Assembly (NCBI GenBank): GCA_029834535.1
Contig: JAQMWT010000521.1
Coordinates: forward strand, 1 to 64,000
DNA from: Chrysophaeum taylorii
Lineage: Eukaryota > Sar > Pelagophyceae > Pelagomonadales > Pelagomonadaceae
Direction: 5' to 3'
DNA: 64,000 nucleotides
Positions 1-64,000 of this stretch are shown piece after piece (positions within the stretch are counted from its first letter, which is position 1; every line of letters begins with the position of its first letter). A program made the position numbers and the translations under genes. The notes below the pieces were generated by a model that saw nothing but the letters and a program-made list of their open reading frames with translations, ran no database searches and was not told where the DNA came from.

Positions 1-1284
1 GATTCCAGAGCGCAGGGCTCTGCCGTAGCCCATAAAGCGATTTTAGCAGCTTGGGAAGGCGACGGCCTTGATACTTAGTGTCTTCTGGATCCAGTAGTTA
101 TATGCCTTGCGGTAACTTGACATAGACGTGAGAATCGATGGGGGCTTGAACGAACGCGTTGGGCACGTCTAGACATGAAGCCGAAGCTGCGCAGCTAGAG
201 CGAGGACACAACGGATGCCGGTGAGCTGCGCCATCGGGCTGAACGTGTCGAAGAATTCGGCACCAAGGGAAGCGAGAAACCCCCTTAGCACCAACCTCGC
301 CTTGTGCTTGAGATACTCGCCGGCGGCGTTGGTCGTTAGACGCAACACCAGCCGGGCATCGATGGGATTGGAGTTGGCCATCGGCAGCGATAACTTGAAG
401 CAGCCGAACTTGACAATGTCGAAGATATCCTTGGAAATCGCGGAGATGTAGACCTTGCGATCGGCATCTGAGAGACCTTTTAGACAGGTCAGCTCATACT
501 CATCGATCTTGACGTCTTTGGCCTGAATCTTATACTCATCTGGGCCGACAGTGCTGGGATCTTGATCTTGAGTCAAATACGTGATCGCATAAGAAGCGGC
601 GTCAGACTGAGTGGGAGCATGGTCGGGAACTTCGACTAGTTGAACTACGAGCAGAGGATCAGCTTGTAGGTGGGCCTCAATATAGTGAGCCTGCACGGCG
701 ATGTAGTCCTCGATATCAGAGAGATGGGGTTCGAAATCTCCATAGGAGGATTGATTGTGGGCCATTAGGGCATGGGGCGTCAGTAACGCATACGCATATT
801 GAGCGGGAGGCACTCGGAATGCTTGGGCGTGCTCGGTAATTAGATGAACAAGAGCGCGAGGTAAGTGGAAATCCGAGAGGCTGGAGGTGTCGAGAAGGTG
901 AACTGGTGAAGCAAACGACGGATGGGAATGACTGCTCTGATGCACACCAGAAGATGCACGTGAAGATGATTGCGATAGCGCTTGGTGAATGTGAAGATGA
1001 AGGGCATGTGTAAATTCCCCCTCTGGGGGCATAGCCATCCAGTGGATGCCATTAGCAGCATGCAGGGAGTGGAGGGTGGGGTCGGAGAAAGTGATGTATT
1101 TCTTGGACAGATCATATTTGAAGTCGGCGAGCGTACCACCAGCTTGCTTGTGAGCTGCGACCGTGGGTGACGCAATGCGAGTTTGGACGGCTTGGAGATT
1201 AGTTTTGCGTCGTTGTTGAGGTTGATTATGACCTTGAGTGAGACGGTGAGTATCTTGCGAGAATAGCACACGAAATGTTTGCAA
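1..1284 (-). pseudogene. Copia-A copy 1 reverse transcriptase, N-terminal part, frameshifted
   Basis: The main frame (1,284-169) ends with copia RT (RVT_2) hallmarks: KARLVLRGF, then FDTFSPMA, then a conserved leucine-rich helix. It breaks near 170-175. In the next frame the RT continues with LDVPNAFVQAP and VYVKLPQGI, meets an in-frame TAA (complement of 98-100), and goes on through LLKSLYGLRQSPALWN to the window edge. These are the classic copia 'DV..AF', 'LP.G' and 'LYGL.Q....W' blocks. The upstream part is a Pro/Gln/His-rich linker. One frameshift and one stop make this copy non-functional. The rest of RT and RNase H lie outside the window. Confidence 0.85.
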
Positions 1285-1350
1285 AATAGGCGAAGCATTT
1301 TGTGGGAACTCAGACGTCGTAGGTGTTGCGACTGGAGCAGCTGGAGCGGG

Positions 1351-1716
1351 TTATGGAACTGGAACTGGAACTGGAGCCGGTGCTTGAGTAGAGGTAGTCC
1401 CCCTCTCGTGTTCAGTGTCAGGTGACACGGCAATCCCCCTCTGCAACGCATCACTGGGGGTGCTTTGAACAGAAAATGGTACCTCAGGAGAAGGTGCAGG
1501 TTGTGGGGATTGTTCATAGTGAGGAGGAGATTTAGAAGTTAAGTAAGGAAAAGTAAGTTTATAAGAGATACGGACCTGACCGTCATCGGGATTAAGAACA
1601 ACATCAGCTAAGTGGTTGACATGAGGTGTAACCAGCGGGTTAATGACATTAGCGCCACATAAGTAGATGTAGGGACGACAGCGATGTTGGTATTTATGAA
1701 ACTCATTAGACTCCAA
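1351..1716 (-). pseudogene. Copia-A copy 1 integrase-RT linker
   Basis: A 121-codon frame continuing the polyprotein between the integrase core and RT. It begins with a block containing NEFHKY and PYIYLCGANVINPLV. The same block is present in copy 2 at about 62,739-62,830, so it is genuinely coding in the family. It then becomes Pro/Thr/Ser-rich with a Pro-Val dipeptide run, which is typical of the hypervariable copia linker. It is separated from RT by stops and a frame change. No separate function is assigned. Confidence 0.7.
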
Positions 1717-2299
1717 ATGCAGATAACAGACAGAACCGAAGGGTTTTTAGGTGGCCTTGTCGAGGAACATTACATTGGCCTAGCAACATTCGTTGAGGAC
1801 TTTGCACTTTATTATAAATGCGTTCGAGAGAGACATTAGGAAGGAGATTATACGATTGAACAGCAGGAATTACAGCCCAGAGAAAATGTGGAGAAGGGTC
1901 AGTTATTGGGTGACCCTTGTACGACACATTTAGTAGGTTCCTAAGTCTAGTGGATGCGGCAGTGGCCATGTGACCAACAGCAGCTTCTACGTCACGATTA
2001 AACACATGCAAGTAAGAAGGCGGGAAAGCAGGCATGTTAATACCATGTTCAACACGATAGGGAGTGGTAATATACTGGGACAAACAGGGTTCAAAGGAGG
2101 CACAGTATATTTGTATTGATTGTACATGAACATAAGTAGAACAGAAATTACGAATATATTCGAGGGCATTACAAAATTCGCTAGCATTTGTTGTGCGACA
2201 AGAGTAGATTAACAAAAAAATCTGAAATAAGACACTTGAACACCAAAATGTGTCGGAAGAGGCCCCACTCGGAGAGGACTGAAAAATATCCACCATCAC
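1706..2299 (-). pseudogene. Copia-A copy 1 integrase core, C-terminal half
   Basis: This frame aligns with 62,204-62,696 in copy 2. Shared blocks are CRTTNASE, YITTPYRVEHGI, AVGHMATAASTRLRNLL and PHFLWAVIPAVQSYNLLPN. In copia integrases this is the second half of the catalytic core, ending in the helix before the linker. The expected context of the DDE glutamate (usually NG..E) reads YRVEHGI here, so the Glu is present. The first Asp lies in the preceding segment. Frame breaks at both ends mark it as a pseudogene. Confidence 0.75.
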
Positions 2300-2778
2300 A
2301 TGCCCAAGCTTCGCCAGGCTGAAATATTTTTCTCGAAGGAGGGCTGGTACTTTAAATGGCGGGGATGCAGGAACTTCTTCTTGTGTAAAGTGCAGTCTAC
2401 ACAGAATTTCCGATATGGTACATCAGACGGATGATGACCAGGGTTTGAAATGACTTGAACAGCCTTTGTGGCTTGCGAGTCACTCGAGTGATGAGTATTG
2501 TGAAAGTTAGTTGCGCGTCGCTGTGCATCACGAAAAGCGAGGGTACCACGAGCATGTACCTTTCTGTCGTAGGAAGCATGTTTCTCATGTTGTTGTCTGG
2601 GAGTTATTAGAGAGATGTGCTTGGATTTGGATTTAGAGGAAGAAGTCGATGTATCATCTAAAGATGAGACGTTAGACATAAATACACGTGCAACAGAATC
2701 GACATCAAACAAAGGAAGTTCGGGATTTGATAACAGAGTTTCACAACATTTGAAAGTTGTAGTGGATATATGTTGCAT
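2296..2778 (-). pseudogene. Copia-A copy 1 pre-integrase zinc-binding region
   Basis: A 160-codon frame. The C-terminal part contains histidines followed by KFCVDCTLHKKK, an HHCC-type zinc-binding arrangement that precedes the integrase core in copia polyproteins. Copy 2 has the equivalent at about 61,690-62,110 with the same FCVDCTLHKK-like block in another frame. The N-terminal part is Ser-rich spacer, also present in copy 2. It leads directly into the integrase core frame just downstream on the minus strand. Confidence 0.7.
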
Positions 2779-2885
2779 TGTGTGGAAACTCTGGGTTATT
2801 TGTTGTGTGTGATCTGTTTGAAATATATTGGTGAAGAAAGCTGGCCTGTATGTTTTAGTTAGTGAGGCATGATCGGGATCGAACG

Positions 2886-3249
2886 CTTACCCCGATCGCC
2901 GACTGCGGTTGCGATGGAGGACGGTGCCTCATGAATCCTGAGCCTTGCGAGGGCATCCGCCCTCCCGGCGTAGGTTGGCACCTATTCGCCTCCCGGGCGG
3001 CCGGTTGGCAGCCGGAACGTTCGCAGTGGGACGGGGTATGGCCGGGGGGCGCAGACGGAAGGTTATCGACGAGTTGGTTGTCAGTCACATCGCGGTCTCC
3101 TCGTCGCATGGCGACAAGCTTGATGGTCACTCTCCGCCGACCGAATTTTCGGCGCTCCTCGTCTACAGGCCCGTGATTCCGGACTGGCTTCTGTCGGTCC
3201 GGCCTGGCTCCCATGCTCGGGAGAGGTCTGAAGTTAGTTAGTTAGTTAG
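2886..3249 (+). mobile_element. TTAG-tailed short retroposon (SINE-like), copy 1
   Basis: A 364-bp insertion flanked by a perfect 15-bp target duplication, GATCGGGATCGAACG, at 2,871-2,885 and 3,249-3,263. The 3' end is (TTAG)4. The uninterrupted site is seen in Copia-A copy 2 near 61,580-61,595, which proves insertion. Its last ~65 bp match the 3' end of the LINE at 12,890-12,995. Shorter copies lie at 48,867-49,126 and 52,039-52,301. No convincing long ORF, and no good tRNA-type B box was seen at the 5' end. It is therefore a SINE of unclear head origin or a LINE 3' fragment. Confidence 0.85.
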
Positions 3250-3263
3250 ATCGGGATCGAACG

Positions 3264-4813
3264 TTGGAGATAGGCTACTTCACGCAAATCACAAACGATC
3301 GGACACAAGTTTGTATACAATACATGATAGGTGCCAGCTGGAATAGCGTTAGCAATCATGTCACGACACAGACCAGGAGATATAGACAAAAGAAAATTAA
3401 TTTGGTGCGCTGAAAAGTTATTGGCGCGTGCCAATTCTCGTGTCGAATAGTGTCGAAAGACGACCAACTCGTGGATCGTACACCAACATGCTTGTATATC
3501 AACGAATAGTGGGAGTGGGTGTATGAATGGAATGGATTCTAGCGCCCATTCCCCTGACACTAGAGGCAATGAACCCCAGGTACCTGCTTTGAGACAAATT
3601 CATGTCACTTAGAGCAAAGGACCTGTCGACAAACTCGAGATGGTTAGACTTCGAGTAGAAGATGAGAGAATCCTGAAGCACAGGAGAGCTGTGTGACACG
3701 AGGGTGTGCATTAAGCAGCGTGTGTCCCGTCACGATGATATGCTTGACATAGCCATAAGAAGCCAGTCGCAGATTCAACACAGCCGTTTTGTCGACTCCA
3801 CTCTCATGCGATTGCCGAGTGTAGGTCTCGCCAAAGGGGTTAATGTGGGCTTGCTATTTAGAGGAAGGGTTGGTGACGGTGATGTCACCGCATGCGTGTC
3901 TTCCACCTGTGATGTAGATGATGGAGGAACTTGAGGATTTATTTATAAATAACCTATGTGAAGGTTGGTTAGTTTCGGACGTTGTAATACGAAAAGACAC
4001 AGATAAAGTGATTGAGTTAGGGAACAAGCGTCCCTCAATATTATACAAAATGACAAATGCCTTGAGTTCGATAGGCGATGTCATACAAGACAAGGGCTGC
4101 TTGGAATTCGTTAAGTGTCCTATGCGAAAATTTGCGATGTCCTTTATTTCATATTGGGATGGGTGCTCCGTCGTCTTTTGAGGATGTAGCCGGAGAAAGA
4201 GCACAGTTAGTGTCTCTAGTTCTGCTACAGTCAGACGAACAGACCCTGTGCGATTAAAATATCCGAATGTCTTGGGATGAGACACATAAGGCGCATCTGG
4301 GAAGACTTGCGTCCATGGTTCATCGACATATAGCTTTCGACTTGTAGCGTTGCTATTATCCGCAATGTCAAGAAAGGAGGTGAGCCTTTTATTACGCCAG
4401 GTGAGCAAGCATAGCGGTCCAGAATTAAACTTGCGAGCAACAAGGATCCACCGTTCCCTAGCTTGATTGTCGCCACATAAGTAACAAGGAAAGCGATCAC
4501 AGATGTCCACCGTGTAGTGCATCGAAGAAAAGAGTACATTAGCAACTCTGATATGAACTTCGAAGGTTGCACCATGCGGTGGTGTCATCTCCATAAGGAG
4601 GACAAGTGGTTTTATGAGTTCAAGCACCCTTAATGCGCTTGGAAATAGGGAATCGTCCATATCTCGCTCGAAAGTCGAGATGGCTCTCCCGTTGATTACA
4701 TGTCTGTTGGTGCACGGGGACGTCAATTCCACAATATCCGAGTAGTATTTGGCGCGTTCATTATCAGACGCGCGGTGCAAATACGCAAGAAACATCGGAA
4801 GAGAGGGAAACAC
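3264..4813 (-). pseudogene. Copia-A copy 1 pol, region between protease and integrase
   Basis: Overlapping minus-strand frames at 4,813-3,854, 3,711-3,499 and 3,569-3,246 form one decayed coding stretch. It matches copy 2 at 47,981-48,544 (shared SHPKTF.YFNRTGSVRLTVAE and ITGGRH..GDITVTNPSSK) and at 61,351-61,600 (shared HYSTREL.CANNF.AHQ and IANAIPAGTYHVLYT). The second half corresponds to the gag-pre-integrase segment of copia elements. The first half is not a domain I recognise. Frame shifts near 3,850 and 3,550 break it. Confidence 0.65.
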
Positions 4814-5228
4814 TTCAATGGAATTACCAAACTTTGTTCAAAGCATGTGCGCAAGATTTTCTTCGCTCTCAACAAGAACTTTGACGTTAATGTTAAGTCG
4901 CAAGTCATTGGTAGCACATGCCAAGAGTGCTGGAGTGGATAAGCCGGCGCAAAGTAGAGTCACCGAGGGTGCACGAGAAATAGAAGCGGATGTCACAGTA
5001 TGATGCAAGTTGGGATTAAATCTGCGTCATACAGGAGGCGAGTTATGCTTGCGTTTATAGTGAAGCTGCGAACATGGACTCCAAGATAGACTCGAGCCAG
5101 GGAAGATAAATTACACGTTCAAGCAGCTTGGCATATAATCCTTGCATTTCACATTGCTCACTAAAAGAACATAGCTTGAACTGCAACGAGCGAAGTTCCA
5201 TCTTTCGCGCCTTAGCTTGCTGCAGAGA

Positions 5229-6450
5229 TTAGATTGGAAGCGTGCGAAGCAGGCTCTCCAGCCTGAACAGAGGAATCCGAACATTATCATCAATTTTACT
5301 GGTGATGTTAGACTGCCCCTTGAACTCAATCCCGAAGAGATGCATGCCTAGCTTGTCTTCGCCCCATTGCGTCATGCTTATCATGTGCAGATCAGGGTCG
5401 TTGTGTGGGTTTTGCTTAGGAAGAAACAAGGCGACATCAAGCTTGACGTAGCCAACATCAGGATGCTTCGGTAGAGCTGGGATGACTGTACGCATGATCG
5501 TCGCAAGGGTGATACTTTGAGTGTCAGGAGCAGTCGGAATTACTGGAGACAGTGATTCTGGCAACTTAACGATATGTAAGTGATCTGCGCAACGACGACC
5601 TCAAGAACCAGTGATGTGACATTTACCCAAAGAATATTTGTAACGCCACCAGGCGTTTACTCCTTTCAAATCGACTAATCTCAACCACAATCATTTCACG
5701 AGTCTCCGGATTGAAGCTCGTGAGCAGTGTGAAGGTTGATCGACAGGAAGGAAGCGCTCCTCAACCCGCTCGGCACCCTCGAGACGTCGAGGGCACAGTC
5801 GAAGCAGGGTAAGAAGTCAGCGCGCATGATCCTTTCCTGCCGCATCGACGTCGAGGGCGGCCCAAGCGAGGAGTGGCACACGCCCTGAGCACAATCCGGT
5901 CGAAATGGTGGAAGGTGGTGCCGCAGTCGGAACAAAGCGATCGGCGCGAGACAACCAGCGTGCACAAGCCGTCGCCCTCAACTAGGATCTTGTGAGCGGG
6001 CGTGTGGAAAGACCAGTCCTTGCTTTTCACCGGCGCCGTGTGCCACGCGCCATTCGTGCCGAAGCACGCCGGATTTGCGCATGAGCAGCAGGCTAGGCCG
6101 AATTGCTCGCAGACCCTCTTAGGCTCGCCGTCCTCGAAGTTGACGAAGGCGACCCGACGCCCTTGAATACAGACGTCGTCTTTTGATGGACGCAGGCGGC
6201 GCCCCAGTTGGTCTCGCGCTGCTTTTCCCTTGTACTCGTAGACAATCTTCGAGCGGCCCTGCTTGTACACTCGGAATAGCACCGAGGTGCGGCGCCGCGC
6301 CCAAGAGGGTTCCTGTCGCGCCACCGGCACAGAGTCGAAGAAGACGTTTGGCACCTTGTCGCACATGGCGCCATTAATATCGTGTTGAGAAGCACAAGAA
6401 TCGGCATATCCCGGTGTTGTCATAATGGGTAAATTATATTCGTTATACAA
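5229..6450 (-). pseudogene. Copia-A copy 1 aspartic protease, split by an insertion
   Basis: The start of the protease (6,450 to about 6,366) carries YADSCASQHDI. The remainder resumes after an insert at about 5,600-5,229 with PKHPDVGYVKLDVALF. The same two blocks are adjacent in copy 3 (10,949-11,335), where the active-site block reads LDSCAS and the later block PDHPGIGYVKIDYA. The canonical retropepsin triad is D-S/T-G. Both copies here have D-S-C-A-S. The intervening ~740 bp is foreign (see the zinc-ribbon fragment). Confidence 0.65.
5620..6365 (-). mobile_element. Inserted fragment with zinc-ribbon transposase-like ORF
   Basis: Foreign DNA inside the Copia-A protease. The minus-strand frame from 6,365 has clustered cysteines (LACCSCANPAC, then RSLCSDCGTTF) resembling the zinc-ribbon part of some eukaryotic transposases, for example the KDZ group. 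That assignment is inference. Its 3' part (5,640-5,843) recurs in the same orientation at 45,885-46,075, where the protein-level block LWLRLVDLK is conserved. An imperfect palindrome (AACGCC-acca-GGCGTT) lies at the left border in both copies. Exact ends and target duplication were not resolved. Confidence 0.5.
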
Positions 6451-6498
6451 CTTGAGGATTGTAGCATAGCACGCAGCATAGCACGCACGTGTGGAGCT

Positions 6499-7421
6499 TT
6501 ATCCAAATGCATACTGTGTTAGAAAGGTCTGCATTTGCTCAGAGGGTGTAACAACCAAAGTGAAAGCGTTATTTAGCTTTGGAAGTAGCCTAGGCGGTTC
6601 AGTACCATCATCTTGCTCTCCATCGTGTTGAGTTTTATTCTGTGACTCACCAGATTTCGGAGGAGCCTCCAGAGTTTGACAGCGGAAAATGGCACTTTGA
6701 GCTTTGGCATTTATGTGTTGCAATAGTGGTTGCGGGATATTGTCGATTTCATCGTCGTTAATAGAAAGAAAGGTATGAAACATCTCTTCCGTATCAACGC
6801 CCCCCCTCTGCTCCGCATCACTGGGGGATGTTGTAGGAGCAGAAATATTTACTTCATCCTTTTCTTCTGTTACAGGGGCGGATGAATCGGACTCGAGAAA
6901 ATTAGAAATGGCTTTAGACATGGACTCGACACGCGACATGTAAAGCTGTACTTGTGCAGCTTCTTCAGGCTCAAGGGTCTGTGTGGAAGCCTGGGAAGCA
7001 GTAGTCCACAGGGTGTTTAAAGGAGCCCATTTCTTCCTGTACATTATCAACATCAGTGGAAGAACTAGGGTTCGCGTCCTGTAATTTACCAAACAGATGG
7101 AGAAGTCGCTCGGCCTGATAATTGGCCCTTTCCATAAGAGACACACTTGAGCGTGCGCTGCGATTTGTAGTCTGTGAGTAAACGGGTCGGTCGTAACTGG
7201 TGCCTTTGGTATTATAGTTGGATAGCGGCCTGTAATAATAAGTGTCTCAGGCGAGATCGTCGAAGATATATCTTTAACGTTGCGCAATTACGTGCATAGA
7301 AGCCAGATTTACCTGCAACTGTAGCCAGCAAAGAATATGTGCTATTTAAGCCGCCATGTGACTCCTGAATGGTATCCATTAATAACACCTCTGGGGGTTT
7401 CGATGCTGTCGCTCCAGGCAC
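6499..7421 (-). pseudogene. Copia-A copy 1 gag, C-terminal region
   Basis: Two overlapping frames (7,421-7,212 and 7,287-6,499) carry the acidic, Ser/Thr/Glu-rich C-terminal gag region just before protease. The first contains ESHGGLNSTYSLLATVAGKSG. The second contains a long acidic spacer ending in QMQTFLTQYAFG. The equivalent region of copy 3 is 11,366-11,680. No CCHC knuckle is visible. Between 7,422 and 7,913 the gag is broken by many stops, so this is a degraded coding remnant. Its role in capsid assembly is inferred only from position. Confidence 0.55.
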
Positions 7422-7913
7422 TTAAGGAATCCAAGAAGATGGCTTGTCCAAACGGCGATTAGTTGAGAACTTTGTTTCATTATAAATCTTCAACAGGAAC
7501 TCAAGCGACGGGCGCACGCAGTCGGATCCACTAATTTTAGCAAAGCAGGATCCCGAGTAGTGTCATTGCTGGAACGCGTCTCGTAGATCATCGACCACTC
7601 CATAAGTGATTGCAAATAGCGTTCGTGTTCGGAAGGATTAGCATATATCTTATAGATCTCCTCATGCGCTTTAAGTGCGATGATGGAGTCACTAAACTGA
7701 ATATTTGACTCTTCTTGTTGAGTTGATTAGCCTGAGTATGAAAAGCAAGCAATTGGTCAACAAACACATGAGCGTCCCAGTGAGCGTCATTTCGTTAAAT
7801 TGCATTTTAAAGTTCGGAGACGTCCGTGGAGGGCACGGTCTCATAATAATAAAAAGATAAGAGCATTGTCGCTCTTGTCTTGTTTGGGTGCGCGCTTAAG
7901 GCATATATATCTT

Positions 7914-8543
7914 TTAATTGTGCCCAAATGGCAAGGGCGGCTTGTTGATCGACTCCAGGTTGAAGAGCGTGTAGAGGAAACTTGCGTATGTTTCCGCGTA
8001 CTTGTTCCAGTCGGCTTTAGAGAGACCTGAGAATGCTATGTTGGTTAGAGACGAATCATACACTATTGATTTGGGGAATTGAACATTTAAAAGGGTTAGG
8101 GCGCGTTTAACGTCAGCGTTTAATTCCGGCCGTACAAGATTGTACGAATCTCGGAAAAATAAGCGCTCAAGCTCGTTGCGCTCGTCGTTATTTAAATGAT
8201 GAGAGCTGTTGATGTGCCATGTCTTGAGATGCTCCGGAAGAGCGGATTCATCTAGAAGATGCAGGGCTTGAACTTGTTCAGCTTTCCAGCGAGCGCAAAT
8301 CTCTTCGATCGCCTCGTCGAGTAAGACGTTGTAGTCGGGGGTATTCCTTATGAACGCCTCGTACGAGTCGAACGCGAACAACGTGTCCGCGTGCGCAAAT
8401 GTCATGTGCCTACGAAGCATTTCCAACTGCAAGCTGGCCTTTGTATAATTATCTTGGAAGCGTAGACCATCGGCTAGCTTGTCAACTAGCGTCCGCTCTA
8501 GTTTTTTAATATCCGTCGTAGAGACGGGCTTGGACTTTGCCAT
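7914..8543 (-). pseudogene. Copia-A copy 1 gag, intact N-terminal 209 codons
   Basis: Opens with a real ATG (complement of 8,541-8,543) and runs 209 codons before a stop. The protein is hydrophilic and helix-rich, starting MAKSKPVSTTD, with motifs such as LDEAIEEICARWKAEQ and LNNDERNELERLFFR. Position (first coding unit, upstream of protease, integrase and RT) identifies it as gag, which would form the virus-like particle shell. Downstream codons to 7,422 are littered with stops, so the full gag is not expressed from this copy. Confidence 0.6.
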
Positions 8544-8802
8544 GATTGTGGTCTTGTGGTGGACTTGATATGAGGGATGTATGTGTGTGTCCTATGAAGA
8601 TAGGTTAGAGGACTGATAAACAAATGCGACCCATATGAAAGAAGGGTTCTAATGCGCGCTTGTAATATGTACAATGCGCATTTTTAAAGCGCGGACTTAT
8701 GTACAAGACCAAACAGATCAACATGCCAGTTAAGCATGGTAACCTGAAGCTGATAGGCAATATATTAATTACCTGTCAGACAGTCCTGGGTTGGGGAATG
8801 CA

Positions 8803-8926
8803 GGAAAAAAAGCCGCGCATATTCCGCAGTATGCGATGGAAAAGTTAGTTTTATTGCATCATGGAAAAAACCCGCGCATATTTCCGCAGTATGCGATGGG
8901 AAAAGCTAGTTTTATTGCATCATGCA
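8803..8926. repeat. Tandem duplication of a ~62-bp unit
   Basis: Two adjacent copies of about 62 bp, each containing CCGCGCATAT, CCGCAGTATGCGATGG and TAGTTTTATTGCATCAT, differing at a few positions. They lie upstream of the Copia-A copy 1 gag start, in its 5' untranslated or LTR-like part. They may be promoter or enhancer repeats of the element; the sequence alone does not show this. The surrounding 8,544-9,330 has no credible ORF. Confidence 0.75.
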
Positions 8927-9488
8927 AGTGCATGTGTCCAGCGACCGACCCAACTCGGTCACGAATCAATTAACTGGTGGGCACGCACCGTCACATAACA
9001 AATATGTACAGTAGACCAACACCAAACACAATCGTCGTATCGTACTCGTAATCAGGCGTGAAGTGATCACTTCATTAAACGACAAAACAGTTGGACTAAC
9101 ACAACTACGCGTCTGGGCCCATTACCTGGAGAGATTTGACCCTCTCCGGGTATATGGTAGAGACCGCGTGCGGTCTTAGGCGTGTACAGACCATTCCGCA
9201 TGTCACGTGGTACTACCTTACGGCACGCACCTGGTGTATTTCTCCTTGTCAGACGAGACACTCTAGATGATATCTCATATCTAGATTGAATTGCACGCGG
9301 AAGGGGAGGGGAGGGTAAGCATGAGGGAAAGCCGCATTAATTCGGAGAGAAAACCCTCATGATGATGGATATAAGAAAAGGTGCGAAGAGGTCCAGAGCG
9401 TAGTGCATATTATGAGTCAACTCTCTGGAACAACACAGTTTATGTCGCTCGTCCTCGGTAATAGAGTGGAGATGGCTAATAAAAGAAG

Positions 9489-10348
9489 GGCTTGGCGACA
9501 GCCGCATCCGAGGGGGGGAGAACAGCGTTTTGCTGGGCGCGGGGGGCGCCACCCCCCAGCGCTAAAGTTTTGTGTCGGGGGGGGAGTCTGCGACCTCCCA
9601 GCACGAAAGTTTCGTGCTAGGGGGGTGTCTGACCTGACCACCGCGCACGCACTCTAGAAGAGGCCTCGAATGCTGGCCGAGCGCCCAGGTGGTCAGCAGA
9701 GCTATAGAACTACGGACGGCCACGGACTGGGTGCCGGCGACTCGGCCGGGAGGGAGCGCCTCTGCTAGCCTCGCGCTCTTCGCGGGCATATTCATTGAAA
9801 GAATCGGACAAGAGGAGGCGCGGCTGCAGGAAAATCACAGTGGCTTAGCCATACGCGCGACTCCGAGCCGTAAAACTTGTCGTGATATTGTACGCGCCCT
9901 GTCCTCAAGACGACGATGATGACGACAACGAACCGCCCCCGCGAACATGGCGAGGCCTACGAGCCAGACTCCGTCGACGAGCCCGCCCTCGATGAGGAAG
10001 AGGATGAGAGCCCAGCTCCAGAGGAGAACCTCCGAGACTACCTCATGGACCTCGGAGACGCCACATTCTACCATGAGGCCGCCACATTCCTTGCGACCCA
10101 TTCAGCGTCGCCAAAGACCCCCCTCGAAACCCAATTTCCCTGCCAAACTGTAGCCTACGTATGTAGAGCCACTCAGGTGCTGCGGTGCCCGTCGTCCTAG
10201 TGGGGAGGGGGGGGGGGCGATCCCTCCGCGCTATAGGGGAGACCTAGGGCAGGGGATATCGACCCCCCAGCGCCAAGCTTTCGTGCTGGGGGGGCGTTCT
10301 TTTCGTGTTCTCGCGCGCCCCTCCCCCGGATGCGGCTGTCGCCAAGCC
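9489..10348. mobile_element. 860-bp DNA transposon with perfect 22-bp TIRs
   Basis: Ends are perfect 22-bp inverted repeats (9,489-9,510 and 10,327-10,348), beginning GGCTTGGCGACAGCC and flanked by the 3-bp direct repeat AAG (9,486-9,488 and 10,349-10,351). G/C-rich subterminal palindromic blocks occur near both ends. Internally there is an acidic 94-codon frame (9,916-10,200, with PALDEEEDESPAPEEN), not recognisable as a transposase. It is probably a non-autonomous element. It interrupts Copia-A copy 3, whose coding similarity resumes on both sides. The superfamily is not assigned; 3-bp duplications occur in CACTA and Harbinger groups. Confidence 0.85.
9551..9627. repeat. Palindromic subterminal repeats of the TIR element
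   Basis: Two related G-flanked palindromes near the left end. The clearest is AGCACGAAAGTTTCGTGCT at 9,600-9,618, a perfect 9-bp stem, preceded by C-runs and followed by G-runs. A third copy lies near the right end at about 10,263-10,297 (CAGCGCCAAGCTTTCGTGCTG core). Such repeats often bind the transposase; here that is inference. Confidence 0.7.
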
Positions 10349-12152
10349 AAGGGAGAGATTGGGAAATTAAAACACCTGGAAATCGTCTACGTAACATGCG
10401 TACAAGAGTATCATCAGACTCGACAACAACTTTGACATTGATGTTCAAGACTAAGTCACTATTAGCTTGTGACAGAAACGCAGGGGTTGATAAACCAGAG
10501 CACAGTAACATGGCAGGTTGTTTACGGGACTTGCCATGTTCAACAGATAAGAACACTGGTCGGGGATGTGATCATACCAATGGTGTCGTGTTGTTGCGCA
10601 CATAGTCAATGCGCTTGTGAAGGCTAAGTAGTAAAGGACGGAGCCAAGGACGTGAGGGTAATTTGGTCATAAGGTACGCGGAATAGTGACACAGGCCCCC
10701 GTTTTCGTTAATTCTTTTGATTGGAAACGCCAACGATCTTAATTGCGTGTTCCTGTCACGTGCAGGCGTGTAAGGCAGGCAAGGTGACGCTGGTAAATCA
10801 CGATCTACAAAATGGATGGGTACCTTGATATCTTTGTGTATGAGACTTGTGACGTGGGACAAACTTGGCTGATCGCTGCTATTAAGCGCAATTGTCAGCT
10901 TAGCCTTCTTCCACTCTGGAGCAGAGAGGACAAAAAGTTGACGTCCTTTCACTGGTTGTAAAAACAAGCGTAGTCAATTTTGACATAGCCTATGCCAGGG
11001 TGATCAGGTAATGGTGTGACCATGCTATTGGTTAGCATTATATGCGAGACCTGCGGTTGACCCGTAGCAGTTTGGACAACGGGAGCGATTTTAGGATCAA
11101 TAGGTACAACATGATTAGGAATCGCGAAGTCAAATGTTGTCATCAAGGATATTGATGCGCAACTATCTAGGTCGCGAAATTGACAATGAAAAGGGATGTT
11201 ATGATCCCTCATATACTTGGTTAAAAATGCATTCTCACTATGCACACTGGTAGAAGAAATGCTCGCCGCAAACAAACTTGATTGACTGATAAGCCTCGAC
11301 GTGAAAATTACTCTGGGGAAAGTGACAGGGACCACCGGGGGAGTCGGTTCCCCTTTGTCGATACCTTAACCGTTTTCGATGTCAAATGGCGAAAGGCCAT
11401 TGTTTGTGGCTTGAGTTGGAGAGAGGTTGTTTGACTGCACCGTAGCTTGAGCAGAGCTATGACGGCACATTGCTGCTGCCACGTGAGACGATAGTAGATT
11501 CAACTGTTCGGGTGTTAACTGGGCAATGGCTGCTTCCGAAAAGCTCACAGCCTCGATAGGAGTAGAAATGGCGTTTGTGGGACCATCAGAGCCAGCAGAC
11601 TTAGTAGGATTGGGTTCAGAAGCGGTAGGTTGCTCTGGCCCATAATTTTGCGTGGGCACTACGCACAATATTGTCGGCATAATTAAGCTGTTCGTTAAGG
11701 CGATGAATTTCTGTGCTATCGTCCGAAGCGCGGGTAGTGATAATGTCTGCAGAGTGCATTAATGTCTCAAACAGTTTGTTTATGTTCCCCTGTAATTGCG
11801 CTGTGGTGGCATTATGTGGAGCATGTCGAGAAAGTTCTCTAATTGATCCTCGAGGGTGTGCATAATTTGTTTAGTGCGATCGAGTAATTTCATATCAGAC
11901 CGGGCAGAGCGATCGAAAGTTCGCGTATACACGGGCTAGTCATTGGACTGACCAGGACCACGTAGTTTGGTATCATAGGAGTCACCAGGGCGGTAATAGC
12001 TTAGGTCATTGCGTGAGAAAGGTTGACTCGCGTCTTTAGCATTTCTAAGCCGTTTTGCGTTAAACTGGGGTTTGGAAGGTCCAGAGGCTGCGGCAGTGAG
12101 AGACGTGAACTCGTGAGCTGTATGGTCGAGTTCAGCGGCAGTAGTGTCCAGC

Positions 12153-12953
12153 GACATGTCGGTTGCCCCAATGCGCCCGGCACACCTGTACGGCGACCCA
12201 AAGTCGTTCGACGACACGAACCTCTCGGACATCGAGCTCGGGCGCGGCCGCTTCATACCGGTCGTCGACCAGTTTAAGTACCTCGGCTCGGTCCTCTCGC
12301 GCGACTGCCGCGACGACTCAGACGTCGACGCGCGGATCAAGAAGGCGTCTCAGGCCTTCGGTGCCTTGCGGGACTGCATCTTCGCCTCGAAGTCCGTCTC
12401 TGCTCGCGCCAAGCGCCTCGTCTATGTCTCGCTCGTCCTGGCCATCCTCCTTCACGGTGCGGAATCGTGGTGCCTCACCGAGGTCCTGTTCCGCCGGCTG
12501 CGGTGTTTCCACGCGCAGTGCGCCCGCGTCATGTGTCGTGTGACCCGGAAACACACCTGGTCCCACCACATCTCAACGGAGATCCTGCTGCGGCGCCTCG
12601 GCCTCGAGTCCATCGACGTCTACGTCACGCGCCGCCAGCTCCGCTGGGCCGGTCACGTCGCCCGCATGCCCTTCTCCCGACTCCCTCGCAAGATGCTCTC
12701 GTCTTGGGTCCGCTCCAAGCGCCCACCGGGGGCTCCGCAGATGACGTACGGGAGGTCGCTCGCCAAGGCACTCCGGAAATGCGACATCCCCTTCAACTCG
12801 TGGCACGACCTCGCACAAGACCGCGCGCAGTGGCGGTCCGCCATCCATGCACTTTCATCCCAAGCCTCTACCCCAACTGTGTGATTTTTGCTCTGTGATC
12901 CTGGACCGGCTACTGCCGGCCCAGCCTGGCTCCCATGCCCGGGAGAGGTCCGA

Positions 12954-12995
<42 letters not shown>
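12153..12995 (+). mobile_element. 5'-truncated LINE with RT C-terminus and TTAG tail
   Basis: A plus-strand insertion in Copia-A copy 3, flanked by the target duplication AGTGTCCAGC (12,143-12,152 and 12,994-13,003). It carries about 243 codons of the C-terminal part of a non-LTR retrotransposon ORF2. Visible signatures are DQFKYLGSVLSRD, the 'LLHGAESW' region and RQLRWAGHVARMP, typical of the post-RT segment in many LINE clades. The frame ends at TGA (12,882-12,884), followed by a short 3' UTR and (TTAG)10. The catalytic RT and endonuclease are missing, as expected for 5' truncation. An older scrap of the same family lies at 39,889-40,119. Confidence 0.9.
12956..12995 (+). repeat. (TTAG)10 retrotransposon tail
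   Basis: Exactly ten TTAG units terminating the LINE. The same tetranucleotide ends the short retroposons at 2,886-3,249 and 48,867-49,126, and in complement (with TAAG variants) the one at 52,039-52,301. This marks a 3'-end repeat recognised by the LINE machinery rather than an independent microsatellite. Confidence 0.9.
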
Positions 12996-12996
<1 letters not shown>

Positions 12997-13440
12997 GTCC
13001 AGCAGCTGGTTTAATAGAATCTTTGGCTTTTGATGCGTTGACAGACCCTCTACATAAGGTATCCAAGAGACAGGAGCCTCTTGGCGTCTTTGGTCTTCGG
13101 CATTGTTAGCAGCGGAGTTGAAAAGGTCCAAGGCGAATTCCAAATATGGGAAGAGTCGGATGGATTACACCAGTTGTCTGACCCAGGTTGAGCTCTTGGA
13201 GATGAGCGTGTCTCATAAATAACGCACCATTCGACCCAGCCTCTGTCGTACCTGTTATTGCTGGTACTATTGGCGAAGTGTTTGTAGATTTATTCATAGA
13301 TTTTTCGACCGAGCGTGGATTCGTCGAATTGAAGATTAGTTTCTTCGGGATTGAGTTGATAAGAAAGATGCCTGAAAGACTGCACACATTCAATAAAGAC
13401 ATTTACATGCCAGCTAGGATTATAAACGACAGCGATAAAT

Positions 13441-14790
13441 TGCTGTTTTAAGCACGCGACATCGTTAGACGAAACAGTTTAATAGAACTTAAATGCGAGT
13501 GTAGCTAAATAGCTATGGTGTAGCTATGTACAACCCATGTTAAGCACATATACAAGCGTGTTGCACGGCGAGGCTAGACTGGCGCGGTAACAGTCCAACA
13601 TCCATCAGTTACGTGCATGCAACACATGATTATTCAGGTCCCGCTGGGCCCATAGCCTGCTGAGTATTCCTCGAGGCAGTGGTATAAAGTCACTGAAGAA
13701 CCATCCCGTCTCACCGTGTGAGTCTGGCAGAGGTTAAGTTCAGGTAACGGGTTAGTTCCCCTAGCCTCAGCACACGACTGACGACACATAGAACGACACC
13801 TAACTTAACATGTAATTCTACGTATCTACGGGACGCGCTAATCCATGATGAAGAGCGCACAAATCAGAGGACTATTTGTTTGTGTGAAAAGGGAAGGGGG
13901 AGGGTAAGGGAGAGATTGCGTTCTCAACGGACGGAACAGGGGTAAGTGACTGCAGATTTTTCTGCAATATCACTTTCAATTCCACCACTCTTGCAAACCG
14001 CTATTTTCATGAGCATTTTACTTCAGCCTCTTAATCTTCTTCTGCATTATATGTTCTTCTTCTGCATTCTATTTGTAGTCTTTTCTCCTTTCTTCTTCGT
14101 TTTTACTCCGCTCTCTTCTTTCGCACTTTCCTTTCTCACCTGTTTTTACCTGCTACCTCGCCCTCTCTATTTCACTCGTGCAATTTGCACATCTTCTCCC
14201 ACACACCTCGCTTCAAACTCAACTCCTCTCCTTGTCTTTGAAAAGACTATTGTTTTGTTTGATCCAGATTTCGCTCCATCCCGAGTTCAATCTGTGAGGG
14301 CGTAGAGATAGAAAATTTCCATCTAGGGTTTTTATTCATTCTTCCACACACCGAAAACCGACAAGTCGCCGTGTCGATCACCGCGCTGCTCTTTGTGTCG
14401 TTAGAGAAGGACGTTAGGAGTAGCACTACCGCTGCCATTCTCTACACACGGAGGCACAGTGATTTTTACTGCTCTCTAGCAGCCTTCGCACTGGTAGCGA
14501 GGTACAGAGCTACTGCCAGATAAAACACTGGACTCTGGACCTTACGGCACGCAAGGGTGGCACTATCCAAAGTCGCAAGGAGAACTAGACGATTTTCTTG
14601 TCTTGTTGTTTAACACGAAAGCGGAAGGAAGGGAGAGAGGGTAAAGATTATAAGGGAAAGTCGTGAATAGGACTCGGAGAGAAAACCCTCATAAGAAGTG
14701 AAGTAAGGGGCGGTCCAGTGAACCAGATGCGGGGTAGTGGAGTATGAGAGAGTCATATACGAGATGGGTGTAGCTCTCTGGACAGCAGTT
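13441..14790. mobile_element. LTR-like non-coding remnant related to 9,050-9,425
   Basis: Non-coding stretch sharing scattered blocks with 9,050-9,425, including CTGGGCCCA, ACCTTACGGCACGCA and CGGAGAGAAAACCCTCAT. It is probably LTR or terminal sequence of a Copia-A element. It is interrupted by the TAGAGA-type LTR at 14,303-14,444. No protein-coding frame here is convincing, and the hydrophobic frame at 13,946-14,305 is pyrimidine-rich noise. Edges are approximate. Confidence 0.4.
14303..14444 (+). repeat. Shortened LTR of the TAGAGA...TCTCTA family
   Basis: Begins TAGAGATAGAAAATTT and ends ATTCTCTA, as do the Copia-B LTRs. It is preceded, as in Copia-B, by GTTTGATCCAGATTTCGCTC and then CTGTGAGGGCG, the internal 3' end with its purine-rich tract. 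It therefore looks like the 3' terminus of a related element whose body is missing. At 142 bp it is shorter than the 197-bp Copia-B LTRs. Confidence 0.65.
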
Positions 14791-15380
14791 TATCGTTGGT
14801 TATCGGACCATTCTGCCCTATCAACCGCAGAGCAAACACACGGAGGTTATGAACCGATTTAGAAGGCATTTCTACGCGCCGCTATCGACGAACAAAAACA
14901 GGCGAGTTGGTCAGTAAGCTCACCGCATTATTCGAGAGCGGGATCCTCGTCGCCCTTGAGGTTGAGGAGGACGACTTCATCTCAAGTAGGGGGCTCCTGT
15001 GGAGGTAACGCCGTTTCCCCACAAGCTCCCTATATGGTGGAGTATCTTGCCTTGAACTTGGAGATATCACACAAAATCCCCGGTTGCTTTTTTACGAGTC
15101 TCATCTACGCGAGACTCCTGTTTGTCTGCATATCCTAGCATATCTTGCTTTGATTTCCGAGAATCCCTTTTCCACTGCTTATCCTCTCTGTGGCAGGAGA
15201 AACGGCCCCGACCTGCTCAGGGGTGTTTCGCCGACACACCGATGACCTCTAGACTCGAGGCCGGCGTGCTCGGCTAGGGGCCGGCCGTTCGTCGCCACAC
15301 ACAACTCGCTCGCCAAACCTCTCAACTCGAAAGCTGGGAGTTTGTTTACGATAAAGCTACTCTTGGTGAAGAAAAGGGGG
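14791..15380. other. Intergenic, no gene seen
   Basis: About 590 bp between the transposon block and the kinase promoter. Short frames on both strands lack codon structure or recognisable motifs. It may include distal promoter sequence of the kinase gene. Confidence 0.5.
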
Positions 15381-15685
15381 TGACGTAATGTCACGGAAAT
15401 AAAGTGACGTCGCCAATACATTGACGTCAGAGGAAAGGAGGTAGGGTAAGCCCTAAGAATCAGAAGTTTCCGCCACACCCTCATTGTAATTCGAGAACCA
15501 ACCTCAAGATGGCGTGCGTGTGCGCCCGGGTTGGCATGTAGTGGGAGCATCCGTGAGCTCGGTCGTTTTTGAAGGTTTCCTTGCGACCGCCAGTCGAGTT
15601 ACAGGAGAGTGATTGAACGAAAAACGAGACTACAAAGAGCTGCATCTCTAGCCATTTCCGTGACGTGTGTCTAAACCCTTATATA
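15381..15685 (+). promoter_or_regulatory. Putative kinase-gene promoter: TGACGT cluster, CCAAT, TATA
   Basis: TGACGTAA (15,381-15,388), TGACGTCG (15,405-15,412) and the perfect palindrome TGACGTCA (15,422-15,429) fall within 50 bp. A CCAAT (15,413-15,417) lies among them, and a fourth TGACGT sits at 15,661. A TATATA at 15,680-15,685 is 30-35 bp before the first ATG (15,715). TGACGT(CA) is the classic bZIP/CREB-type site. That such factors act here is inference. A telomere-like AGGGTTTAGG follows the TATA. Confidence 0.5.
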
Positions 15686-15850
15686 TGAGAAGGGTTTAGG
15701 TTTATTTTTGCGTGATGTTATGGTCTTACCCCACGCTTGAAGCTCGAGGCCGTAGTGAGGAACCGATAGTGCGCTACGGCGGATTTGGAAGTCCCGTGGT
15801 CGAACTCAAGCCAGGCCGCATCGAGGGATCATCCGCTTGGTTTCACGCGC

Positions 15851-18800
15851 ATGAGACGGGATCGGAAGCCGACTGTTTCGTGGTTCTTGGGGAGAAAGCA
15901 AAGCCCGCCTGTTGCCGACCGCCCTGCAAAGGGTGAGGGTGTGGATACGAAAGTTGAGGAGGCGAATGATTTGGGTTCTGGGAGTCGTGAGCGAACGCAA
16001 GACATGGTGGGGAAGACGGACGAAGAGAAGGTGCCGCAAGAGGGCACGCCAGAAGGAAAGGATGTCGAAGAAGATTCTGCGACACCAGGGTCGGGGTTCG
16101 ATTCTCGAGTGCAGGCGGCAAAGTTGGCACTAGCGGCAGTCTTGACGGGCCTCGGCGAAATGGCCAAGGGCGCGGCTGGGTCGATCCCTGTCGTGGGGAA
16201 AGGAATCGTGAGCAACGTGGAGCGCTTCTGTGATGCCTACGAGGCCACCAATAAACTTGTCGAAGAGTTCGACATCGAATGGGTGCGCAAAGCTGGAGAA
16301 GAGCTCGAGGCGATGCACTACTTGCGCGACTACATCCCCGATGTATCGACTGATTCGCTGGACATTTACCTCGGTAAGCGGCTCACCAACTTTGTTTCGG
16401 CGCTCAAAGATTTGCTCGAGTTGGTAAACTACGTGCTTCCAGAAGAAGATTCAGACGAGACAACGAAAACGCTGTTGGAAAAATGGAGTGCCGAGATGAA
16501 AGAACGCGGGAAAGTGTGGCTTTGGAAAAACGAGCTAGAGGAGCTTAGTAAACGTCTCGCCGTTGCTCGCGTTGAGTTGTCTGATGCGATGATCACGTAC
16601 AACGTCAGGGGCGGCAAGAACGATCGTAGCGGCGACGATGGTGAGGCTACGGCAGTCGTCTTGGGCACTGGTCTTTGCGCGATCGTATGTGCGTCGGAGG
16701 AACTGCCACGTCGGGACACTGTTGTCCAACACGCTTTCGCATTGGAAGTTGAAGCTTTGAGATCTGCGCTCCGTGCGAACGTTATTTTTGGTGCGGCTGC
16801 GAACCTCATGAGTGTTTTTCGCAAACCCAAGGAGTTGTTGGTTCTGGTTGGTTCCCCTTCATCCGCCTACCCAGATTCCAAGCGGCTCCGAGTAGTCAAC
16901 AACGGGGTTGTTGAAGAATCGGATAATGTTGTCCATGATTGTGTTGTCCGTTCGCTTATAAAGCTCGCGACGAATGACGAAAATCTACAAGTTGTGATGG
17001 TCAACTCAGACGACAGCCGCCAACTCAAGGAGAAACTTTTGCATTACCCTCGGGCTGTTGGTGACCTTAAGGTGATTGTGTGGCATGGCAAGGTGGATCC
17101 GATGTTGGTCGCTGACTTTACCAAAGGCTTCCTGCGATCTCGTGAGGAGTCTCTGGACGAAGCGTGGTACTCGACTTCGTGGTGGTCGCGGTGGTGGTAT
17201 TGGACAACGAACTCCTTGAAATGGAACGTGGGCCTCGCGTTCGCAGACGGCTTAAGATATATGGGGATAGACGTGGATGCTGAACATAATCCAGCAGAGT
17301 TCGAAACCACAGGGCAAACTGGATACGTGAACAACATCCTTGTTAATTGTAGTGTTCCAAAAAAGTTCAGAGTAGTATTCCCTCGTAAGTGCCGCCATGC
17401 CGAGGAGTGTGTCAAGAAACTGAAAGAAACAATACAAGAGATAGGAAGCTCGTGGCCTCATGTGAACGAAGTTTCGTTCGATGACCAGGTGTGCTTTGAA
17501 TTGCACTTCGGAGGTGAAATTTTAGATAACGAAGATATCCATAAGACAATCGCGGCTGTGTGCGCGCGAGTAAAGAAATCTTTATCAAAACTGTCTCATC
17601 GACGAGTGAGTTGTACAGTGGGTCCCATTCGACCCGGCTCCATCATTTGTTCGTGTCATGTTGAAGGGACCGACATACTCGAAAGTTTGTGCGACAACAG
17701 TTATGACGATTTGTTGGGTGAGACCGAGATGTTCTTTGATGTTGAAGCAACTGCGTATGTGATGCACATGTCGACTCTCGAAAAAATAAGATGCAACGTC
17801 GAATTTGCTTGCTCTGTGAGAGACGGGCTCCTTGAGCAAGTCGACCTTCTCGACAAAGACGACGAAGTCAGACTCTTCCTCGAGAGGGCGTGGTGGCTCT
17901 TCGATCCTCGAATTCCCTTGACTTTCGGGAATATCCACGGGCTTGCTCGAGCGCGGCGACGCGTGCGTGAATTCTCAGCGCTTCTAGAGTCTCGTGATGC
18001 TTCCCTCATCAAGACGATTGATGATGATTCTGCGTTTGCCGATTTCACTTTAGCCATCGTCGACGAGTACAACTCGTTGGTGTCACCATACCACGTGTAT
18101 AGCGAAGACCGTCAGCGCAGTCTAGGCGACCTTGTTGATTCTCTGAAAAATCATTACGAGCGCGGCAATCTCCGTGAATTTTCATTGGAGCGTTTCATGT
18201 GCCAATTTCCGTCTCTGGACCAAAGCAAGCTGCCGGCCTCGGATCACGCCGACGACGCTGACGCCTGCTTCGCCGATCTCAAGCGTCACCTCGATTTGCC
18301 CAATGCTCAAGAAACGATTCCGCTGGACAAGCTGTTCGAAGAGGCCTTCAACGCGTGCTTCAATGTGCATCCTAGATCGCTCAGTTCTGAAGCTCGCTCG
18401 GCCTTCTTCAACGCCCTCGATCGGAACCAGAACGGGCGCATATCTTTGGTCGAGTGGCGGCTGTTTTACCAGGAGTGGCGGGAGTCCGGCAACTCGATGG
18501 CCGACTACGCTGTCTTGCTCTTACCTCCGGGAACGCCGACCAGTTCTGAGAGTATGGCGCAGACCGCGGCGATCGTTTCTGAGAATATGGCGCAGACCGC
18601 GGCGAGTAGTTCTGAGACTGCGGCGAGCATCATCGACGTCGTCAAAAAGGCGTACGATACCGCATTGGAGGTCAAGGCTAACAAGCGGCGTTGCCGCCGG
18701 CTCGGGGAGCGTCTGCACGCGCTTATCGGCCCTCTCGGGAATTTGCAAGATGACGCGAGAGCGACGGACAAGGAGATTGCGCTCGAACAGATGCTCGTGG

Positions 18801-21800
18801 TCGTTCGCGAGGCTGAGAGCCTCATCGAGAAATATCAGCAAGCCAAGTGGTACGAGCGTACGGTCGGCGCCGCGTGCGAAACTCTTAAGGGTGACTTTGA
18901 GGACATCAACGAGCGGCTCCGGGTGTGCGTCGAGGCGCCCCAGTTCGGGATAATCACCGAGACGATGTTCGCTGTGAGCGATGACCGCGACGACGAGCTG
19001 AAAGATCTCTTCGAGATTCACGCCACCCTGGAAGCCATGTTGGCCGTGCAAGGTCGTCCGCCTCAAGACGTCGCGGCGATGGAGGACGAGCTGAGCGCGG
19101 TAGACGCGAGGCTGCAGCAACTCGGCGAGAACATCAGCGAGAAACTTTGCCGGTTGGGCGCGGACGAGGAGGGCCGAGCCGACATCATAGCTGCTGTCAA
19201 GGAAGGCTTAGCCGACATCAAGGAGGGCCAAGCCGACATGATCGCGAGGCTGGAGGCGATTGAGGCGCATATCGGAAGATTTCGTGGTCGTCGTCGCGGC
19301 GTCGAGGCTGGAGACGCGCGGTCACATAGGGAACAACAACATACTCTGCGCGAAATCAAGCGGAGAGAGCTCATCGAGACTGACGTCATCCTTGGGAAGG
19401 GGACGTTTGGCGTTGTCCGCGCCGCGACCTGGGGCGCGTGCCATGTCGCGCTGAAGCACCTTGACATTTTGAAGTCAGATTTCGCCGCTAGCGCGCTCGA
19501 AGACCTGAAAGAAGAAGCGATACTGCACCAGTCCCTCAGCCATCCGAACATTCTCGCGTTTTACGGCTTCTGTCCGGGGAATGTCTCTTTGGTCATCGAA
19601 CGCTCGTTCGGTGGAAATCTCGCCGCGAGGCTTTACGCCAAACCGACGAGGCCTCTCTCGTCGGCTCTCGTGCTGGCGTACTTGAGCGACGTCCTCGAGG
19701 GTTTGGCCTATTTGCACAACTTAGGCGTGTTCCACCGCGACCTCAAGTCACGGAAACTTTTTATCTGCGTCGGAGGCGTGGTCAAGCTCGCCGACTTTGG
19801 CTTAGCCAAAGTTAGGGAAGCGACGAGCACGTGGAGAATTGCGACGGGCCAAACCCGGAGCTCGCCGGGCAAAGGTCCCGGGACCTATGAATGGATGGCT
19901 CCAGAGTAAGTTATTTTGCATGCGGCCTCAGTGACTGCACGCGCAGACTCCTCGACGGCAGCAAGAATCCTCCGTGGAGGGAAGCCGATGTCTACGCGCT
20001 CGGCGTGGTGTGCTACGAGCTGTGTACTTGCTCGCCTCCATGGGCTGACAAGATAGACGCGCAGATTATTGCGGCGGTCGTCAGTCGAAAACAACGTCCC
20101 GAAATCCCGGCGTCCGCGCGTGCCGCGAATCCCGTCGTCGTCGAGCTCTTGGAAAAATTTTGGGCTCACGACCCGAACGCGCGCCCCGTGCTCGCCGACG
20201 GATGGGTGCAACGACGAGTCGCATCGGCCCTCGAAGCGCTCGGTGGCGACCCGCGAAAGTTCCATGCGGTCCTTGAAGCGTGTTCCCCGGAGTCGAAAGC
20301 AGACACACAAATGGATTCCGACGTGTTAGGTGATGAGACTCCAGGGCTAGGAAAAGGCTCGACCACCCTAGCTTTTGGTTGGAAGGCAGTCTCGACCATC
20401 CTAGCTGTTGGTCGGAAGGCAGTTTCTGCCTCCTTTTTCGGTGGAGAGTCAATTGACGTTGTGGTGTCAAATTTGGGCCATGAAAAGGACGATGGTGCCC
20501 GAACGCTTGCCGCCGAGCAGATTGCGCTTTTGTGCCAAAAAGATATCTCCAATGCGGGCGTGTTGCGGGAGTTGGGCGCAATTCCGCTGCTCATCGAGCT
20601 TGGAATGTCGGGGAGTGATTGGGCAAAACGGCAGGTCGCGCGTGCGTTGATGGAACTCGCGAGCAACGACGAAAACCAAATCGCGATCGCGAAGGCGGGC
20701 GCGATTCCGGTGCTCGTCGAACTCGCAAAGGACGGAACCGACGGGGCCAAAGAGGGGGCGGCGGGGGCGTTATGGAATCTCGCCTTCAACAACGACGAAA
20801 ACAAAATCGCGATCGCGAAGGCGGGCGCGATTCCGGTGCTCACCAAACTCGCGAAGGACGGTACCGACGGGGCAAAAAAGCAGGCGGCGGGGGCGTTGGG
20901 GAATCTCGCCTTCAACAACGCCGAAAACCAAATCGCGATCGCGAAGGCGGGCGCGATTCCGGTGCTCACCAAACTCGCGAAGGACGGTACCGACGGGGCA
21001 AAAAAGCAGGCGGCGGGGGCGTTGGGGAATCTCGCCTTCAACAACGACGAAAACAAAATCGCGATCGCGAAGGCGGGCGCGATTCCGGTGCTCACCGAAC
21101 TCGCGAAGGACGGTACCGACGGGGCCAAAGAGGGGGCGGTGGGAGCGTTGTGGAATCTCGCCGTCAACGGCGAAAACCAAATCGCGATCGCGAAGGCGGG
21201 CGCGATTCCGGTGCTCACCGAACTCGCGAAGGACGGTACCGACGGGGCAAAAAAGCAGGCGGCGGGGGCGTTGGGGAATCTCGCCTTCAACAACGACGAA
21301 AACAAAATCGCGATCGCGAAGGCGGGCGCGATTCCGGTGCTCACCAAACTCGCGAAGGACGGAACCGACGGGGCCAAAGAGGGGGCGGCGGGGGCGTTAC
21401 GGAATCTCGCTTCGAATGACGAAAACAAAATCGCGATCGCGAAGGCGGGCGCGATTCCGGTGCTCGTCGAACTCGCGAAGGACGGAACCGACGGGGCCAA
21501 AGAGCGGGCGGCGGGAGCGTTGGGGAATCTCGCCTTCAACAACGACGAAAACCAAATCGCGATCGCGAAGGCGGGCGCGATTCCGGTGCTCGTCGAACTC
21601 GCGAAGGACGGAACCGACGGGGCCAAAGAGGGGGCGGCGGGGGCTTTATGGAATCTCGCCTTCAACAACGACGAAAACCAAATCGCGATCGCGAAGGCGG
21701 GCGCGATTCCGGTGCTCACCAAACTCGCGAAGGACGGAACCGACGGGGCAAAAAAGCAGGCGGCGGCGGCGTTGGGGAATCTCGCCGTCAACGACGAAAA

Positions 21801-22659
21801 CAGAATCGCGATCGCGAAGGCGGGCGCGATTCCGGTGCTCACCAAACTCGCGAAGGACGGAACTGACGGGGCCAAAGAGGGGGCGGCGGGAGCGTTACGG
21901 AATCTCGCTTCGAATGACGAAAACAAAATCGCGATCGCGAAGGCGGGCGCGATTCCGGTGCTCGTCGAACTCGCAAAGGACGGAACCGACGGGGCCAAAG
22001 AGGGGGCGGCGGCGGCGTTGGGGAATCTCGCCGTCAACAACGACGAAAACCAAATCGCGATCGCGAAGGCGGGCGCGATTCCGGTGCTCGTCGAACTCGC
22101 AGAGGGTGGGAACGATGATGCCAAAGAGGGGGCGGCGGCGGCGCTATGGAATCTCGCCGTCAATGCCGAAAACAAAATCGCAATAGCGAAGGCGGGCGCG
22201 ATTCCGTTGCTCGTCAAACTCGCAAGGGAGGGGCGAGATGTGGCTAAAGAGCGGGCGGCAGGGGCGTTGGGGAATCTCGCCTTTATAAACGCCGAAAACC
22301 AAATTGCGATCGCGAAGGCGGGCGCGATTCCGGTTCTTGTCCAACTCGCAGAGGATTGTACCGATAGGGCCACAAAAAGGTCGAGCACGGGGGGGTTGTT
22401 GCAGGTCGCCGTCAACGCTGATGACGAAATCGCGAGAGCGAAGGCGGAGGCGATTCCTGTGCTGTTTAAGGTCGTGGAGGATGTCAACGAGGGTGCCAGA
22501 ATGATGGCGGCTGGAGCGTTGTGGAATCTCGCTGTCAACGACGAGAACAAAATCGCGATCAAACGGGCAGGAGGTGTTGGGATACTCGAGAAAGTAAAGA
22601 GGTCAGGGAGCGAAGGTGCGAGACACAACGCAGCTGGAGCTCTCGATTTACTACGCTAA
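15851..22659 (+). CDS. HeLo-like / EF-hand / MLKL-like / protein kinase / armadillo-repeat protein
   Basis: Two exons (15,851-19,905 and 19,947-22,659), about 2,255 aa from the first in-frame ATG. A later start at 16,004, or an upstream exon in the overlapping frame at 15,715, is possible. Domains in order: a helical HeLo-like region (~84-254, with a small glycine-rich turn SIPVVGKG); a ~600-aa unassigned part; one canonical EF-hand loop, DRNQNGRISLVE (~857); an MLKL/MCAfunc-like four-helix region (~924-1032); coiled coil; TKL-like kinase (~1175-1460) with GKGTFGVV, VALK, HRDLK, DFG and APE; then about 17 armadillo repeats. HRDLK is followed by S-R-K where catalytic kinases have Asn, so activity is doubtful. 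By analogy to MLKL and plant ARM-kinases, a membrane-linked signalling or cell-death role is possible but inferred. There is no transmembrane segment and no close paralog in the window. Confidence 0.85.
19906..19946 (+). other. 41-nt GT-AG intron in the kinase domain
   Basis: GTAAGT at 19,906 and GCGCAG ending at 19,946. Unspliced, the frame stops at TAA (19,907-19,909) immediately after the APE motif. Spliced, codon GAA is rebuilt across the junction and the reading continues into LLDGSKNPPWREADVYALG, the expected kinase subdomain VIII-IX sequence. The protein-level fit on both sides makes this a strong call despite the short length. Confidence 0.92.
20640..22560 (+). repeat. Near-identical tandem DNA repeats encoding armadillo units
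   Basis: About 15-16 head-to-tail units of 123-129 bp, each encoding an armadillo repeat around IAIAKAGAIPVL and GAAGALWNLA. The first dozen are almost identical in DNA, alternating a few cassettes (VELAKDG or TKLAKDG; KEGAAGAL or KKQAAGAL). The last three have diverged. The pattern implies recent unequal crossing-over or gene conversion. The bias leaves an 820-codon open frame on the minus strand (22,628-20,166), which is a shadow. Confidence 0.9.
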
Positions 22660-23700
22660 TGCCGCGTGCCCCACCTTCCGTCACGCAGCAAGTGGGGCCT
22701 CGCATGTGGGTCATGTGCCGCTTGGGTCTATTAGTGAAGAAAAGGGGTCCAATTGACGACGCTCACTATTACTGACTCTAGTGTGCCACCTCGAGCTGCA
22801 GCTGAATTGCTTCGCGACGCGCACGTGCTGCGGGCGTTTAAAGGTCGACTACGAAGAGGGGGGGGGGAGCGCGAACTTGAGCACGCAGGGCGCTCAGTGG
22901 TTTGGGAAGGTGTGTGGATACGTCAGTGGTGCTTGGAAGCGAACGTTCCCCGTGCTGCGGCTTCATTATGGAGGTCTGTTCTATGGTCGGGGCTTTAGTG
23001 ATGGGGTTCGAGCCATGAGCCCCTCAACCACACTTGAAACTCTCTCCTTTACCATCTTCTTCGTCTCGTCTTCCTTCCTTGGTTTTAAATTCTTTTTGGG
23101 CTTGGACTGCTGGCGCTTCACACACGGCGGCTGCCGTAGCGTCGCCTTCGCTTTTCCTGAATTATTTATCGTTTGCTGTTTTCAATTCGCGTTTCGTCCG
23201 TTCTGGAGGGACACCCGCGCTATGCGGCCGCCGAGGCGCCGCCTTCGTTTCTTCTGGTTTTCTCGTTTGCTGCTTGCAATTAGCGGCGACAGTTCCGGCG
23301 CTGCCTGCGAATGGCACTTCTTCCTCTCTGATTTTGATCTTCTCATACTTTACCAAGGACCACTCGCGCTGTGCGGCTGCCGTGGTGCCGGCTTCGTTTC
23401 TTCTGGTTTTCTCGGTTTGCTGCTTACAATTAGAGGCTGCGCGGCGACAGTTCCGGCGCTGTGCCTTCGAATCGCGGCGGATTTCTTTTTCTGTTTCTTT
23501 TCATCTCGCACTTTCCCGGCGGGACGAACCTTGCTGGCCTCTACCCGTGACCACCTACACCTTCTTGGGCGGTGCATTCCCCACTCGGCGACAGGGAGAG
23601 GCCACTGCGAGCGGCTTTAAGGTATGGTTCCACAACGTTGACGCCGCTCCGACCGGAGCACACTTCGAAGATGAGTTGACGGAAACGCCGAGATCGATGT
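22660..23700. repeat. 3' flank of the kinase gene with ~150-bp imperfect tandem duplication
   Basis: At about 23,215-23,310 and 23,366-23,465 the same ~95-100 bp recurs, with a period near 150: CGCGCT.TGCGGC, CTTCGTTTCTTCTGGTTTTCTCG, then CGGCGACAGTTCCGGCGCTG. A weaker third unit starts near 23,160. Plus-strand frames here (22,781-23,620 and 23,034-23,771) are Phe/Ser/Leu-rich and cross the duplications without domain features. I regard the region as non-coding. Confidence 0.55.
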
Positions 23701-23712
23701 TATCCTGCTCCT

Positions 23713-24679
23713 TTAACCATGTCGACCGCGACACCAAAGAGACACGTCTTTTTGCCCGAACACCGCGATGACCAGGAACGGTTCCATCCACCCACCCCGC
23801 GAGAGAGGAGCCAGGACATTCGGATAGTGCACTTCACCCGGATTAGGCTTGCGGCGCACGTGGTCAAGGACAGGGGCGAACCCTGCTGGGATTCCGGCAG
23901 CTGCAAGGTTGATGTTGGATCCAAAATCCGCAATCTGTCGGCGTTGGTGTCGTCCACGAGGGCCTGTGTCATCCAGAGCTGTAGTCCAGTATATGAAACT
24001 CCGAAAACTTAGCAGTGGAAATGGCTGACCAAGACACGGGTAAAATATCCGCCGCTTCGCTACAGATCCGCAGTTCGTCGGCCTCACGAGTGACGATCGA
24101 AGCACACTTACTGTCGCCCTCTCGCGAAGACGGTACAAACCAATTTACTACAAACACGACCGAGGCCGGTCTCATCGCGTTTTGAGGCGCGCTCAGTTCA
24201 AAGCTTCCATTCCGCAGCGTCGAGCCGTGAGCGGTACTCGGAGTCCACTTGATTGAGCTGCAGCTGCCGATGCGCGCGGTGCTGATCAAGCCGGGCACGA
24301 GCGTCCGTGACGGGCGGCGGCATCTCGTGGAGTGCGACCGATGAGGCCTCCACGAGATCACGCACCTCCGAGAGGTCAACGCTCAGGAAGTGCAGCATAA
24401 GGGAATCCTCGCGCGGTGTCCACGCCCCCCTTTGCCCGACACGATCAACAAGGTACGAAGGATACGTTGACGTGACTTTTAGTGTCTGAGGCTCGCGGGC
24501 TGACGTGGGACGCGAATCGCGGGCATCGCAACATCAGCAACAGCGCCAGTCGTGCATCCCACAAGATCCGAGGTCAAGGCATCAAGAACGGCAGTGTCGT
24601 CCGGTGACCGGTGAGAGAGCAGAGGCGCGCGGTTCGCCTCCAGCCAGCGCTGAGATACAGGATCCTTGTAGAGATGCAT
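23713..24679 (-). pseudogene. Hypothetical minus-strand gene, frameshifted
   Basis: Protein-like pieces follow one another on the minus strand in different frames: 24,679-24,479 (starts MHLYKDPVSQRWLEANR), 24,398-24,198 (helical, LHFLSVDLSEVRDLVEASS), 24,260-23,969 (RPASVVFVVNWFVPSSREG) and 24,050-23,713 (INLAAAGIPAGFAPVLDHV, then GGWMEPFLVIAVFGQKDVS). No family is recognised. The pieces could be exons, but no convincing GT-AG pairs were found, so a decayed gene or transposon ORF is more likely. Confidence 0.3.
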
Positions 24680-25981
24680 AGTAGCGTCGTCGTTGAGTGG
24701 GGCGGCGAAGGCGGTAGGGTTGATGGGCTTGGCTTAGGAGCGTATTGGTTTAATGGTAGGCAACTCCTAGGGTCAAAGAGCCAGAATGGAGAAGCGCAGG
24801 GGAAGAGAAAGGAAGAAGGACCACAGACGACCGCAGCGTAGCGAAAAAAGTAAGAAAGCGCAACAGTCACTGTAGAGAAGGGGAGATAGAAAAGGAAATT
24901 AAAAAGATAAAGCGGAAATAAGAGTAAATATACAGGAAAGCGAGCGAAAATGGAGAAGCAGGAGGAGGGCGAATAACGGTTTCTAGCAGAAAGGGTGTCT
25001 CAAAAGGCCACTGCTAAAAGGGGGGGACATTGAGCCAGCGCGTGAAGGGGTATGGGAAGTTGTGAAGCCGTGACTCTTGAAGAGCACAGATTTAGAGGGC
25101 GCAGGGACCAGTAGGACCAAGGAGACAGAGAGTTTGGGACTCGGTTCAGATCCAAGACCGCCACAACTGCCGTCGCCGCCACTACCACCTATCGAGTATG
25201 GAGCAATCCAAGCCCACCGCACTACTGAGGCCTGCGAGAGTGGCCTCGCGCAACGCGGGTCCTAAGTGAAAAACGAAAAAATGAACGAAAGGGAGAGACG
25301 GATCAGACGATGCCAAGCTACTGGACACAACCGGCACGACGAGGAGCCCGCCCACCCGAACACGACACACGGCAGACCCGATCTCAACATCCGCGAATTC
25401 CCGCATGATCGTGACGCGCGACGTGCGCTCGCCCATAATGAACACGATGTTGCAGATGTGACGAGGAAAAACCACTGGCTACTACAGCATGCACCAGTTT
25501 TGGTTAGCGACTCCCAGACTCAAAAATCCAGAATGGATGAGCGCAGAGGAAGAGGAACAAAGTTACTGGGCCCGTCAGGACTCCCTGAATTATGTACTGT
25601 CTCATCTGCTGCTCATCACGTAGGAATTGGTTTGCTGAAACCGACGCCCTGGCAAGTCAAGTTAACTCCGAAGTTTCTTCCCACCTGGCTCTTCACCTCG
25701 AATCATCACTGAAAGCAGCTCTCTACACGCAGACGCGCACCGCCCGGCTGAGAGCATCGTCAGATCCTACAGCATACGGTAGCTAGTCGCGCGGTCGCGC
25801 ATGGCCGATGCTGATCGTTGGTCGTCAAGTTCGTCCCACACACCTAGTTGAGGATGATGAGGCGGATGATATGGAAAGAAATACCTCACGTCTGTCACTA
25901 AATATACGGGCCTTACGCTAACTAAACTAACTGTAGGCTAGCCCAGTGCATGGGGCGTAGCGCGCAGGATCAGTGTAGTGG
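24680..25981. other. Intergenic, no convincing gene
   Basis: Short overlapping frames on both strands, for example 25,266-25,712 plus (Arg/His/Asp-rich) and 25,475-25,182 minus. None shows a domain, a credible start or consistent codon use. Purine-rich tracts occupy 24,840-24,975. Nothing else was identified. Confidence 0.4.
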
Positions 25982-26735
25982 TAACAAGTGCAGGCCAGTA
26001 AGTTCACCTAATCCCAATCTCTAACCCCAGTAAGTTCACCAGGTCCCAGTAAGGTCACCTAGTCCCAATCTCTAACCCCAGTAAGTTCGGCGTAAAACCC
26101 ACACCCACTCACCCCACTCTCCTTTGAGCTCGTCGCTCTCACCCCCGCCAATCTAAGCTTTTTTGATCCGCACACGCCGCTAACCTTTGAGTTTACTCTA
26201 AAACCCTCAGTAAGTTCACTTGGTCCCAGTAAGTTCACCTGGTCACTAACTTCACCTAGTCCGAATCTCGAACCCCAGTAAGTAAGTTCACCTGGTCCCA
26301 GTAAGTTCACCTATAGTGCGCGTGTAGACGCCGGGAGGGGGCTTATCGGTATTGCGCAGCACGTGTGGGGTAAGGTGGAGTCGTCGACCCAGAAGAGGAT
26401 ATCCTCGGGGTTGCCGACTCGACAGAGAGCCACGTAGAGCTGGACGTGGCAGAAGACGGGCTTGGGCAAGAGGACGCCGACCTCGCGGGGCGTCTGGCCC
26501 TGGCTACTGTTGATCGTTTGGCGTCGGCGGGCCTTAAGGGATGATGGTTCGAGGAGCCTCGGTGACACGACGCGATCGATCATGTATCTGGTACCGTTGC
26601 AGTGGCCGAGCGACGGGTCGAGGTTGCGAAGACCTTAAGCTCGCGCTCAAAGTCAGCATGCCGTTGGTTGTCAGGGAGTTGAAAACTCTACTGTAAAGAG
26701 CGAGGCGTCGTCTTCCGACCCAACCTTCAATGCCC
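25982..26735 (-). mobile_element. Helitron-like 3' fragment, copy 1
   Basis: Minus-strand fragment encoding the C-terminal end of a PIF1/Helitron-type helicase in broken frames. Visible are the 'RNLDPS.GHCNGTR' block, [18 protein letters not shown] and [15 protein letters not shown], the last helicase motifs of Helitron Rep/Hel proteins. It is followed to 25,982 by a non-coding tail made of many copies of a GGTGAACTTACTGG-like 14-mer. A second copy with the same tail ends at 45,519. The two share termini ending CTGCACTTGTTA. A classical CTRR end was not seen, so the subclass is uncertain. Confidence 0.75.
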
Positions 26736-29700
26736 GTCAGGCACATCCCTCCTACCCCACAAAACCACTACCTTCAATGCCTAGCTCGCGGGCCTGCCTG
26801 ATCCTTACCCTGAATCGGGGGACAAGCATACGCGTACAAACTCCGAGCGGGGCCCGTCCTCTCTTCGCCTGCTCCACGACTCGGCGATGACCCCGACTAG
26901 GTCCCGCATACTTATCTCCGCCCGCCAGGCACATCCCCCCTACCCCACAAACCCACCCACATCCTTCATGCCTCCCCACACACACACCCCCGCTTAGCAG
27001 TCGACATTTAAAGACAAGCAGACAGACTTTTAGCAGTCAACCTTCAAAGACAAACAGACAAACATCTGCCGATTAGTAGTAAGAGAAGAAGTAGGAACCT
27101 CCACGAAGCTGAGAGAGCTAGATTCGCGAGAAAGGCCAAATTAGAAGCGAGAGTATTTTGTTTTGCTCGCATTCGAGTTGGATGCGACAGTGCGTAGCCG
27201 AGCAGACTAGCTTTTTGGTGGAAAGCATCAGACGCATATCGACTCGGAATTAGAACACTGGCAAACTGCCGGGGCGAGGAAGGAGATGGTTGCTAGCGCC
27301 AGCTGATGCTGCTAAAAATGTGCTCGACGCACCACTCGAGCGCACAAAGCGGAGCCCCCGGCCTTTGGAGCGTCCAATCGTACTACAAGCAGCGGTCAAG
27401 TTTTTTCTGCTACCGGCGATGAACAACACCGGGTATCGCGTCTTCGTGGTAACCAGGCGATAAATTTCCGCGCCGAGCGGAACCTCGATTGAAGCAACGA
27501 AGACCGACGCTCGTGGAATTCGCGAGTCTACGAAGGTCGTGGTTGGACAGGAGTGAATCAAAGATCCGACGACGAAGCGAAACGAAAAACGATCGCATAT
27601 TTAAGACGGTCCCTCATACGAGGGGATCGTATTTCTTCTCTCAATGATTGATAGAGCGTATCTCCAACACGAAAGTGCAGCCGCAAGCGCTCCTGGCATA
27701 AGGCCACCCGCAGCACACTGCGAGAGATCAGGTACTTTGGGGAAAAGGGACGGTGACAACCGCAACTGTCGGGATCAAGACCGACGAGAGTCACTCCCTC
27801 GCATTCAAGGAGGAGTGCCGACACGCGAGCCGCCGAGCCAAGCGACGATCGTCGCGGTCCAAAGACGAACGAAGGGTAGTACGAAAATAATGCAAGTGTT
27901 GTTGGCCAGCATGGACGAGTTCCCGAAACAGCCTGCAGAAGCACAAACTTGAAACCAACGGCACGGTCGAATCTCCCGCCCTGGCCTTCACACTACCAGC
28001 GCGGTGCGCGGGTCGGGCCACCGTTAGGATTCAGCAACGCCAGTTGGCGAGGCGAGAGGAAGGCGCGAAGATCAGAAGGGATGCACTTCACGCATGCTCG
28101 AGAGCCGAGAAGAGGCCAGGCCCACAAGAGTGAGAACACCACACGGAGGGACAACTGGACGGGGCGTCTGGGTTGTGGAAACCACAGACAGAAAAGTTCT
28201 TCTTCGATGAAACCGGCGATGAAACCGGCGCGCTGCTCAACCATCGGCGAGCGCCTTGACGGACGTCCGGAGATGCATGAGACTTTAGAGGCGCGAGCGA
28301 AACGATGTCGGCACGTCATGCCAGACTGTCCGAGTCGCGATTGATGGAGGTGACCGTGCGCGTCGAATCAGTTGATGCCAACACCCACGCGCGCCTCAGC
28401 CCAGCAGCGGCCACGAGCTGACGGGAAAAAATATTGGCGTCGACTCGATCGAGAGCGAGGGCCAGCTGCGCTCCCGATAACAAGCAGCTCAAAGAGGGGC
28501 CCGCCGCGGGGGTAAGTTCGGTGCCCACTTCTTCAAGTGGCGTCAACGGCGCATCTCTCGTTGCCGTCGGCGGGGATGGCTCTGGGGTGTCTGGTCCGAG
28601 CGGGCAGACAATCAAGTCACAAAAAGGAGGTGACGACACAGTGCCGAGTATTCGTTCGATGATGCGCGGGGCGATGCAGTAGCGGTTCACGTTCTGGAGC
28701 TTCGAGTGCACATAGTTTGTCGGTCGAGCACGTTAACCGCGAGGCGACGTGCGAGTCCCCAGGGGGCGGGTGACTCCCGTCGGGGATGCCGGACTGCGGG
28801 CGACTTGGACAAGGAGACCCGAAGCACCGGACACCACGCCGCGTACTCGTCGTCCAGGCGGAGCTCCTCGCGGCTTGCTTCGATGTCACGCGAGGGCGGG
28901 AGTAGACAATCGAATCGGAGGGCGTCGCCCGTGCCAGAACGCGCGACGTTGCCGCCGCGCGTGCGTATGAGCGCATCGACCATCGTCGTGTTCGTGTATT
29001 GGAGTGAGACCCTTTAACCTTAATAGCAGCGAGGAGCGATCGCAGGCTCCTTGATACCTCGGCGCGAGCGCGGTCCCGCGTGCTGAACGTGCGTTCGTAC
29101 GATAATCCCAACACCATAGCATCATCTTGGTGATCGACAGTCTCGAGATTGTCACGATGAGCTTGGCGCCGAAATCGTTGCTGTGAGCCGGCCTGTGAGC
29201 CTCGGAGCCATTCAGCATCGAAGGCGCTGCTGTTTTTTTGATTGCCGAGGACGATCGACGCAACGCGCGGGATGCGACTCCGGCGGTTCCACGTATTCGG
29301 CAAACCTCCAGCTCGCCCACTACGGTTCGAGTCGCCGACCCGAGGTAGGCATGTCTCACCGCGCCTTTCGCGCGTTGCGTAGGTTTTTTTCCTGAGCGGA
29401 TTTAATGGGAGATGTCGAGAGTTCTACGGAAATAGAACGCGAGGATCAAGAGCCACTCCTCTGTGTCTATTACCGTTGACTCGAGCGGGTCGACTTGGTC
29501 GCGCAGATTTTATTTTTCGAGTTCGGTTATAATCTGCGCGTCTTTTTTCCGTGTCGGCGAAGCTTCACCCTGCTCAATCGTGTCCTTCATCGCAAACACA
29601 CACACTCTCTCTCGAGATTCTTGTGTAGATTTGGCGACGTTGGGCGCTTTATCTCTCCTGCCGCTCGCCCGTTTGGCGTGCGGCTTTTCACGATTGCCGA

Positions 29701-30645
29701 GCTCGGTCTCGGACGGGATGTTCGAACTGCGCCTTGCGGAACAGAGTAGGAATCATCTTCTCTGGACCGCGCAGTGACGACGACGACCTCAAACTCGCCG
29801 AGTCGTCCGAGCTAGAGTCGCCCAAGACGAAACCGGCTGTCCGGTTCGAAGTCACACCCGTGGTATCGGTACCACAAGCACTCTCGTATTAAACCGGGGG
29901 CGTGGCCTCCAACAGGGGCCCGGAGCTCGCTGTTTTCTTAGTCCGAGTCGGACACACCAACTTTTTTCGCATCGGTTCAAAAAAGCGCTTGCTTTTCGGC
30001 TACACTCGAGACGGCGGCTTCCGCGCCGTCTTGGCCTGTTGTCGAGCCCGAACTTGGGCATCGCGTAGCTCGTCGATATTTGTGCTCGCAGCAGCAGCAG
30101 CCAGTGGTTGTATCGAACGAAGGGGCTCACTGCATGCGCGACACCGTGCTGCCACGCGAGAAACGTACGAGGGCTTGTTAGCACCAGGTGGTCGAGCAAC
30201 TAACTTGTGCCGCCGCGGGGCGACGCTGCGAGGCCTCTGAGTCCCGAGCGGTAGGTACCAACCAACAAACAAAAGCGCCCTGGCAGACAGACAGACAGAC
30301 ACAAGGAGGAGCGTCTCGAGGAGGAGACGGTGGTGTGTACACACGCCACGTGGCGATTGGATCCGTTTGAAGATCGAGGTAAGGATGACCTACAAAGTAG
30401 AAGTAGGCCGCAACTCAAGGACAAAGCACCGAAATCCCCCTTGATTTTTGAAAGGAGATCGAAAAGAAATAATATTGTGTGCGGGGGTGAGAATCCATTC
30501 GAATAATCCATTCGAATCCATCAATATTCCAAAGAAAGGAGTCCCGAATGTAGGGAAATGAGTTGCAGTTAGCTATGCTAACCCTATAAATGTATCGAAA
30601 TTGGAAGAGTCATATGTTGAAGAAGGGGCCGTTGGTCGTATCTGC
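26736..30645. other. Gene-poor stretch, only weak hypothetical frames
   Basis: About 3.9 kb without a recognisable gene. Minus-strand pieces with some protein character occur at 27,944-27,558, 28,983-28,687 (LPPSRDIEASREELRLDDEY) and 28,711-28,316 (Pro/Ala/Leu-rich). They lack ATG starts or are interrupted, and match no family I know. A plus frame at 29,902-30,240 is also unconvincing. Treat the region as intergenic or as decayed repeats. Confidence 0.4.
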
Positions 30646-30651
30646 AAGACG

Positions 30652-30657
30652 TATATA
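30652..30657 (+). promoter_or_regulatory. TATA box of the Myb-like gene
   Basis: TATATA 50 bp upstream of the ATG at 30,707, in a context (ACGTATATAGC) without other motifs noted. Distance and orientation suit the Myb-like gene. Confidence 0.45.
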
Positions 30658-30706
30658 GCTCCGTTGAAGGACCAGACGACGTATACGCGAGGAGAGGTAA
30701 AGAAAG

Positions 30707-31219
30707 ATGACTGAGGAAGCACCGGCCCCGGCTCCAAAGACGAAGAAGCGGAGCTGGACCGATGCCGAGGACGAACGACTCGCGGCGGCCGTCCGGGCAT
30801 CGGGCGAGAGGAATTGGAAGGCGAAAGCCGCGGCCGTTGGAACGAGGGACCACGTCCAGTGCCTTCAACGATGGTCGAACGTCCTCAAGCCGCGACTCAC
30901 CGAAGGCACATGGACGACCGCCGACGACCGCAAGCTCGCAGCTCTCATCGCGCGGTACCGCGAGGAAGGTCAGGAACCGAACTGGGCACGCATCGCCAGA
31001 AAAATGAAGAAAGGATCGGCGCGAGCGTGCCGCGAACGGTGGCAGTTTCACCTCTCGCGACGCCAGGAGGACTACCGCTACTACGACTACCCGCAATACT
31101 ACTACCCGCCACCCCAGTACTACCCGCCCCAGTATTACCCGCCTCCCCAGTACTACCCGCCCCACCACTACCCGCCGCCGCCGCCCCACGCCTATCCTCC
31201 CGACCACGGCGCCGTCTAA
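30707..31219 (+). CDS. Two-repeat Myb/SANT DNA-binding protein with Tyr-Pro-rich tail
   Basis: 170 aa from ATG, uninterrupted. Repeat one (~14-64) starts KKRSWTDAEDERLAAAV and has the regularly spaced Trp (W at the 'SWTD', 'RNWKAKA' and 'RWSNVL' positions). Repeat two (~66-117) starts EGTWTTADDRKLAAL, with NWARIARKM and CRERWQFHL. This is the R2R3-like architecture of Myb transcription factors, with conserved recognition helices. Lys/Arg residues flank the domain. The C-terminus is a low-complexity tract of PQYYPP-type repeats that may act as an activation or condensation segment (inference). Nuclear DNA binding is expected. The frame closes at TAA, followed by a 3' region without ORFs. Confidence 0.85.
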   Translation: MTEEAPAPAPKTKKRSWTDAEDERLAAAVRASGERNWKAKAAAVGTRDHVQCLQRWSNVLKPRLTEGTWTTADDRKLAALIARYREEGQEPNWARIARKMKKGSARACRERWQFHLSRRQEDYRYYDYPQYYYPPPQYYPPQYYPPPQYYPPHHYPPPPPHAYPPDHGAV

Positions 31220-31606
31220 AACCTGGTGGACGCCACCCCTCTCTCCTTCTCTCTCGATCGCCCCTTGTACCTACCCAACACAACTTCTATCATCTGGCTG
31301 CTTTCACTAGTCTGAGGGTCCTGCCGTTAGTCCTTCGAGCCTCCTGCCGATAGGCATCGATCGTCAGAAACCACTTTATAACTCTAACCCTTCTGGAGTT
31401 ATTGGATTGTCGAATCTTCGGCGAACGAATCCTATTATTATTATGTATTAGCGATAGAATCATGGAAACATTTAATTATTCTCTAGTTAGGAGTTGGTTT
31501 GTTGAACAAGGCAGGAGGCTACTACTCCTCGACACCTCCTAAAGGAGGAAGTTCTGAGGCGGGCCAATACTTGCCTGGATGTGACTTACTTTTTTTGTAC
31601 GTCGAT

Positions 31607-31633
31607 CGACCTTTTAAAGTTTTTAAAGGTCGA
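31607..31633. repeat. Short inverted repeat
   Basis: CGACCTTTTAAA and TTTAAAGGTCG face each other around a 4-bp centre, an 11-bp hairpin-capable palindrome with one bulge. It is AT-rich and lies downstream of the Myb-like gene. It could be a terminator-like structure or the relic of an insertion. Confidence 0.5.
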
Positions 31634-31817
31634 CCGTGAAGAGTGACGTGTTCGGATATCAATGGAGGACGAAACGCCGTACGCAGCGCGGGTATTCTTG
31701 GTCGGCGACGTCGTGCGTTCTGAGTCGTGGGACCCACAGACTACCACGCGCGAACCGCAGTTCGTTCTCCTGTCCGCTCGACGCTCGGACTCCCGGGAAA
31801 ATCTAAGCGGCTTCTGT

Positions 31818-32360
31818 TCAGCGCACGCTCCGCTCTTGAATAACGTATAGGGTCGGATAAGGGATGATGCGGGGGTCTCGCGCCGTGGCCAAAAAAGCCC
31901 CAAGAATCGGCCGGCTTTTTTTTGTTCCGTCGTCAAGTTGACCTAAAATAGTGCCGTTTTTATACTGGAGCGAAAGTCGGTAGCTGCCGATTATCCACAT
32001 GGGAGTGAGGTATTTTGGCCCTTCAGGGCGAGGCGGGAGCCTGGGTGGCTCTATATATTCTGCACGATGCCATCGGCTCATAATACAACATCCGGCGCAT
32101 AAGGAATGAATGTCTGTAGGCCCAATGAGGCGTTTTTCGCGCGCTGGGGCCACTTCTATAGGCCCGGTCATCAAGCTGGGTATCCTCGGAGGAGACCTGG
32201 CCCGCGAACACAGCTCTTCGAAGTCGTCGTTGTCATCGACGTCCATCGCGCTCCCCACCCTCTCCTCCTCCTCCTCGTATTCGTTGTCCAGGGACGCGAA
32301 GCGCCAGGAAAAGGCTTGGAGTCGTTTAAGAGTCGCCTGCTGAAAAACCGTCGTCGTCAT
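31818..32360 (-). CDS. Hypothetical protein, 180 aa
   Basis: Starts at ATG (complement of 32,358-32,360) and runs 180 codons to a stop. The N-terminal third has an acidic stretch (NEYEEEEERV, then DVDDNDDFEEL). The rest is Pro/Arg-rich with aromatic residues near the end (MWIIGSYRLSLQYKNG). Two cysteines lie in LCAGCCIM. No domain is recognised and no homologue is visible in the window. The acidic block and well-balanced composition favour real coding over chance, but an overlapping plus frame at 31,662-31,850 also exists. Confidence 0.4.
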   Translation of the reverse strand: MTTTVFQQATLKRLQAFSWRFASLDNEYEEEEERVGSAMDVDDNDDFEELCSRARSPPRIPSLMTGPIEVAPAREKRLIGPTDIHSLCAGCCIMSRWHRAEYIEPPRLPPRPEGPKYLTPMWIIGSYRLSLQYKNGTILGQLDDGTKKSRPILGAFLATARDPRIIPYPTLYVIQERSVR

Positions 32361-32375
32361 AGGAAAAAATGAAGA

Positions 32376-32917
32376 TCATTGTAGTCTTCGTCGAATACCG
32401 CCTCGATGGTGTTGGCGGGCATCCGTTATGATGACCCGACAACTCACTCCCAGAGAAACCTCGACGCACGACCCAACCGCGTCGATCGTCGGTAGCTTCG
32501 AGCTGCCGCTCGTTGTCCGCGTCCGCTTCCTAGGGTGGCGAGAGGCGCGGCATTCCACAACCTTGGCCACGAGCTCGTCAACAACGCTCAAGTGCAGCCT
32601 CGTGTCGAGCTCGACGCGATCTCGAACACTGGCAGAGCGAGTCACCACTGCCTCGGCGACCAAGTCGCGGGAGATTGTGTTCGTAGGCGTACTTGAGGTG
32701 CTGAGGAATTCGACGTTGGCCTCGGAACCGGTCTGGCCGATCATATGCCCGTGGGTATGAGGTCGCCAATGCCCGTTTCGACCTCTCGATGTTCGCGTCG
32801 AGGACGTTCGACAGCGCAGCGTCTCTCGGGAGCTGCTGCTTCTTAAATGCCGCGTCGAGTCGCGTCTTGACCGTCGAGAGCTGGGGGCCCTCCCTCCCTC
32901 ACGAGCTCGAGTGCTCG

Positions 32918-32952
<35 letters not shown>

Positions 32953-33106
32953 GGGCGCCGAACCGATTTGGCGATCGATCGCCTTGACCTCGCCAGCCGC
33001 CGCGCTCTGGTCGGAGAGCTCGTAAGACGCGCTGAGCGAGCGCCCGTCTCGCTTTGCCATCGAGCGTCGCGTCGCCGTCGCCGACGTCACCGTAGCCCAG
33101 GCCCAC
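32376..33106 (-). pseudogene. Hypothetical minus-strand gene broken by an AGT/ACT repeat
   Basis: Protein-like pieces lie in different frames. 33,180-32,950 contains SAAAGEVKAIDRQIG. A piece downstream of the repeat contains LSTVKTRLDAAFKKQQLPRD and NVLDANIERSKRALATSY. 32,744-32,376 contains RDLVAEAVVTRSASVRDRVE and LHLSVVDELVAKVVE. Between the first two lies a trinucleotide array, (CTA)n on the plus strand at about 32,917-32,950. They look like one helical protein with two frame breaks. No family is recognised. Confidence 0.3.
32917..32950. repeat. (CTA)n trinucleotide microsatellite
   Basis: About eleven uninterrupted CTA units on the plus strand. It falls between two protein-like minus-strand segments and may have caused the frame difference between them. 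Confidence 0.85.
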
Positions 33107-33181
33107 GGCGGTCTCATGTAAGAGCGTAATAATAATTGTCCTCCTATGTCGGTATGACGACGTCCCGTGACCCTAACCACG

Positions 33182-34630
33182 ATGATGATGATCGCGATGT
33201 TGTTTTTGGTGACGACCTGCTTCTTCCCCCTCGGCGTTTTGATCGTACACAGCTTTTTTCATCGACCCGAGAACCCTGTGGTCCAAATCTGCGCTGTTCA
33301 TTTCGTCTGGAACTCGGCTGTTATCGGTCACGGCGCTATTGCGCTTCCGTTTCTGATTTTCCAAAAGCAGAACGCCGTCCACGACTATTTGATTTTCATG
33401 ATATTGATCGTTGCCCCGCTCGAAGTTTTGACAGGAGCAGTGAAAATCTTCCTGAGCAAACATAAAATCAGGTTTTGCTGGCGGCATAGGATGATTTTGG
33501 GCTTTGCGGTGGTTCATTTGGCAATATTTTACTTCGCGCGAGCGGTGCGGCCGGACTCGCTTTGGCTGACGCTCTTGTGCACGTTTCTGTTCTACGGTTA
33601 CGCCGGCAGCTATCTCCCCGCGAATCCGGAAGGCGATGGCCCGGAAATCACGGGGTCGAGGGAATGGCCCGCGCTAAAGAAGTTTCTCTCGCCGATCCTT
33701 TTCGAGCCGATCTTTCGTTATCTGAATTTTCGGATTATTATAGACACCACCCCTGACCATCATCACGGAAGACTCGATTACGATACGTCGAAGATTGAGG
33801 ACCATATTTTAGCGGCTTCGCGTGAATTGAAGAGTCTGAACGGGCGTCTACCAAAATCGCACCCTCTGAGAGAAGCGGAAGCTCTGTTGCGCAGAGCGTC
33901 GGACGTTATTGGCGAAGGGTCGGACCCAACGATGCTCCTCGAGAAAACGGAAACGGCCGTGTTTGGGTTCCACATCCACGGGATCATCCCGTTCACCGCA
34001 GCGTTGATGACGTTAAGAAGAGAATTTCCCAAATCTGTGGTCGCGACAGACGCGATGTGCCACGCGATCGCGTGGATGCGAGACCTCGCGCAGTGGCTGG
34101 GAGCTCGCGAATGCACGCGCGATTGCATCGCCAAGACGCTCCAGACGACATCGGTTGTTTTGGTGCCGGGGGGACAAGCCGAAATTTTGATGAATTATTC
34201 GGAAAAAAATATTATCAAAGTCTACACGGGGCACAAGGGGTTTATCAAATTAGCAAAAAATTTAAAGACCCGCCTCGTCCCCGTCTTCAGCTTTGGCGAG
34301 TGGGAACTCCTGGACAACATTCGGCTTCCAAAATTGCAAAAATTCACGCGTAGAATCCTCGGTTTCCCGTTGCCGTTTCTTCCTATTGGCGTCTACGGTT
34401 TACCCTTCCCCCGGAAACCTCCCCGCGGCATCACCGTCGTGGTCGGTCGCCCCCTCGACGTCGAACACTACCCCGACGCCGACGCCGTCCACGCGGCCTA
34501 CTACGCCCGCCTCCGGTCCCTCGTCGACAAGTACAAATCCGACGCGGGCTACCCCCACCTAACCCTCCTCATGTGTCCGGCCCGCGCCGGTCTTCTGCGA
34601 GGACCCCTCTCGGCAGGCAAATCTGACTAA
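33182..34630 (+). CDS. DGAT2/MOGAT-type acyltransferase
   Basis: 482 aa from the first ATG (33,182; three ATGs in a row). The N-terminal ~150 residues have about five hydrophobic segments (for example MLFLVTTCFFPLGVLIV and YLIFMILIVAPLEVL), more than the usual two-TM DGAT2 anchor. The catalytic half has HIHG (264-267, in place of HPHG), the VPGGQAE block (~328), KGFIKLAK and LVPVFSFGE (369-373), then PLPFLPIG and RKPPRGITVVVGRPL. These are the conserved DGAT2/MOGAT blocks. Expected role: acyl-CoA-dependent esterification of diacylglycerol or a related acceptor at the ER or lipid droplet. The second histidine, part of the active site, is kept; the proline is not. Single exon, apparently intact. 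Confidence 0.85.
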   Translation: MMMIAMLFLVTTCFFPLGVLIVHSFFHRPENPVVQICAVHFVWNSAVIGHGAIALPFLIFQKQNAVHDYLIFMILIVAPLEVLTGAVKIFLSKHKIRFCWRHRMILGFAVVHLAIFYFARAVRPDSLWLTLLCTFLFYGYAGSYLPANPEGDGPEITGSREWPALKKFLSPILFEPIFRYLNFRIIIDTTPDHHHGRLDYDTSKIEDHILAASRELKSLNGRLPKSHPLREAEALLRRASDVIGEGSDPTMLLEKTETAVFGFHIHGIIPFTAALMTLRREFPKSVVATDAMCHAIAWMRDLAQWLGARECTRDCIAKTLQTTSVVLVPGGQAEILMNYSEKNIIKVYTGHKGFIKLAKNLKTRLVPVFSFGEWELLDNIRLPKLQKFTRRILGFPLPFLPIGVYGLPFPRKPPRGITVVVGRPLDVEHYPDADAVHAAYYARLRSLVDKYKSDAGYPHLTLLMCPARAGLLRGPLSAGKSD

Positions 34631-34720
34631 CCTGTATTTTATTTTATCAAGGGGGTCCTGGGACCTTTTTCGTCTGTGACACACACACATCGACCAGGAG
34701 CGAGTAGAAAAGTGCGCTCT

Positions 34721-34745
34721 CGTTCCGTTCCGTTCCGTTCCGTTC
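34721..34745. repeat. (CGTTC)5 microsatellite
   Basis: Five tandem CGTTC units followed by a partial one, 90 bp after the acyltransferase stop codon and probably in its 3' flank. Confidence 0.9.
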
Positions 34746-35066
34746 CGTCGTAGGGCACGGACGCACTTGTTTTTTCCGAGCCCCCTTTTAATAAATCCCT
34801 TGTATATCTATCATGCGCAAGGCCACTCACTCACCACACCATGTCCAGCGCTCCTCGTCGCTCAGGAGGGTTTTTGTTGTTTCCCTCGGTCATGACGATA
34901 TGTTGGCAGCTCGGAGATGATGCGCTCGCATCAGCAGGCAGGCAGCGCGCCGATATTGATTGCCCTTCGAATCTCGTGGTGCCGTGATGTCTGGAAGGTA
35001 GCCGTACTCCTGGTTCCCTTCGATTATTCGCATGTAGAGAGCTTGCCGACCTTTTGAGGAGGAGCA

Positions 35067-35960
35067 TCATAATATCTTGAAGTTTTGGATAAATTTCTCT
35101 CTCCGAGAGGTTGTCAGGAAATAAATAAATTCCTTGAGCCAATCGATGCTGCCAGCGTATACCCACTTCACGAAGGCGCGTTCGAACTCTCCAGCATCGC
35201 CACCTCCGATTCCACAGATCATCATCATCCGCGTCGGACGCCCGTCGCAGATGAAGCCCGTTTGCGCCTCCAATAAATAAATATTATACCGCCACAGTCG
35301 CTGAAAAGCGGCTGCAGAGTCAGCTACGTTGGCTTCCTTTGCCCGGCGGTACCAAAATGCGGTCGAAGCATTTTCCACCTTCTCGAGGATGGCCTCGTCC
35401 GACTCTGGTCTAGATTGTCGAAAGCTTTACAACAAACCAGCCACAGGTCCAAGAGCATGGCGGCCTACAAACACTCCACTCACTCAGGACGTGACACAAA
35501 TTGAAACCCGGCGGCCCGGCGCTTAATCTTCTTCTTGTCCGCGATGGTACCGCCATCACGCGTGAAGACCCCGGCGGACGAACTGTCAAAACAGTTGGTG
35601 ATGACGTGAGTCAGGAGCTTGTCAAAGTTTGTGAACTCGCCCCGAACGTAGGAGGCGAGTGCCCTGCGCGCCAAGTACTTCCACTCGCCGTCCCCCCCAC
35701 CAGCAATGTAGTACCCGACGACCACGTCCCGGAAGAACTCGTTCGAAACTTGGAATTTGCCGTATATGTAGAAGTGTGCCGTCTCTGCGAGCGCCATGTC
35801 TATGTTCCCTTTCAGCACGAACGAGTCAAGCGCCTCCGGGCGTACCCCCGCCGCGATCGCTCTGCTAGCCGCGCTCGCCCGCCGCGACGTTGAGCCCCTC
35901 GTAGATCCCCGTCTGCCTCTCGTGGACCTACTTTCAATTCTTCCGGCCGATGTCCGACTG
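35067..35960 (-). pseudogene. Hypothetical minus-strand gene, two segments
   Basis: The first segment (about 35,860-35,560) contains NIDMALAETAHFYIYGKFQ, VVVGYYIAGGGDGEWKYLA and FTNFDKLLTHVITNCF. The second (about 35,430-35,067) contains NASTAFWYRRAKEANVAD, FQRLWRYNIYLLEAQTG, CGIGGGDAGEFERAF and WLKEFIYFLTTSRRE. Both share a GGGD.GE(W/F) block followed by helices, suggesting internal repeats of one helical-repeat protein. No family is recognised. Frames differ and intervening stops occur, so this is either a decayed gene or a multi-exon gene whose splice sites I could not establish. Confidence 0.35.
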
Positions 35961-38900
35961 CGGATGCTTCTTGGCGAAGTGTTCGATAGCACCCCCTCTT
36001 CTTTTTGTTGTACTGCAGCCTCAGCAATGCATAGCACACGCCGGTGTCGTCCTGGTTCGAGCACGCGCGCGTCTTCTTCGACTTGTTGGCGTGCGGCTTC
36101 AGGCACTCGGGGTGGTCGCCCTTGAGGCGCTTGACCGCGCCCCAGACGCCGCTCTTCTGGCCGCCCCGCTTAACGTTGCCCGCCTTTCTTGGCGTGTTGT
36201 CGCCCTACTGGTCCCTAGCAGGAAGGCGTTGCCACCCTCCTCCTCACCGTCGTCATCACCACCACCCTCGCTCTCATCCTCCACGTTGTGGTACGCCACC
36301 GGAGGCGATTGCTCCGCGTTGGCCGGCCTGGCCGTCGCATGTAGGGTCCGTAACGTAAAGACATCGTCTACAGGCACAGCCATCGAAGATGGTCGACTAG
36401 CGAACGGATTTTGTAATGTAAAAATCGTACTTTACCATCGCTTTGGCGACAGTGTAATAGTAATATAGTAAAGCGCAAAGTAAAGGAAGGAATTAGGTTT
36501 TTTTTTTTACTAACGTTTGAGTAAATGCACAACCCTGTTTTTTTTTGGCCGGATCAAGAGGGACCTCGTTATTGCGGCCGCGGTACCTGCCACGCTCGGA
36601 GGTGGTGTGCCGCTGCATCAGCGCGTCGTTGAATGCCTTTGAACGCGGCGCTAACAGTTTAGCCGCCATTTTGAAGAACGAACTGCTGGATAATTTCCAA
36701 CGCATTTCCCGGCTTGTTGCGACTGAGGAGCGCGACGCGAGGCTTTCGTTCAACTGGATGGGCGTCGCGAGCCTACCGCGCTCCAGGGCGCTGGCGACTC
36801 CAAAAAAATCGTGCTAGGTCGCAAGCAGCCTCATGATTCATGACCGACCCCGTGTTGCTGTTGTGGCCGTCACCAAGACAACCAGTTCTTCCTGCTGGCC
36901 GCCTTGTTGTTGAGCCAGAAGACCTTGATATTGCCCTCCATGATTTTCTTGCCGTGGCCGCAGATGGGATGCTGCGCGGGGCGCCCAGCTCGCCGTTCCT
37001 CTTTTGTCGCGGTTGGCGTTGTTGTGGGAGCCGCGGACCTCGAACATCTCCCTCTGCCCAAGCGAGGCCATGCGACGGCGCGTCCGTCGCCACGCACCGC
37101 CGCTTCGTCTTGTCGACAGGCCGCTGGCTGGTTTTCAGTCAAAAACAACAACCGCGTTGTCAGCGTCATTCGAGTTGATGCTCGTCAGGACGGCTCGAGC
37201 CAAGCGCTGCAAGTAGGCGGGGCCGTCGTAGGCGTTGCGTTCGTGTGCGAAAGGTGCTGCGTCACCAAAAGCGATCACGTGTTGAGAGTACTACTTGGTG
37301 CTGAGAACATGAAGGACCTCAGTTGTTGACAAAGATGCGCCATATCGGCTTAGCCATACATCGCAACGTGACTTCTAACCACAACAAACGCAGCGCGCAT
37401 ACCTTTATTACGGCCGCGAAATTTGAGAATGGTTGCCAGCCGGGCGTTCAGAGATGGACCGAAACGGATCCTTTTCTCGCGTCTATATTATGGTTGTCGA
37501 TGGGTTACCATTATCTTTTCGCAGATCTTTATTAAAGTCGGCGTTGTGCAGTGCGCGTTTGCGTGGAAGTGACCGAAATTACTACGCTTGGTGCGTAGTT
37601 TTCAGACTTTATGTGAGCACTCCTTTGGTCAGTTTATGGTGGCAGTTGAATCCAAGAAAGGACTAGCCTGCCATCTCCAAATTACTTGCAGCGTGCGTCG
37701 TAGTATCATCAACTCCGTGTCTGGAGGGGCCTGTGACTGCTGCTGCTACTACCAAGTCGTCCATCCACACGTGCTGTGATTCCACACGACTTGTTGGTCT
37801 CCGGATTGTGATGCGCGAATAACTCGGCACGTTTATCCTGATGCAGCGGGTGAAGTCCAGAGAAGAATTTGTTGAGGGTTTTTCGAGAACAGGGCGGGCG
37901 AAGACTCGAGAGCCCATACGAGGCCTTTATCACCAGGAAGGCTATCTCACCTTTTGGGGTGCGTCTTTCTGAACGAATCCATATGATCTTCGGCTTTTTT
38001 ACTCGGTTGCTCGTAAGATGAATTTAGGAGGAGAATAGGCGCTTTAGAATTCAAACAAAGTCCTACGCGTACCACGAAGCCTGCGCCTCGAGATTCGGGT
38101 AAGCACCGCTCTCTGTCGTGACGCCGAGAAGTAAGCGAGTAGAGAAAAAGAGTAGTCGAATCGGATGATCTGCCTTCTGGCACGATCACGAGTCTTACGA
38201 CGCCCGTTGTGTCGTCACGAATGATTATACCTCCGAGCTGCTTCTTGGGTTTCTCGTCTTCAGACGCAGAGACGCATTGTCGAGGTCACCAATCTTTCAG
38301 ACGTCAGCCCCGTCGCCTGGCTGCTTAGCCAGCGGATCAACTGATACGTCTTCCACTCGACTGATATATCCGCGGTGCTGACCGAACAGGTGGAGGTTAT
38401 TTTCGCAACCTTGGAACGCAAGTTGTTCGCTCTGATGGAAGTGAATGCCTTTAGAGTTGGAGACGCGTGCTCGCTTGGGGTTGCAACCAATTGTTTCAAC
38501 ACATCGGTCGCGGAGGTGAGATCGTATACATATAACTGGTCATATCAAAGACCCGACGCAGTTCCTCCGATATTTGACGCAATTCTGCCGTCGCACTCGC
38601 GTATGTTCGTGGGAATCAGCGTGTGCGCATGTTCTGCTGCTTGAGTTTGCTGACTTGGGTTGAAGGCGTCGCCCTTTGCATTGCGCGAGTTTGTTGATTG
38701 GAGCAAAAACGCCTCGTCGAGTCGAAGTTCCGCGCACGAGAGAGACTCATAGACGGACGGATCGTCTCGCGTCGAGGCAAGCTGCGACGAGATCAGCACG
38801 AGCATCGGCGATGTTGTCTTTAGCGGACAGCGTTGTGAGTCTTGCGAGGTGCATCTTACGGGATACGTGGCACCTTTGTAACGCCAAGACCTCTGAAGAC

Positions 38901-39888
38901 AGGTGCTTGGCGTCCCGTTGGGGTAGATCATACGGGGGGAATCGGCATACTGGGCGGGACCGCGCTAAGGTTGGGCGAACGAGGATATCTGTGCTGGTCC
39001 AGCGGACTTGGATGACGTCGCGCGCTATGATGGGAGCTCGATGGTACAACGTCGTTGGTCGCCATAAAGACTTGCGTTATCCGCAGATTGGGTGGCAGGG
39101 AAATGGCGCAACTGCGGCCCGAGGGGACTTGTCACTGCGGTGGACGTCGGTGCCAGAGTTGTCGGCGTCGAATTCTCGACGGGGCGTTCTTCGTCGAGCC
39201 GGTGAGCGAGGTTGTGTCCGGGGTTAACGTGCTTGGTGCAGAGCAGCTGACGCTCGTGATCGAGTCCGTTGAATCGGAAGACCTGCCATCCTGGAGGGGT
39301 CGCCGGAAAACTAACGAACGAGACACAGAGATCCGATGATGGCTACGACCGCGAGTCAGCGACCATGTTCGGCGGAATCACCCGCGAGTCGTAAAGGAAT
39401 TTGTTTACGCTGGCGATCTGATTGGTTTTGCGTCCGGTATATGCGCTCCAGTCCGGTGGTCTCGGAGGTTCTTGGCTTGAAACATCCTGGGAGTGGTTGA
39501 TGATCCGGCCAGTACAACTCGGCGAGTTGCACCAGCGACTCGCGATGTAAAGCGGTGGCGTTACCAACGCACATAGCGCGGTGTGTGAGTTGGATTCGTG
39601 CTCATTGCGGTTCGGTATTCCCACCCCCCGAACGGCTAGAGATCATTTCCTCCTGAAGGGACGAGAGAGCGAACGCGAGGCGCGCGCTCGACGTGCTCGC
39701 GGGGAGAGATGTGCCGTGATCCACTTGTAGTAGAACAAGCTTCTGTACCCCGAATAGCTCGTGGGTATCTTTTTTTTCTCAAACGAACCAACGAGAGGCC
39801 AGCGCAATGCACGGGGCGTAGACTTATCCCAGCGCCGCGGCGAGGGTTGATGATCATGTTGCTCCCAGGTTATTTCTGGCGACGTGTG
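35961..39888. other. Gene-poor stretch, weak frames only
   Basis: No recognisable domain. Minus-strand frames with slight protein character: 36,383-36,099 (acidic DESEGGGDDDGEEEGG), 37,093-36,773, and 39,049-38,260 (VLALQRCHVSRKMHLARL). None has a clear ATG-to-stop gene structure. Poly-T/poly-A tracts at 36,497-36,510 and 36,536-36,546 flank a frame at 36,753-36,493. Nothing further can be supported. Confidence 0.4.
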
Positions 39889-40119
39889 CTAAACGCGGCA
39901 CATTTCGCGTGCGCACTGTGCTCGTATCGTAGACAACAACTGAAGACAACAACATAGGTTGGGCACCACGATTCTGCACCGTGGGACTCGGCGATGAGAC
40001 CAACGTATCTCGAGGTAAAAAGCGTAGTTACGGAGCCCACTGCCAAGAGCAGCCGCCGCTTTCTTCAGACGAGAGTCAACGTCCTCGGAGTCTCTACAGT
40101 TGCGAGAGAGTACCGGCAC
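39889..40119 (-). mobile_element. Old LINE remnant with internal deletion
   Basis: The minus-strand frame contains PVLSRNCRDSEDVDSRLKK and then RAQCAREMCRV. These align with SVLSRDCRDDSDVDARIKK and HAQCARVMCRV of the LINE at 12,153-12,995, but the ~50 residues between them are shortened and scrambled. It is a decayed relative of the same LINE family. No TTAG tail was found next to it. Confidence 0.7.
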
Positions 40120-40674
40120 CGCGGGGATACGACGACCGTTTCAATCCAGCAGGGATCAGGCCCGGCTCTGCGTCCGGCGTCTTCTCGTCGTCGACAACAT
40201 CGCGCTCTCCGTCGTCGTCGCCGACACGGCGCCGCGACGACAGTCAGTAGGGTGCGGCATCGCCTTGGGGTCGTTTCCTCGGCTCCAAAGATACGTCCGT
40301 CGCTTTTCGGCGGCGGCGTCCGCCATTTTCTTCGGTCGCCCCTGCCTCCTCTCAGCACGCTTGTCACTTTGAATCCCCTTGCCTTCGTGCGACGCTTTCG
40401 CTGCACCCACACTCAGACCAAACTGTTGCAACGTTGTCTGACGTGTAGCGAACTAACCCGACTTTCTCATTGGCTGCGCTTACGTGGTTTCTCTGACGTG
40501 CAGCGAGCTAAGCGAGCTGCGTGCAAACCATGCTCGTCCATTGCTCGAGTCGAGTCTTGAAAGCCGAAGCTTAATTGCCAGAAACCTGCTTCCACACTAA
40601 CCCGATCCCGCCGCTTTAAAAATTAATGGTACAATAGCGTGACTATAGAAAGAAGATGTTCGCAACGCGTCCTC

Positions 40675-42042
40675 CTAGTATGTATAGTCCTCTTCCTCGA
40701 GGATGGCCTGGATGTTGTTGAGCCACGCGTCGTCGTCATACGTCGTCGTCGTCGTCGTCATCGTTGGCAACGGTGGTGGCTTGGGGGCCGTTTGTACTTC
40801 CGGTACGACCTCGTCTTCTTTGACCTCCGGAGACCGATTAAGGGCCGCGAGGGCCCCAGCGGCCAAAACGCCAAAAGCGACTTCGAAGAAGCCGCCAACT
40901 TCCTCGACCACAACCGCGGCGGGAGCAACGCTCCGCGACCTCGAGAGCGCCCACTCGACGTCTGTCGCGAGGGTCTCGAGGTCGCTGCGGGCGGCTTCGA
41001 TCGCCGAACGCTCGCGCTCGGCCCACGTCGGACCGGGTTCAGTAGTCTTCGTCGCCGGCGCCGGCTCCAACAGCAAGGGCCGCGCCTCGCCGGGCTCCAT
41101 CGGATTGTCGAGGAAGTGCGTCCGGAGGTCTTTGCCATCGATGGCGCACTTCGCGATCGAAAATAAGTCTGACCCGGGAGCGACCAGGACGATAGTCTCG
41201 CCGCAGTGCATCGTTTCGGTCTTCGACAGTACCTGCCGGATCCGAGCGAACGCGTCGTCCACGCTCTCGGCATACGCGCCGTCCTCGCCTACGGGATTTT
41301 ATGGTTCGCTTGTTGCGCACAAAATTAGGATGCAAGACATCCAGCTTGTTTGTTGCGCACAACCAGAGGATGCAAGACCTCGCGATGATGCACGCGCGCA
41401 TGCAGGTTGTTTGTTGCGCACAACCAGAGGATGCAAGACTTCGTGATGATGCACGCGGGTAACAGAACAACAACCAGAGGATGCAAGACCTCGTGATGAT
41501 GCACACTCGGGTAACAGAACCGCGCGCAGTCACGAACCTTCCGGCGGCTTGAGGTACCTGCTGCGCGAGTCGTAGAGAGCGTGGAGCTCGGGGATCCGCG
41601 AGAGGCGCTCTCCCTCGTGGGCCCCAAAGCCCCGCGCGTCGAGAAGGGAAAACTCTGGGACGAATCGCTCGTTTGTGGTCCCGAAACGATCCCGAAGAAT
41701 TTGAGCCGTCTCCTCGCTACTCCGAGCGGTGGAATAGTAAATCAACGGATTCTCCAACGACACCGCACACCCGTGGGCCTGCTCGACCCCCCGCGCCGTC
41801 AGCGAGTTCCTTTCCACCGACATCTTCGTCGCTGCGTTGGTGTCGATAACGTCCTCCGCGTCGGCAACCGATTCGGCGGCGCGGACGAACACGTACTCGT
41901 TTCGTAGAGGCGCGCGCGGCGGCATCACGAGGAGCCCGGTGATACCCGTCGATGGCGCGGCGACGCTGCCGACGAGACCGATTGCCGACCGCCGCGTCAC
42001 GTCGAACGCCGCGCTCTCCGTCAACAACCACACCAACAACAT
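40675..42042 (-). CDS. Histidine-phosphatase-fold (PGAM-like) protein lacking both catalytic histidines
   Basis: Two exons (42,042-41,538 and 41,288-40,675), 372 aa from ATG at 42,042. Fold landmarks: FVRAAES (~52-58) where the family has RHGES; a LTARGVEQA helix; YYSTARSSEETAQIL (SP..R..qTAe-type block, Arg kept, ~102-116); LLDARGFGAHEGERL; PPEGEDGAYAESV rebuilt exactly across the splice; and LVAPGS (~202-207) where the family has a second V.HG. The catalytic His is Ala and the second His is Pro, so phosphatase or mutase activity is not expected. The C-terminus is an acidic, Thr-rich tail after a helical segment. A start further upstream would need a non-ATG codon. The role may be scaffold or regulatory (inference). 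Confidence 0.7.
41289..41537 (-). other. 249-nt intron filled with a ~60-bp minisatellite
   Basis: Minus-strand GT at 41,537 (GAAG|GTTCGTG) and AG ending at 41,289 (CCGTAG|GCGAGG). The splice rebuilds the PPEGED block in frame. About three and a half tandem copies of a ~60-bp unit fill it (about 41,309-41,525), each containing CAACCAGAGGATGCAAGAC and GATGATGCAC. The intron is thus largely repeat, suggesting expansion after intron gain or a satellite spread within it. Confidence 0.8.
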
Positions 42043-43522
42043 TTTTCTTCCTTCGTCGTCGGGTTGTACTTCAATCACCGGACCGAAGATCCGTTGAGTG
42101 AAGCTTTTGACCCGAAACTGAAAGTGCAAGGCGGTCGACAGAAGAAATCCTCGGGCCAACAGGCGAAGCTAAGGGTGATCGAGCTCGCGGCTGCCGAGTG
42201 TCGCGTCCAGGCCGAGCTGATCGAGGGGCTGAGGGAGCGGGTTGCGGCCCTCGAACACCGACAAAGTGTGAGTACCGCTGTCTGGCAAGGAATCCAGCAA
42301 GGGCGCGCGGGTTGCGCCTTCGGAAATTCCCGATGTCCTGGCATCATCAGTCGTCGAGGTGGTCCGGAGCGTGCGAGTGCCATGGAGCTTCCGTCCGAAC
42401 GCTTCGTTCGCGCTCCGAGATATGCGTCTTTCGCGAGACTGTCGTTTCCCTCGAGCTGCGGTGACGTCCGTCGCCGCTCGACGACAACGAGTTCGCGACC
42501 GCCCAAGTTCGCGTCAAACGTGGCGGCGAAGTAGACGCTCAGCACGCATCTCCGACCAAAGCGCGGCTGGCGAGGCCGAGGCGATCGCCGATCATCGGTT
42601 CGCCGACCCACCAGCTCGTTCGTCAAGTTCACCAGGAGCGGTACGGAGCCGACGCTGCGACGGTTCTCGCGCGAGCCTTCTTCTTCTTCTTCAGAGTCTG
42701 TCAGGATAATCAACAACGACAGCCGAGTACGAGACCTTCGACGCCGGATCTATCTCCCCCGCGCGCCTTCTTTCTCTTCTCCTGTCCTCCTCACTTTCCC
42801 GCATCTGTTGGTGGTGCGCCCGCGATGCCTGTTCCGGCTCGCGGGTGCTGATGAGCTACGGGTGTTGACAGTTTGTCCCTCCTCCATCTTTCCCTCACAC
42901 CGCTATACTCTCGCCTCGCTCCACGCCATCTGACCTGCCACTCGTCTCGAATGCTCCCGTTCGCACCCAACCCCCCTGGCAGTCGCCTTTAAACCCCCCA
43001 AAATAACGAACGCCCTCTGCGTGTCGAGATTCTGCATCTTGCGGACTGCAAAACGGGGAGGTCTACTGAAATTCAGGGGGTGTCTGGCGTCGGCGTGTAG
43101 TCCGCTGCTGACTCCCGGCAAACAGTGTGATTCATAGAGCGGGGGAAGGGGCGCCGAGACCACCAGAAAGAAAGAAAGACCACGGCGGTGGTCTCCTGGC
43201 AGGCCGTGACGCGAGATTCGGCATCGTTTTACGTCGGGTCCTCGTGATGCTGGTCAACTTGATGGCGAGGGTGGCTTGCGTACATGTAGGGGAGAAAACG
43301 ATGGCATGCGCGTCGTAGTACTCTTGCGAGTTGGGCTCGAATTGGAAATGCACAGGCTACTAGCAAGGGCCGTGGACCTCGTGCTTGCGGTGCGCCTCGA
43401 CCTTTAAGATGTGCACCTTCTGCTGTTATTAAGGCGACAGAGCTCGAGATCCAGAAAGTCCCGCCGTGTCGCTGCCCACGGATTGAGTTCGTACGAGCTC
43501 CTACACCTCATTTCTGACTCCA
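42043..43522. other. Intergenic; possible coiled-coil exon at ~42,100-42,267
   Basis: On the plus strand 42,100-42,267 encodes a helical, coiled-coil-like stretch (KLRVIELAAAECRVQAEL, then LRERVAALEHRQS). It is followed at once by GTGAGT (42,268), a good 5' splice donor. No ATG or partner exon could be tied to it. The rest to 43,522 holds only short frames and a pyrimidine-rich tract near 42,680-42,790. Confidence 0.3.
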
Positions 43523-44284
43523 TTACGACACATTACAGTTTCCATGGCCAAATAATGATGAAGCTCCCGCTTTCCCGGCGGCATCCTCGAGACCCGTCGC
43601 GGCGGCATCCTCGAGTCCCATCCTGATATCTTTGCAAATTTTCATTGCCCAAAGCTTATCCCACGGCTTTCCTGAGAGTTTGGCGCGCACAAGCACGCGG
43701 AAATCCACTTCGCGGCCCCGAGTTTTGAGCGTCACTTGGAGCTTTAGAGGTCGTTGCGGCATTTGTTGAACTTGATGCGAGTCGATAGTCCATAATGCTT
43801 TCTTTGTATGTTTCCCTGATCCTTGGATGTGATATCGAGGCACTTCTGTTTGAACAGATGTAGTCTGGGTATTTACTACGACCATCGATGCTTCGGCGAC
43901 GCCCGCGTTTGCTCCGAGTCGAGGTTGCACGCCCGCCGTTTTTGACTGTGATACGATGTCCTTTTCTTCACCACCATCAATTGGATGCAAGTCCATAATG
44001 ACCGCATCTTTAAATTCAAGCGACAGCTTTGCAAACAGCAAGTGGCGCCCGGGTACTTGTACGTGAATCTTCCATTCCAGATCGATGACGGTGCACGCGG
44101 TGGATTCGATCTCAATTTTGCTCAGCGCTTGCCGAGTGAGAATAACACGACACGCTTTGAGTTCCTTTTCAAGCACGATGTGCTCGTCTGCGGATAACGT
44201 GGTGGTGTCGCCCGCAAGTTGGTGCTCCTGCGTTCTGTCGAACTCAAAATGTTCGTCCACAAGTGTTGATGATGTGTGCAGCAT
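43523..44284 (-). CDS. Hypothetical protein, 253 aa
   Basis: Reading from ATG (complement of 44,282-44,284), the frame is open for 253 codons. Composition is well balanced, with stretches such as DEHIVLEKELKACRVILT, WKIHVQVPGRHLLFAKLSL and KPWDKLWAMKICKDIRM. A small duplication near the C-terminus gives GLEDAA twice. Alternating hydrophobic residues suggest beta-rich folds in the middle. I do not recognise a family, and no transposon motifs are present. The frame is also open upstream (TTG at 44,314), so it may be a 3' exon of a larger gene. Confidence 0.4.
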   Translation of the reverse strand: MLHTSSTLVDEHFEFDRTQEHQLAGDTTTLSADEHIVLEKELKACRVILTRQALSKIEIESTACTVIDLEWKIHVQVPGRHLLFAKLSLEFKDAVIMDLHPIDGGEEKDIVSQSKTAGVQPRLGANAGVAEASMVVVNTQTTSVQTEVPRYHIQGSGKHTKKALWTIDSHQVQQMPQRPLKLQVTLKTRGREVDFRVLVRAKLSGKPWDKLWAMKICKDIRMGLEDAAATGLEDAAGKAGASSLFGHGNCNVS

Positions 44285-44519
44285 CTTCGGCGCAAAAAAA
44301 ACTCCGACTGGCAAACACTACCGTCCACCTTGTTGGTTTGGTTTAGTTTAGCCCTCCAGTTGAAGAGAACGAGCCCGGGGAAAGCGCCGATCGAGACTTT
44401 CTCGACGAGGACATTCCTAACTTGTAAAGGAATGAGGTGTTTTGTCTGTTTGTTCCCATGTGAAGGTCCGTTGGGAACGTATGTCTGTCTATTAAGGGTT
44501 TAGGCTCAGGTAGGCACGA

Positions 44520-45519
44520 GAGCCAAGCATTGATCCACCACCAAGCCGTCGTCTACGGCGACCTCGCAGACTATTTCCACGACCCGCGGCGGCGGCTCTT
44601 TCAGCGCACCATTCTCACGCCCCGTCGAAACGACGTTGCCGATGCTGACAACGCGCGCATGAATGACCGCGGCCTATTTTTCCCGGAGAAGACGAGGCAT
44701 CGGAGTTCTTCTTTTCGGCCGACTTGACTTGGTCGGAAGACGACGACGCCTCGCTCTTTGCAGTCTTCGAGTTTCTCAACTCCCTGACAATCAACAGCAT
44801 GTCGACTTTGAGTGCGAGCTTAAGGTGTCTTCGCAACCTCGACCCGTCGCACGGCCACTGCAACGGCACCCGATACATCATCAATCGTGTCGTTGTCACC
44901 GAGGCACCTCCAACCACTATCCCTTAAGGCCCGCCTACGCCAAACGATCAACAAGAACCAGGGCCAGACGCCCCGCAAGGTCGGCGTCCTCTTGCCCAAG
45001 CCCGTCTTCTGCCACGTCCAGCTCTACGTGGCTCTCTTTTCAATCCGCAACCCCGAGGATATCCTCCTCCTCTTCTGGGTCGACGACTCCACCCTACCCC
45101 ACACGTGCTGCGCAATACCGATAAGCCCCCTCCCGGCGTCTACGCGCGCACTGTCGTCTACGGCGAGGTCCTCGGGTAGCCGCCCTCTCTCCCGCAGCAG
45201 AGTCGTCGGGTTGGACTAGGTGAACTTACTGGGACCAGGTGAGCTTACTGGGGTTAGAGATTGGGCGTAGGTGAACTTACTGAGGCCAGGTGAACTTACT
45301 GGGGCCAGGTGAGCTTACTGGGGTTTTAGGAGTAAACTCAAAGGTTAGCGAACGCGCGCTGATCAAAGCAGCTTAGATTGGCGGCGGTGGTGAGAGCGTC
45401 GAGCTGAAATGAGTCGAGCTGAAATGAGAGTGGAGTGGGTGGGTGTAAGGGTCCCCAGTAAGGGAAATTACTGGGGTTAGAGATTGGGACTAGGTGAACT
45501 TACTGGCCTGCACTTGTTA
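44520..45519 (+). mobile_element. Helitron-like 3' fragment, copy 2
   Basis: The plus-strand twin of 25,982-26,735 but longer at the 5' side. It includes an upstream helicase block (LFQRTILTPRRNDVADADN), then the [18 protein letters not shown] block, TINKNQGQTPRKVGVLLP and [13 protein letters not shown]. The frame is broken by shifts. The tail from 45,215 to 45,519 again contains repeated GGTGAACTTACTGG-like 14-mers and ends CTGCACTTGTTA. Rep and the first helicase motifs are absent, so it is non-autonomous. The matching 3' termini of the two copies define the family end. Confidence 0.75.
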
Positions 45520-45884
45520 TGCTTTATTAATTCTCTAAACAGCGGAGAGAACGGTACCCTGAAACTAGAACCCTAACTTGTTCATATTAAGAAGGCTGAA
45601 GCAGGGGCTGATGGTCGTAAAGAGATGCCGTCTTGGGATTCGTTTAACGACGCGACGGCCTACAGTGGGGAACTGTACCAGGAGCTCGCCCACTATCTGG
45701 TCAATGTACAAGTCCGAGGGGCCGGCAACCAAAGGCGAGCCGTCGTGCGCTCTCCGGTCGGCCCAAAGCATGCTGTGGCGGTAGCCCTTGCACCGCTTTC
45801 CTTACCCCTCGTTCTTTGGAATTCCTTTTCTCTCTACGCCTGTTTACTGGACTGTCCCTCGCCACTGACGCACGTATTTGCAAC

Positions 45885-46075
45885 GCCATCTGGCGGTTAC
45901 TCTTTTCAAATCGACCAATCTCAACCATAAATCATCTCGCGAGTCTTCGGCTTGAAGCTCGTGGGCAGTTTGGAGGTTGGACGACGGCAAGGAAGCGCTC
46001 CTCAACCCGCTCGGCACCCTCGAGACGTCGAGGGCAGGTTAAGAAGTTAGTGCGCGCAATCCTTTCTTGCCGCAG
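45885..46075. repeat. Second copy of the zinc-ribbon-element terminal segment
   Basis: About 190 bp at roughly 85% identity to 5,640-5,843, in the same orientation. It begins with an AACGCC....GGCGGTT palindrome and shares TCAAATCGA, CAATCTCAACCA, GGAAGCGCTCCTCAACC and CTCGGCACCCTCGAGACG. Similarity stops near 46,075. It marks a dispersed repeat family, not yet classified. Confidence 0.75.
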
Positions 46076-46555
46076 GTGGTGGAGGATACGAAATATCGCT
46101 ACATCGGTAATATCTCCGAACCTGCGTCCGCAAGCCAAGCGTTTGGTACATCACAAGCACCGTTGCCGCGGGGATTGATCACCCCTGAAGCTCTTCAAGG
46201 CGCTCAAGAGAAGGCGAGCACGAGTTACGTGTTCCATACGGTCGTCGACGAGATCGTACGTTAGCGTGAAGACACGCACATCATCAAGGGGACCCCGACC
46301 GAGGCAGTGACACTCGGGATCGCCACCAGTTTGGGAGCTGAGTGGCAGAAGAAGAAGCTTCGCGACGTTGTCCGATGAGGAACGTCGAGCGCAGCATACG
46401 AATTCGTATATTAGTGCGCAACCAAGAGACGAGCAGTACTCGTCCCACAAGCCCGAAGAGAACAAGCACCCGGTCACCGGAGGAGAGCGAGCGGAGTCGA
46501 AGAAAACGGGCCGAGCCAAGAAATAGCAAGCGATAGAAAAAGAAGTTCGGCGACG

Positions 46556-47485
46556 ATGCCGAAGCGGAAAACACTCCGAGAAACGCAGGTCGTCCCCGCC
46601 GAGAGAGAAGGGGCAGGCGAGAAAGAGTCCCCGCCGACGCAGCCGCACGCGCCGGCGCCGGCCGCCGAAGATTTGCGGGGCCGGGAGACCGAAATACCGG
46701 CGGAAGCCGAAGAGAAAAAGGAGGACGAGTCGACGGGCGAGCAGCCAAGCGCCACGACCACGACTCGACCCGAACCAGGAGACGAGCGTCACGCCGAGAG
46801 CTCGCAAGAGATTCGGGAGCTGCGAGAGGTGGTGTCGCTGCGCCAAAACCAACTGCAGCATCGAGCCAGGCAAGACGAAGAAGTGCGAAGTCTGTTGCAA
46901 GAACGGATCCGAACACAAGACGAGGAGATTCGGAAGCAAGCGCAGGAGCGCGAGGAAAAGCGCGGCCTGCTAGCCCAAGAGATTGCGGCACAAATCGAGA
47001 AGGAGGTGACAGCGCGATTCGAAGCCGCCAACGTCGAAGAGAAGGAAGCTCTCAAGGACGAGCTCCGGCACGCTCGAGAGGCCGCGGCGACCCACATCCG
47101 AGATCTCCGGGTGGAATTACGCGCGTTAAAGGAGCTTCGAGAGCCGCGCGCGGAACCACCTCGATCCGAAGCATCCTGCGAGTCGGATCGCTACGAATCC
47201 GATTCGGAGCCGCCCTCGCCCAAAGAGCCACCGTCTCGAAGCGTGGAGCGAGCGAGCCGCCAGCGAGCTCACGACCGCCAGCGAGCTCACGAGGAAGAAG
47301 AGAAGGAGCCAAGTGAGGCCGACAAGATCGTCGCCGCGTTGGTAAAGGCAGTCGCGGGACAAGGCCCATTTGCCACTCCGACCCCCCGAGATTGCGCGTA
47401 CCCGGCAGCTCCGAGGAACGGGCGTCTCAAACTGGAGATGCTCCCTCCTTGCGCATCGCCGCGCTGTCTTACGATCTCCATCTAA
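46556..47485 (+). CDS. Coiled-coil protein, unknown function (possibly gag-like)
   Basis: 309 aa from ATG. The N-terminal ~75 residues are Pro/Glu-rich. Residues ~80-200 form a long, strongly charged helix with heptad-like spacing (REVVSLRQNQLQHRARQDEE, then EEKEALKDELRHAREAAA). The C-terminal part is basic/Ser-rich with a short direct repeat (RQRAHDRQRAHEEEE). No enzymatic motif. Its setting among repeats, and similarity in style to coiled-coil Gag N-termini at 49,211 and 60,528, suggest a retroelement Gag, but that is inference. The upstream frames at 46,060-46,340 are broken. Confidence 0.45.
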   Translation: MPKRKTLRETQVVPAEREGAGEKESPPTQPHAPAPAAEDLRGRETEIPAEAEEKKEDESTGEQPSATTTTRPEPGDERHAESSQEIRELREVVSLRQNQLQHRARQDEEVRSLLQERIRTQDEEIRKQAQEREEKRGLLAQEIAAQIEKEVTARFEAANVEEKEALKDELRHAREAAATHIRDLRVELRALKELREPRAEPPRSEASCESDRYESDSEPPSPKEPPSRSVERASRQRAHDRQRAHEEEEKEPSEADKIVAALVKAVAGQGPFATPTPRDCAYPAAPRNGRLKLEMLPPCASPRCLTISI

Positions 47486-47609
47486 GGCGGTCATGGGGGG
47501 GGGTGCCCATGCCGTGCGTGTAACGCCACGGTAGAATCTGCATAGCTGCAGCACCTAGCTATCGTTTATAAAGCATTTTCGCGCCGAAAGCGCTCACGCG
47601 CCCCCTTGA

Positions 47610-47907
47610 AAAGCCTCCTTAAGTTTGATTGTAAAAGCCAAAGTTTGGTCAATACCGTGGAAGTTCGATGAGCAGTGATTAAACTTGTTGACCAAAACTT
47701 TGGGTAAGAAAGACTAAACTTACCGGGTCATTAATCAAACTTGAAGGGTCGATTGATCAAACTTAATGCAACTTCGGAGTGACCAAACTTAACTGATCAA
47801 AACTTAGCTGAAGTGACCAAACTTGTGAATTCTTCCACAAACATACATCAAATTGATCAAACTTCAAAGAAATTGACCAAACTTTTTTATCAAACTTGAC
47901 CGATCCC
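47610..47907. repeat. Cluster of TGATCAAACTT-like motifs
   Basis: Roughly ten to twelve copies of (T)GA(T/C)CAAACTT or its complement in ~300 bp, irregularly spaced (for example 47,646-47,658 as AAGTTTGGTCA; 47,748-47,762, 47,782-47,790 and 47,857-47,885 as ATCAAACTT or ACCAAACTT). The array ends exactly where Copia-A copy 2 begins (TAATATCAATGC). It resembles the subterminal transposase-binding array of a DNA transposon. No TIR pair was identified. Confidence 0.6.
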
Positions 47908-48659
47908 TAATATCAATGCTATAAGTCGAAAGTTATATGTCGATGAACCACGGACGCAAGTATTTCCCGATGCTGCTTACGTGTCTCATCCTAAGACCTT
48001 TTGCACCTTTAATCGCACAGGGTCTGTTCGCTTAACGGTAGCAGAGCTTACAACATTAACTATGCTTTTTCTACGTCTGCACTCACAGAAAACGACAGAG
48101 CACCCGTCACTATATGATATTAAAAACATCTCCAATTTTCGCCTTGGATTCCTATCAAACTCAAAGCAACCCTTGTCTTGTATGACATCGCCTATTGAAC
48201 TCAACGCGTTTGTCATCCTATACAACATCATGGGACGCTTGTTCCCAAAATCAATTACTTTCCCTGTGTCTTTTCGTATTACCACGTTCGAAACTAACCA
48301 ACCCTCACGCAAGTTATTCTTAAACAAATCCTCAACCACTCCCATCATTTACATCACAGGTGGAAGACACACAGGCGGTGACATCACCGTCACCAACCCC
48401 TCTTCAAAGTACCAAGCTCATATCAACTCATTTGTCGAGACCTATACGCTGCAATCGCATGAGAGCGGAGTCGACAAAATGGCTATTTTAGAATCTGCTA
48501 CCGTTTTTTTTGTGGCTATGTCAAGCATATCATCACGCTGGTGAACTGCGGAACACACGTTGCTTAATACACATTCTTGTCTCACACAGTTCTCCAGTGC
48601 ATCTGGATTCACTCATTTTCTACTCGAAAACTAACCTTCTCGAGTTTGTCGACAGGTCT
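47908..48659 (+). pseudogene. Copia-A copy 2, left part (before nested insertion)
   Basis: Plus-strand Copia-A sequence homologous to the copy 1 segment 4,350-3,600. The frame 47,981-48,544 shares SHPKTF, NRTGSVRLTVAE and ITGGRH.GGDITVTNPSSK with copy 1. After 48,544 the frame changes but similarity continues to CGAGTTTGTCGACAGGTCT, where Copia-B begins. The matching continuation (TTTGCTCTACGTGACAT) is found 12.6 kb away at 61,222. The 5' part of the element (gag, protease) is missing at 47,908. Confidence 0.85.
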
Positions 48660-48856
48660 TAGAGATACAAAATTTGATTTAGGGTTAGTAACCCCCTATC
48701 CTAGGGTTAGCTCTCTTACTTTTAGCACTTTTTTATTCAGAAAAACGCTGTGTTATTTACACCGTGCTGTCCTCGTTGTTAGAGACAGATACGAGGGCAG
48801 ACTACCACTGCTCTCACTCTGCAGCAGGGTAGCACAGTTGAAATTGCTGTTCTCTA
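48660..48856 (+). repeat. Copia-B 5' LTR
   Basis: 197 bp, TAGAGATACAAAATTT to GCTGTTCTCTA. Ends are TAGAGA...TCTCTA instead of the usual TG...CA. Contains a telomere-like TTAGGGTTAG pair. Preceded by GGTCT, the target duplication. Confidence 0.9.
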
Positions 48857-48866
48857 GGTATTGGGC

Positions 48867-49126
48867 TCCCGGGCGGGCCGGTTGGCAGCCGGAACGTTCG
48901 CAGTGGGACGGGGTATGGCCGGGGGGCGAAGACGGAATGTTATCGACGAGTTGGTTGTCAGTCACATCGCGGTCTCCTCGTCGCATGGCGACAAGCTTGA
49001 TGGTCACTCTCCGCCGACCGACCTTTCAGCGCTCCTCGTCTACAGGCCCGTGATTCCGGACTGGCTCCTGTCGGTCCGGCCTGGCTCCCATGCTCGGGAG
49101 AGGTCTGAAGTTAGTTAGTTAGTTAG
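48867..49126 (+). mobile_element. TTAG-tailed retroposon, copy 2 (5'-truncated)
   Basis: About 260 bp, homologous to the last 260 bp of the copy at 2,886-3,249. Flanked by the 12-bp target duplication TAGGTATTGGGC (48,855-48,866 and 49,124-49,135). It landed immediately downstream of the Copia-B 5' LTR, separating it from the primer-binding region and so disabling reverse transcription of this copy. Ends in (TTAG)4. Confidence 0.9.
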
Positions 49127-49210
49127 GTATTGGGCACCAGTCCCGGTATCAGCAGAGTCCCAGGATTTCCAGAAGAGTTCCGCTCCCTGACGTTCCTGAA
49201 CCGAAACAAG

Positions 49211-50985
49211 ATGCCAGCCAATCAAGAACTCCAAAAGGAGATAAACGACCAAGAAGCTCGCATAGAGGCAAAAAGCATACAAGGGCGATGCAAGCACAAG
49301 CTCAAGTCATACAAGCACAAGCTCAAGCGCTACAAGCACTCGAAGCACGACTCAATGCCATGCAGACACCACCCGCCGTCGCCGCTGCGACTGCTCCCCC
49401 CACAGCTCCACAAGACCCCAAGACCAAGTCAAACACCTTCACTGACCCCCCTAGCGCCGTCCTCAAGTCAATGGACTCCGCTCAAGTCACCCCCCAAATG
49501 CTCTCGTTTCGCGTTATGCAGTTGTTCGTCGAACATCTCATGCCTGAAACAGGCATAACGCAATACTTCTTGCAGGGCTTCTACACGTGGGAATCCGTCT
49601 TACGCGGATCTAATGATCTAGCTGACGCTCTCCTAAGCCACTGCATCAAGGAATATGACAAGGACCCCGATAACCATGCCACCGCCGGCAATACTCAAGA
49701 TTTCCAAGGCCGTTTCGTCTACTACAAGGGCGTCTACCGCAAGTTCGGCAAACACTTCCTTGAGAACGTCTATGAGCCAAAACTCCAAGAACTGAAAGAC
49801 CAAGACACAGACACGACCGATACGACGAAAGGAAAGTTATATCCGGACACGCAACCTCACCTACAAGGAAAAGAAGCCGACTTCACCGTGTACCTCCGCG
49901 AGACCGCGCACCCCCTCTTTCGCCGTATCCTGCATGCCGGTAGCGACTCCGTCAAGCACCCAGCATACGGCGAAATAGATGCACTCGGATCATCCCATCC
50001 GATAGGACTCGAATTCGTACTACAAGTCCGTCTTGCACTTGACAAGCACACGGGCCAGAACCACGTCCACCATGCGCATTACGTCTACAATGCCTTCCTG
50101 GACACGCCGTTCAACCCTGAAAATCCACGAACCTGCGCATTATATAGATTATATGCGCCACGTTCAACAACAACTTCGCCAAATCACCGACGATGCCTCT
50201 CTCCAACTTACCGACCGAATAATCCTCAAGGAAATCCACCAAATTCTGCGGTTCAAATACCCCCCAAGCTTACTATACTCCCGCGCCCCAACGCATATAG
50301 AGGGCTTCACTCGTCTTGCCAACTGCCTTCGCACTCCCAACGACTCGCTGTCACTCGACGAAGACAAAGACGCGATAAACCATTTACCCAAGTTGATCGC
50401 CCGCATCACGGTTATCTCCACTTCGAGCGCAGCTTTTGGGCTCACCTCAAGCCTCACCCCACTCTGAATTTCAAACCGTTGCGATTCGTCACTGACTTCG
50501 GTCGTCTGCCGACCAAAGATAAAGACAATCCACGTTTTCGCTCCCGCCGAAATGGCCTCCACCTCACCGACGATGATGCCGACACCTCACCCTCTGAAGA
50601 TGAAATTCTCCCGGATCCTGATGAAGCATCCCCAGAAGATAACGACCCCGTCGCTGTCTTTCTCACGGAAGCCAACCTCGATCAAGATGACGACACCGAT
50701 CTCATCCAACACCTACACGCTTACCGAAAAAGAACAATGTCCCGCCATCAGAAGAAGACCCCCCCGAAAAAGTCACCAAACCCTCGCTCCCCGTCGTACT
50801 ACGATGTCAATGACAGCCCTAAGCCCAAGGCCACCCCTGTCACCCTAACAATGAACAAACACTACCCCGAAAAACACAACCCCGCTGCCACTCCTGTCAC
50901 CCCAGACAAACGCGAGTACCCGCACCTCCGCAAGGTCACCTTTCCCACTCAAACCCATCCACCAAAACCATCCACTCCTGACTAA
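49211..50985 (+). pseudogene. Copia-B gag, frameshifted
   Basis: Starts at ATG (49,211). After ~25 codons the good frame moves to 49,288 onward (QAQAQALQALEARLNAMQ coiled coil), then a globular part (QYFLQGFYTWESVLRGSND, DFTVYLRETAHPLFRRIL). Between about 50,125 and 50,460 the coding frame is the neighbouring one (HYIDYMRHVQQQLRQITDD, TRLANCLRTPNDSLSLDE), returning with FKPLRFVTDFGRLPTKD. An acidic then basic Pro-rich tail follows. Two compensating shifts thus interrupt it. Position after the 5' LTR defines it as the structural particle protein. No zinc knuckle was seen. Confidence 0.75.
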
Positions 50986-51083
50986 CCGTTCAAGGTCCCC
51001 CCCCCCGTGATGTTCGTCGCAAGCTCCAGATCATCCGGAACCTTAGTCAAGCCGGTCGCCAACACACATCCAACTCAGAGGGC

Positions 51084-52038
51084 ATGACCAAGCTCATCAA
51101 CCTCATCACCAGTATTTCCGATGAGATACTTCTCTCCGAGGTTGATTCCGACGCCGCCGAGTTTCTTCAGGTGCTATCATCCGATCCCCAGGATGATCCA
51201 CCCGGTGAGGGCGCAGCCGACGACGCAGATGACCAACGCCACCTCGGTTTCTATGATGATGACGGACAGCTAGGCCTCTACGACGATAACATTCCCGAAA
51301 TAAATGATGATGACGACTCCGCTGAAGACGGCGCACACTGCCACAGCGACTACATGCGTGCTCTACACCAGAGTCAGCTTTTTCGATGATGGTTGCCGAC
51401 GACGCATGTGCCGCCAACCAAAAATTACTAAATCAGGCACCACGACTCATGATGAAGAACTTCCCGACATCATCTGAACTCTCTCCCAGAGTCGCAGACT
51501 TTCTTTGTGCCACTTACACTACAGGAAAGACCCCCACAAAGACCAACTCGCTGCACGGATGCAATGGACCCGGCACTGAAATTTCTCTAATTGACGGTGG
51601 CGCATCATTTTGCTTCACTCGCACAATCGAACATTTTGTTCCCGAGTCCATACGCAGGATTCCTGAACATACCATCCGCATGGGCAGAGGCACCTTAACC
51701 AGCCACTTCATCGGTGTCGAACCGTTGTATTTGCACGTTGCAGGTCTCTCCTCAAAGGATGTAAAAGACTCCACAGGTTACGTCTTATACCTCGTCTTTC
51801 TGGTCGTCCCGCACTTCAGACCAGGTCTACAGGTTATAGCGACCTCTCGACTAAAAGCTCTGAACGTTCAAGCAACAGATCCACCGCTGCCCTACGAACC
51901 ATACTTGTACGAACTCCTGACCACCTCAACTTCAGATCCCCATGATTACAAAACACTTATAGGCACAACCGCAGTAGTTCTCGCCAATCGCCAAACTAAT
52001 GGTCTCTTGTCCCTGCCATCCCACCCAAAGCAAACATA
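51084..52038 (+). pseudogene. Copia-B acidic spacer and aspartic protease
   Basis: An acidic 101-codon piece (51,084-51,389, ISDEILLSEVDSDAAEFL) is followed by 51,386-52,038. The latter contains EISLIDGGASFCFTRTIEHF, the retropepsin active-site block (D-G-G-A-S in place of D-S/T-G-A-S), and later LYLVFLVVPHFRPGLQV. It would cut the polyprotein into particle, integrase and RT parts. When the retroposon at 52,039-52,301 is discounted, the frame runs without a stop straight into the methyltransferase frame, so the two were once a single translation product. Confidence 0.75.
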
Positions 52039-52301
52039 TCTAACTAACTAACTAACTTACCTACTTACTTACTTCAGACCTCTCCCGAGCATGGGAGCCA
52101 GGCCGGACCGACAGGAGCCAGTCCGGAATCACGGGCCTGTAGACGAGGAGCGCCAAAAGGTCGGTCGACGGAGAGTGACCATCAAGCTTGTCGCATGCGA
52201 CGAGGAGACCGCGATGTGACTGACAACCAACTCGTCGATAACCTTCCGTCTTCGCCCCCCGGCCATACCCCGTCCCACTGCGAACGTTCCGGCTGCCAAC
52301 C
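52039..52301 (-). mobile_element. TTAG-tailed retroposon, copy 3 (minus strand)
   Basis: About 260 bp, the complement of the copy at 48,867-49,126, with a mixed (CTAA)n/(CTTA)n tail at 52,040-52,073. The flanking short duplication is around AAACAT (52,032-52,037 and 52,303-52,308). It separates the protease and methyltransferase coding parts of Copia-B. Confidence 0.85.
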
Positions 52302-52316
52302 AAAACATTCCGCGCT

Positions 52317-54211
52317 GTGTTTAGTTTCCACACCGGAACGAAAATGTCCCTCAAGGATGAGCTCGCAAACATAATGCAAAACGTCGCCAAGGCGCGCTCG
52401 CAATCCCGTCTCCTCGATTTCGCCAAATTACTGCAAAATTCTACATTCTTGGCGGAATTGATCAGCCTACCGCGCACTGTCGTCCAATATGCATTCACTG
52501 GCTCAGCGGACCTCTCTGTGCAAGCACAACCCCCTCCGCTACACACAGCCATTATTGCAGGTGGACTCCACCAAGAAGGCTTTGACTCTTTTCGCAAACG
52601 CTTCGACAAACGCATCACTGTCGTGGTCACCTGTGAAATACACCCTATTATGCGCGCCCGCGCACATCAACTCTTCCCGCACGCTCAGCATTATGCGGAT
52701 CTGAGAAAACTCGCTGACGCTCTGCAAACCGGCAAAATACGACTACCTCAACTGGACTTGGCTGTATTCACCTTGCCAAGTCAACATCTGAGTATAATGA
52801 AAGAATATGACGTCTATGCCACTCCGGTGACCGCCGACCTCTTCGTCAAAGAACAAATCCGCTTTGTTCGTTGGACACTTCCAACATACACTATTGTCGA
52901 GAACGTACCCCCCACCCCCCGAACTTATCACGAGTACACTGAACTTGCCAAATGCTATCAGTGCATGGGTTACTTCAGACACTCCGCCGTCTACAATGCC
53001 TCCGCTTTTGGTGACGTCATAAGCAAGAACCGCTACCTCGCTGTCTTTGCCCGACATCCGCTCACCGACTACAACCTCGAGAAAACCGCTTCTCCCTGGT
53101 TAATATCTCCTCCGAGCATGGTCCCCCCTCCTGGACCCAAGTCACACTATCCCCGACGATCTCTGGATAGCAAACCGCGCCCTTCGTGGCACAGTGACTC
53201 GCTCCACGTTTGACTACTACCAGAACAAAGCCACATTCTCGTACGCACCCGCCAACGCAGCTCAACTCTCGATTTCCGAGAATGCACGATCTGCCAAATG
53301 CTTGCGCGCTTGAAGAAGCCCTTCACGGATCTAGGACTCGACGCCGACGGCACCTCTATGCCTCGATGACCAATATCTCCCATCTCTTGGCATTCACATT
53401 GCTGCACAATCACTTGTCGCAACACCCTACTCTTACCGCATGGAACACACTGCGTTGCTTTCACGCCTCAGAGTCCCAATGTGCTTACCATTGAGATGGA
53501 GCCATCACCGGCACTGCCGCCGCTGCCGTCGCATGCGGCTACTTCCCGCGCGCATCCCACACCTTGCGCTCACGGCCCCCTACGATACTGGACTGTTCAC
53601 ACCAACCCGCAGTCTTCTCGCCAACACACACATTCTCCCTGGATGTTCCCAAGGGCACCGCCTTTCTGGTCGTCGCCTATACCAACTCCTTGGCAGCCGC
53701 TCACAGCTGCTTGCGCCCCTCCACGTGGGTCCACTACATGAATCCCGGCTTTGCCGCGATCGATTCACGAGGGCGAATTACTCTCGATGACCCCACGGGA
53801 CTAATAATGTCCGAAGCGCGCCCCACTTTCGCGGATTACGTCGGCGACATCGGCGACACGCTCCAGAAATCCACAAAGTGCTACTCGGTCACTGGCTCGT
53901 ACCCAACCAACACGAGCTACTCCAACGCATTACTGCTGATCTCTCCCGACCACATCCGATACGCGACTCTCAATGAAATCGCAAAGTTTGGACACCACTC
54001 GGACCCGGAACTGCTCCGCCTGTTCCAACAGCATCCGCCGTACTTCGCGTTCAAGGCACTGGCCAACGCCGTCCCGCACATCATGCTGCAGGCTAAGTAC
54101 AGCGCTGTCCTCGCACTCCACGAATCGCATGACCATGTGAACCTTCACATCGAATGGGCAACCATACGCAATGGCATTCCCAGCCCCGGAGCCATCAACC
54201 ACGTTGCATAA
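52317..54211 (+). pseudogene. Copia-B cytosine-C5 DNA methyltransferase domain, frameshifted
   Basis: Motifs of the C5-MTase family appear in the canonical order. Motif I region IIAGGLHQEGFDSF (~52,550); motif II acidic residue in VTCEIHPIMRARAH; motif IV LDLAVFTLPSQHLS (~52,754-52,795), where the family has PPCQ; motif VI YTIVENVPP (52,885-52,911); motif VIII MGYFRHSAVYNASAFG and KNRYLAVFARH (~52,960-53,055); a target-recognition-like stretch (53,110-53,310, frame-shifted); motif IX IRYATLNEIAKF (~53,953); motif X KALANAVPHIML (~54,052). The nucleophilic Cys of motif IV is Ser (AGT, 52,779-52,781). At least three frameshifts and a terminal stop break it. It lies between protease and integrase, once in frame with the protease. 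It would have methylated cytosine in DNA. Whether the serine is ancestral or decay cannot be told from one copy. Confidence 0.8.
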
Positions 54212-54309
54212 TTTTTCTTGAACATCTCCAGCCGTCTCTTAGCAGTGGGGGACCTCAAAATCAACTCCCTCTTCAATGCCGTTGCAGATGCTCACCATGC
54301 TGCGATCCG

Positions 54310-55300
54310 CAAGCCAAGCAAATCAAACACTTCGAGACGCTAGTTGCCGAGGCCACAGTTGCTAAAGTCCGAGTCGATAAGCGACACACTCCTCCTCGGA
54401 CTTCCACTGCCGCTCTGCCCCCCTTGCACAAGCCCGGCACTATTCAGCACGCAAAAAGAGTGCTTTTGGTCACTCGCTGGCACCGCATACACCACCAACA
54501 ACCCGAGATTCTTCGCCGCAAAAGTGCTGCTAATGTAACGAATCTCCGGCCAGGTGATGATCGGTATCTGCAAGACTGCAGCGAATGCAAGCGCTGTCAA
54601 CCGCATGTTAGCGTCACCCACAAGAACTCTTCCTGGTCACAGGATGAACTGGCCTACGCCCCTGGCCAACATCTCCACATGGATGTCTCATATCCCAGCA
54701 TCAGCAAATGTTATGGTGGCTTTCGATACATCATGCATTTCGTGTGTGTTATTTCGGCACACAAATGGGTATACTTCCTGCGGAAACTGGACGCGCAGGA
54801 CGTTCTGGCCGGCATCCTCTACGTGGTCAATGTGATTAAGGTCGAATTCGATGTAAGTGTGAAAATCATCTCGTCTGATGCCTTTTCCACTTTCCGCTCC
54901 GAAGCTTTCCACCCGCTCAAGGCACAACTCGGTATCCAGTTTCAAATCATTGGTCGCCACCTACACCAGCGGAACTTCGCGGAAAACATCATTAAGGAAA
55001 ACACACGAGGCATTGTAGTCCGCCTCCTAAAACTTCGCAATGTCCGCATCGAAGGAAAGCCTATTGGCGCCGAGTATTACCACCCGTTTGCTCTACTGCA
55101 TAAGATCCAAGCAGACAATCAGCGCTCTCATGGACTGCCATCGCGCAATAACATGACCTGCGCCGTTCCCCGGCGCATCATGTCACCCACGGCACCACTT
55201 CTGAAGCTCCTCCCCTTCTGGCGAACCTGTCACCTTTGTCTATCCTCAAAGTCACAAACTGGAACCCTCCAGCGTCTCCGCCTCTTACTTTCGCAGTAAC
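54310..55300 (+). pseudogene. Copia-B integrase (DD35E)
   Basis: Zinc-binding HHCC region ends in DCSECKRCQPH. The catalytic core follows with HLHMDVSYPS (Asp codon 54,682-54,684), KIISSDAFSTF (Asp 54,877-54,879) and FAENIIKENTR (Glu 54,982-54,984). The spacing between the second Asp and the Glu is exactly 35 residues, as in retroviral and copia integrases. The frame 54,154-55,299 is open across the core, so this domain itself is intact. The connection upstream (stop at 54,211, frame change ~54,310) and downstream (~55,220) is broken. It acts in insertion of the element's cDNA into chromosomes. Confidence 0.85.
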
Positions 55301-56365
55301 AACTACCTCCCGAACCTCCCCGGCACGGACCGATTTATCCGTGATGTTCACAGCTCTATCCTGCTTGTACATCAAGGGCGATATGGAAAAATCGTCACCT
55401 CGAACGACTTCCACGTTGATGCAGACATGCCAGTCAACCGCAACAAGGAGATCGAACGGATCAAAGCACACGCACAGATCCCAGCATAGACACGGCAAGA
55501 GGACCCGCTCCCAGCTATAGGTGAGCAGCCAATGCAAGAAATTAGACAGGAATCGCAAAATGAGGGGGAGACTCATGATAACGACCAGGATGATAAACCC
55601 GATGATGACGGCGAGCATAAAGGACCAGATCCGACCTCTGCTGCTGATCCAAGTCCCGTCAGCGACGAGACACCTGCACAGGATTTTTCGTTCCTCAACC
55701 GGCCACCTCCGCCGGACGGTAGCATTCCGATGCCCAAGCGAAAGGGTCGCCTAGAGGTTGTTCTCGATGATTCACGTTTTACTCCAGTCCTCGTGCATCG
55801 CAACCAGAGTGAAAAACTCAAGGCAGATCTCAAGGACGAGCGCGGATTCCGCATTCCTAAATATCAAAACTATATCGTGAAACGTGTCGACGATGGAAAA
55901 CTTTTCACCAGACGCATCATCGCATCCGAGTATGGTCGCAATTGGAAATACCCGCAGGAACAACCCACGGCTCGCGCCACAGCCAACATGTCCAGCACAT
56001 ATATGTTTCTCATCAGTGTCGGCGCTCTGCACCAGGGCCATGCCGCCAGCATCGCATCTGATCTCAACATTAGAAGGGACGCTAAGCCGCCAGATGATGT
56101 TCCGACAGGATGCCTCCTCAGAAATACCACTCAAGACTATGGTATCATGGGCGGCACTGCACTGGATCTGCAGAGAGAAACCGACGCAGAACTCTTGTAC
56201 GTTGATTTCCCAAGGAAGCCGTGCCACTCATCTGTCTTGGTCGATCACCTGGACAACGACAATTCTGTTCTCGAGAACTATGTATGCCATGACGAACTGT
56301 CACCGGCAGAGTACTGTGCGCGTCAACGGAACCAAGAATTCTGTTGTATGAGTTCCTCTCTCTGA
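55221..56365 (+). pseudogene. Copia-B integrase-RT linker
   Basis: After a frame change near 55,220 coding continues (SNNYLPNLPGTDRFIRDVH). It meets a stop (~55,490) and goes on in 55,532-56,365, an acidic segment (NDQDDKPDDDGEHKG) followed by a basic, better-ordered region (RRIIASEYGRNWKYPQEQP). This occupies the position of the variable copia linker. No enzymatic motif was found. The frame closes 58 bp before the RT frame. Confidence 0.6.
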
Positions 56366-56422
56366 TGGGACATCTCAGCGCATCAGCACTACCACTTATC
56401 TTCTCGTCACAGACACGCCTTC

Positions 56423-57655
56423 ATGCATGATTCTGGCGAAATAGGACACCTCTTTCCAAGTCAAAGTGGTCCGAATCAAGACATTCTCCAAGAAGTCATG
56501 GACTATGACTCACAGCACATCGACCATGTCGTGTTACAACTCTTGACTGCTGAAGACATTGTCTATGAGCCTGAAAAGATTGTCGAACTCAAAAGACTCA
56601 GCGAAGAAGATAAGCTTAAGCATATTGCTTCGATTCGCAAGGAAATTGAGGGCTCGTGCTCTAACGGCGTCTTTAAGTTCGAACCTTTACCGCCAGACCG
56701 TTCGTCTATCTCGACGAAACTCGTGCTGAAGATCAAGTATTTTGCTGACGGTACCCCAGACCGCTATAAAGCTCGTCTAGTTGCCCGAGGTTTCTTGGCA
56801 CGTGTCGGCATTGACTTTTATGCCACATCTTCACCGACCGCGATGTTCGCCACCAACGGGTTATTGCTCGCCATCGCTGTGAAGCACAGGCTCCCGGTCG
56901 CGCACGCAGACATCCCCCAGGCATTCATCCAATCGGCACTCGATCGCTCGGCATGGATAGACTTACCTCGAGGGATACGTGTCTCGCAAAACCTTGTCCA
57001 ACAGATACAGAGGAACCACCCAGAGTCCAAGCTAGCTCTCCGACTCGTCAGTGCTCTCTATGGTCTCAAACAGTCAGCTTTGTTGTGGAACATTAAGCTC
57101 GACTCGTTCCTTCGACAACATGAGCTCGAACGCTCACAAGTAGACACTTGCCTCTATATCAGTTGGGATCGATCTATCAACAGACGGGTTCTCCTATCCG
57201 TATCTGTCGATGATCTATTGATCACTGGTACCAACACCGCCAAAATCACATCTCGTCGCACCGCTTTGGAGTAGGAATATGGCAAAGGTACATGGTATGA
57301 TAACGTCCGATCCTTTCTTGGTATCGATGTACACTACAATGTCTCCGCTGGTCACCTCACTATGAATGTAGCCGCGAAGATAAACAAGATGCTCGCCGAG
57401 CATAAAATCAACCTCCGTACTACTGACGTCCCCTACTCGGACATTCTCACTCAAAAACCTTCTGCTAAGCTTCTTTCCGACTTGGCTCCTACCTTAGAAA
57501 TTTTACACAAGCATTTTCCCCATTACTGTGGCACTAGTATTTATTTGTCTGTCACTTGTCGTCCAGACATCACCACTCTGTGCAACAAATGCTGCATGCA
57601 CAACCCTGAGCAGACCCATCTTCTCCACTTGTATGTTTTACTTCGCTATTTGTAG
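56423..57655 (+). pseudogene. Copia-B reverse transcriptase
   Basis: RVT_2-type RT: YKARLVARGFLARVGIDF, VAHADIPQAFIQSALD, WIDLPRGI, LRLVSALYGLKQSALLWN, CLYISWD and the catalytic SVDDLLITG (YVDD-like, both Asp kept). An in-frame TAG (57,272-57,274) interrupts it. The following frame continues FLGIDVHYN and SAKLLSDLAP, the connection region. Apart from that stop the domain looks complete. Confidence 0.85.
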
Positions 57656-58278
57656 GGTACTCCGAATTATTCTCTCGACTATTTATCCGACAGCCCCTCT
57701 ATTGCGCCCTTTATTCGGCGTCTGATCGGCAACTACCCATAATTGCATCATCTTCGTTCGCCCATTATTTGTTTTACTGATGCCAGTTTCGCTGACCGTT
57801 CTGACCCTTGCTTAAGATCTCATCCTGGTGCATGTATTTTCGTATTTGGCAGTCTCGTATTCTGGTCTAGCAAACGCCGAACTCTTACTGCCAAAAGCAC
57901 CATGGAAGCCGAAATCATCGCCGCTAGCGCAGCCGCTGATGAATGTCACTGGTTTCATAAAATCTTCTCTTCTCACCCTTATCTGCTTTCACTGATCAAG
58001 CTCACGCTATTCCCCTGCTTATTGACAACGCTAGCGCCTTACATGTCGCTAATCATCCTAAAGTCAGTGCTCCCTCTCGTCATATCAATTTACGAGAATT
58101 TCGCGTTCGTGACTACCAGGCCAACTCGGTCATTCGTCCTCTCTGGTGTCCCACTCACTACCAGATAGTTGATCATTTTTCAAAGCTCCTTCCCCGCACT
58201 TTATTCCACAAGTTCAAGAACGCCTACGGTGTTCACTCTACATCTTCTTCACCACCATCTCATCAAGTTACTCTTTCT
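57656..58278 (+). pseudogene. Copia-B RNase H
   Basis: Copia-type RNase H: CFTDASFADRSD (first Asp), VFWSSKRRTLTAKSTMEAE (Glu), SAAADECHW. After a frame change it continues with LLIDNASALHVANHPKV (third Asp) and RHINLREFRVRDY. The order and spacing are typical of the copia C-terminus. Stops (57,653-57,655; ~57,741) and one frameshift break it. It ends a few bases before the nested element at 58,284. Confidence 0.8.
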
Positions 58279-58283
58279 GCTAC

Positions 58284-60902
58284 TAGAGACAGAAAATTTG
58301 ATGTCACCTGGCCGGAGTCCTTGCGCAGTGGTAGAAGTGCTTGTCCTCTGTGCGTCCTGTCTCCTTCGACGCAGGGACAGCACTTTACAGTGTCAGGTGA
58401 CGGGCTTCTTGAGCGTGTACGTAGTGTGTTAGCGATATAGAGAGGGGGGGGGTGTGGTGGGGGGGGGGGTCATGGCGAAAATGGAATTTTCGTTCTCTAC
58501 GCCCTCACAGAGCGAACTCGGGAGAGTGAAGCTCTGGACCAAGAAAGGTCGACGAAGGAAAAGAGAGGACGGCGGGGAAGTAGCCGAAGAGGCTGCGGTC
58601 GTGAGAAGCTTGGTGGTTGGGTTTGGTGGCGGGCGACGGAGTCGTCCATGGAATCAGGGGAAGGGTCGGGGAAAGGTGCGTTGTAGTAGTTGTGGTCTTC
58701 GTCGTAGAGGCTGTATGAGGCCGAAAGTTCGATTCATGGGGGGTGGGTGATGCGGGTGGTGAGGTGTTGGAGGGTGGATTCGGCTAGAAGAAGGCCTGGA
58801 GGGGTGTAGGTGGTACGGGGGCCGGGTCCGTTGTGTGGGAAGAGGGTATGTTTGAGTGGGGAGTCGGCGTAAGATGGAGGTGGGTCACATGGTGGAGGCG
58901 AAGGAATGCGGTCGGGAGGGGACTTGGGGAAAGGAGTGTCGTGTGCGGGAGGAATGAGGTGGTGTGAGGAGTCCGGGGTTCCGGGACCGGGGCCGGGAAA
59001 GTGGAAGAGGGGTGGGTCGTGAGAGAGGTTGAGGGGAGTGACGCCCTCAGAAGAGCAACGTGGGGCGGAAGGGAGAGTCGGAGCGACAGTGGGTGTGGGA
59101 GCGAAAGGGGTTGGCGGTGAAGGAACAACTTGCGGCTGTGGTACCGGTGGGGATATGGTGTCGGTGCATGGGGGTGTACCAGGGTCGTAACTGTAGTTGG
59201 AGTAGGTGTGAGGGGTGATACGAGGAGCATCCGGGTGGATAGGCGGTGGAAGGGAGTTGAGGATTTGCTAAAGAACAGCATCCTGGGCTCGTTGGGTGTC
59301 GTCGAGGATCGCGAAGGAGGCTTCTTGGGCGGAAAGATGAGCTTGTGCTTGGGCGAGGTCAGATTTGGTTTCGTCGTGAGCACGGGCTTCGGCGTCAAGG
59401 CGGGCGTTGGCGCGGGCGAGTGCGGTTTGAGTTGCGATCAATGCGTGGTAGAGAACTTCGGGGTTCATAGAGGAGGGAGGAAGGGTGGTGGTGTCGGAGA
59501 AGTTGCCAGGGCCGTCACAACCATACGTGGCGAAGTTGCGCGGGTGGAGGCGTTGGTCTTCGGAGAGGAGTGTGCCATGTACCGGGGTAATAATGGCAGT
59601 GGTGTCGGAGATGGGGACTTGAGTGTGGAGTGGTGGTGGTGTCGATGAAAGCGAACAAGGTGATGGGGATGGGGTGGTGCCTGGAGAGGCAGACGAAGGT
59701 GGGGTTGTGGTTGGGGTGACGACCGGGATGGTCGGTGGGACGATCGGGACGGTAGGTGTGGTGACCAGGGTGGTCGTGGCTTTGGGTGGTGTGACCGGAG
59801 TGGTCAGGGGTGTTGATGGTGCAGAAGCGGCGGCTATAGTTGGAGGAGCTAGCGGTACGGTCGGAGGGGAGGTTCTGCTGCAAATCGCGTCGATCTGTTT
59901 GGCCCTCTGCTGGTAGAGCTGCTGAAGCATGGCGCGGCTGGCGGCTGCGGCAGCGTCGAACTGCAGTGGGGTATGTAGCTGCCTGTACAGCTGCCGAGAC
60001 AGATCGAGGTGGGCGGCTACTCGGGCACGGTGGGCGGCGGAGGCCGCGGCGAGTGCGTCGAGTTGATCGGCGTCGAGATCTTCTTCGTCGTCGTCGTCGA
60101 GATCTGCGTCGTCGGCGGCATGGTCGGCGGCGAAATCGTCTTATGGGGGTGCGATCGCTTGGTGCGGGTCTTGCTTGGTCTTGCGTGCGCGACATCGTGT
60201 GCGGCGAGTCGCGGGACGTGGTTGGGGGCTGTGGGTCTTGACTTGCGAACGTGCTGGGGGTGGGGTCCGGGGCTGGGAGTGAAGGTGTACTCGTTGGGGC
60301 GGGTGCGGGCGGGGTTCCGCCGGTAAGAGCGGCGAGCTGGTTCTGCAGCTGCCGAAGCTGGTCCCGAAGGTGTGCGCTTTCAGCGGTGTGGGCGGCGTCG
60401 CGTCGTTGTTGTTCAGCGTCGCCTCGTTGTTGTTCATCGTCGCGTCGTTGTTGTTCATCGGCGCGTTGTTGTTCGCGTTGGTGTATGTCGTCGATGGCTT
60501 GTCGCATATCTTGGTTGCCGCGAGACATCTTGGCCGATGATGATGACGTGGTTGGGATCTTGGCTTGACTTGAGTTGGGGGAGTGGCGTCGAAGTGAACT
60601 TCGATAGCCTGTCGAGGTCGGGACGTCGAACTAGCGATTGTCTCCGAGTAACGCGAGTTTAAAGGACTCCGCGACTAGGGCCCAAACCTAGAGACAGAAA
60701 ATTTGATGTCACCTGGGCGGAGTCCTTGTCGCAGTGGTAGAAGTGCTTGTCCTCTGTGCGTCCTGTCTCCTTCGACGCAGGGACAGCACTTGACAGTATC
60801 AGGTGACGGGCTTCTTGAGCGTGTACGTAGTGTGTTAGCGATATAGAGAGGGGGTGTGGTGGTGGGGGGGGGTCGTGGAGAAAATAAAATTGTCGTTCTC
60901 TA
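58284..60902 (-). mobile_element. Nested 2.6-kb Gag-only LTR element
   Basis: LTRs at 58,284-58,499 and 60,689-60,902 (214-216 bp, TAGAGACAGAAAATTT to CGTTCTCTA), flanked by the 5-bp duplication GCTAC (58,279-58,283 and 60,903-60,907). Orientation is minus: the purine-rich tract (CTGTGAGGGCG in complement) abuts the left LTR and a primer-site-like GGTTTGGGCCCTAG abuts the right LTR. The LTRs differ at only a few positions outside the G-run, so it is younger than its Copia-B host. It contains only a Gag-like frame, so it must use enzymes from another element, presumably a Copia-B relative with similar ends. Confidence 0.88.
59268..60528 (-). CDS. Gag-like coiled-coil, Pro/Thr-rich protein of the nested element
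   Basis: Begins at ATG (complement of 60,526-60,528). The N-terminal ~75 residues form a coiled coil with DEQQRRDDEQQRGDAEQQRR repeats and LRDQLRQLQNQLAAL, followed by a Pro/Thr/Ser-rich region. The reading then appears to pass to the neighbouring frame (59,930-59,268). That frame holds a long Thr-Pro-Val low-complexity tract and a second coiled coil (ARANARLDAEARAHDETKSD). No protease, integrase or RT motif. A frameshift between the two parts is likely decay or sequence error. Confidence 0.55.
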
Positions 60903-61019
60903 GCTACTCTTCCACCGTACAACTCCGCCCAGAACACTCTCTACATTCTTGTCGATGGAAAGTCGCTTCCCGCTTAGTTTGATCCAGATTTCGCTCACCG
61001 AGTTCAATCTGTGAGGGCG

Positions 61020-61216
61020 TAGAGATACAAAATTTGATTTAGGGTTAGTACCCCCCTATCCTAGGGTTAGCTCTCTTACTTTTAGCACTTTTTAATTCAG
61101 AAAAACGCAGTGTTATTCACACCGCGCTATCCTCGTTGTTTGAGACAGATACGAGGGCAGACTACCACTGCTCTCACTCTGCTGAAGGGTAACATAGTTG
61201 AAATTACTGTTCTCTA
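61020..61216 (+). repeat. Copia-B 3' LTR
   Basis: 197 bp, same ends as the 5' LTR and about 94% identical. Preceded by CTGTGAGGGCG (purine-rich priming tract) and followed by the target duplication GGTCT (61,217-61,221), after which Copia-A copy 2 coding sequence resumes. Confidence 0.9.
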
Positions 61217-61221
61217 GGTCT

Positions 61222-62110
61222 TTTGCTCTACGTGACATACGCTTGTCTCAAAGCAGGTATCTGGGCTTCATCACCGCTAGTGACAGAAAAATGTGAGTTA
61301 AAGTACACTCCATCTACACTCCCACTCCCACTATCCGTGGATATGCAAACATGTTGGTGTATGATCCGAGAGTTAATCATCTTCAACATTACTCGACACG
61401 AGAATTGGCATGCGCCAATAATTTCACAGCGCACCAAACTAATTTTCTTTTGTCTCTACCTCCTGATTTGTGTTGTGACATGATTGCAAATGCTATTCCA
61501 GCTGGCACCTATCATGTGTTGTATACACATTTGTGCCAGATCGTCTATGATCTGCGTAAATTAACCTTATCTCCATCTTTCGATCCCGATCATGCCAAAC
61601 TAACCAAAACACACAGGTCAGCTGTCTTCCCTAACATCTCTCCTACAGATCACTCACAACTACATTCACTGAGTTTTCTCACAATGCAACATCTACCAAA
61701 TAAAACTTTCAGGTGTTGTGATAATCTGTCCACTAAACCCGATCTACCTCAGTTTGATGTCGACTCTGTTGCACGTGTATTTATGTCTAACATCTCGTCT
61801 TTAGATGATACACCAACTTCCACCTCTAAACTTGAAGAAAAGCACATTCCACTAATACACCAAGACAAACACATGAGAAACATGCCTCCTTCGACAGAAA
61901 GGTACATTCTCGTGGTACACTCGCCTTTCGCGATGTACAGCGACGCGCTACAATCTTTCGTGACACTTATCATTCGAGTGACTCTCAAGCCACAAAAGCT
62001 GTTCAGGTCATCTCAAATTCAGGTCACCATCCATTTGACGTTCCATATCGGAAATTTTGTGTTGACTGCACTCTCCACAAGAAAAAGTTCCCGCACCCCC
62101 GCAATTTAAC
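61222..62110 (+). pseudogene. Copia-A copy 2, pre-integrase region
   Basis: Continuation of 47,908-48,659 after the nested Copia-B. The frame 61,351-62,109 shares HYSTRELACANNFTAHQ and IANAIPAGTYHVLYTH with copy 1, then the Ser-rich spacer with FDVDSVARVFMSN. The zinc-binding block FCVDCTLHK-type appears near 62,050 after a shift. Near 61,580-61,595 it holds the unoccupied version of the site where copy 1 has its TTAG-tailed retroposon. Confidence 0.8.
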
Positions 62111-62696
62111 GAAACAGCCATCCTTCGAAAAGACTTTCCAACCTGGGCATGTGATGGTGGATACATATCTATACTCTCCGAGTGGGGTCAATTCCGTCAC
62201 ATTTTGGTCTTCAGGTGTCTTACTTCGAAGTTTTTGTTAGTGTACTTCTGTCGCACTACGAATGCTAGCGAATCCTGTAAAGCACTCGAGCTTGTTCGCA
62301 ATTTCTGTGCTACCTATGTCCATGTGAAATTGAAACAAATCTACTGTGACTATTTTAAACCCTGTGTCCTATTTGTCCCAGTATGTTACAACTCCTTATC
62401 GTGTTGAACTTGGCATTTATATGTCTGCTTCCCCGCCTTATTTACATGACTTTAATCATGAGGTAGAAGCCGCTGTTAGTCATATAGCAACTGCTGCGCC
62501 CACTAGACTTAGGAGCCTACTGAATGTGTCATACAAGGGTCACCCTATAAAAGACCCTGCTCCACATTTTCCGTGGGCTGTAATTCATGCTGTTCAATCG
62601 TATAATCTCCTTCCTAATGTCTCTCTCGAACGTATTTATAATAAAGTGTTAAGTACCCAACAAATGTTGTTGGACCAGTGTAATGTCCCCCAATAA
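62111..62696 (+). pseudogene. Copia-A copy 2 integrase core
   Basis: Contains VMVDTYLYSPSG (first Asp context), CRTTNASESC, then after a frame change YVTTPYRVELGI, AVSHIATAAPTRLRSLL and PHFPWAVIHAVQSYNLLPN, matching copy 1 at 2,299-1,706. The catalytic core is split between two frames at ~62,350, so it is not translatable as it stands. Ends at TAA 62,694-62,696. Confidence 0.75.
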
Positions 62697-62729
62697 GACT
62701 ATCTAAAACCATTCGGTTCTGTATGTTAT

Positions 62730-63678
62730 TTGCATTTGGAATCTAATGAGTTTCATAAATACGAACCTCGCTGTCGTCCCTACATCTACTTATGTGGCGC
62801 TAATGTCATTAACCCGCTGGTTACACCCCATGTTAACCACTTAGCTGATGTTGTTCTCAATCCCGAGAACGGCCAAGTCCGTGTCTCTTCAAAACTTACC
62901 TTTTTCCATACTTCACTTCTAAATCTCCTCCCGATTATGAACAATCCCCACCACCTGCACCTTCTCCTGAAATACCCTTTTATGTTCAAGGCAGTCCCAG
63001 TGATGCGTTGCAGAGGGGAATTGCTGTGTCACCCGACACTGAACACGAGAGGAGGGCTACCTCTACTCCAGCTCCAGCTCCAGCTTCAGTTCCTGCACCC
63101 GCCCCAGCTGCTCCAGTCGCAACACCTACGACACATGAGTTAGCACCAAATGCATTGCCTATCTTGCAAACATTTCGTGAGCTCTTTTCACAAGATGACC
63201 TTCGTCTCACTCGAGGTCCTAATCAACCTCAACCTCGCCTTAAAACCAATCTTCAAGCTGTACAAGCTCGCATTACCCCGCCGACGATGGAAGCGTATAA
63301 GCAAGCTGGTGGTACGCTCGTCGATTTCAAATATGATTTGTCCAAGCAATACATCACTGTCTTCGACCCCACCCTCCACTCCCTGCATGCTGCTAATGGC
63401 ATCCACTGGCTGGCTATGCCTCCAGAGGGGGAATTTACACAAGCCCTTCATCGTCACGTTCACCAAGCGCCATCGCAATCTCCTTCACGCTCATCTTCTG
63501 GTGTGTGTCAAGGCAGTCACATCCATCCGTCGGGTGCCACACCAGTTCTCCCTCTTGATGACCCTAGCCTCTCGGATTTCCACTTACCTCGTGCTCTTGT
63601 TCATTTAATCACTGAACACGCCCAAGCATTTCAAGTTCCTCCCGCTCAATACGCGTACGCTCTGCTAACGCCCCCATA
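62730..63678 (+). pseudogene. Copia-A copy 2 integrase-RT linker
   Basis: Starts with NEFHKYEPRCRPYIYLCGAN as in copy 1, then Pro/Ala-rich repeats (APAPAS and PAPAAP). A second part (63,008-63,679) is shared with copy 1: LQTFRELFSQDDLRLTRG, AGGTLVDFKYDLSKQYIT and LHAANGIHWLAMPPEGEFT. A small deletion relative to copy 1 at about 63,670 shifts the frame and creates the stop at 63,677-63,679. Confidence 0.75.
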
Positions 63679-64000
63679 ATGGCACACAATGAAGCCCCCT
63701 ATGGAGCTTCAGAGCCCCACCTCTCCGACATCGAGGACTACATCAGCGAGCAGGCTCACTATATTGAGGCTCACCTCCACGCTGATCCTCTACTTGTAGT
63801 TCAACTAGTCGAAATTCCCGAACATACTACCGCTCACTCAGATGCTGATTCTTACGAGATCACCTATTTAACCCAAGATCAAGATCCTAGCACGGTCGGC
63901 TCTGATGAGTACAAGATCCAAGCTAAAGACATCAAGATCGATGAGTATGAGGTGACCTGCCTAAAAGGTCTTTCAGACGCTGATCGCAAGGCCTACATCT
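63679..64000 (+). pseudogene. Copia-A copy 2, start of reverse transcriptase region, runs off the window
   Basis: Open from ATG 63,679 to the edge. Shares EPHLSDIEDYI, YLTQDQDPSTVG, DEYKIQAKD and LKGLSDADRK with copy 1 (about 780-430). RT motifs proper lie beyond 64,000. The frame differs from the preceding linker because of the small deletion near 63,670. Confidence 0.75.

What the first reader, a model, noticed from the sequence alone, without database searches (positions are those of the whole stretch)
52317..54211. A Ty1/copia-type retrotransposon carries a cytosine-C5 DNA methyltransferase domain between protease and integrase
Seen: MTase motifs I, II, IV, VI (ENV), VIII, IX and X occur in order over ~1.9 kb, inside an element with matching LTRs, a 5-bp target duplication, gag, protease, DD35E integrase, RT and RNase H. 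Removing the retroposon at 52,039-52,301 leaves protease and MTase in one frame. Known: capture of C5-MTases by retrotransposons has been reported in a few lineages (I recall dinoflagellates and a charophyte alga). A copia polyprotein with MTase placed between protease and integrase is, to my knowledge, unusual. Inference: the element could have methylated its own cDNA or target DNA to control silencing or host defence.
Basis: partly seen in the sequence, partly recalled or inferred. Interest (0 to 1): 0.92.

Follow-up and report, generated by a model that had tools for sequence, protein, structure and literature searches.

The report
Retrotransposons carrying their own DNA methyltransferase
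This stretch holds a broken copia-type jumping gene from a large and likely old family, in the genome of what is probably an alga, whose members carry a cytosine-DNA-methyltransferase domain inside their replication polyprotein; intact relatives are predicted to be able to methylate their own new DNA copies.

Summary
A Ty1/copia element (48,660-61,216; 197-bp LTRs; 5-bp duplication GGTCT) carries a C5-cytosine methyltransferase (MTase) between protease and integrase. The window copy is dead: frames are broken, other elements sit inside it, and motif IV reads PSQ. It is no one-off. At least 131 merged loci in the 70.8-Mb genome carry this MTase; 31 of 32 copies compared keep the catalytic Cys, the window copy being the exception; median Ka/Ks is 0.23. 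In two relatives protease, MTase, integrase and RT lie in one open frame. Three further copia clades carry a diverged homologous MTase in the loci read, and a marine-eukaryote transcript encodes another relative. A joint profile finds only C5-MTases in the PDB (18 of 18, best M.HhaI, 2.9e-7), and the predicted fold matches DNMT1, DNMT2 and M.HhaI. One old capture is likely, in a retrotransposon type other than those I read about as DNMT carriers (LINE, DIRS, Gypsy). Only DNMT2 and DNMT5 were detected as host enzymes. Self-methylation of cDNA is the best-supported mechanism but untested; the copies show no strong CG-decay footprint, which counts against heavy CG methylation.

The parts
48655..48659 (.). 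5-bp target duplication GGTCT, left side
48660..48856 (+). 5' LTR, 197 bp, ends TAGAGA...TCTCTA
48880..49129 (-). retroposon inserted between LTR and gag; inverted copy of the one at 52,053-52,301
   Evidence: 94-99% complementary arms
49123..50985 (+). gag-like open frame
   Evidence: no fitting Pfam match
51326..52051 (+). protease region, LIDGGAS at 51,587-51,607
   Evidence: motif only
52053..52301 (+). retroposon inserted between protease and MTase; absent from relatives
52242..53213 (+). MTase piece 1 (motifs I-VIII; motif IV PSQ at 52,767-52,793); the frame begins inside the retroposon
53495..54211 (+). MTase piece 2 (end of target region, motifs IX and X)
54133..55299 (+). integrase (rve match at 54,655-54,948)
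   Evidence: E 1.3e-5
56366..57274 (+). reverse transcriptase (RVT_2 match at 56,669-57,253)
   Evidence: E 8.8e-32
57743..58168 (+). RNase H region (TDASFAD at 57,776)
   Evidence: motif only
58284..60902 (.). small nested LTR element with its own duplication GCTAC
61020..61216 (+). 3' LTR, 197 bp, 12 mismatches to the 5' LTR
61217..61221 (.). 5-bp target duplication GGTCT, right side
47915..48659 (+). left part of a clade-B copia element, inside its MTase region, into which the element jumped
   Evidence: 71-75% identity to four B copies
61217..64000 (+). right part of the same clade-B element (rest of MTase, then integrase)
   Evidence: match shown to about 62,480, further by eye
172..7302 (-). 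second clade-B copia element; MTase region about 3,249-5,026
   Evidence: (PF00145 E 0.022; RVT_2 2.1e-8)

Best explanation
A damaged Ty1/copia retrotransposon (48,660-61,216) carries a C5-cytosine DNA-methyltransferase domain between protease and integrase; it belongs to a set of at least four copia clades in one genome that likely inherited this domain from a single old capture, and in intact members the enzyme would methylate the element's own double-stranded cDNA before or at integration. Shown: the domain, its place, its presence in four clades, its conserved catalytic residues and purifying selection on it (clade A). Predicted: its C5-MTase fold. Inferred: one capture before the clades split; packaging in the particle with protease, integrase and RT, because it is made in the same polyprotein; DNA rather than RNA as substrate, because motifs and fold are those of DNA C5-MTases and it is kept beside the enzymes that handle cDNA; and that new copies enter the genome already marked, so that host DNMT5 can keep the mark and the copies pass as silent native DNA. 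My confidence is about 0.97 for the domain and its place, 0.85 for a single old capture and 0.5 for cDNA self-methylation; the figure below is for the whole chain.
For: 134 matches in the genome, 131 merged loci. One open frame through protease, MTase, integrase and RT in L011 and L012. 50 of 65 near-full-length RT rows (60% identity or more) have the MTase upstream. Ka/Ks 0.23, median of 45 pairs. Catalytic Cys in 31 of 32 copies, motif VI Glu in 31 of 31 readable, motif VIII Arg in 32 of 32. Clades B, C and D carry homologous MTases, tied to A by the transcript P0001. PDB profile hits 18 of 18 C5-MTases; fold matches. A different retrotransposon DNMT methylates CG in yeast (PMC5890265, passages).
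Against: No activity was measured. CpG observed/expected is 0.99 (A) and 0.97 (B), with only mild TpG/CpA excess, and C-to-T change at CG is 1.19 (A) and 0.99 (B) times that at other C, so no strong trace of CG methylation. Motif I is unusual in clade A (AGGLHQEGF) and motif IV in clade D (ECT). MTase Ka/Ks (0.23) is somewhat higher than protease 0.18, integrase 0.14, RT 0.13. A and B share only about 17% identity and need P0001 as a bridge. Clade A alone found no PDB sequence by single sequence and only weak C5-MTase matches by profile (best 0.019). The three clade-C copies read are broken in the MTase.
Confidence: 0.5

Rival explanations
1. The domain methylates RNA, for example the element's genomic RNA or the tRNA primer in the particle, and not DNA, as DNMT2 does among C5-MTases.
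For: No strong CG-decay trace. Best Foldseek row is DNMT2. De Mendoza et al. raise RNA methylation for the LINE type (PMC5890265, passage).
Against: DNMT1, M.HhaI and DNMT2 rows are close to each other in score, so fold does not choose; profile hits are mainly DNA enzymes.
Confidence: 0.2
2. The domain has lost its chemistry and serves as a DNA- or RNA-binding or structural part of the polyprotein.
For: Unusual motif I in clade A and ECT in clade D; long target region kept.
Against: Cys, Glu and Arg of the active site are kept in 31 of 32, 31 of 31 readable and 32 of 32 clade-A copies, and the Cys across all 17 rows of four clades and P0001.
Confidence: 0.15
3. The clades captured MTases more than once, from different sources.
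For: A-B identity is only about 17% over 252 residues; clade D has a long branch and its place is unresolved.
Against: Same place in the polyprotein in the loci read of all four clades; BLAST and profile links between all clades; B with C in both MTase tree and RT identity.
Confidence: 0.12
4. Assembly chimera or an independent insertion of a host gene.
For: One window alone could not exclude it.
Against: 131 merged loci on many contigs and contiguous open frames.
Confidence: 0.01

Closest known systems
KnitGypsy-Dnmt3 of Klebsormidium nitens (PMC5890265, passages)
   Same: LTR retrotransposon with a C5-MTase in the Pol polyprotein, kept under purifying selection
   Different: Gypsy, not copia; its DNMT belongs to DNMT3; place in the polyprotein not compared
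SymbioDIRS-Dnmt3 of Symbiodinium (PMC5890265, two text parts and passages)
   Same: C5-MTase in Pol; active on CG in yeast
   Different: DIRS element with tyrosine recombinase; DNMT3
SymbioLINE-Dnmt of Symbiodinium (PMC5890265)
   Same: Many copies; orphan DNMT lineage
   Different: LINE; DNMT in ORF1; CG-depleted, whereas the copies here are not
M.HhaI, DNMT1, DNMT2 (C5-MTases)
   Same: Motif order, catalytic Cys/Glu/Arg, predicted fold
   Different: 11-20% identity to the Foldseek rows shown; embedded in a retroelement polyprotein; the B-type regions tested have no Pfam match
Sola1-1_Ec32 of Ectocarpus (PMC12477816, passages)
   Same: Transposon with its own DNA methyltransferase
   Different: DNA transposon; enzyme predicted to make 4mC or 6mA

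Membership tests
Ty1/copia LTR retrotransposon | RVT_2-type reverse transcriptase | tested here: met
   E 8.8e-32
Ty1/copia LTR retrotransposon | integrase upstream of RT | tested here: met
   rve 54,655-54,948, RVT_2 56,669-57,253
Ty1/copia LTR retrotransposon | LTRs and 5-bp target duplication | tested here: met
Ty1/copia LTR retrotransposon | aspartic protease and gag by homology | tested here: inconclusive
   no fitting Pfam match; motif LIDGGAS by eye
C5-cytosine methyltransferase | PF00145 over cut-off | tested here: met
   window copy 21.2 of 22 bits; relative 34.3 bits; 57 genome stretches over it, 2 of them host genes
C5-cytosine methyltransferase | catalytic Cys of motif IV | tested here: met
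   31 of 32 clade-A copies; not met in the window copy itself, PSQ
C5-cytosine methyltransferase | MTase fold | tested here: met
   model pTM 0.63; all 50 Foldseek rows shown and all 50 VIA rows shown are C5-MTases; prediction only
C5-cytosine methyltransferase | makes 5-methylcytosine | not testable with these tools
   needs an enzyme assay
DNMT3-bearing retrotransposons (KnitGypsy-Dnmt3, SymbioDIRS-Dnmt3) | element of the Gypsy or DIRS type | tested here: not met
   RVT_2 (copia) RT and rve integrase
DNMT3-bearing retrotransposons (KnitGypsy-Dnmt3, SymbioDIRS-Dnmt3) | MTase falls in the DNMT3 clade | tested here: inconclusive
   no DNMT3 among 18 PDB profile matches; a DNMT3 row stands at rank 49 with close Z; no broad DNMT tree could be built

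The most novel reading that the evidence does not exclude
In this alga the copia elements, not the host, are the writers of new cytosine methylation: the element-borne MTases mark cDNA de novo and host DNMT5, a maintenance enzyme, copies the mark onward, so a transposon lineage has taken over one half of the genome's methylation system.
Probability: 0.2. Interest if true: 0.93.

Novelty: new variant of a known kind. Interest (0 to 1): 0.76.

Why it matters
Capture of cytosine methyltransferases by retrotransposons has been shown for LINE, DIRS and Gypsy elements. Finding it in copia elements, shared by four clades and under purifying selection in the one tested, would show that the habit is older and wider than reported, and that it can be a lasting part of a retroelement's life. 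The host shows DNMT2 and DNMT5 but no other DNMT in a six-frame search with PF00145. DNMT5 is known as a maintenance enzyme that can persist without a de novo enzyme (PMC13297926, passages), so this genome would be a direct place to ask who writes methylation when the host's writers are gone. B-type MTases fall below Pfam's thresholds, so such elements may sit unrecognised in other algal genomes.

Tried and rejected
Independent insertion of the MTase: rejected by 131 merged loci and by the contiguous frames.

p53-like target domain in clade B: the B profile's PDB rows at E up to 10 were p53 in 16 of 18 cases, E 0.15-1.6. PF00870 found one weak match in the genome (E 0.6, not at a listed B locus), and none of four B members matched any Pfam family at E up to 10, so I take it as chance.

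Clade-A MTase relatives among 5.8 billion proteins: none at E 0.01 by one sequence or at E 1 by profile; each time the best 7,996 candidates were scored. Viral contigs: none confirmed for A2, A1 or A4. Clade A by single sequence against the PDB: none at E up to 10; by profile 7 rows, all C5-MTases, best 0.019. Structure of clade A alone: pLDDT 28.5, useless. Profile comparisons of A with B and of both with host DNMT2 and DNMT5: no match. CG decay as proof of self-methylation: weak to absent. My first view that RT rows at 42-44% identity lack an MTase (0 of 5) was wrong: both such loci that I read carry a diverged one. Small-subunit rRNA for naming the host: the request did not complete.

Print: searches (and 80, 85 on DNMT5) and passages of six papers gave no copia element with a C5-MTase, apart from one sentence in PMC12344493 (section 5 read whole). 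Supplements were not available.

Full report
WHAT IS IN THE WINDOW. The finding lies in a Ty1/copia element at 48,660-61,216. Its LTRs are 197 bp each (48,660-48,856 and 61,020-61,216; 12 mismatches, 6.1%), end in TAGAGA...TCTCTA and are flanked by the 5-bp duplication GGTCT. Inside are a gag-like frame, a protease region with LIDGGAS, an MTase in two open pieces, integrase (rve, E 1.3e-5), RT (RVT_2, E 8.8e-32) and an RNase H region read by motif. Three later insertions sit in it: a retroposon at 48,880-49,129, a copy of the same retroposon in the opposite sense at 52,053-52,301, and a small LTR element at 58,284-60,902 with its own duplication GCTAC. The first MTase piece matches PF00145 at E 2.3e-4, 21.2 bits against a cut-off of 22; the second has no Pfam match. 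The motifs stand in the usual order, but motif IV is PSQ instead of PCQ. With the broken frames this makes the window copy dead.

NOT A ONE-OFF. In the window's genome (70.8 Mb, 697 contigs) the MTase piece has 134 matches; with 14 further rows these merge to 131 loci, 84 of which have a family RT row within 9 kb downstream. The count is raised a little by near-identical contigs (C25/C521, C10/C297) and lowered because only 124 of 1,669 candidates were scored. The same region of the relative L011 scores 34.3 bits with PF00145. Of 57 PF00145 stretches in the genome, 54 overlap an element match, one lies 0.4 kb from one and two are host genes. In L011 one open frame of 1,952 aa runs through protease, MTase, integrase and RT, and in L012 one of 1,868 aa runs into RT. 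The retroposon in front of the MTase is not in the frames of the five relatives printed nor in L011. Of 65 near-full-length RT rows with at least 60% identity, 50 have the MTase within 9 kb upstream; of all 145 such rows 93 do, and the commonest distance is about 3.5 kb.

SELECTION AND CATALYTIC RESIDUES. Among ten copies with the MTase region in one match (45 pairs) the median Ka/Ks is 0.23 at a median Ks of 0.41 (range 0.12-0.61); protease 0.18 (8 copies), integrase 0.14 (9), RT 0.13 (6). Some copies have stops or stretches read out of frame, which raises these values. Over 32 copies the motif IV Cys is kept in 31 (the window copy is the exception), the Pro before it in 32, the motif VI Glu in 31 of 31 readable, the motif VIII Arg in 32; the median codon keeps its commonest residue in 96%.

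THREE MORE CLADES. The element jumped into another copia element: the flanks 47,915-48,659 and 61,217 onwards match copies of a second clade, B, and in the copy L049 they abut with a 5-bp overlap. A further B copy lies on the minus strand at about 172-7,302. Clade B has at least 122 matches (122 of 1,066 candidates scored). Its MTase region shows motifs I (LLCSGMSTPAF), IV (SPCT), VI (EMT), VIII (QARER), IX and X by eye, but the regions tested have no Pfam match (three at E up to 1; four at E up to 10); the decayed window copy scores 0.022 with PF00145. A profile search found one protein, P0001, from a marine-eukaryote transcriptome (source label mmetsp; E 3.6e-78). It is 41% identical to B over 360 residues and is itself matched by PF00145 at E 4.4e-4, its only Pfam match at E up to 10 but under the cut-off, 20.2 of 22 bits. 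P0001 ties the clades together: a clade-A profile finds it at 6e-7, and A against B with P0001 added aligns over 263 columns (51% probability, E 1.5e-4; without P0001 nothing). Clade C (RT 66-68% to B; 99.5% between C560 and C98) carries the MTase in the three loci read, L053-L055, each broken there, and has at least 150 matches (150 of 1,000 candidates scored). Clade D (RT 42-44% to A) carries it in both loci read. BLAST between clades: B-C 48-49%, A-D E 7e-12 to 2e-13, B-D 2e-5 to 2e-7, D-P0001 3e-9, A-P0001 3e-7 at best. Of the 150 best-scoring copia RT rows of the genome (150 of 1,670 candidates scored), 65 have an A, B or C MTase detected upstream (for A only the one family-A row of that list was counted, by hand), a lower bound because each MTase search scored only its best 120-150 candidates. 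I found no copia clade shown to lack the domain, but I looked into few.

HOST. It is a eukaryote with actin in one open frame and 84 matches to the light-harvesting family, so probably an alga; it could not be named. Outside the elements PF00145 marks two loci: one is DNMT2 (PDB 1g55, E 4e-39), the other DNMT5 (PDB 7r76, E 3e-143; the related entry 7r77 is titled DNMT5). Genes with many short exons could be missed by a six-frame search, and 123 of 474 candidates were scored.

HOW IT PROBABLY WORKS. Shown: an MTase with kept catalytic residues, under purifying selection, made in one polyprotein with protease, integrase and RT. Inferred: it enters the particle with them, meets the double-stranded cDNA there, and methylates it; the new copy is then marked on arrival and DNMT5 could keep the mark. 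Against heavy CG methylation: CpG observed/expected is 0.99 in A and 0.97 in B (host loci and gene regions 1.13-1.46; three clade-B/C RT loci 0.86), and C-to-T change at CG is 1.19 (A, 31 copies) and 0.99 (B, 5 copies) times that at other C. Another sequence context, short-lived marking, or an RNA target would all fit.

AGAINST WHAT IS KNOWN. De Mendoza et al. 2018 (PMC5890265; two of seven text parts and passages read) report DNMTs in Symbiodinium LINE and DIRS elements and in a Klebsormidium Gypsy element, say that Symbiodinium Copia lacks the domain, and show CG methylation in yeast by the DIRS type. A 2025 paper (PMC12344493, section 5 read whole) speaks of DNMT3 in 'LTR Copia and DIRS' elements but credits the 2018 paper; I could not tell whether this is a slip. 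The searches showed no other copia element with a C5-MTase. I therefore call it a new variant of a known kind.

Noticed in passing
about 51,340-51,400; L001-L020: gag and pol lie in different frames: the gag stop overlaps a pol-frame ATG as TGATGG in all 15 loci (of 18 scanned) where the search string, which contains the ATGG, was found. This could be stop-restart or -1 frameshift expression; L013 and L017 have one T fewer there.
   Followed up: partly
contigs C25 and C521 of G000 (also C10 and C297): Near-identical contigs with the same matches at nearly the same coordinates: haplotypes or an assembly duplicate, so copy counts are slightly inflated.
   Followed up: no
48,880-49,129 and 52,053-52,301; L006, L053: A retroposon of about 250 bp inserted repeatedly into these elements, seen twice in the window and by its translation in two relatives.
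   Followed up: no
58,284-60,902: Small LTR element (LTR TAGAGA...TCTCTA, duplication GCTAC) nested in the copia element, with long open frames mainly on the minus strand; its LTR ends resemble those of its host element.
   Followed up: partly
clade B MTase, L050:871-2670 (-), about residues 288-346: Weak likeness to the p53 DNA-binding domain (E 0.15), not borne out by Pfam.
   Followed up: yes
L021 (C634) and L022 (C621): The host has a DNMT2 and a DNMT5 relative; no other host DNMT was detected.
   Followed up: partly
clade C RT rows: Many clade-C-like RT rows share one score (148.1 bits), which suggests recent amplification; the three C copies whose MTase I read are broken there.
   Followed up: no
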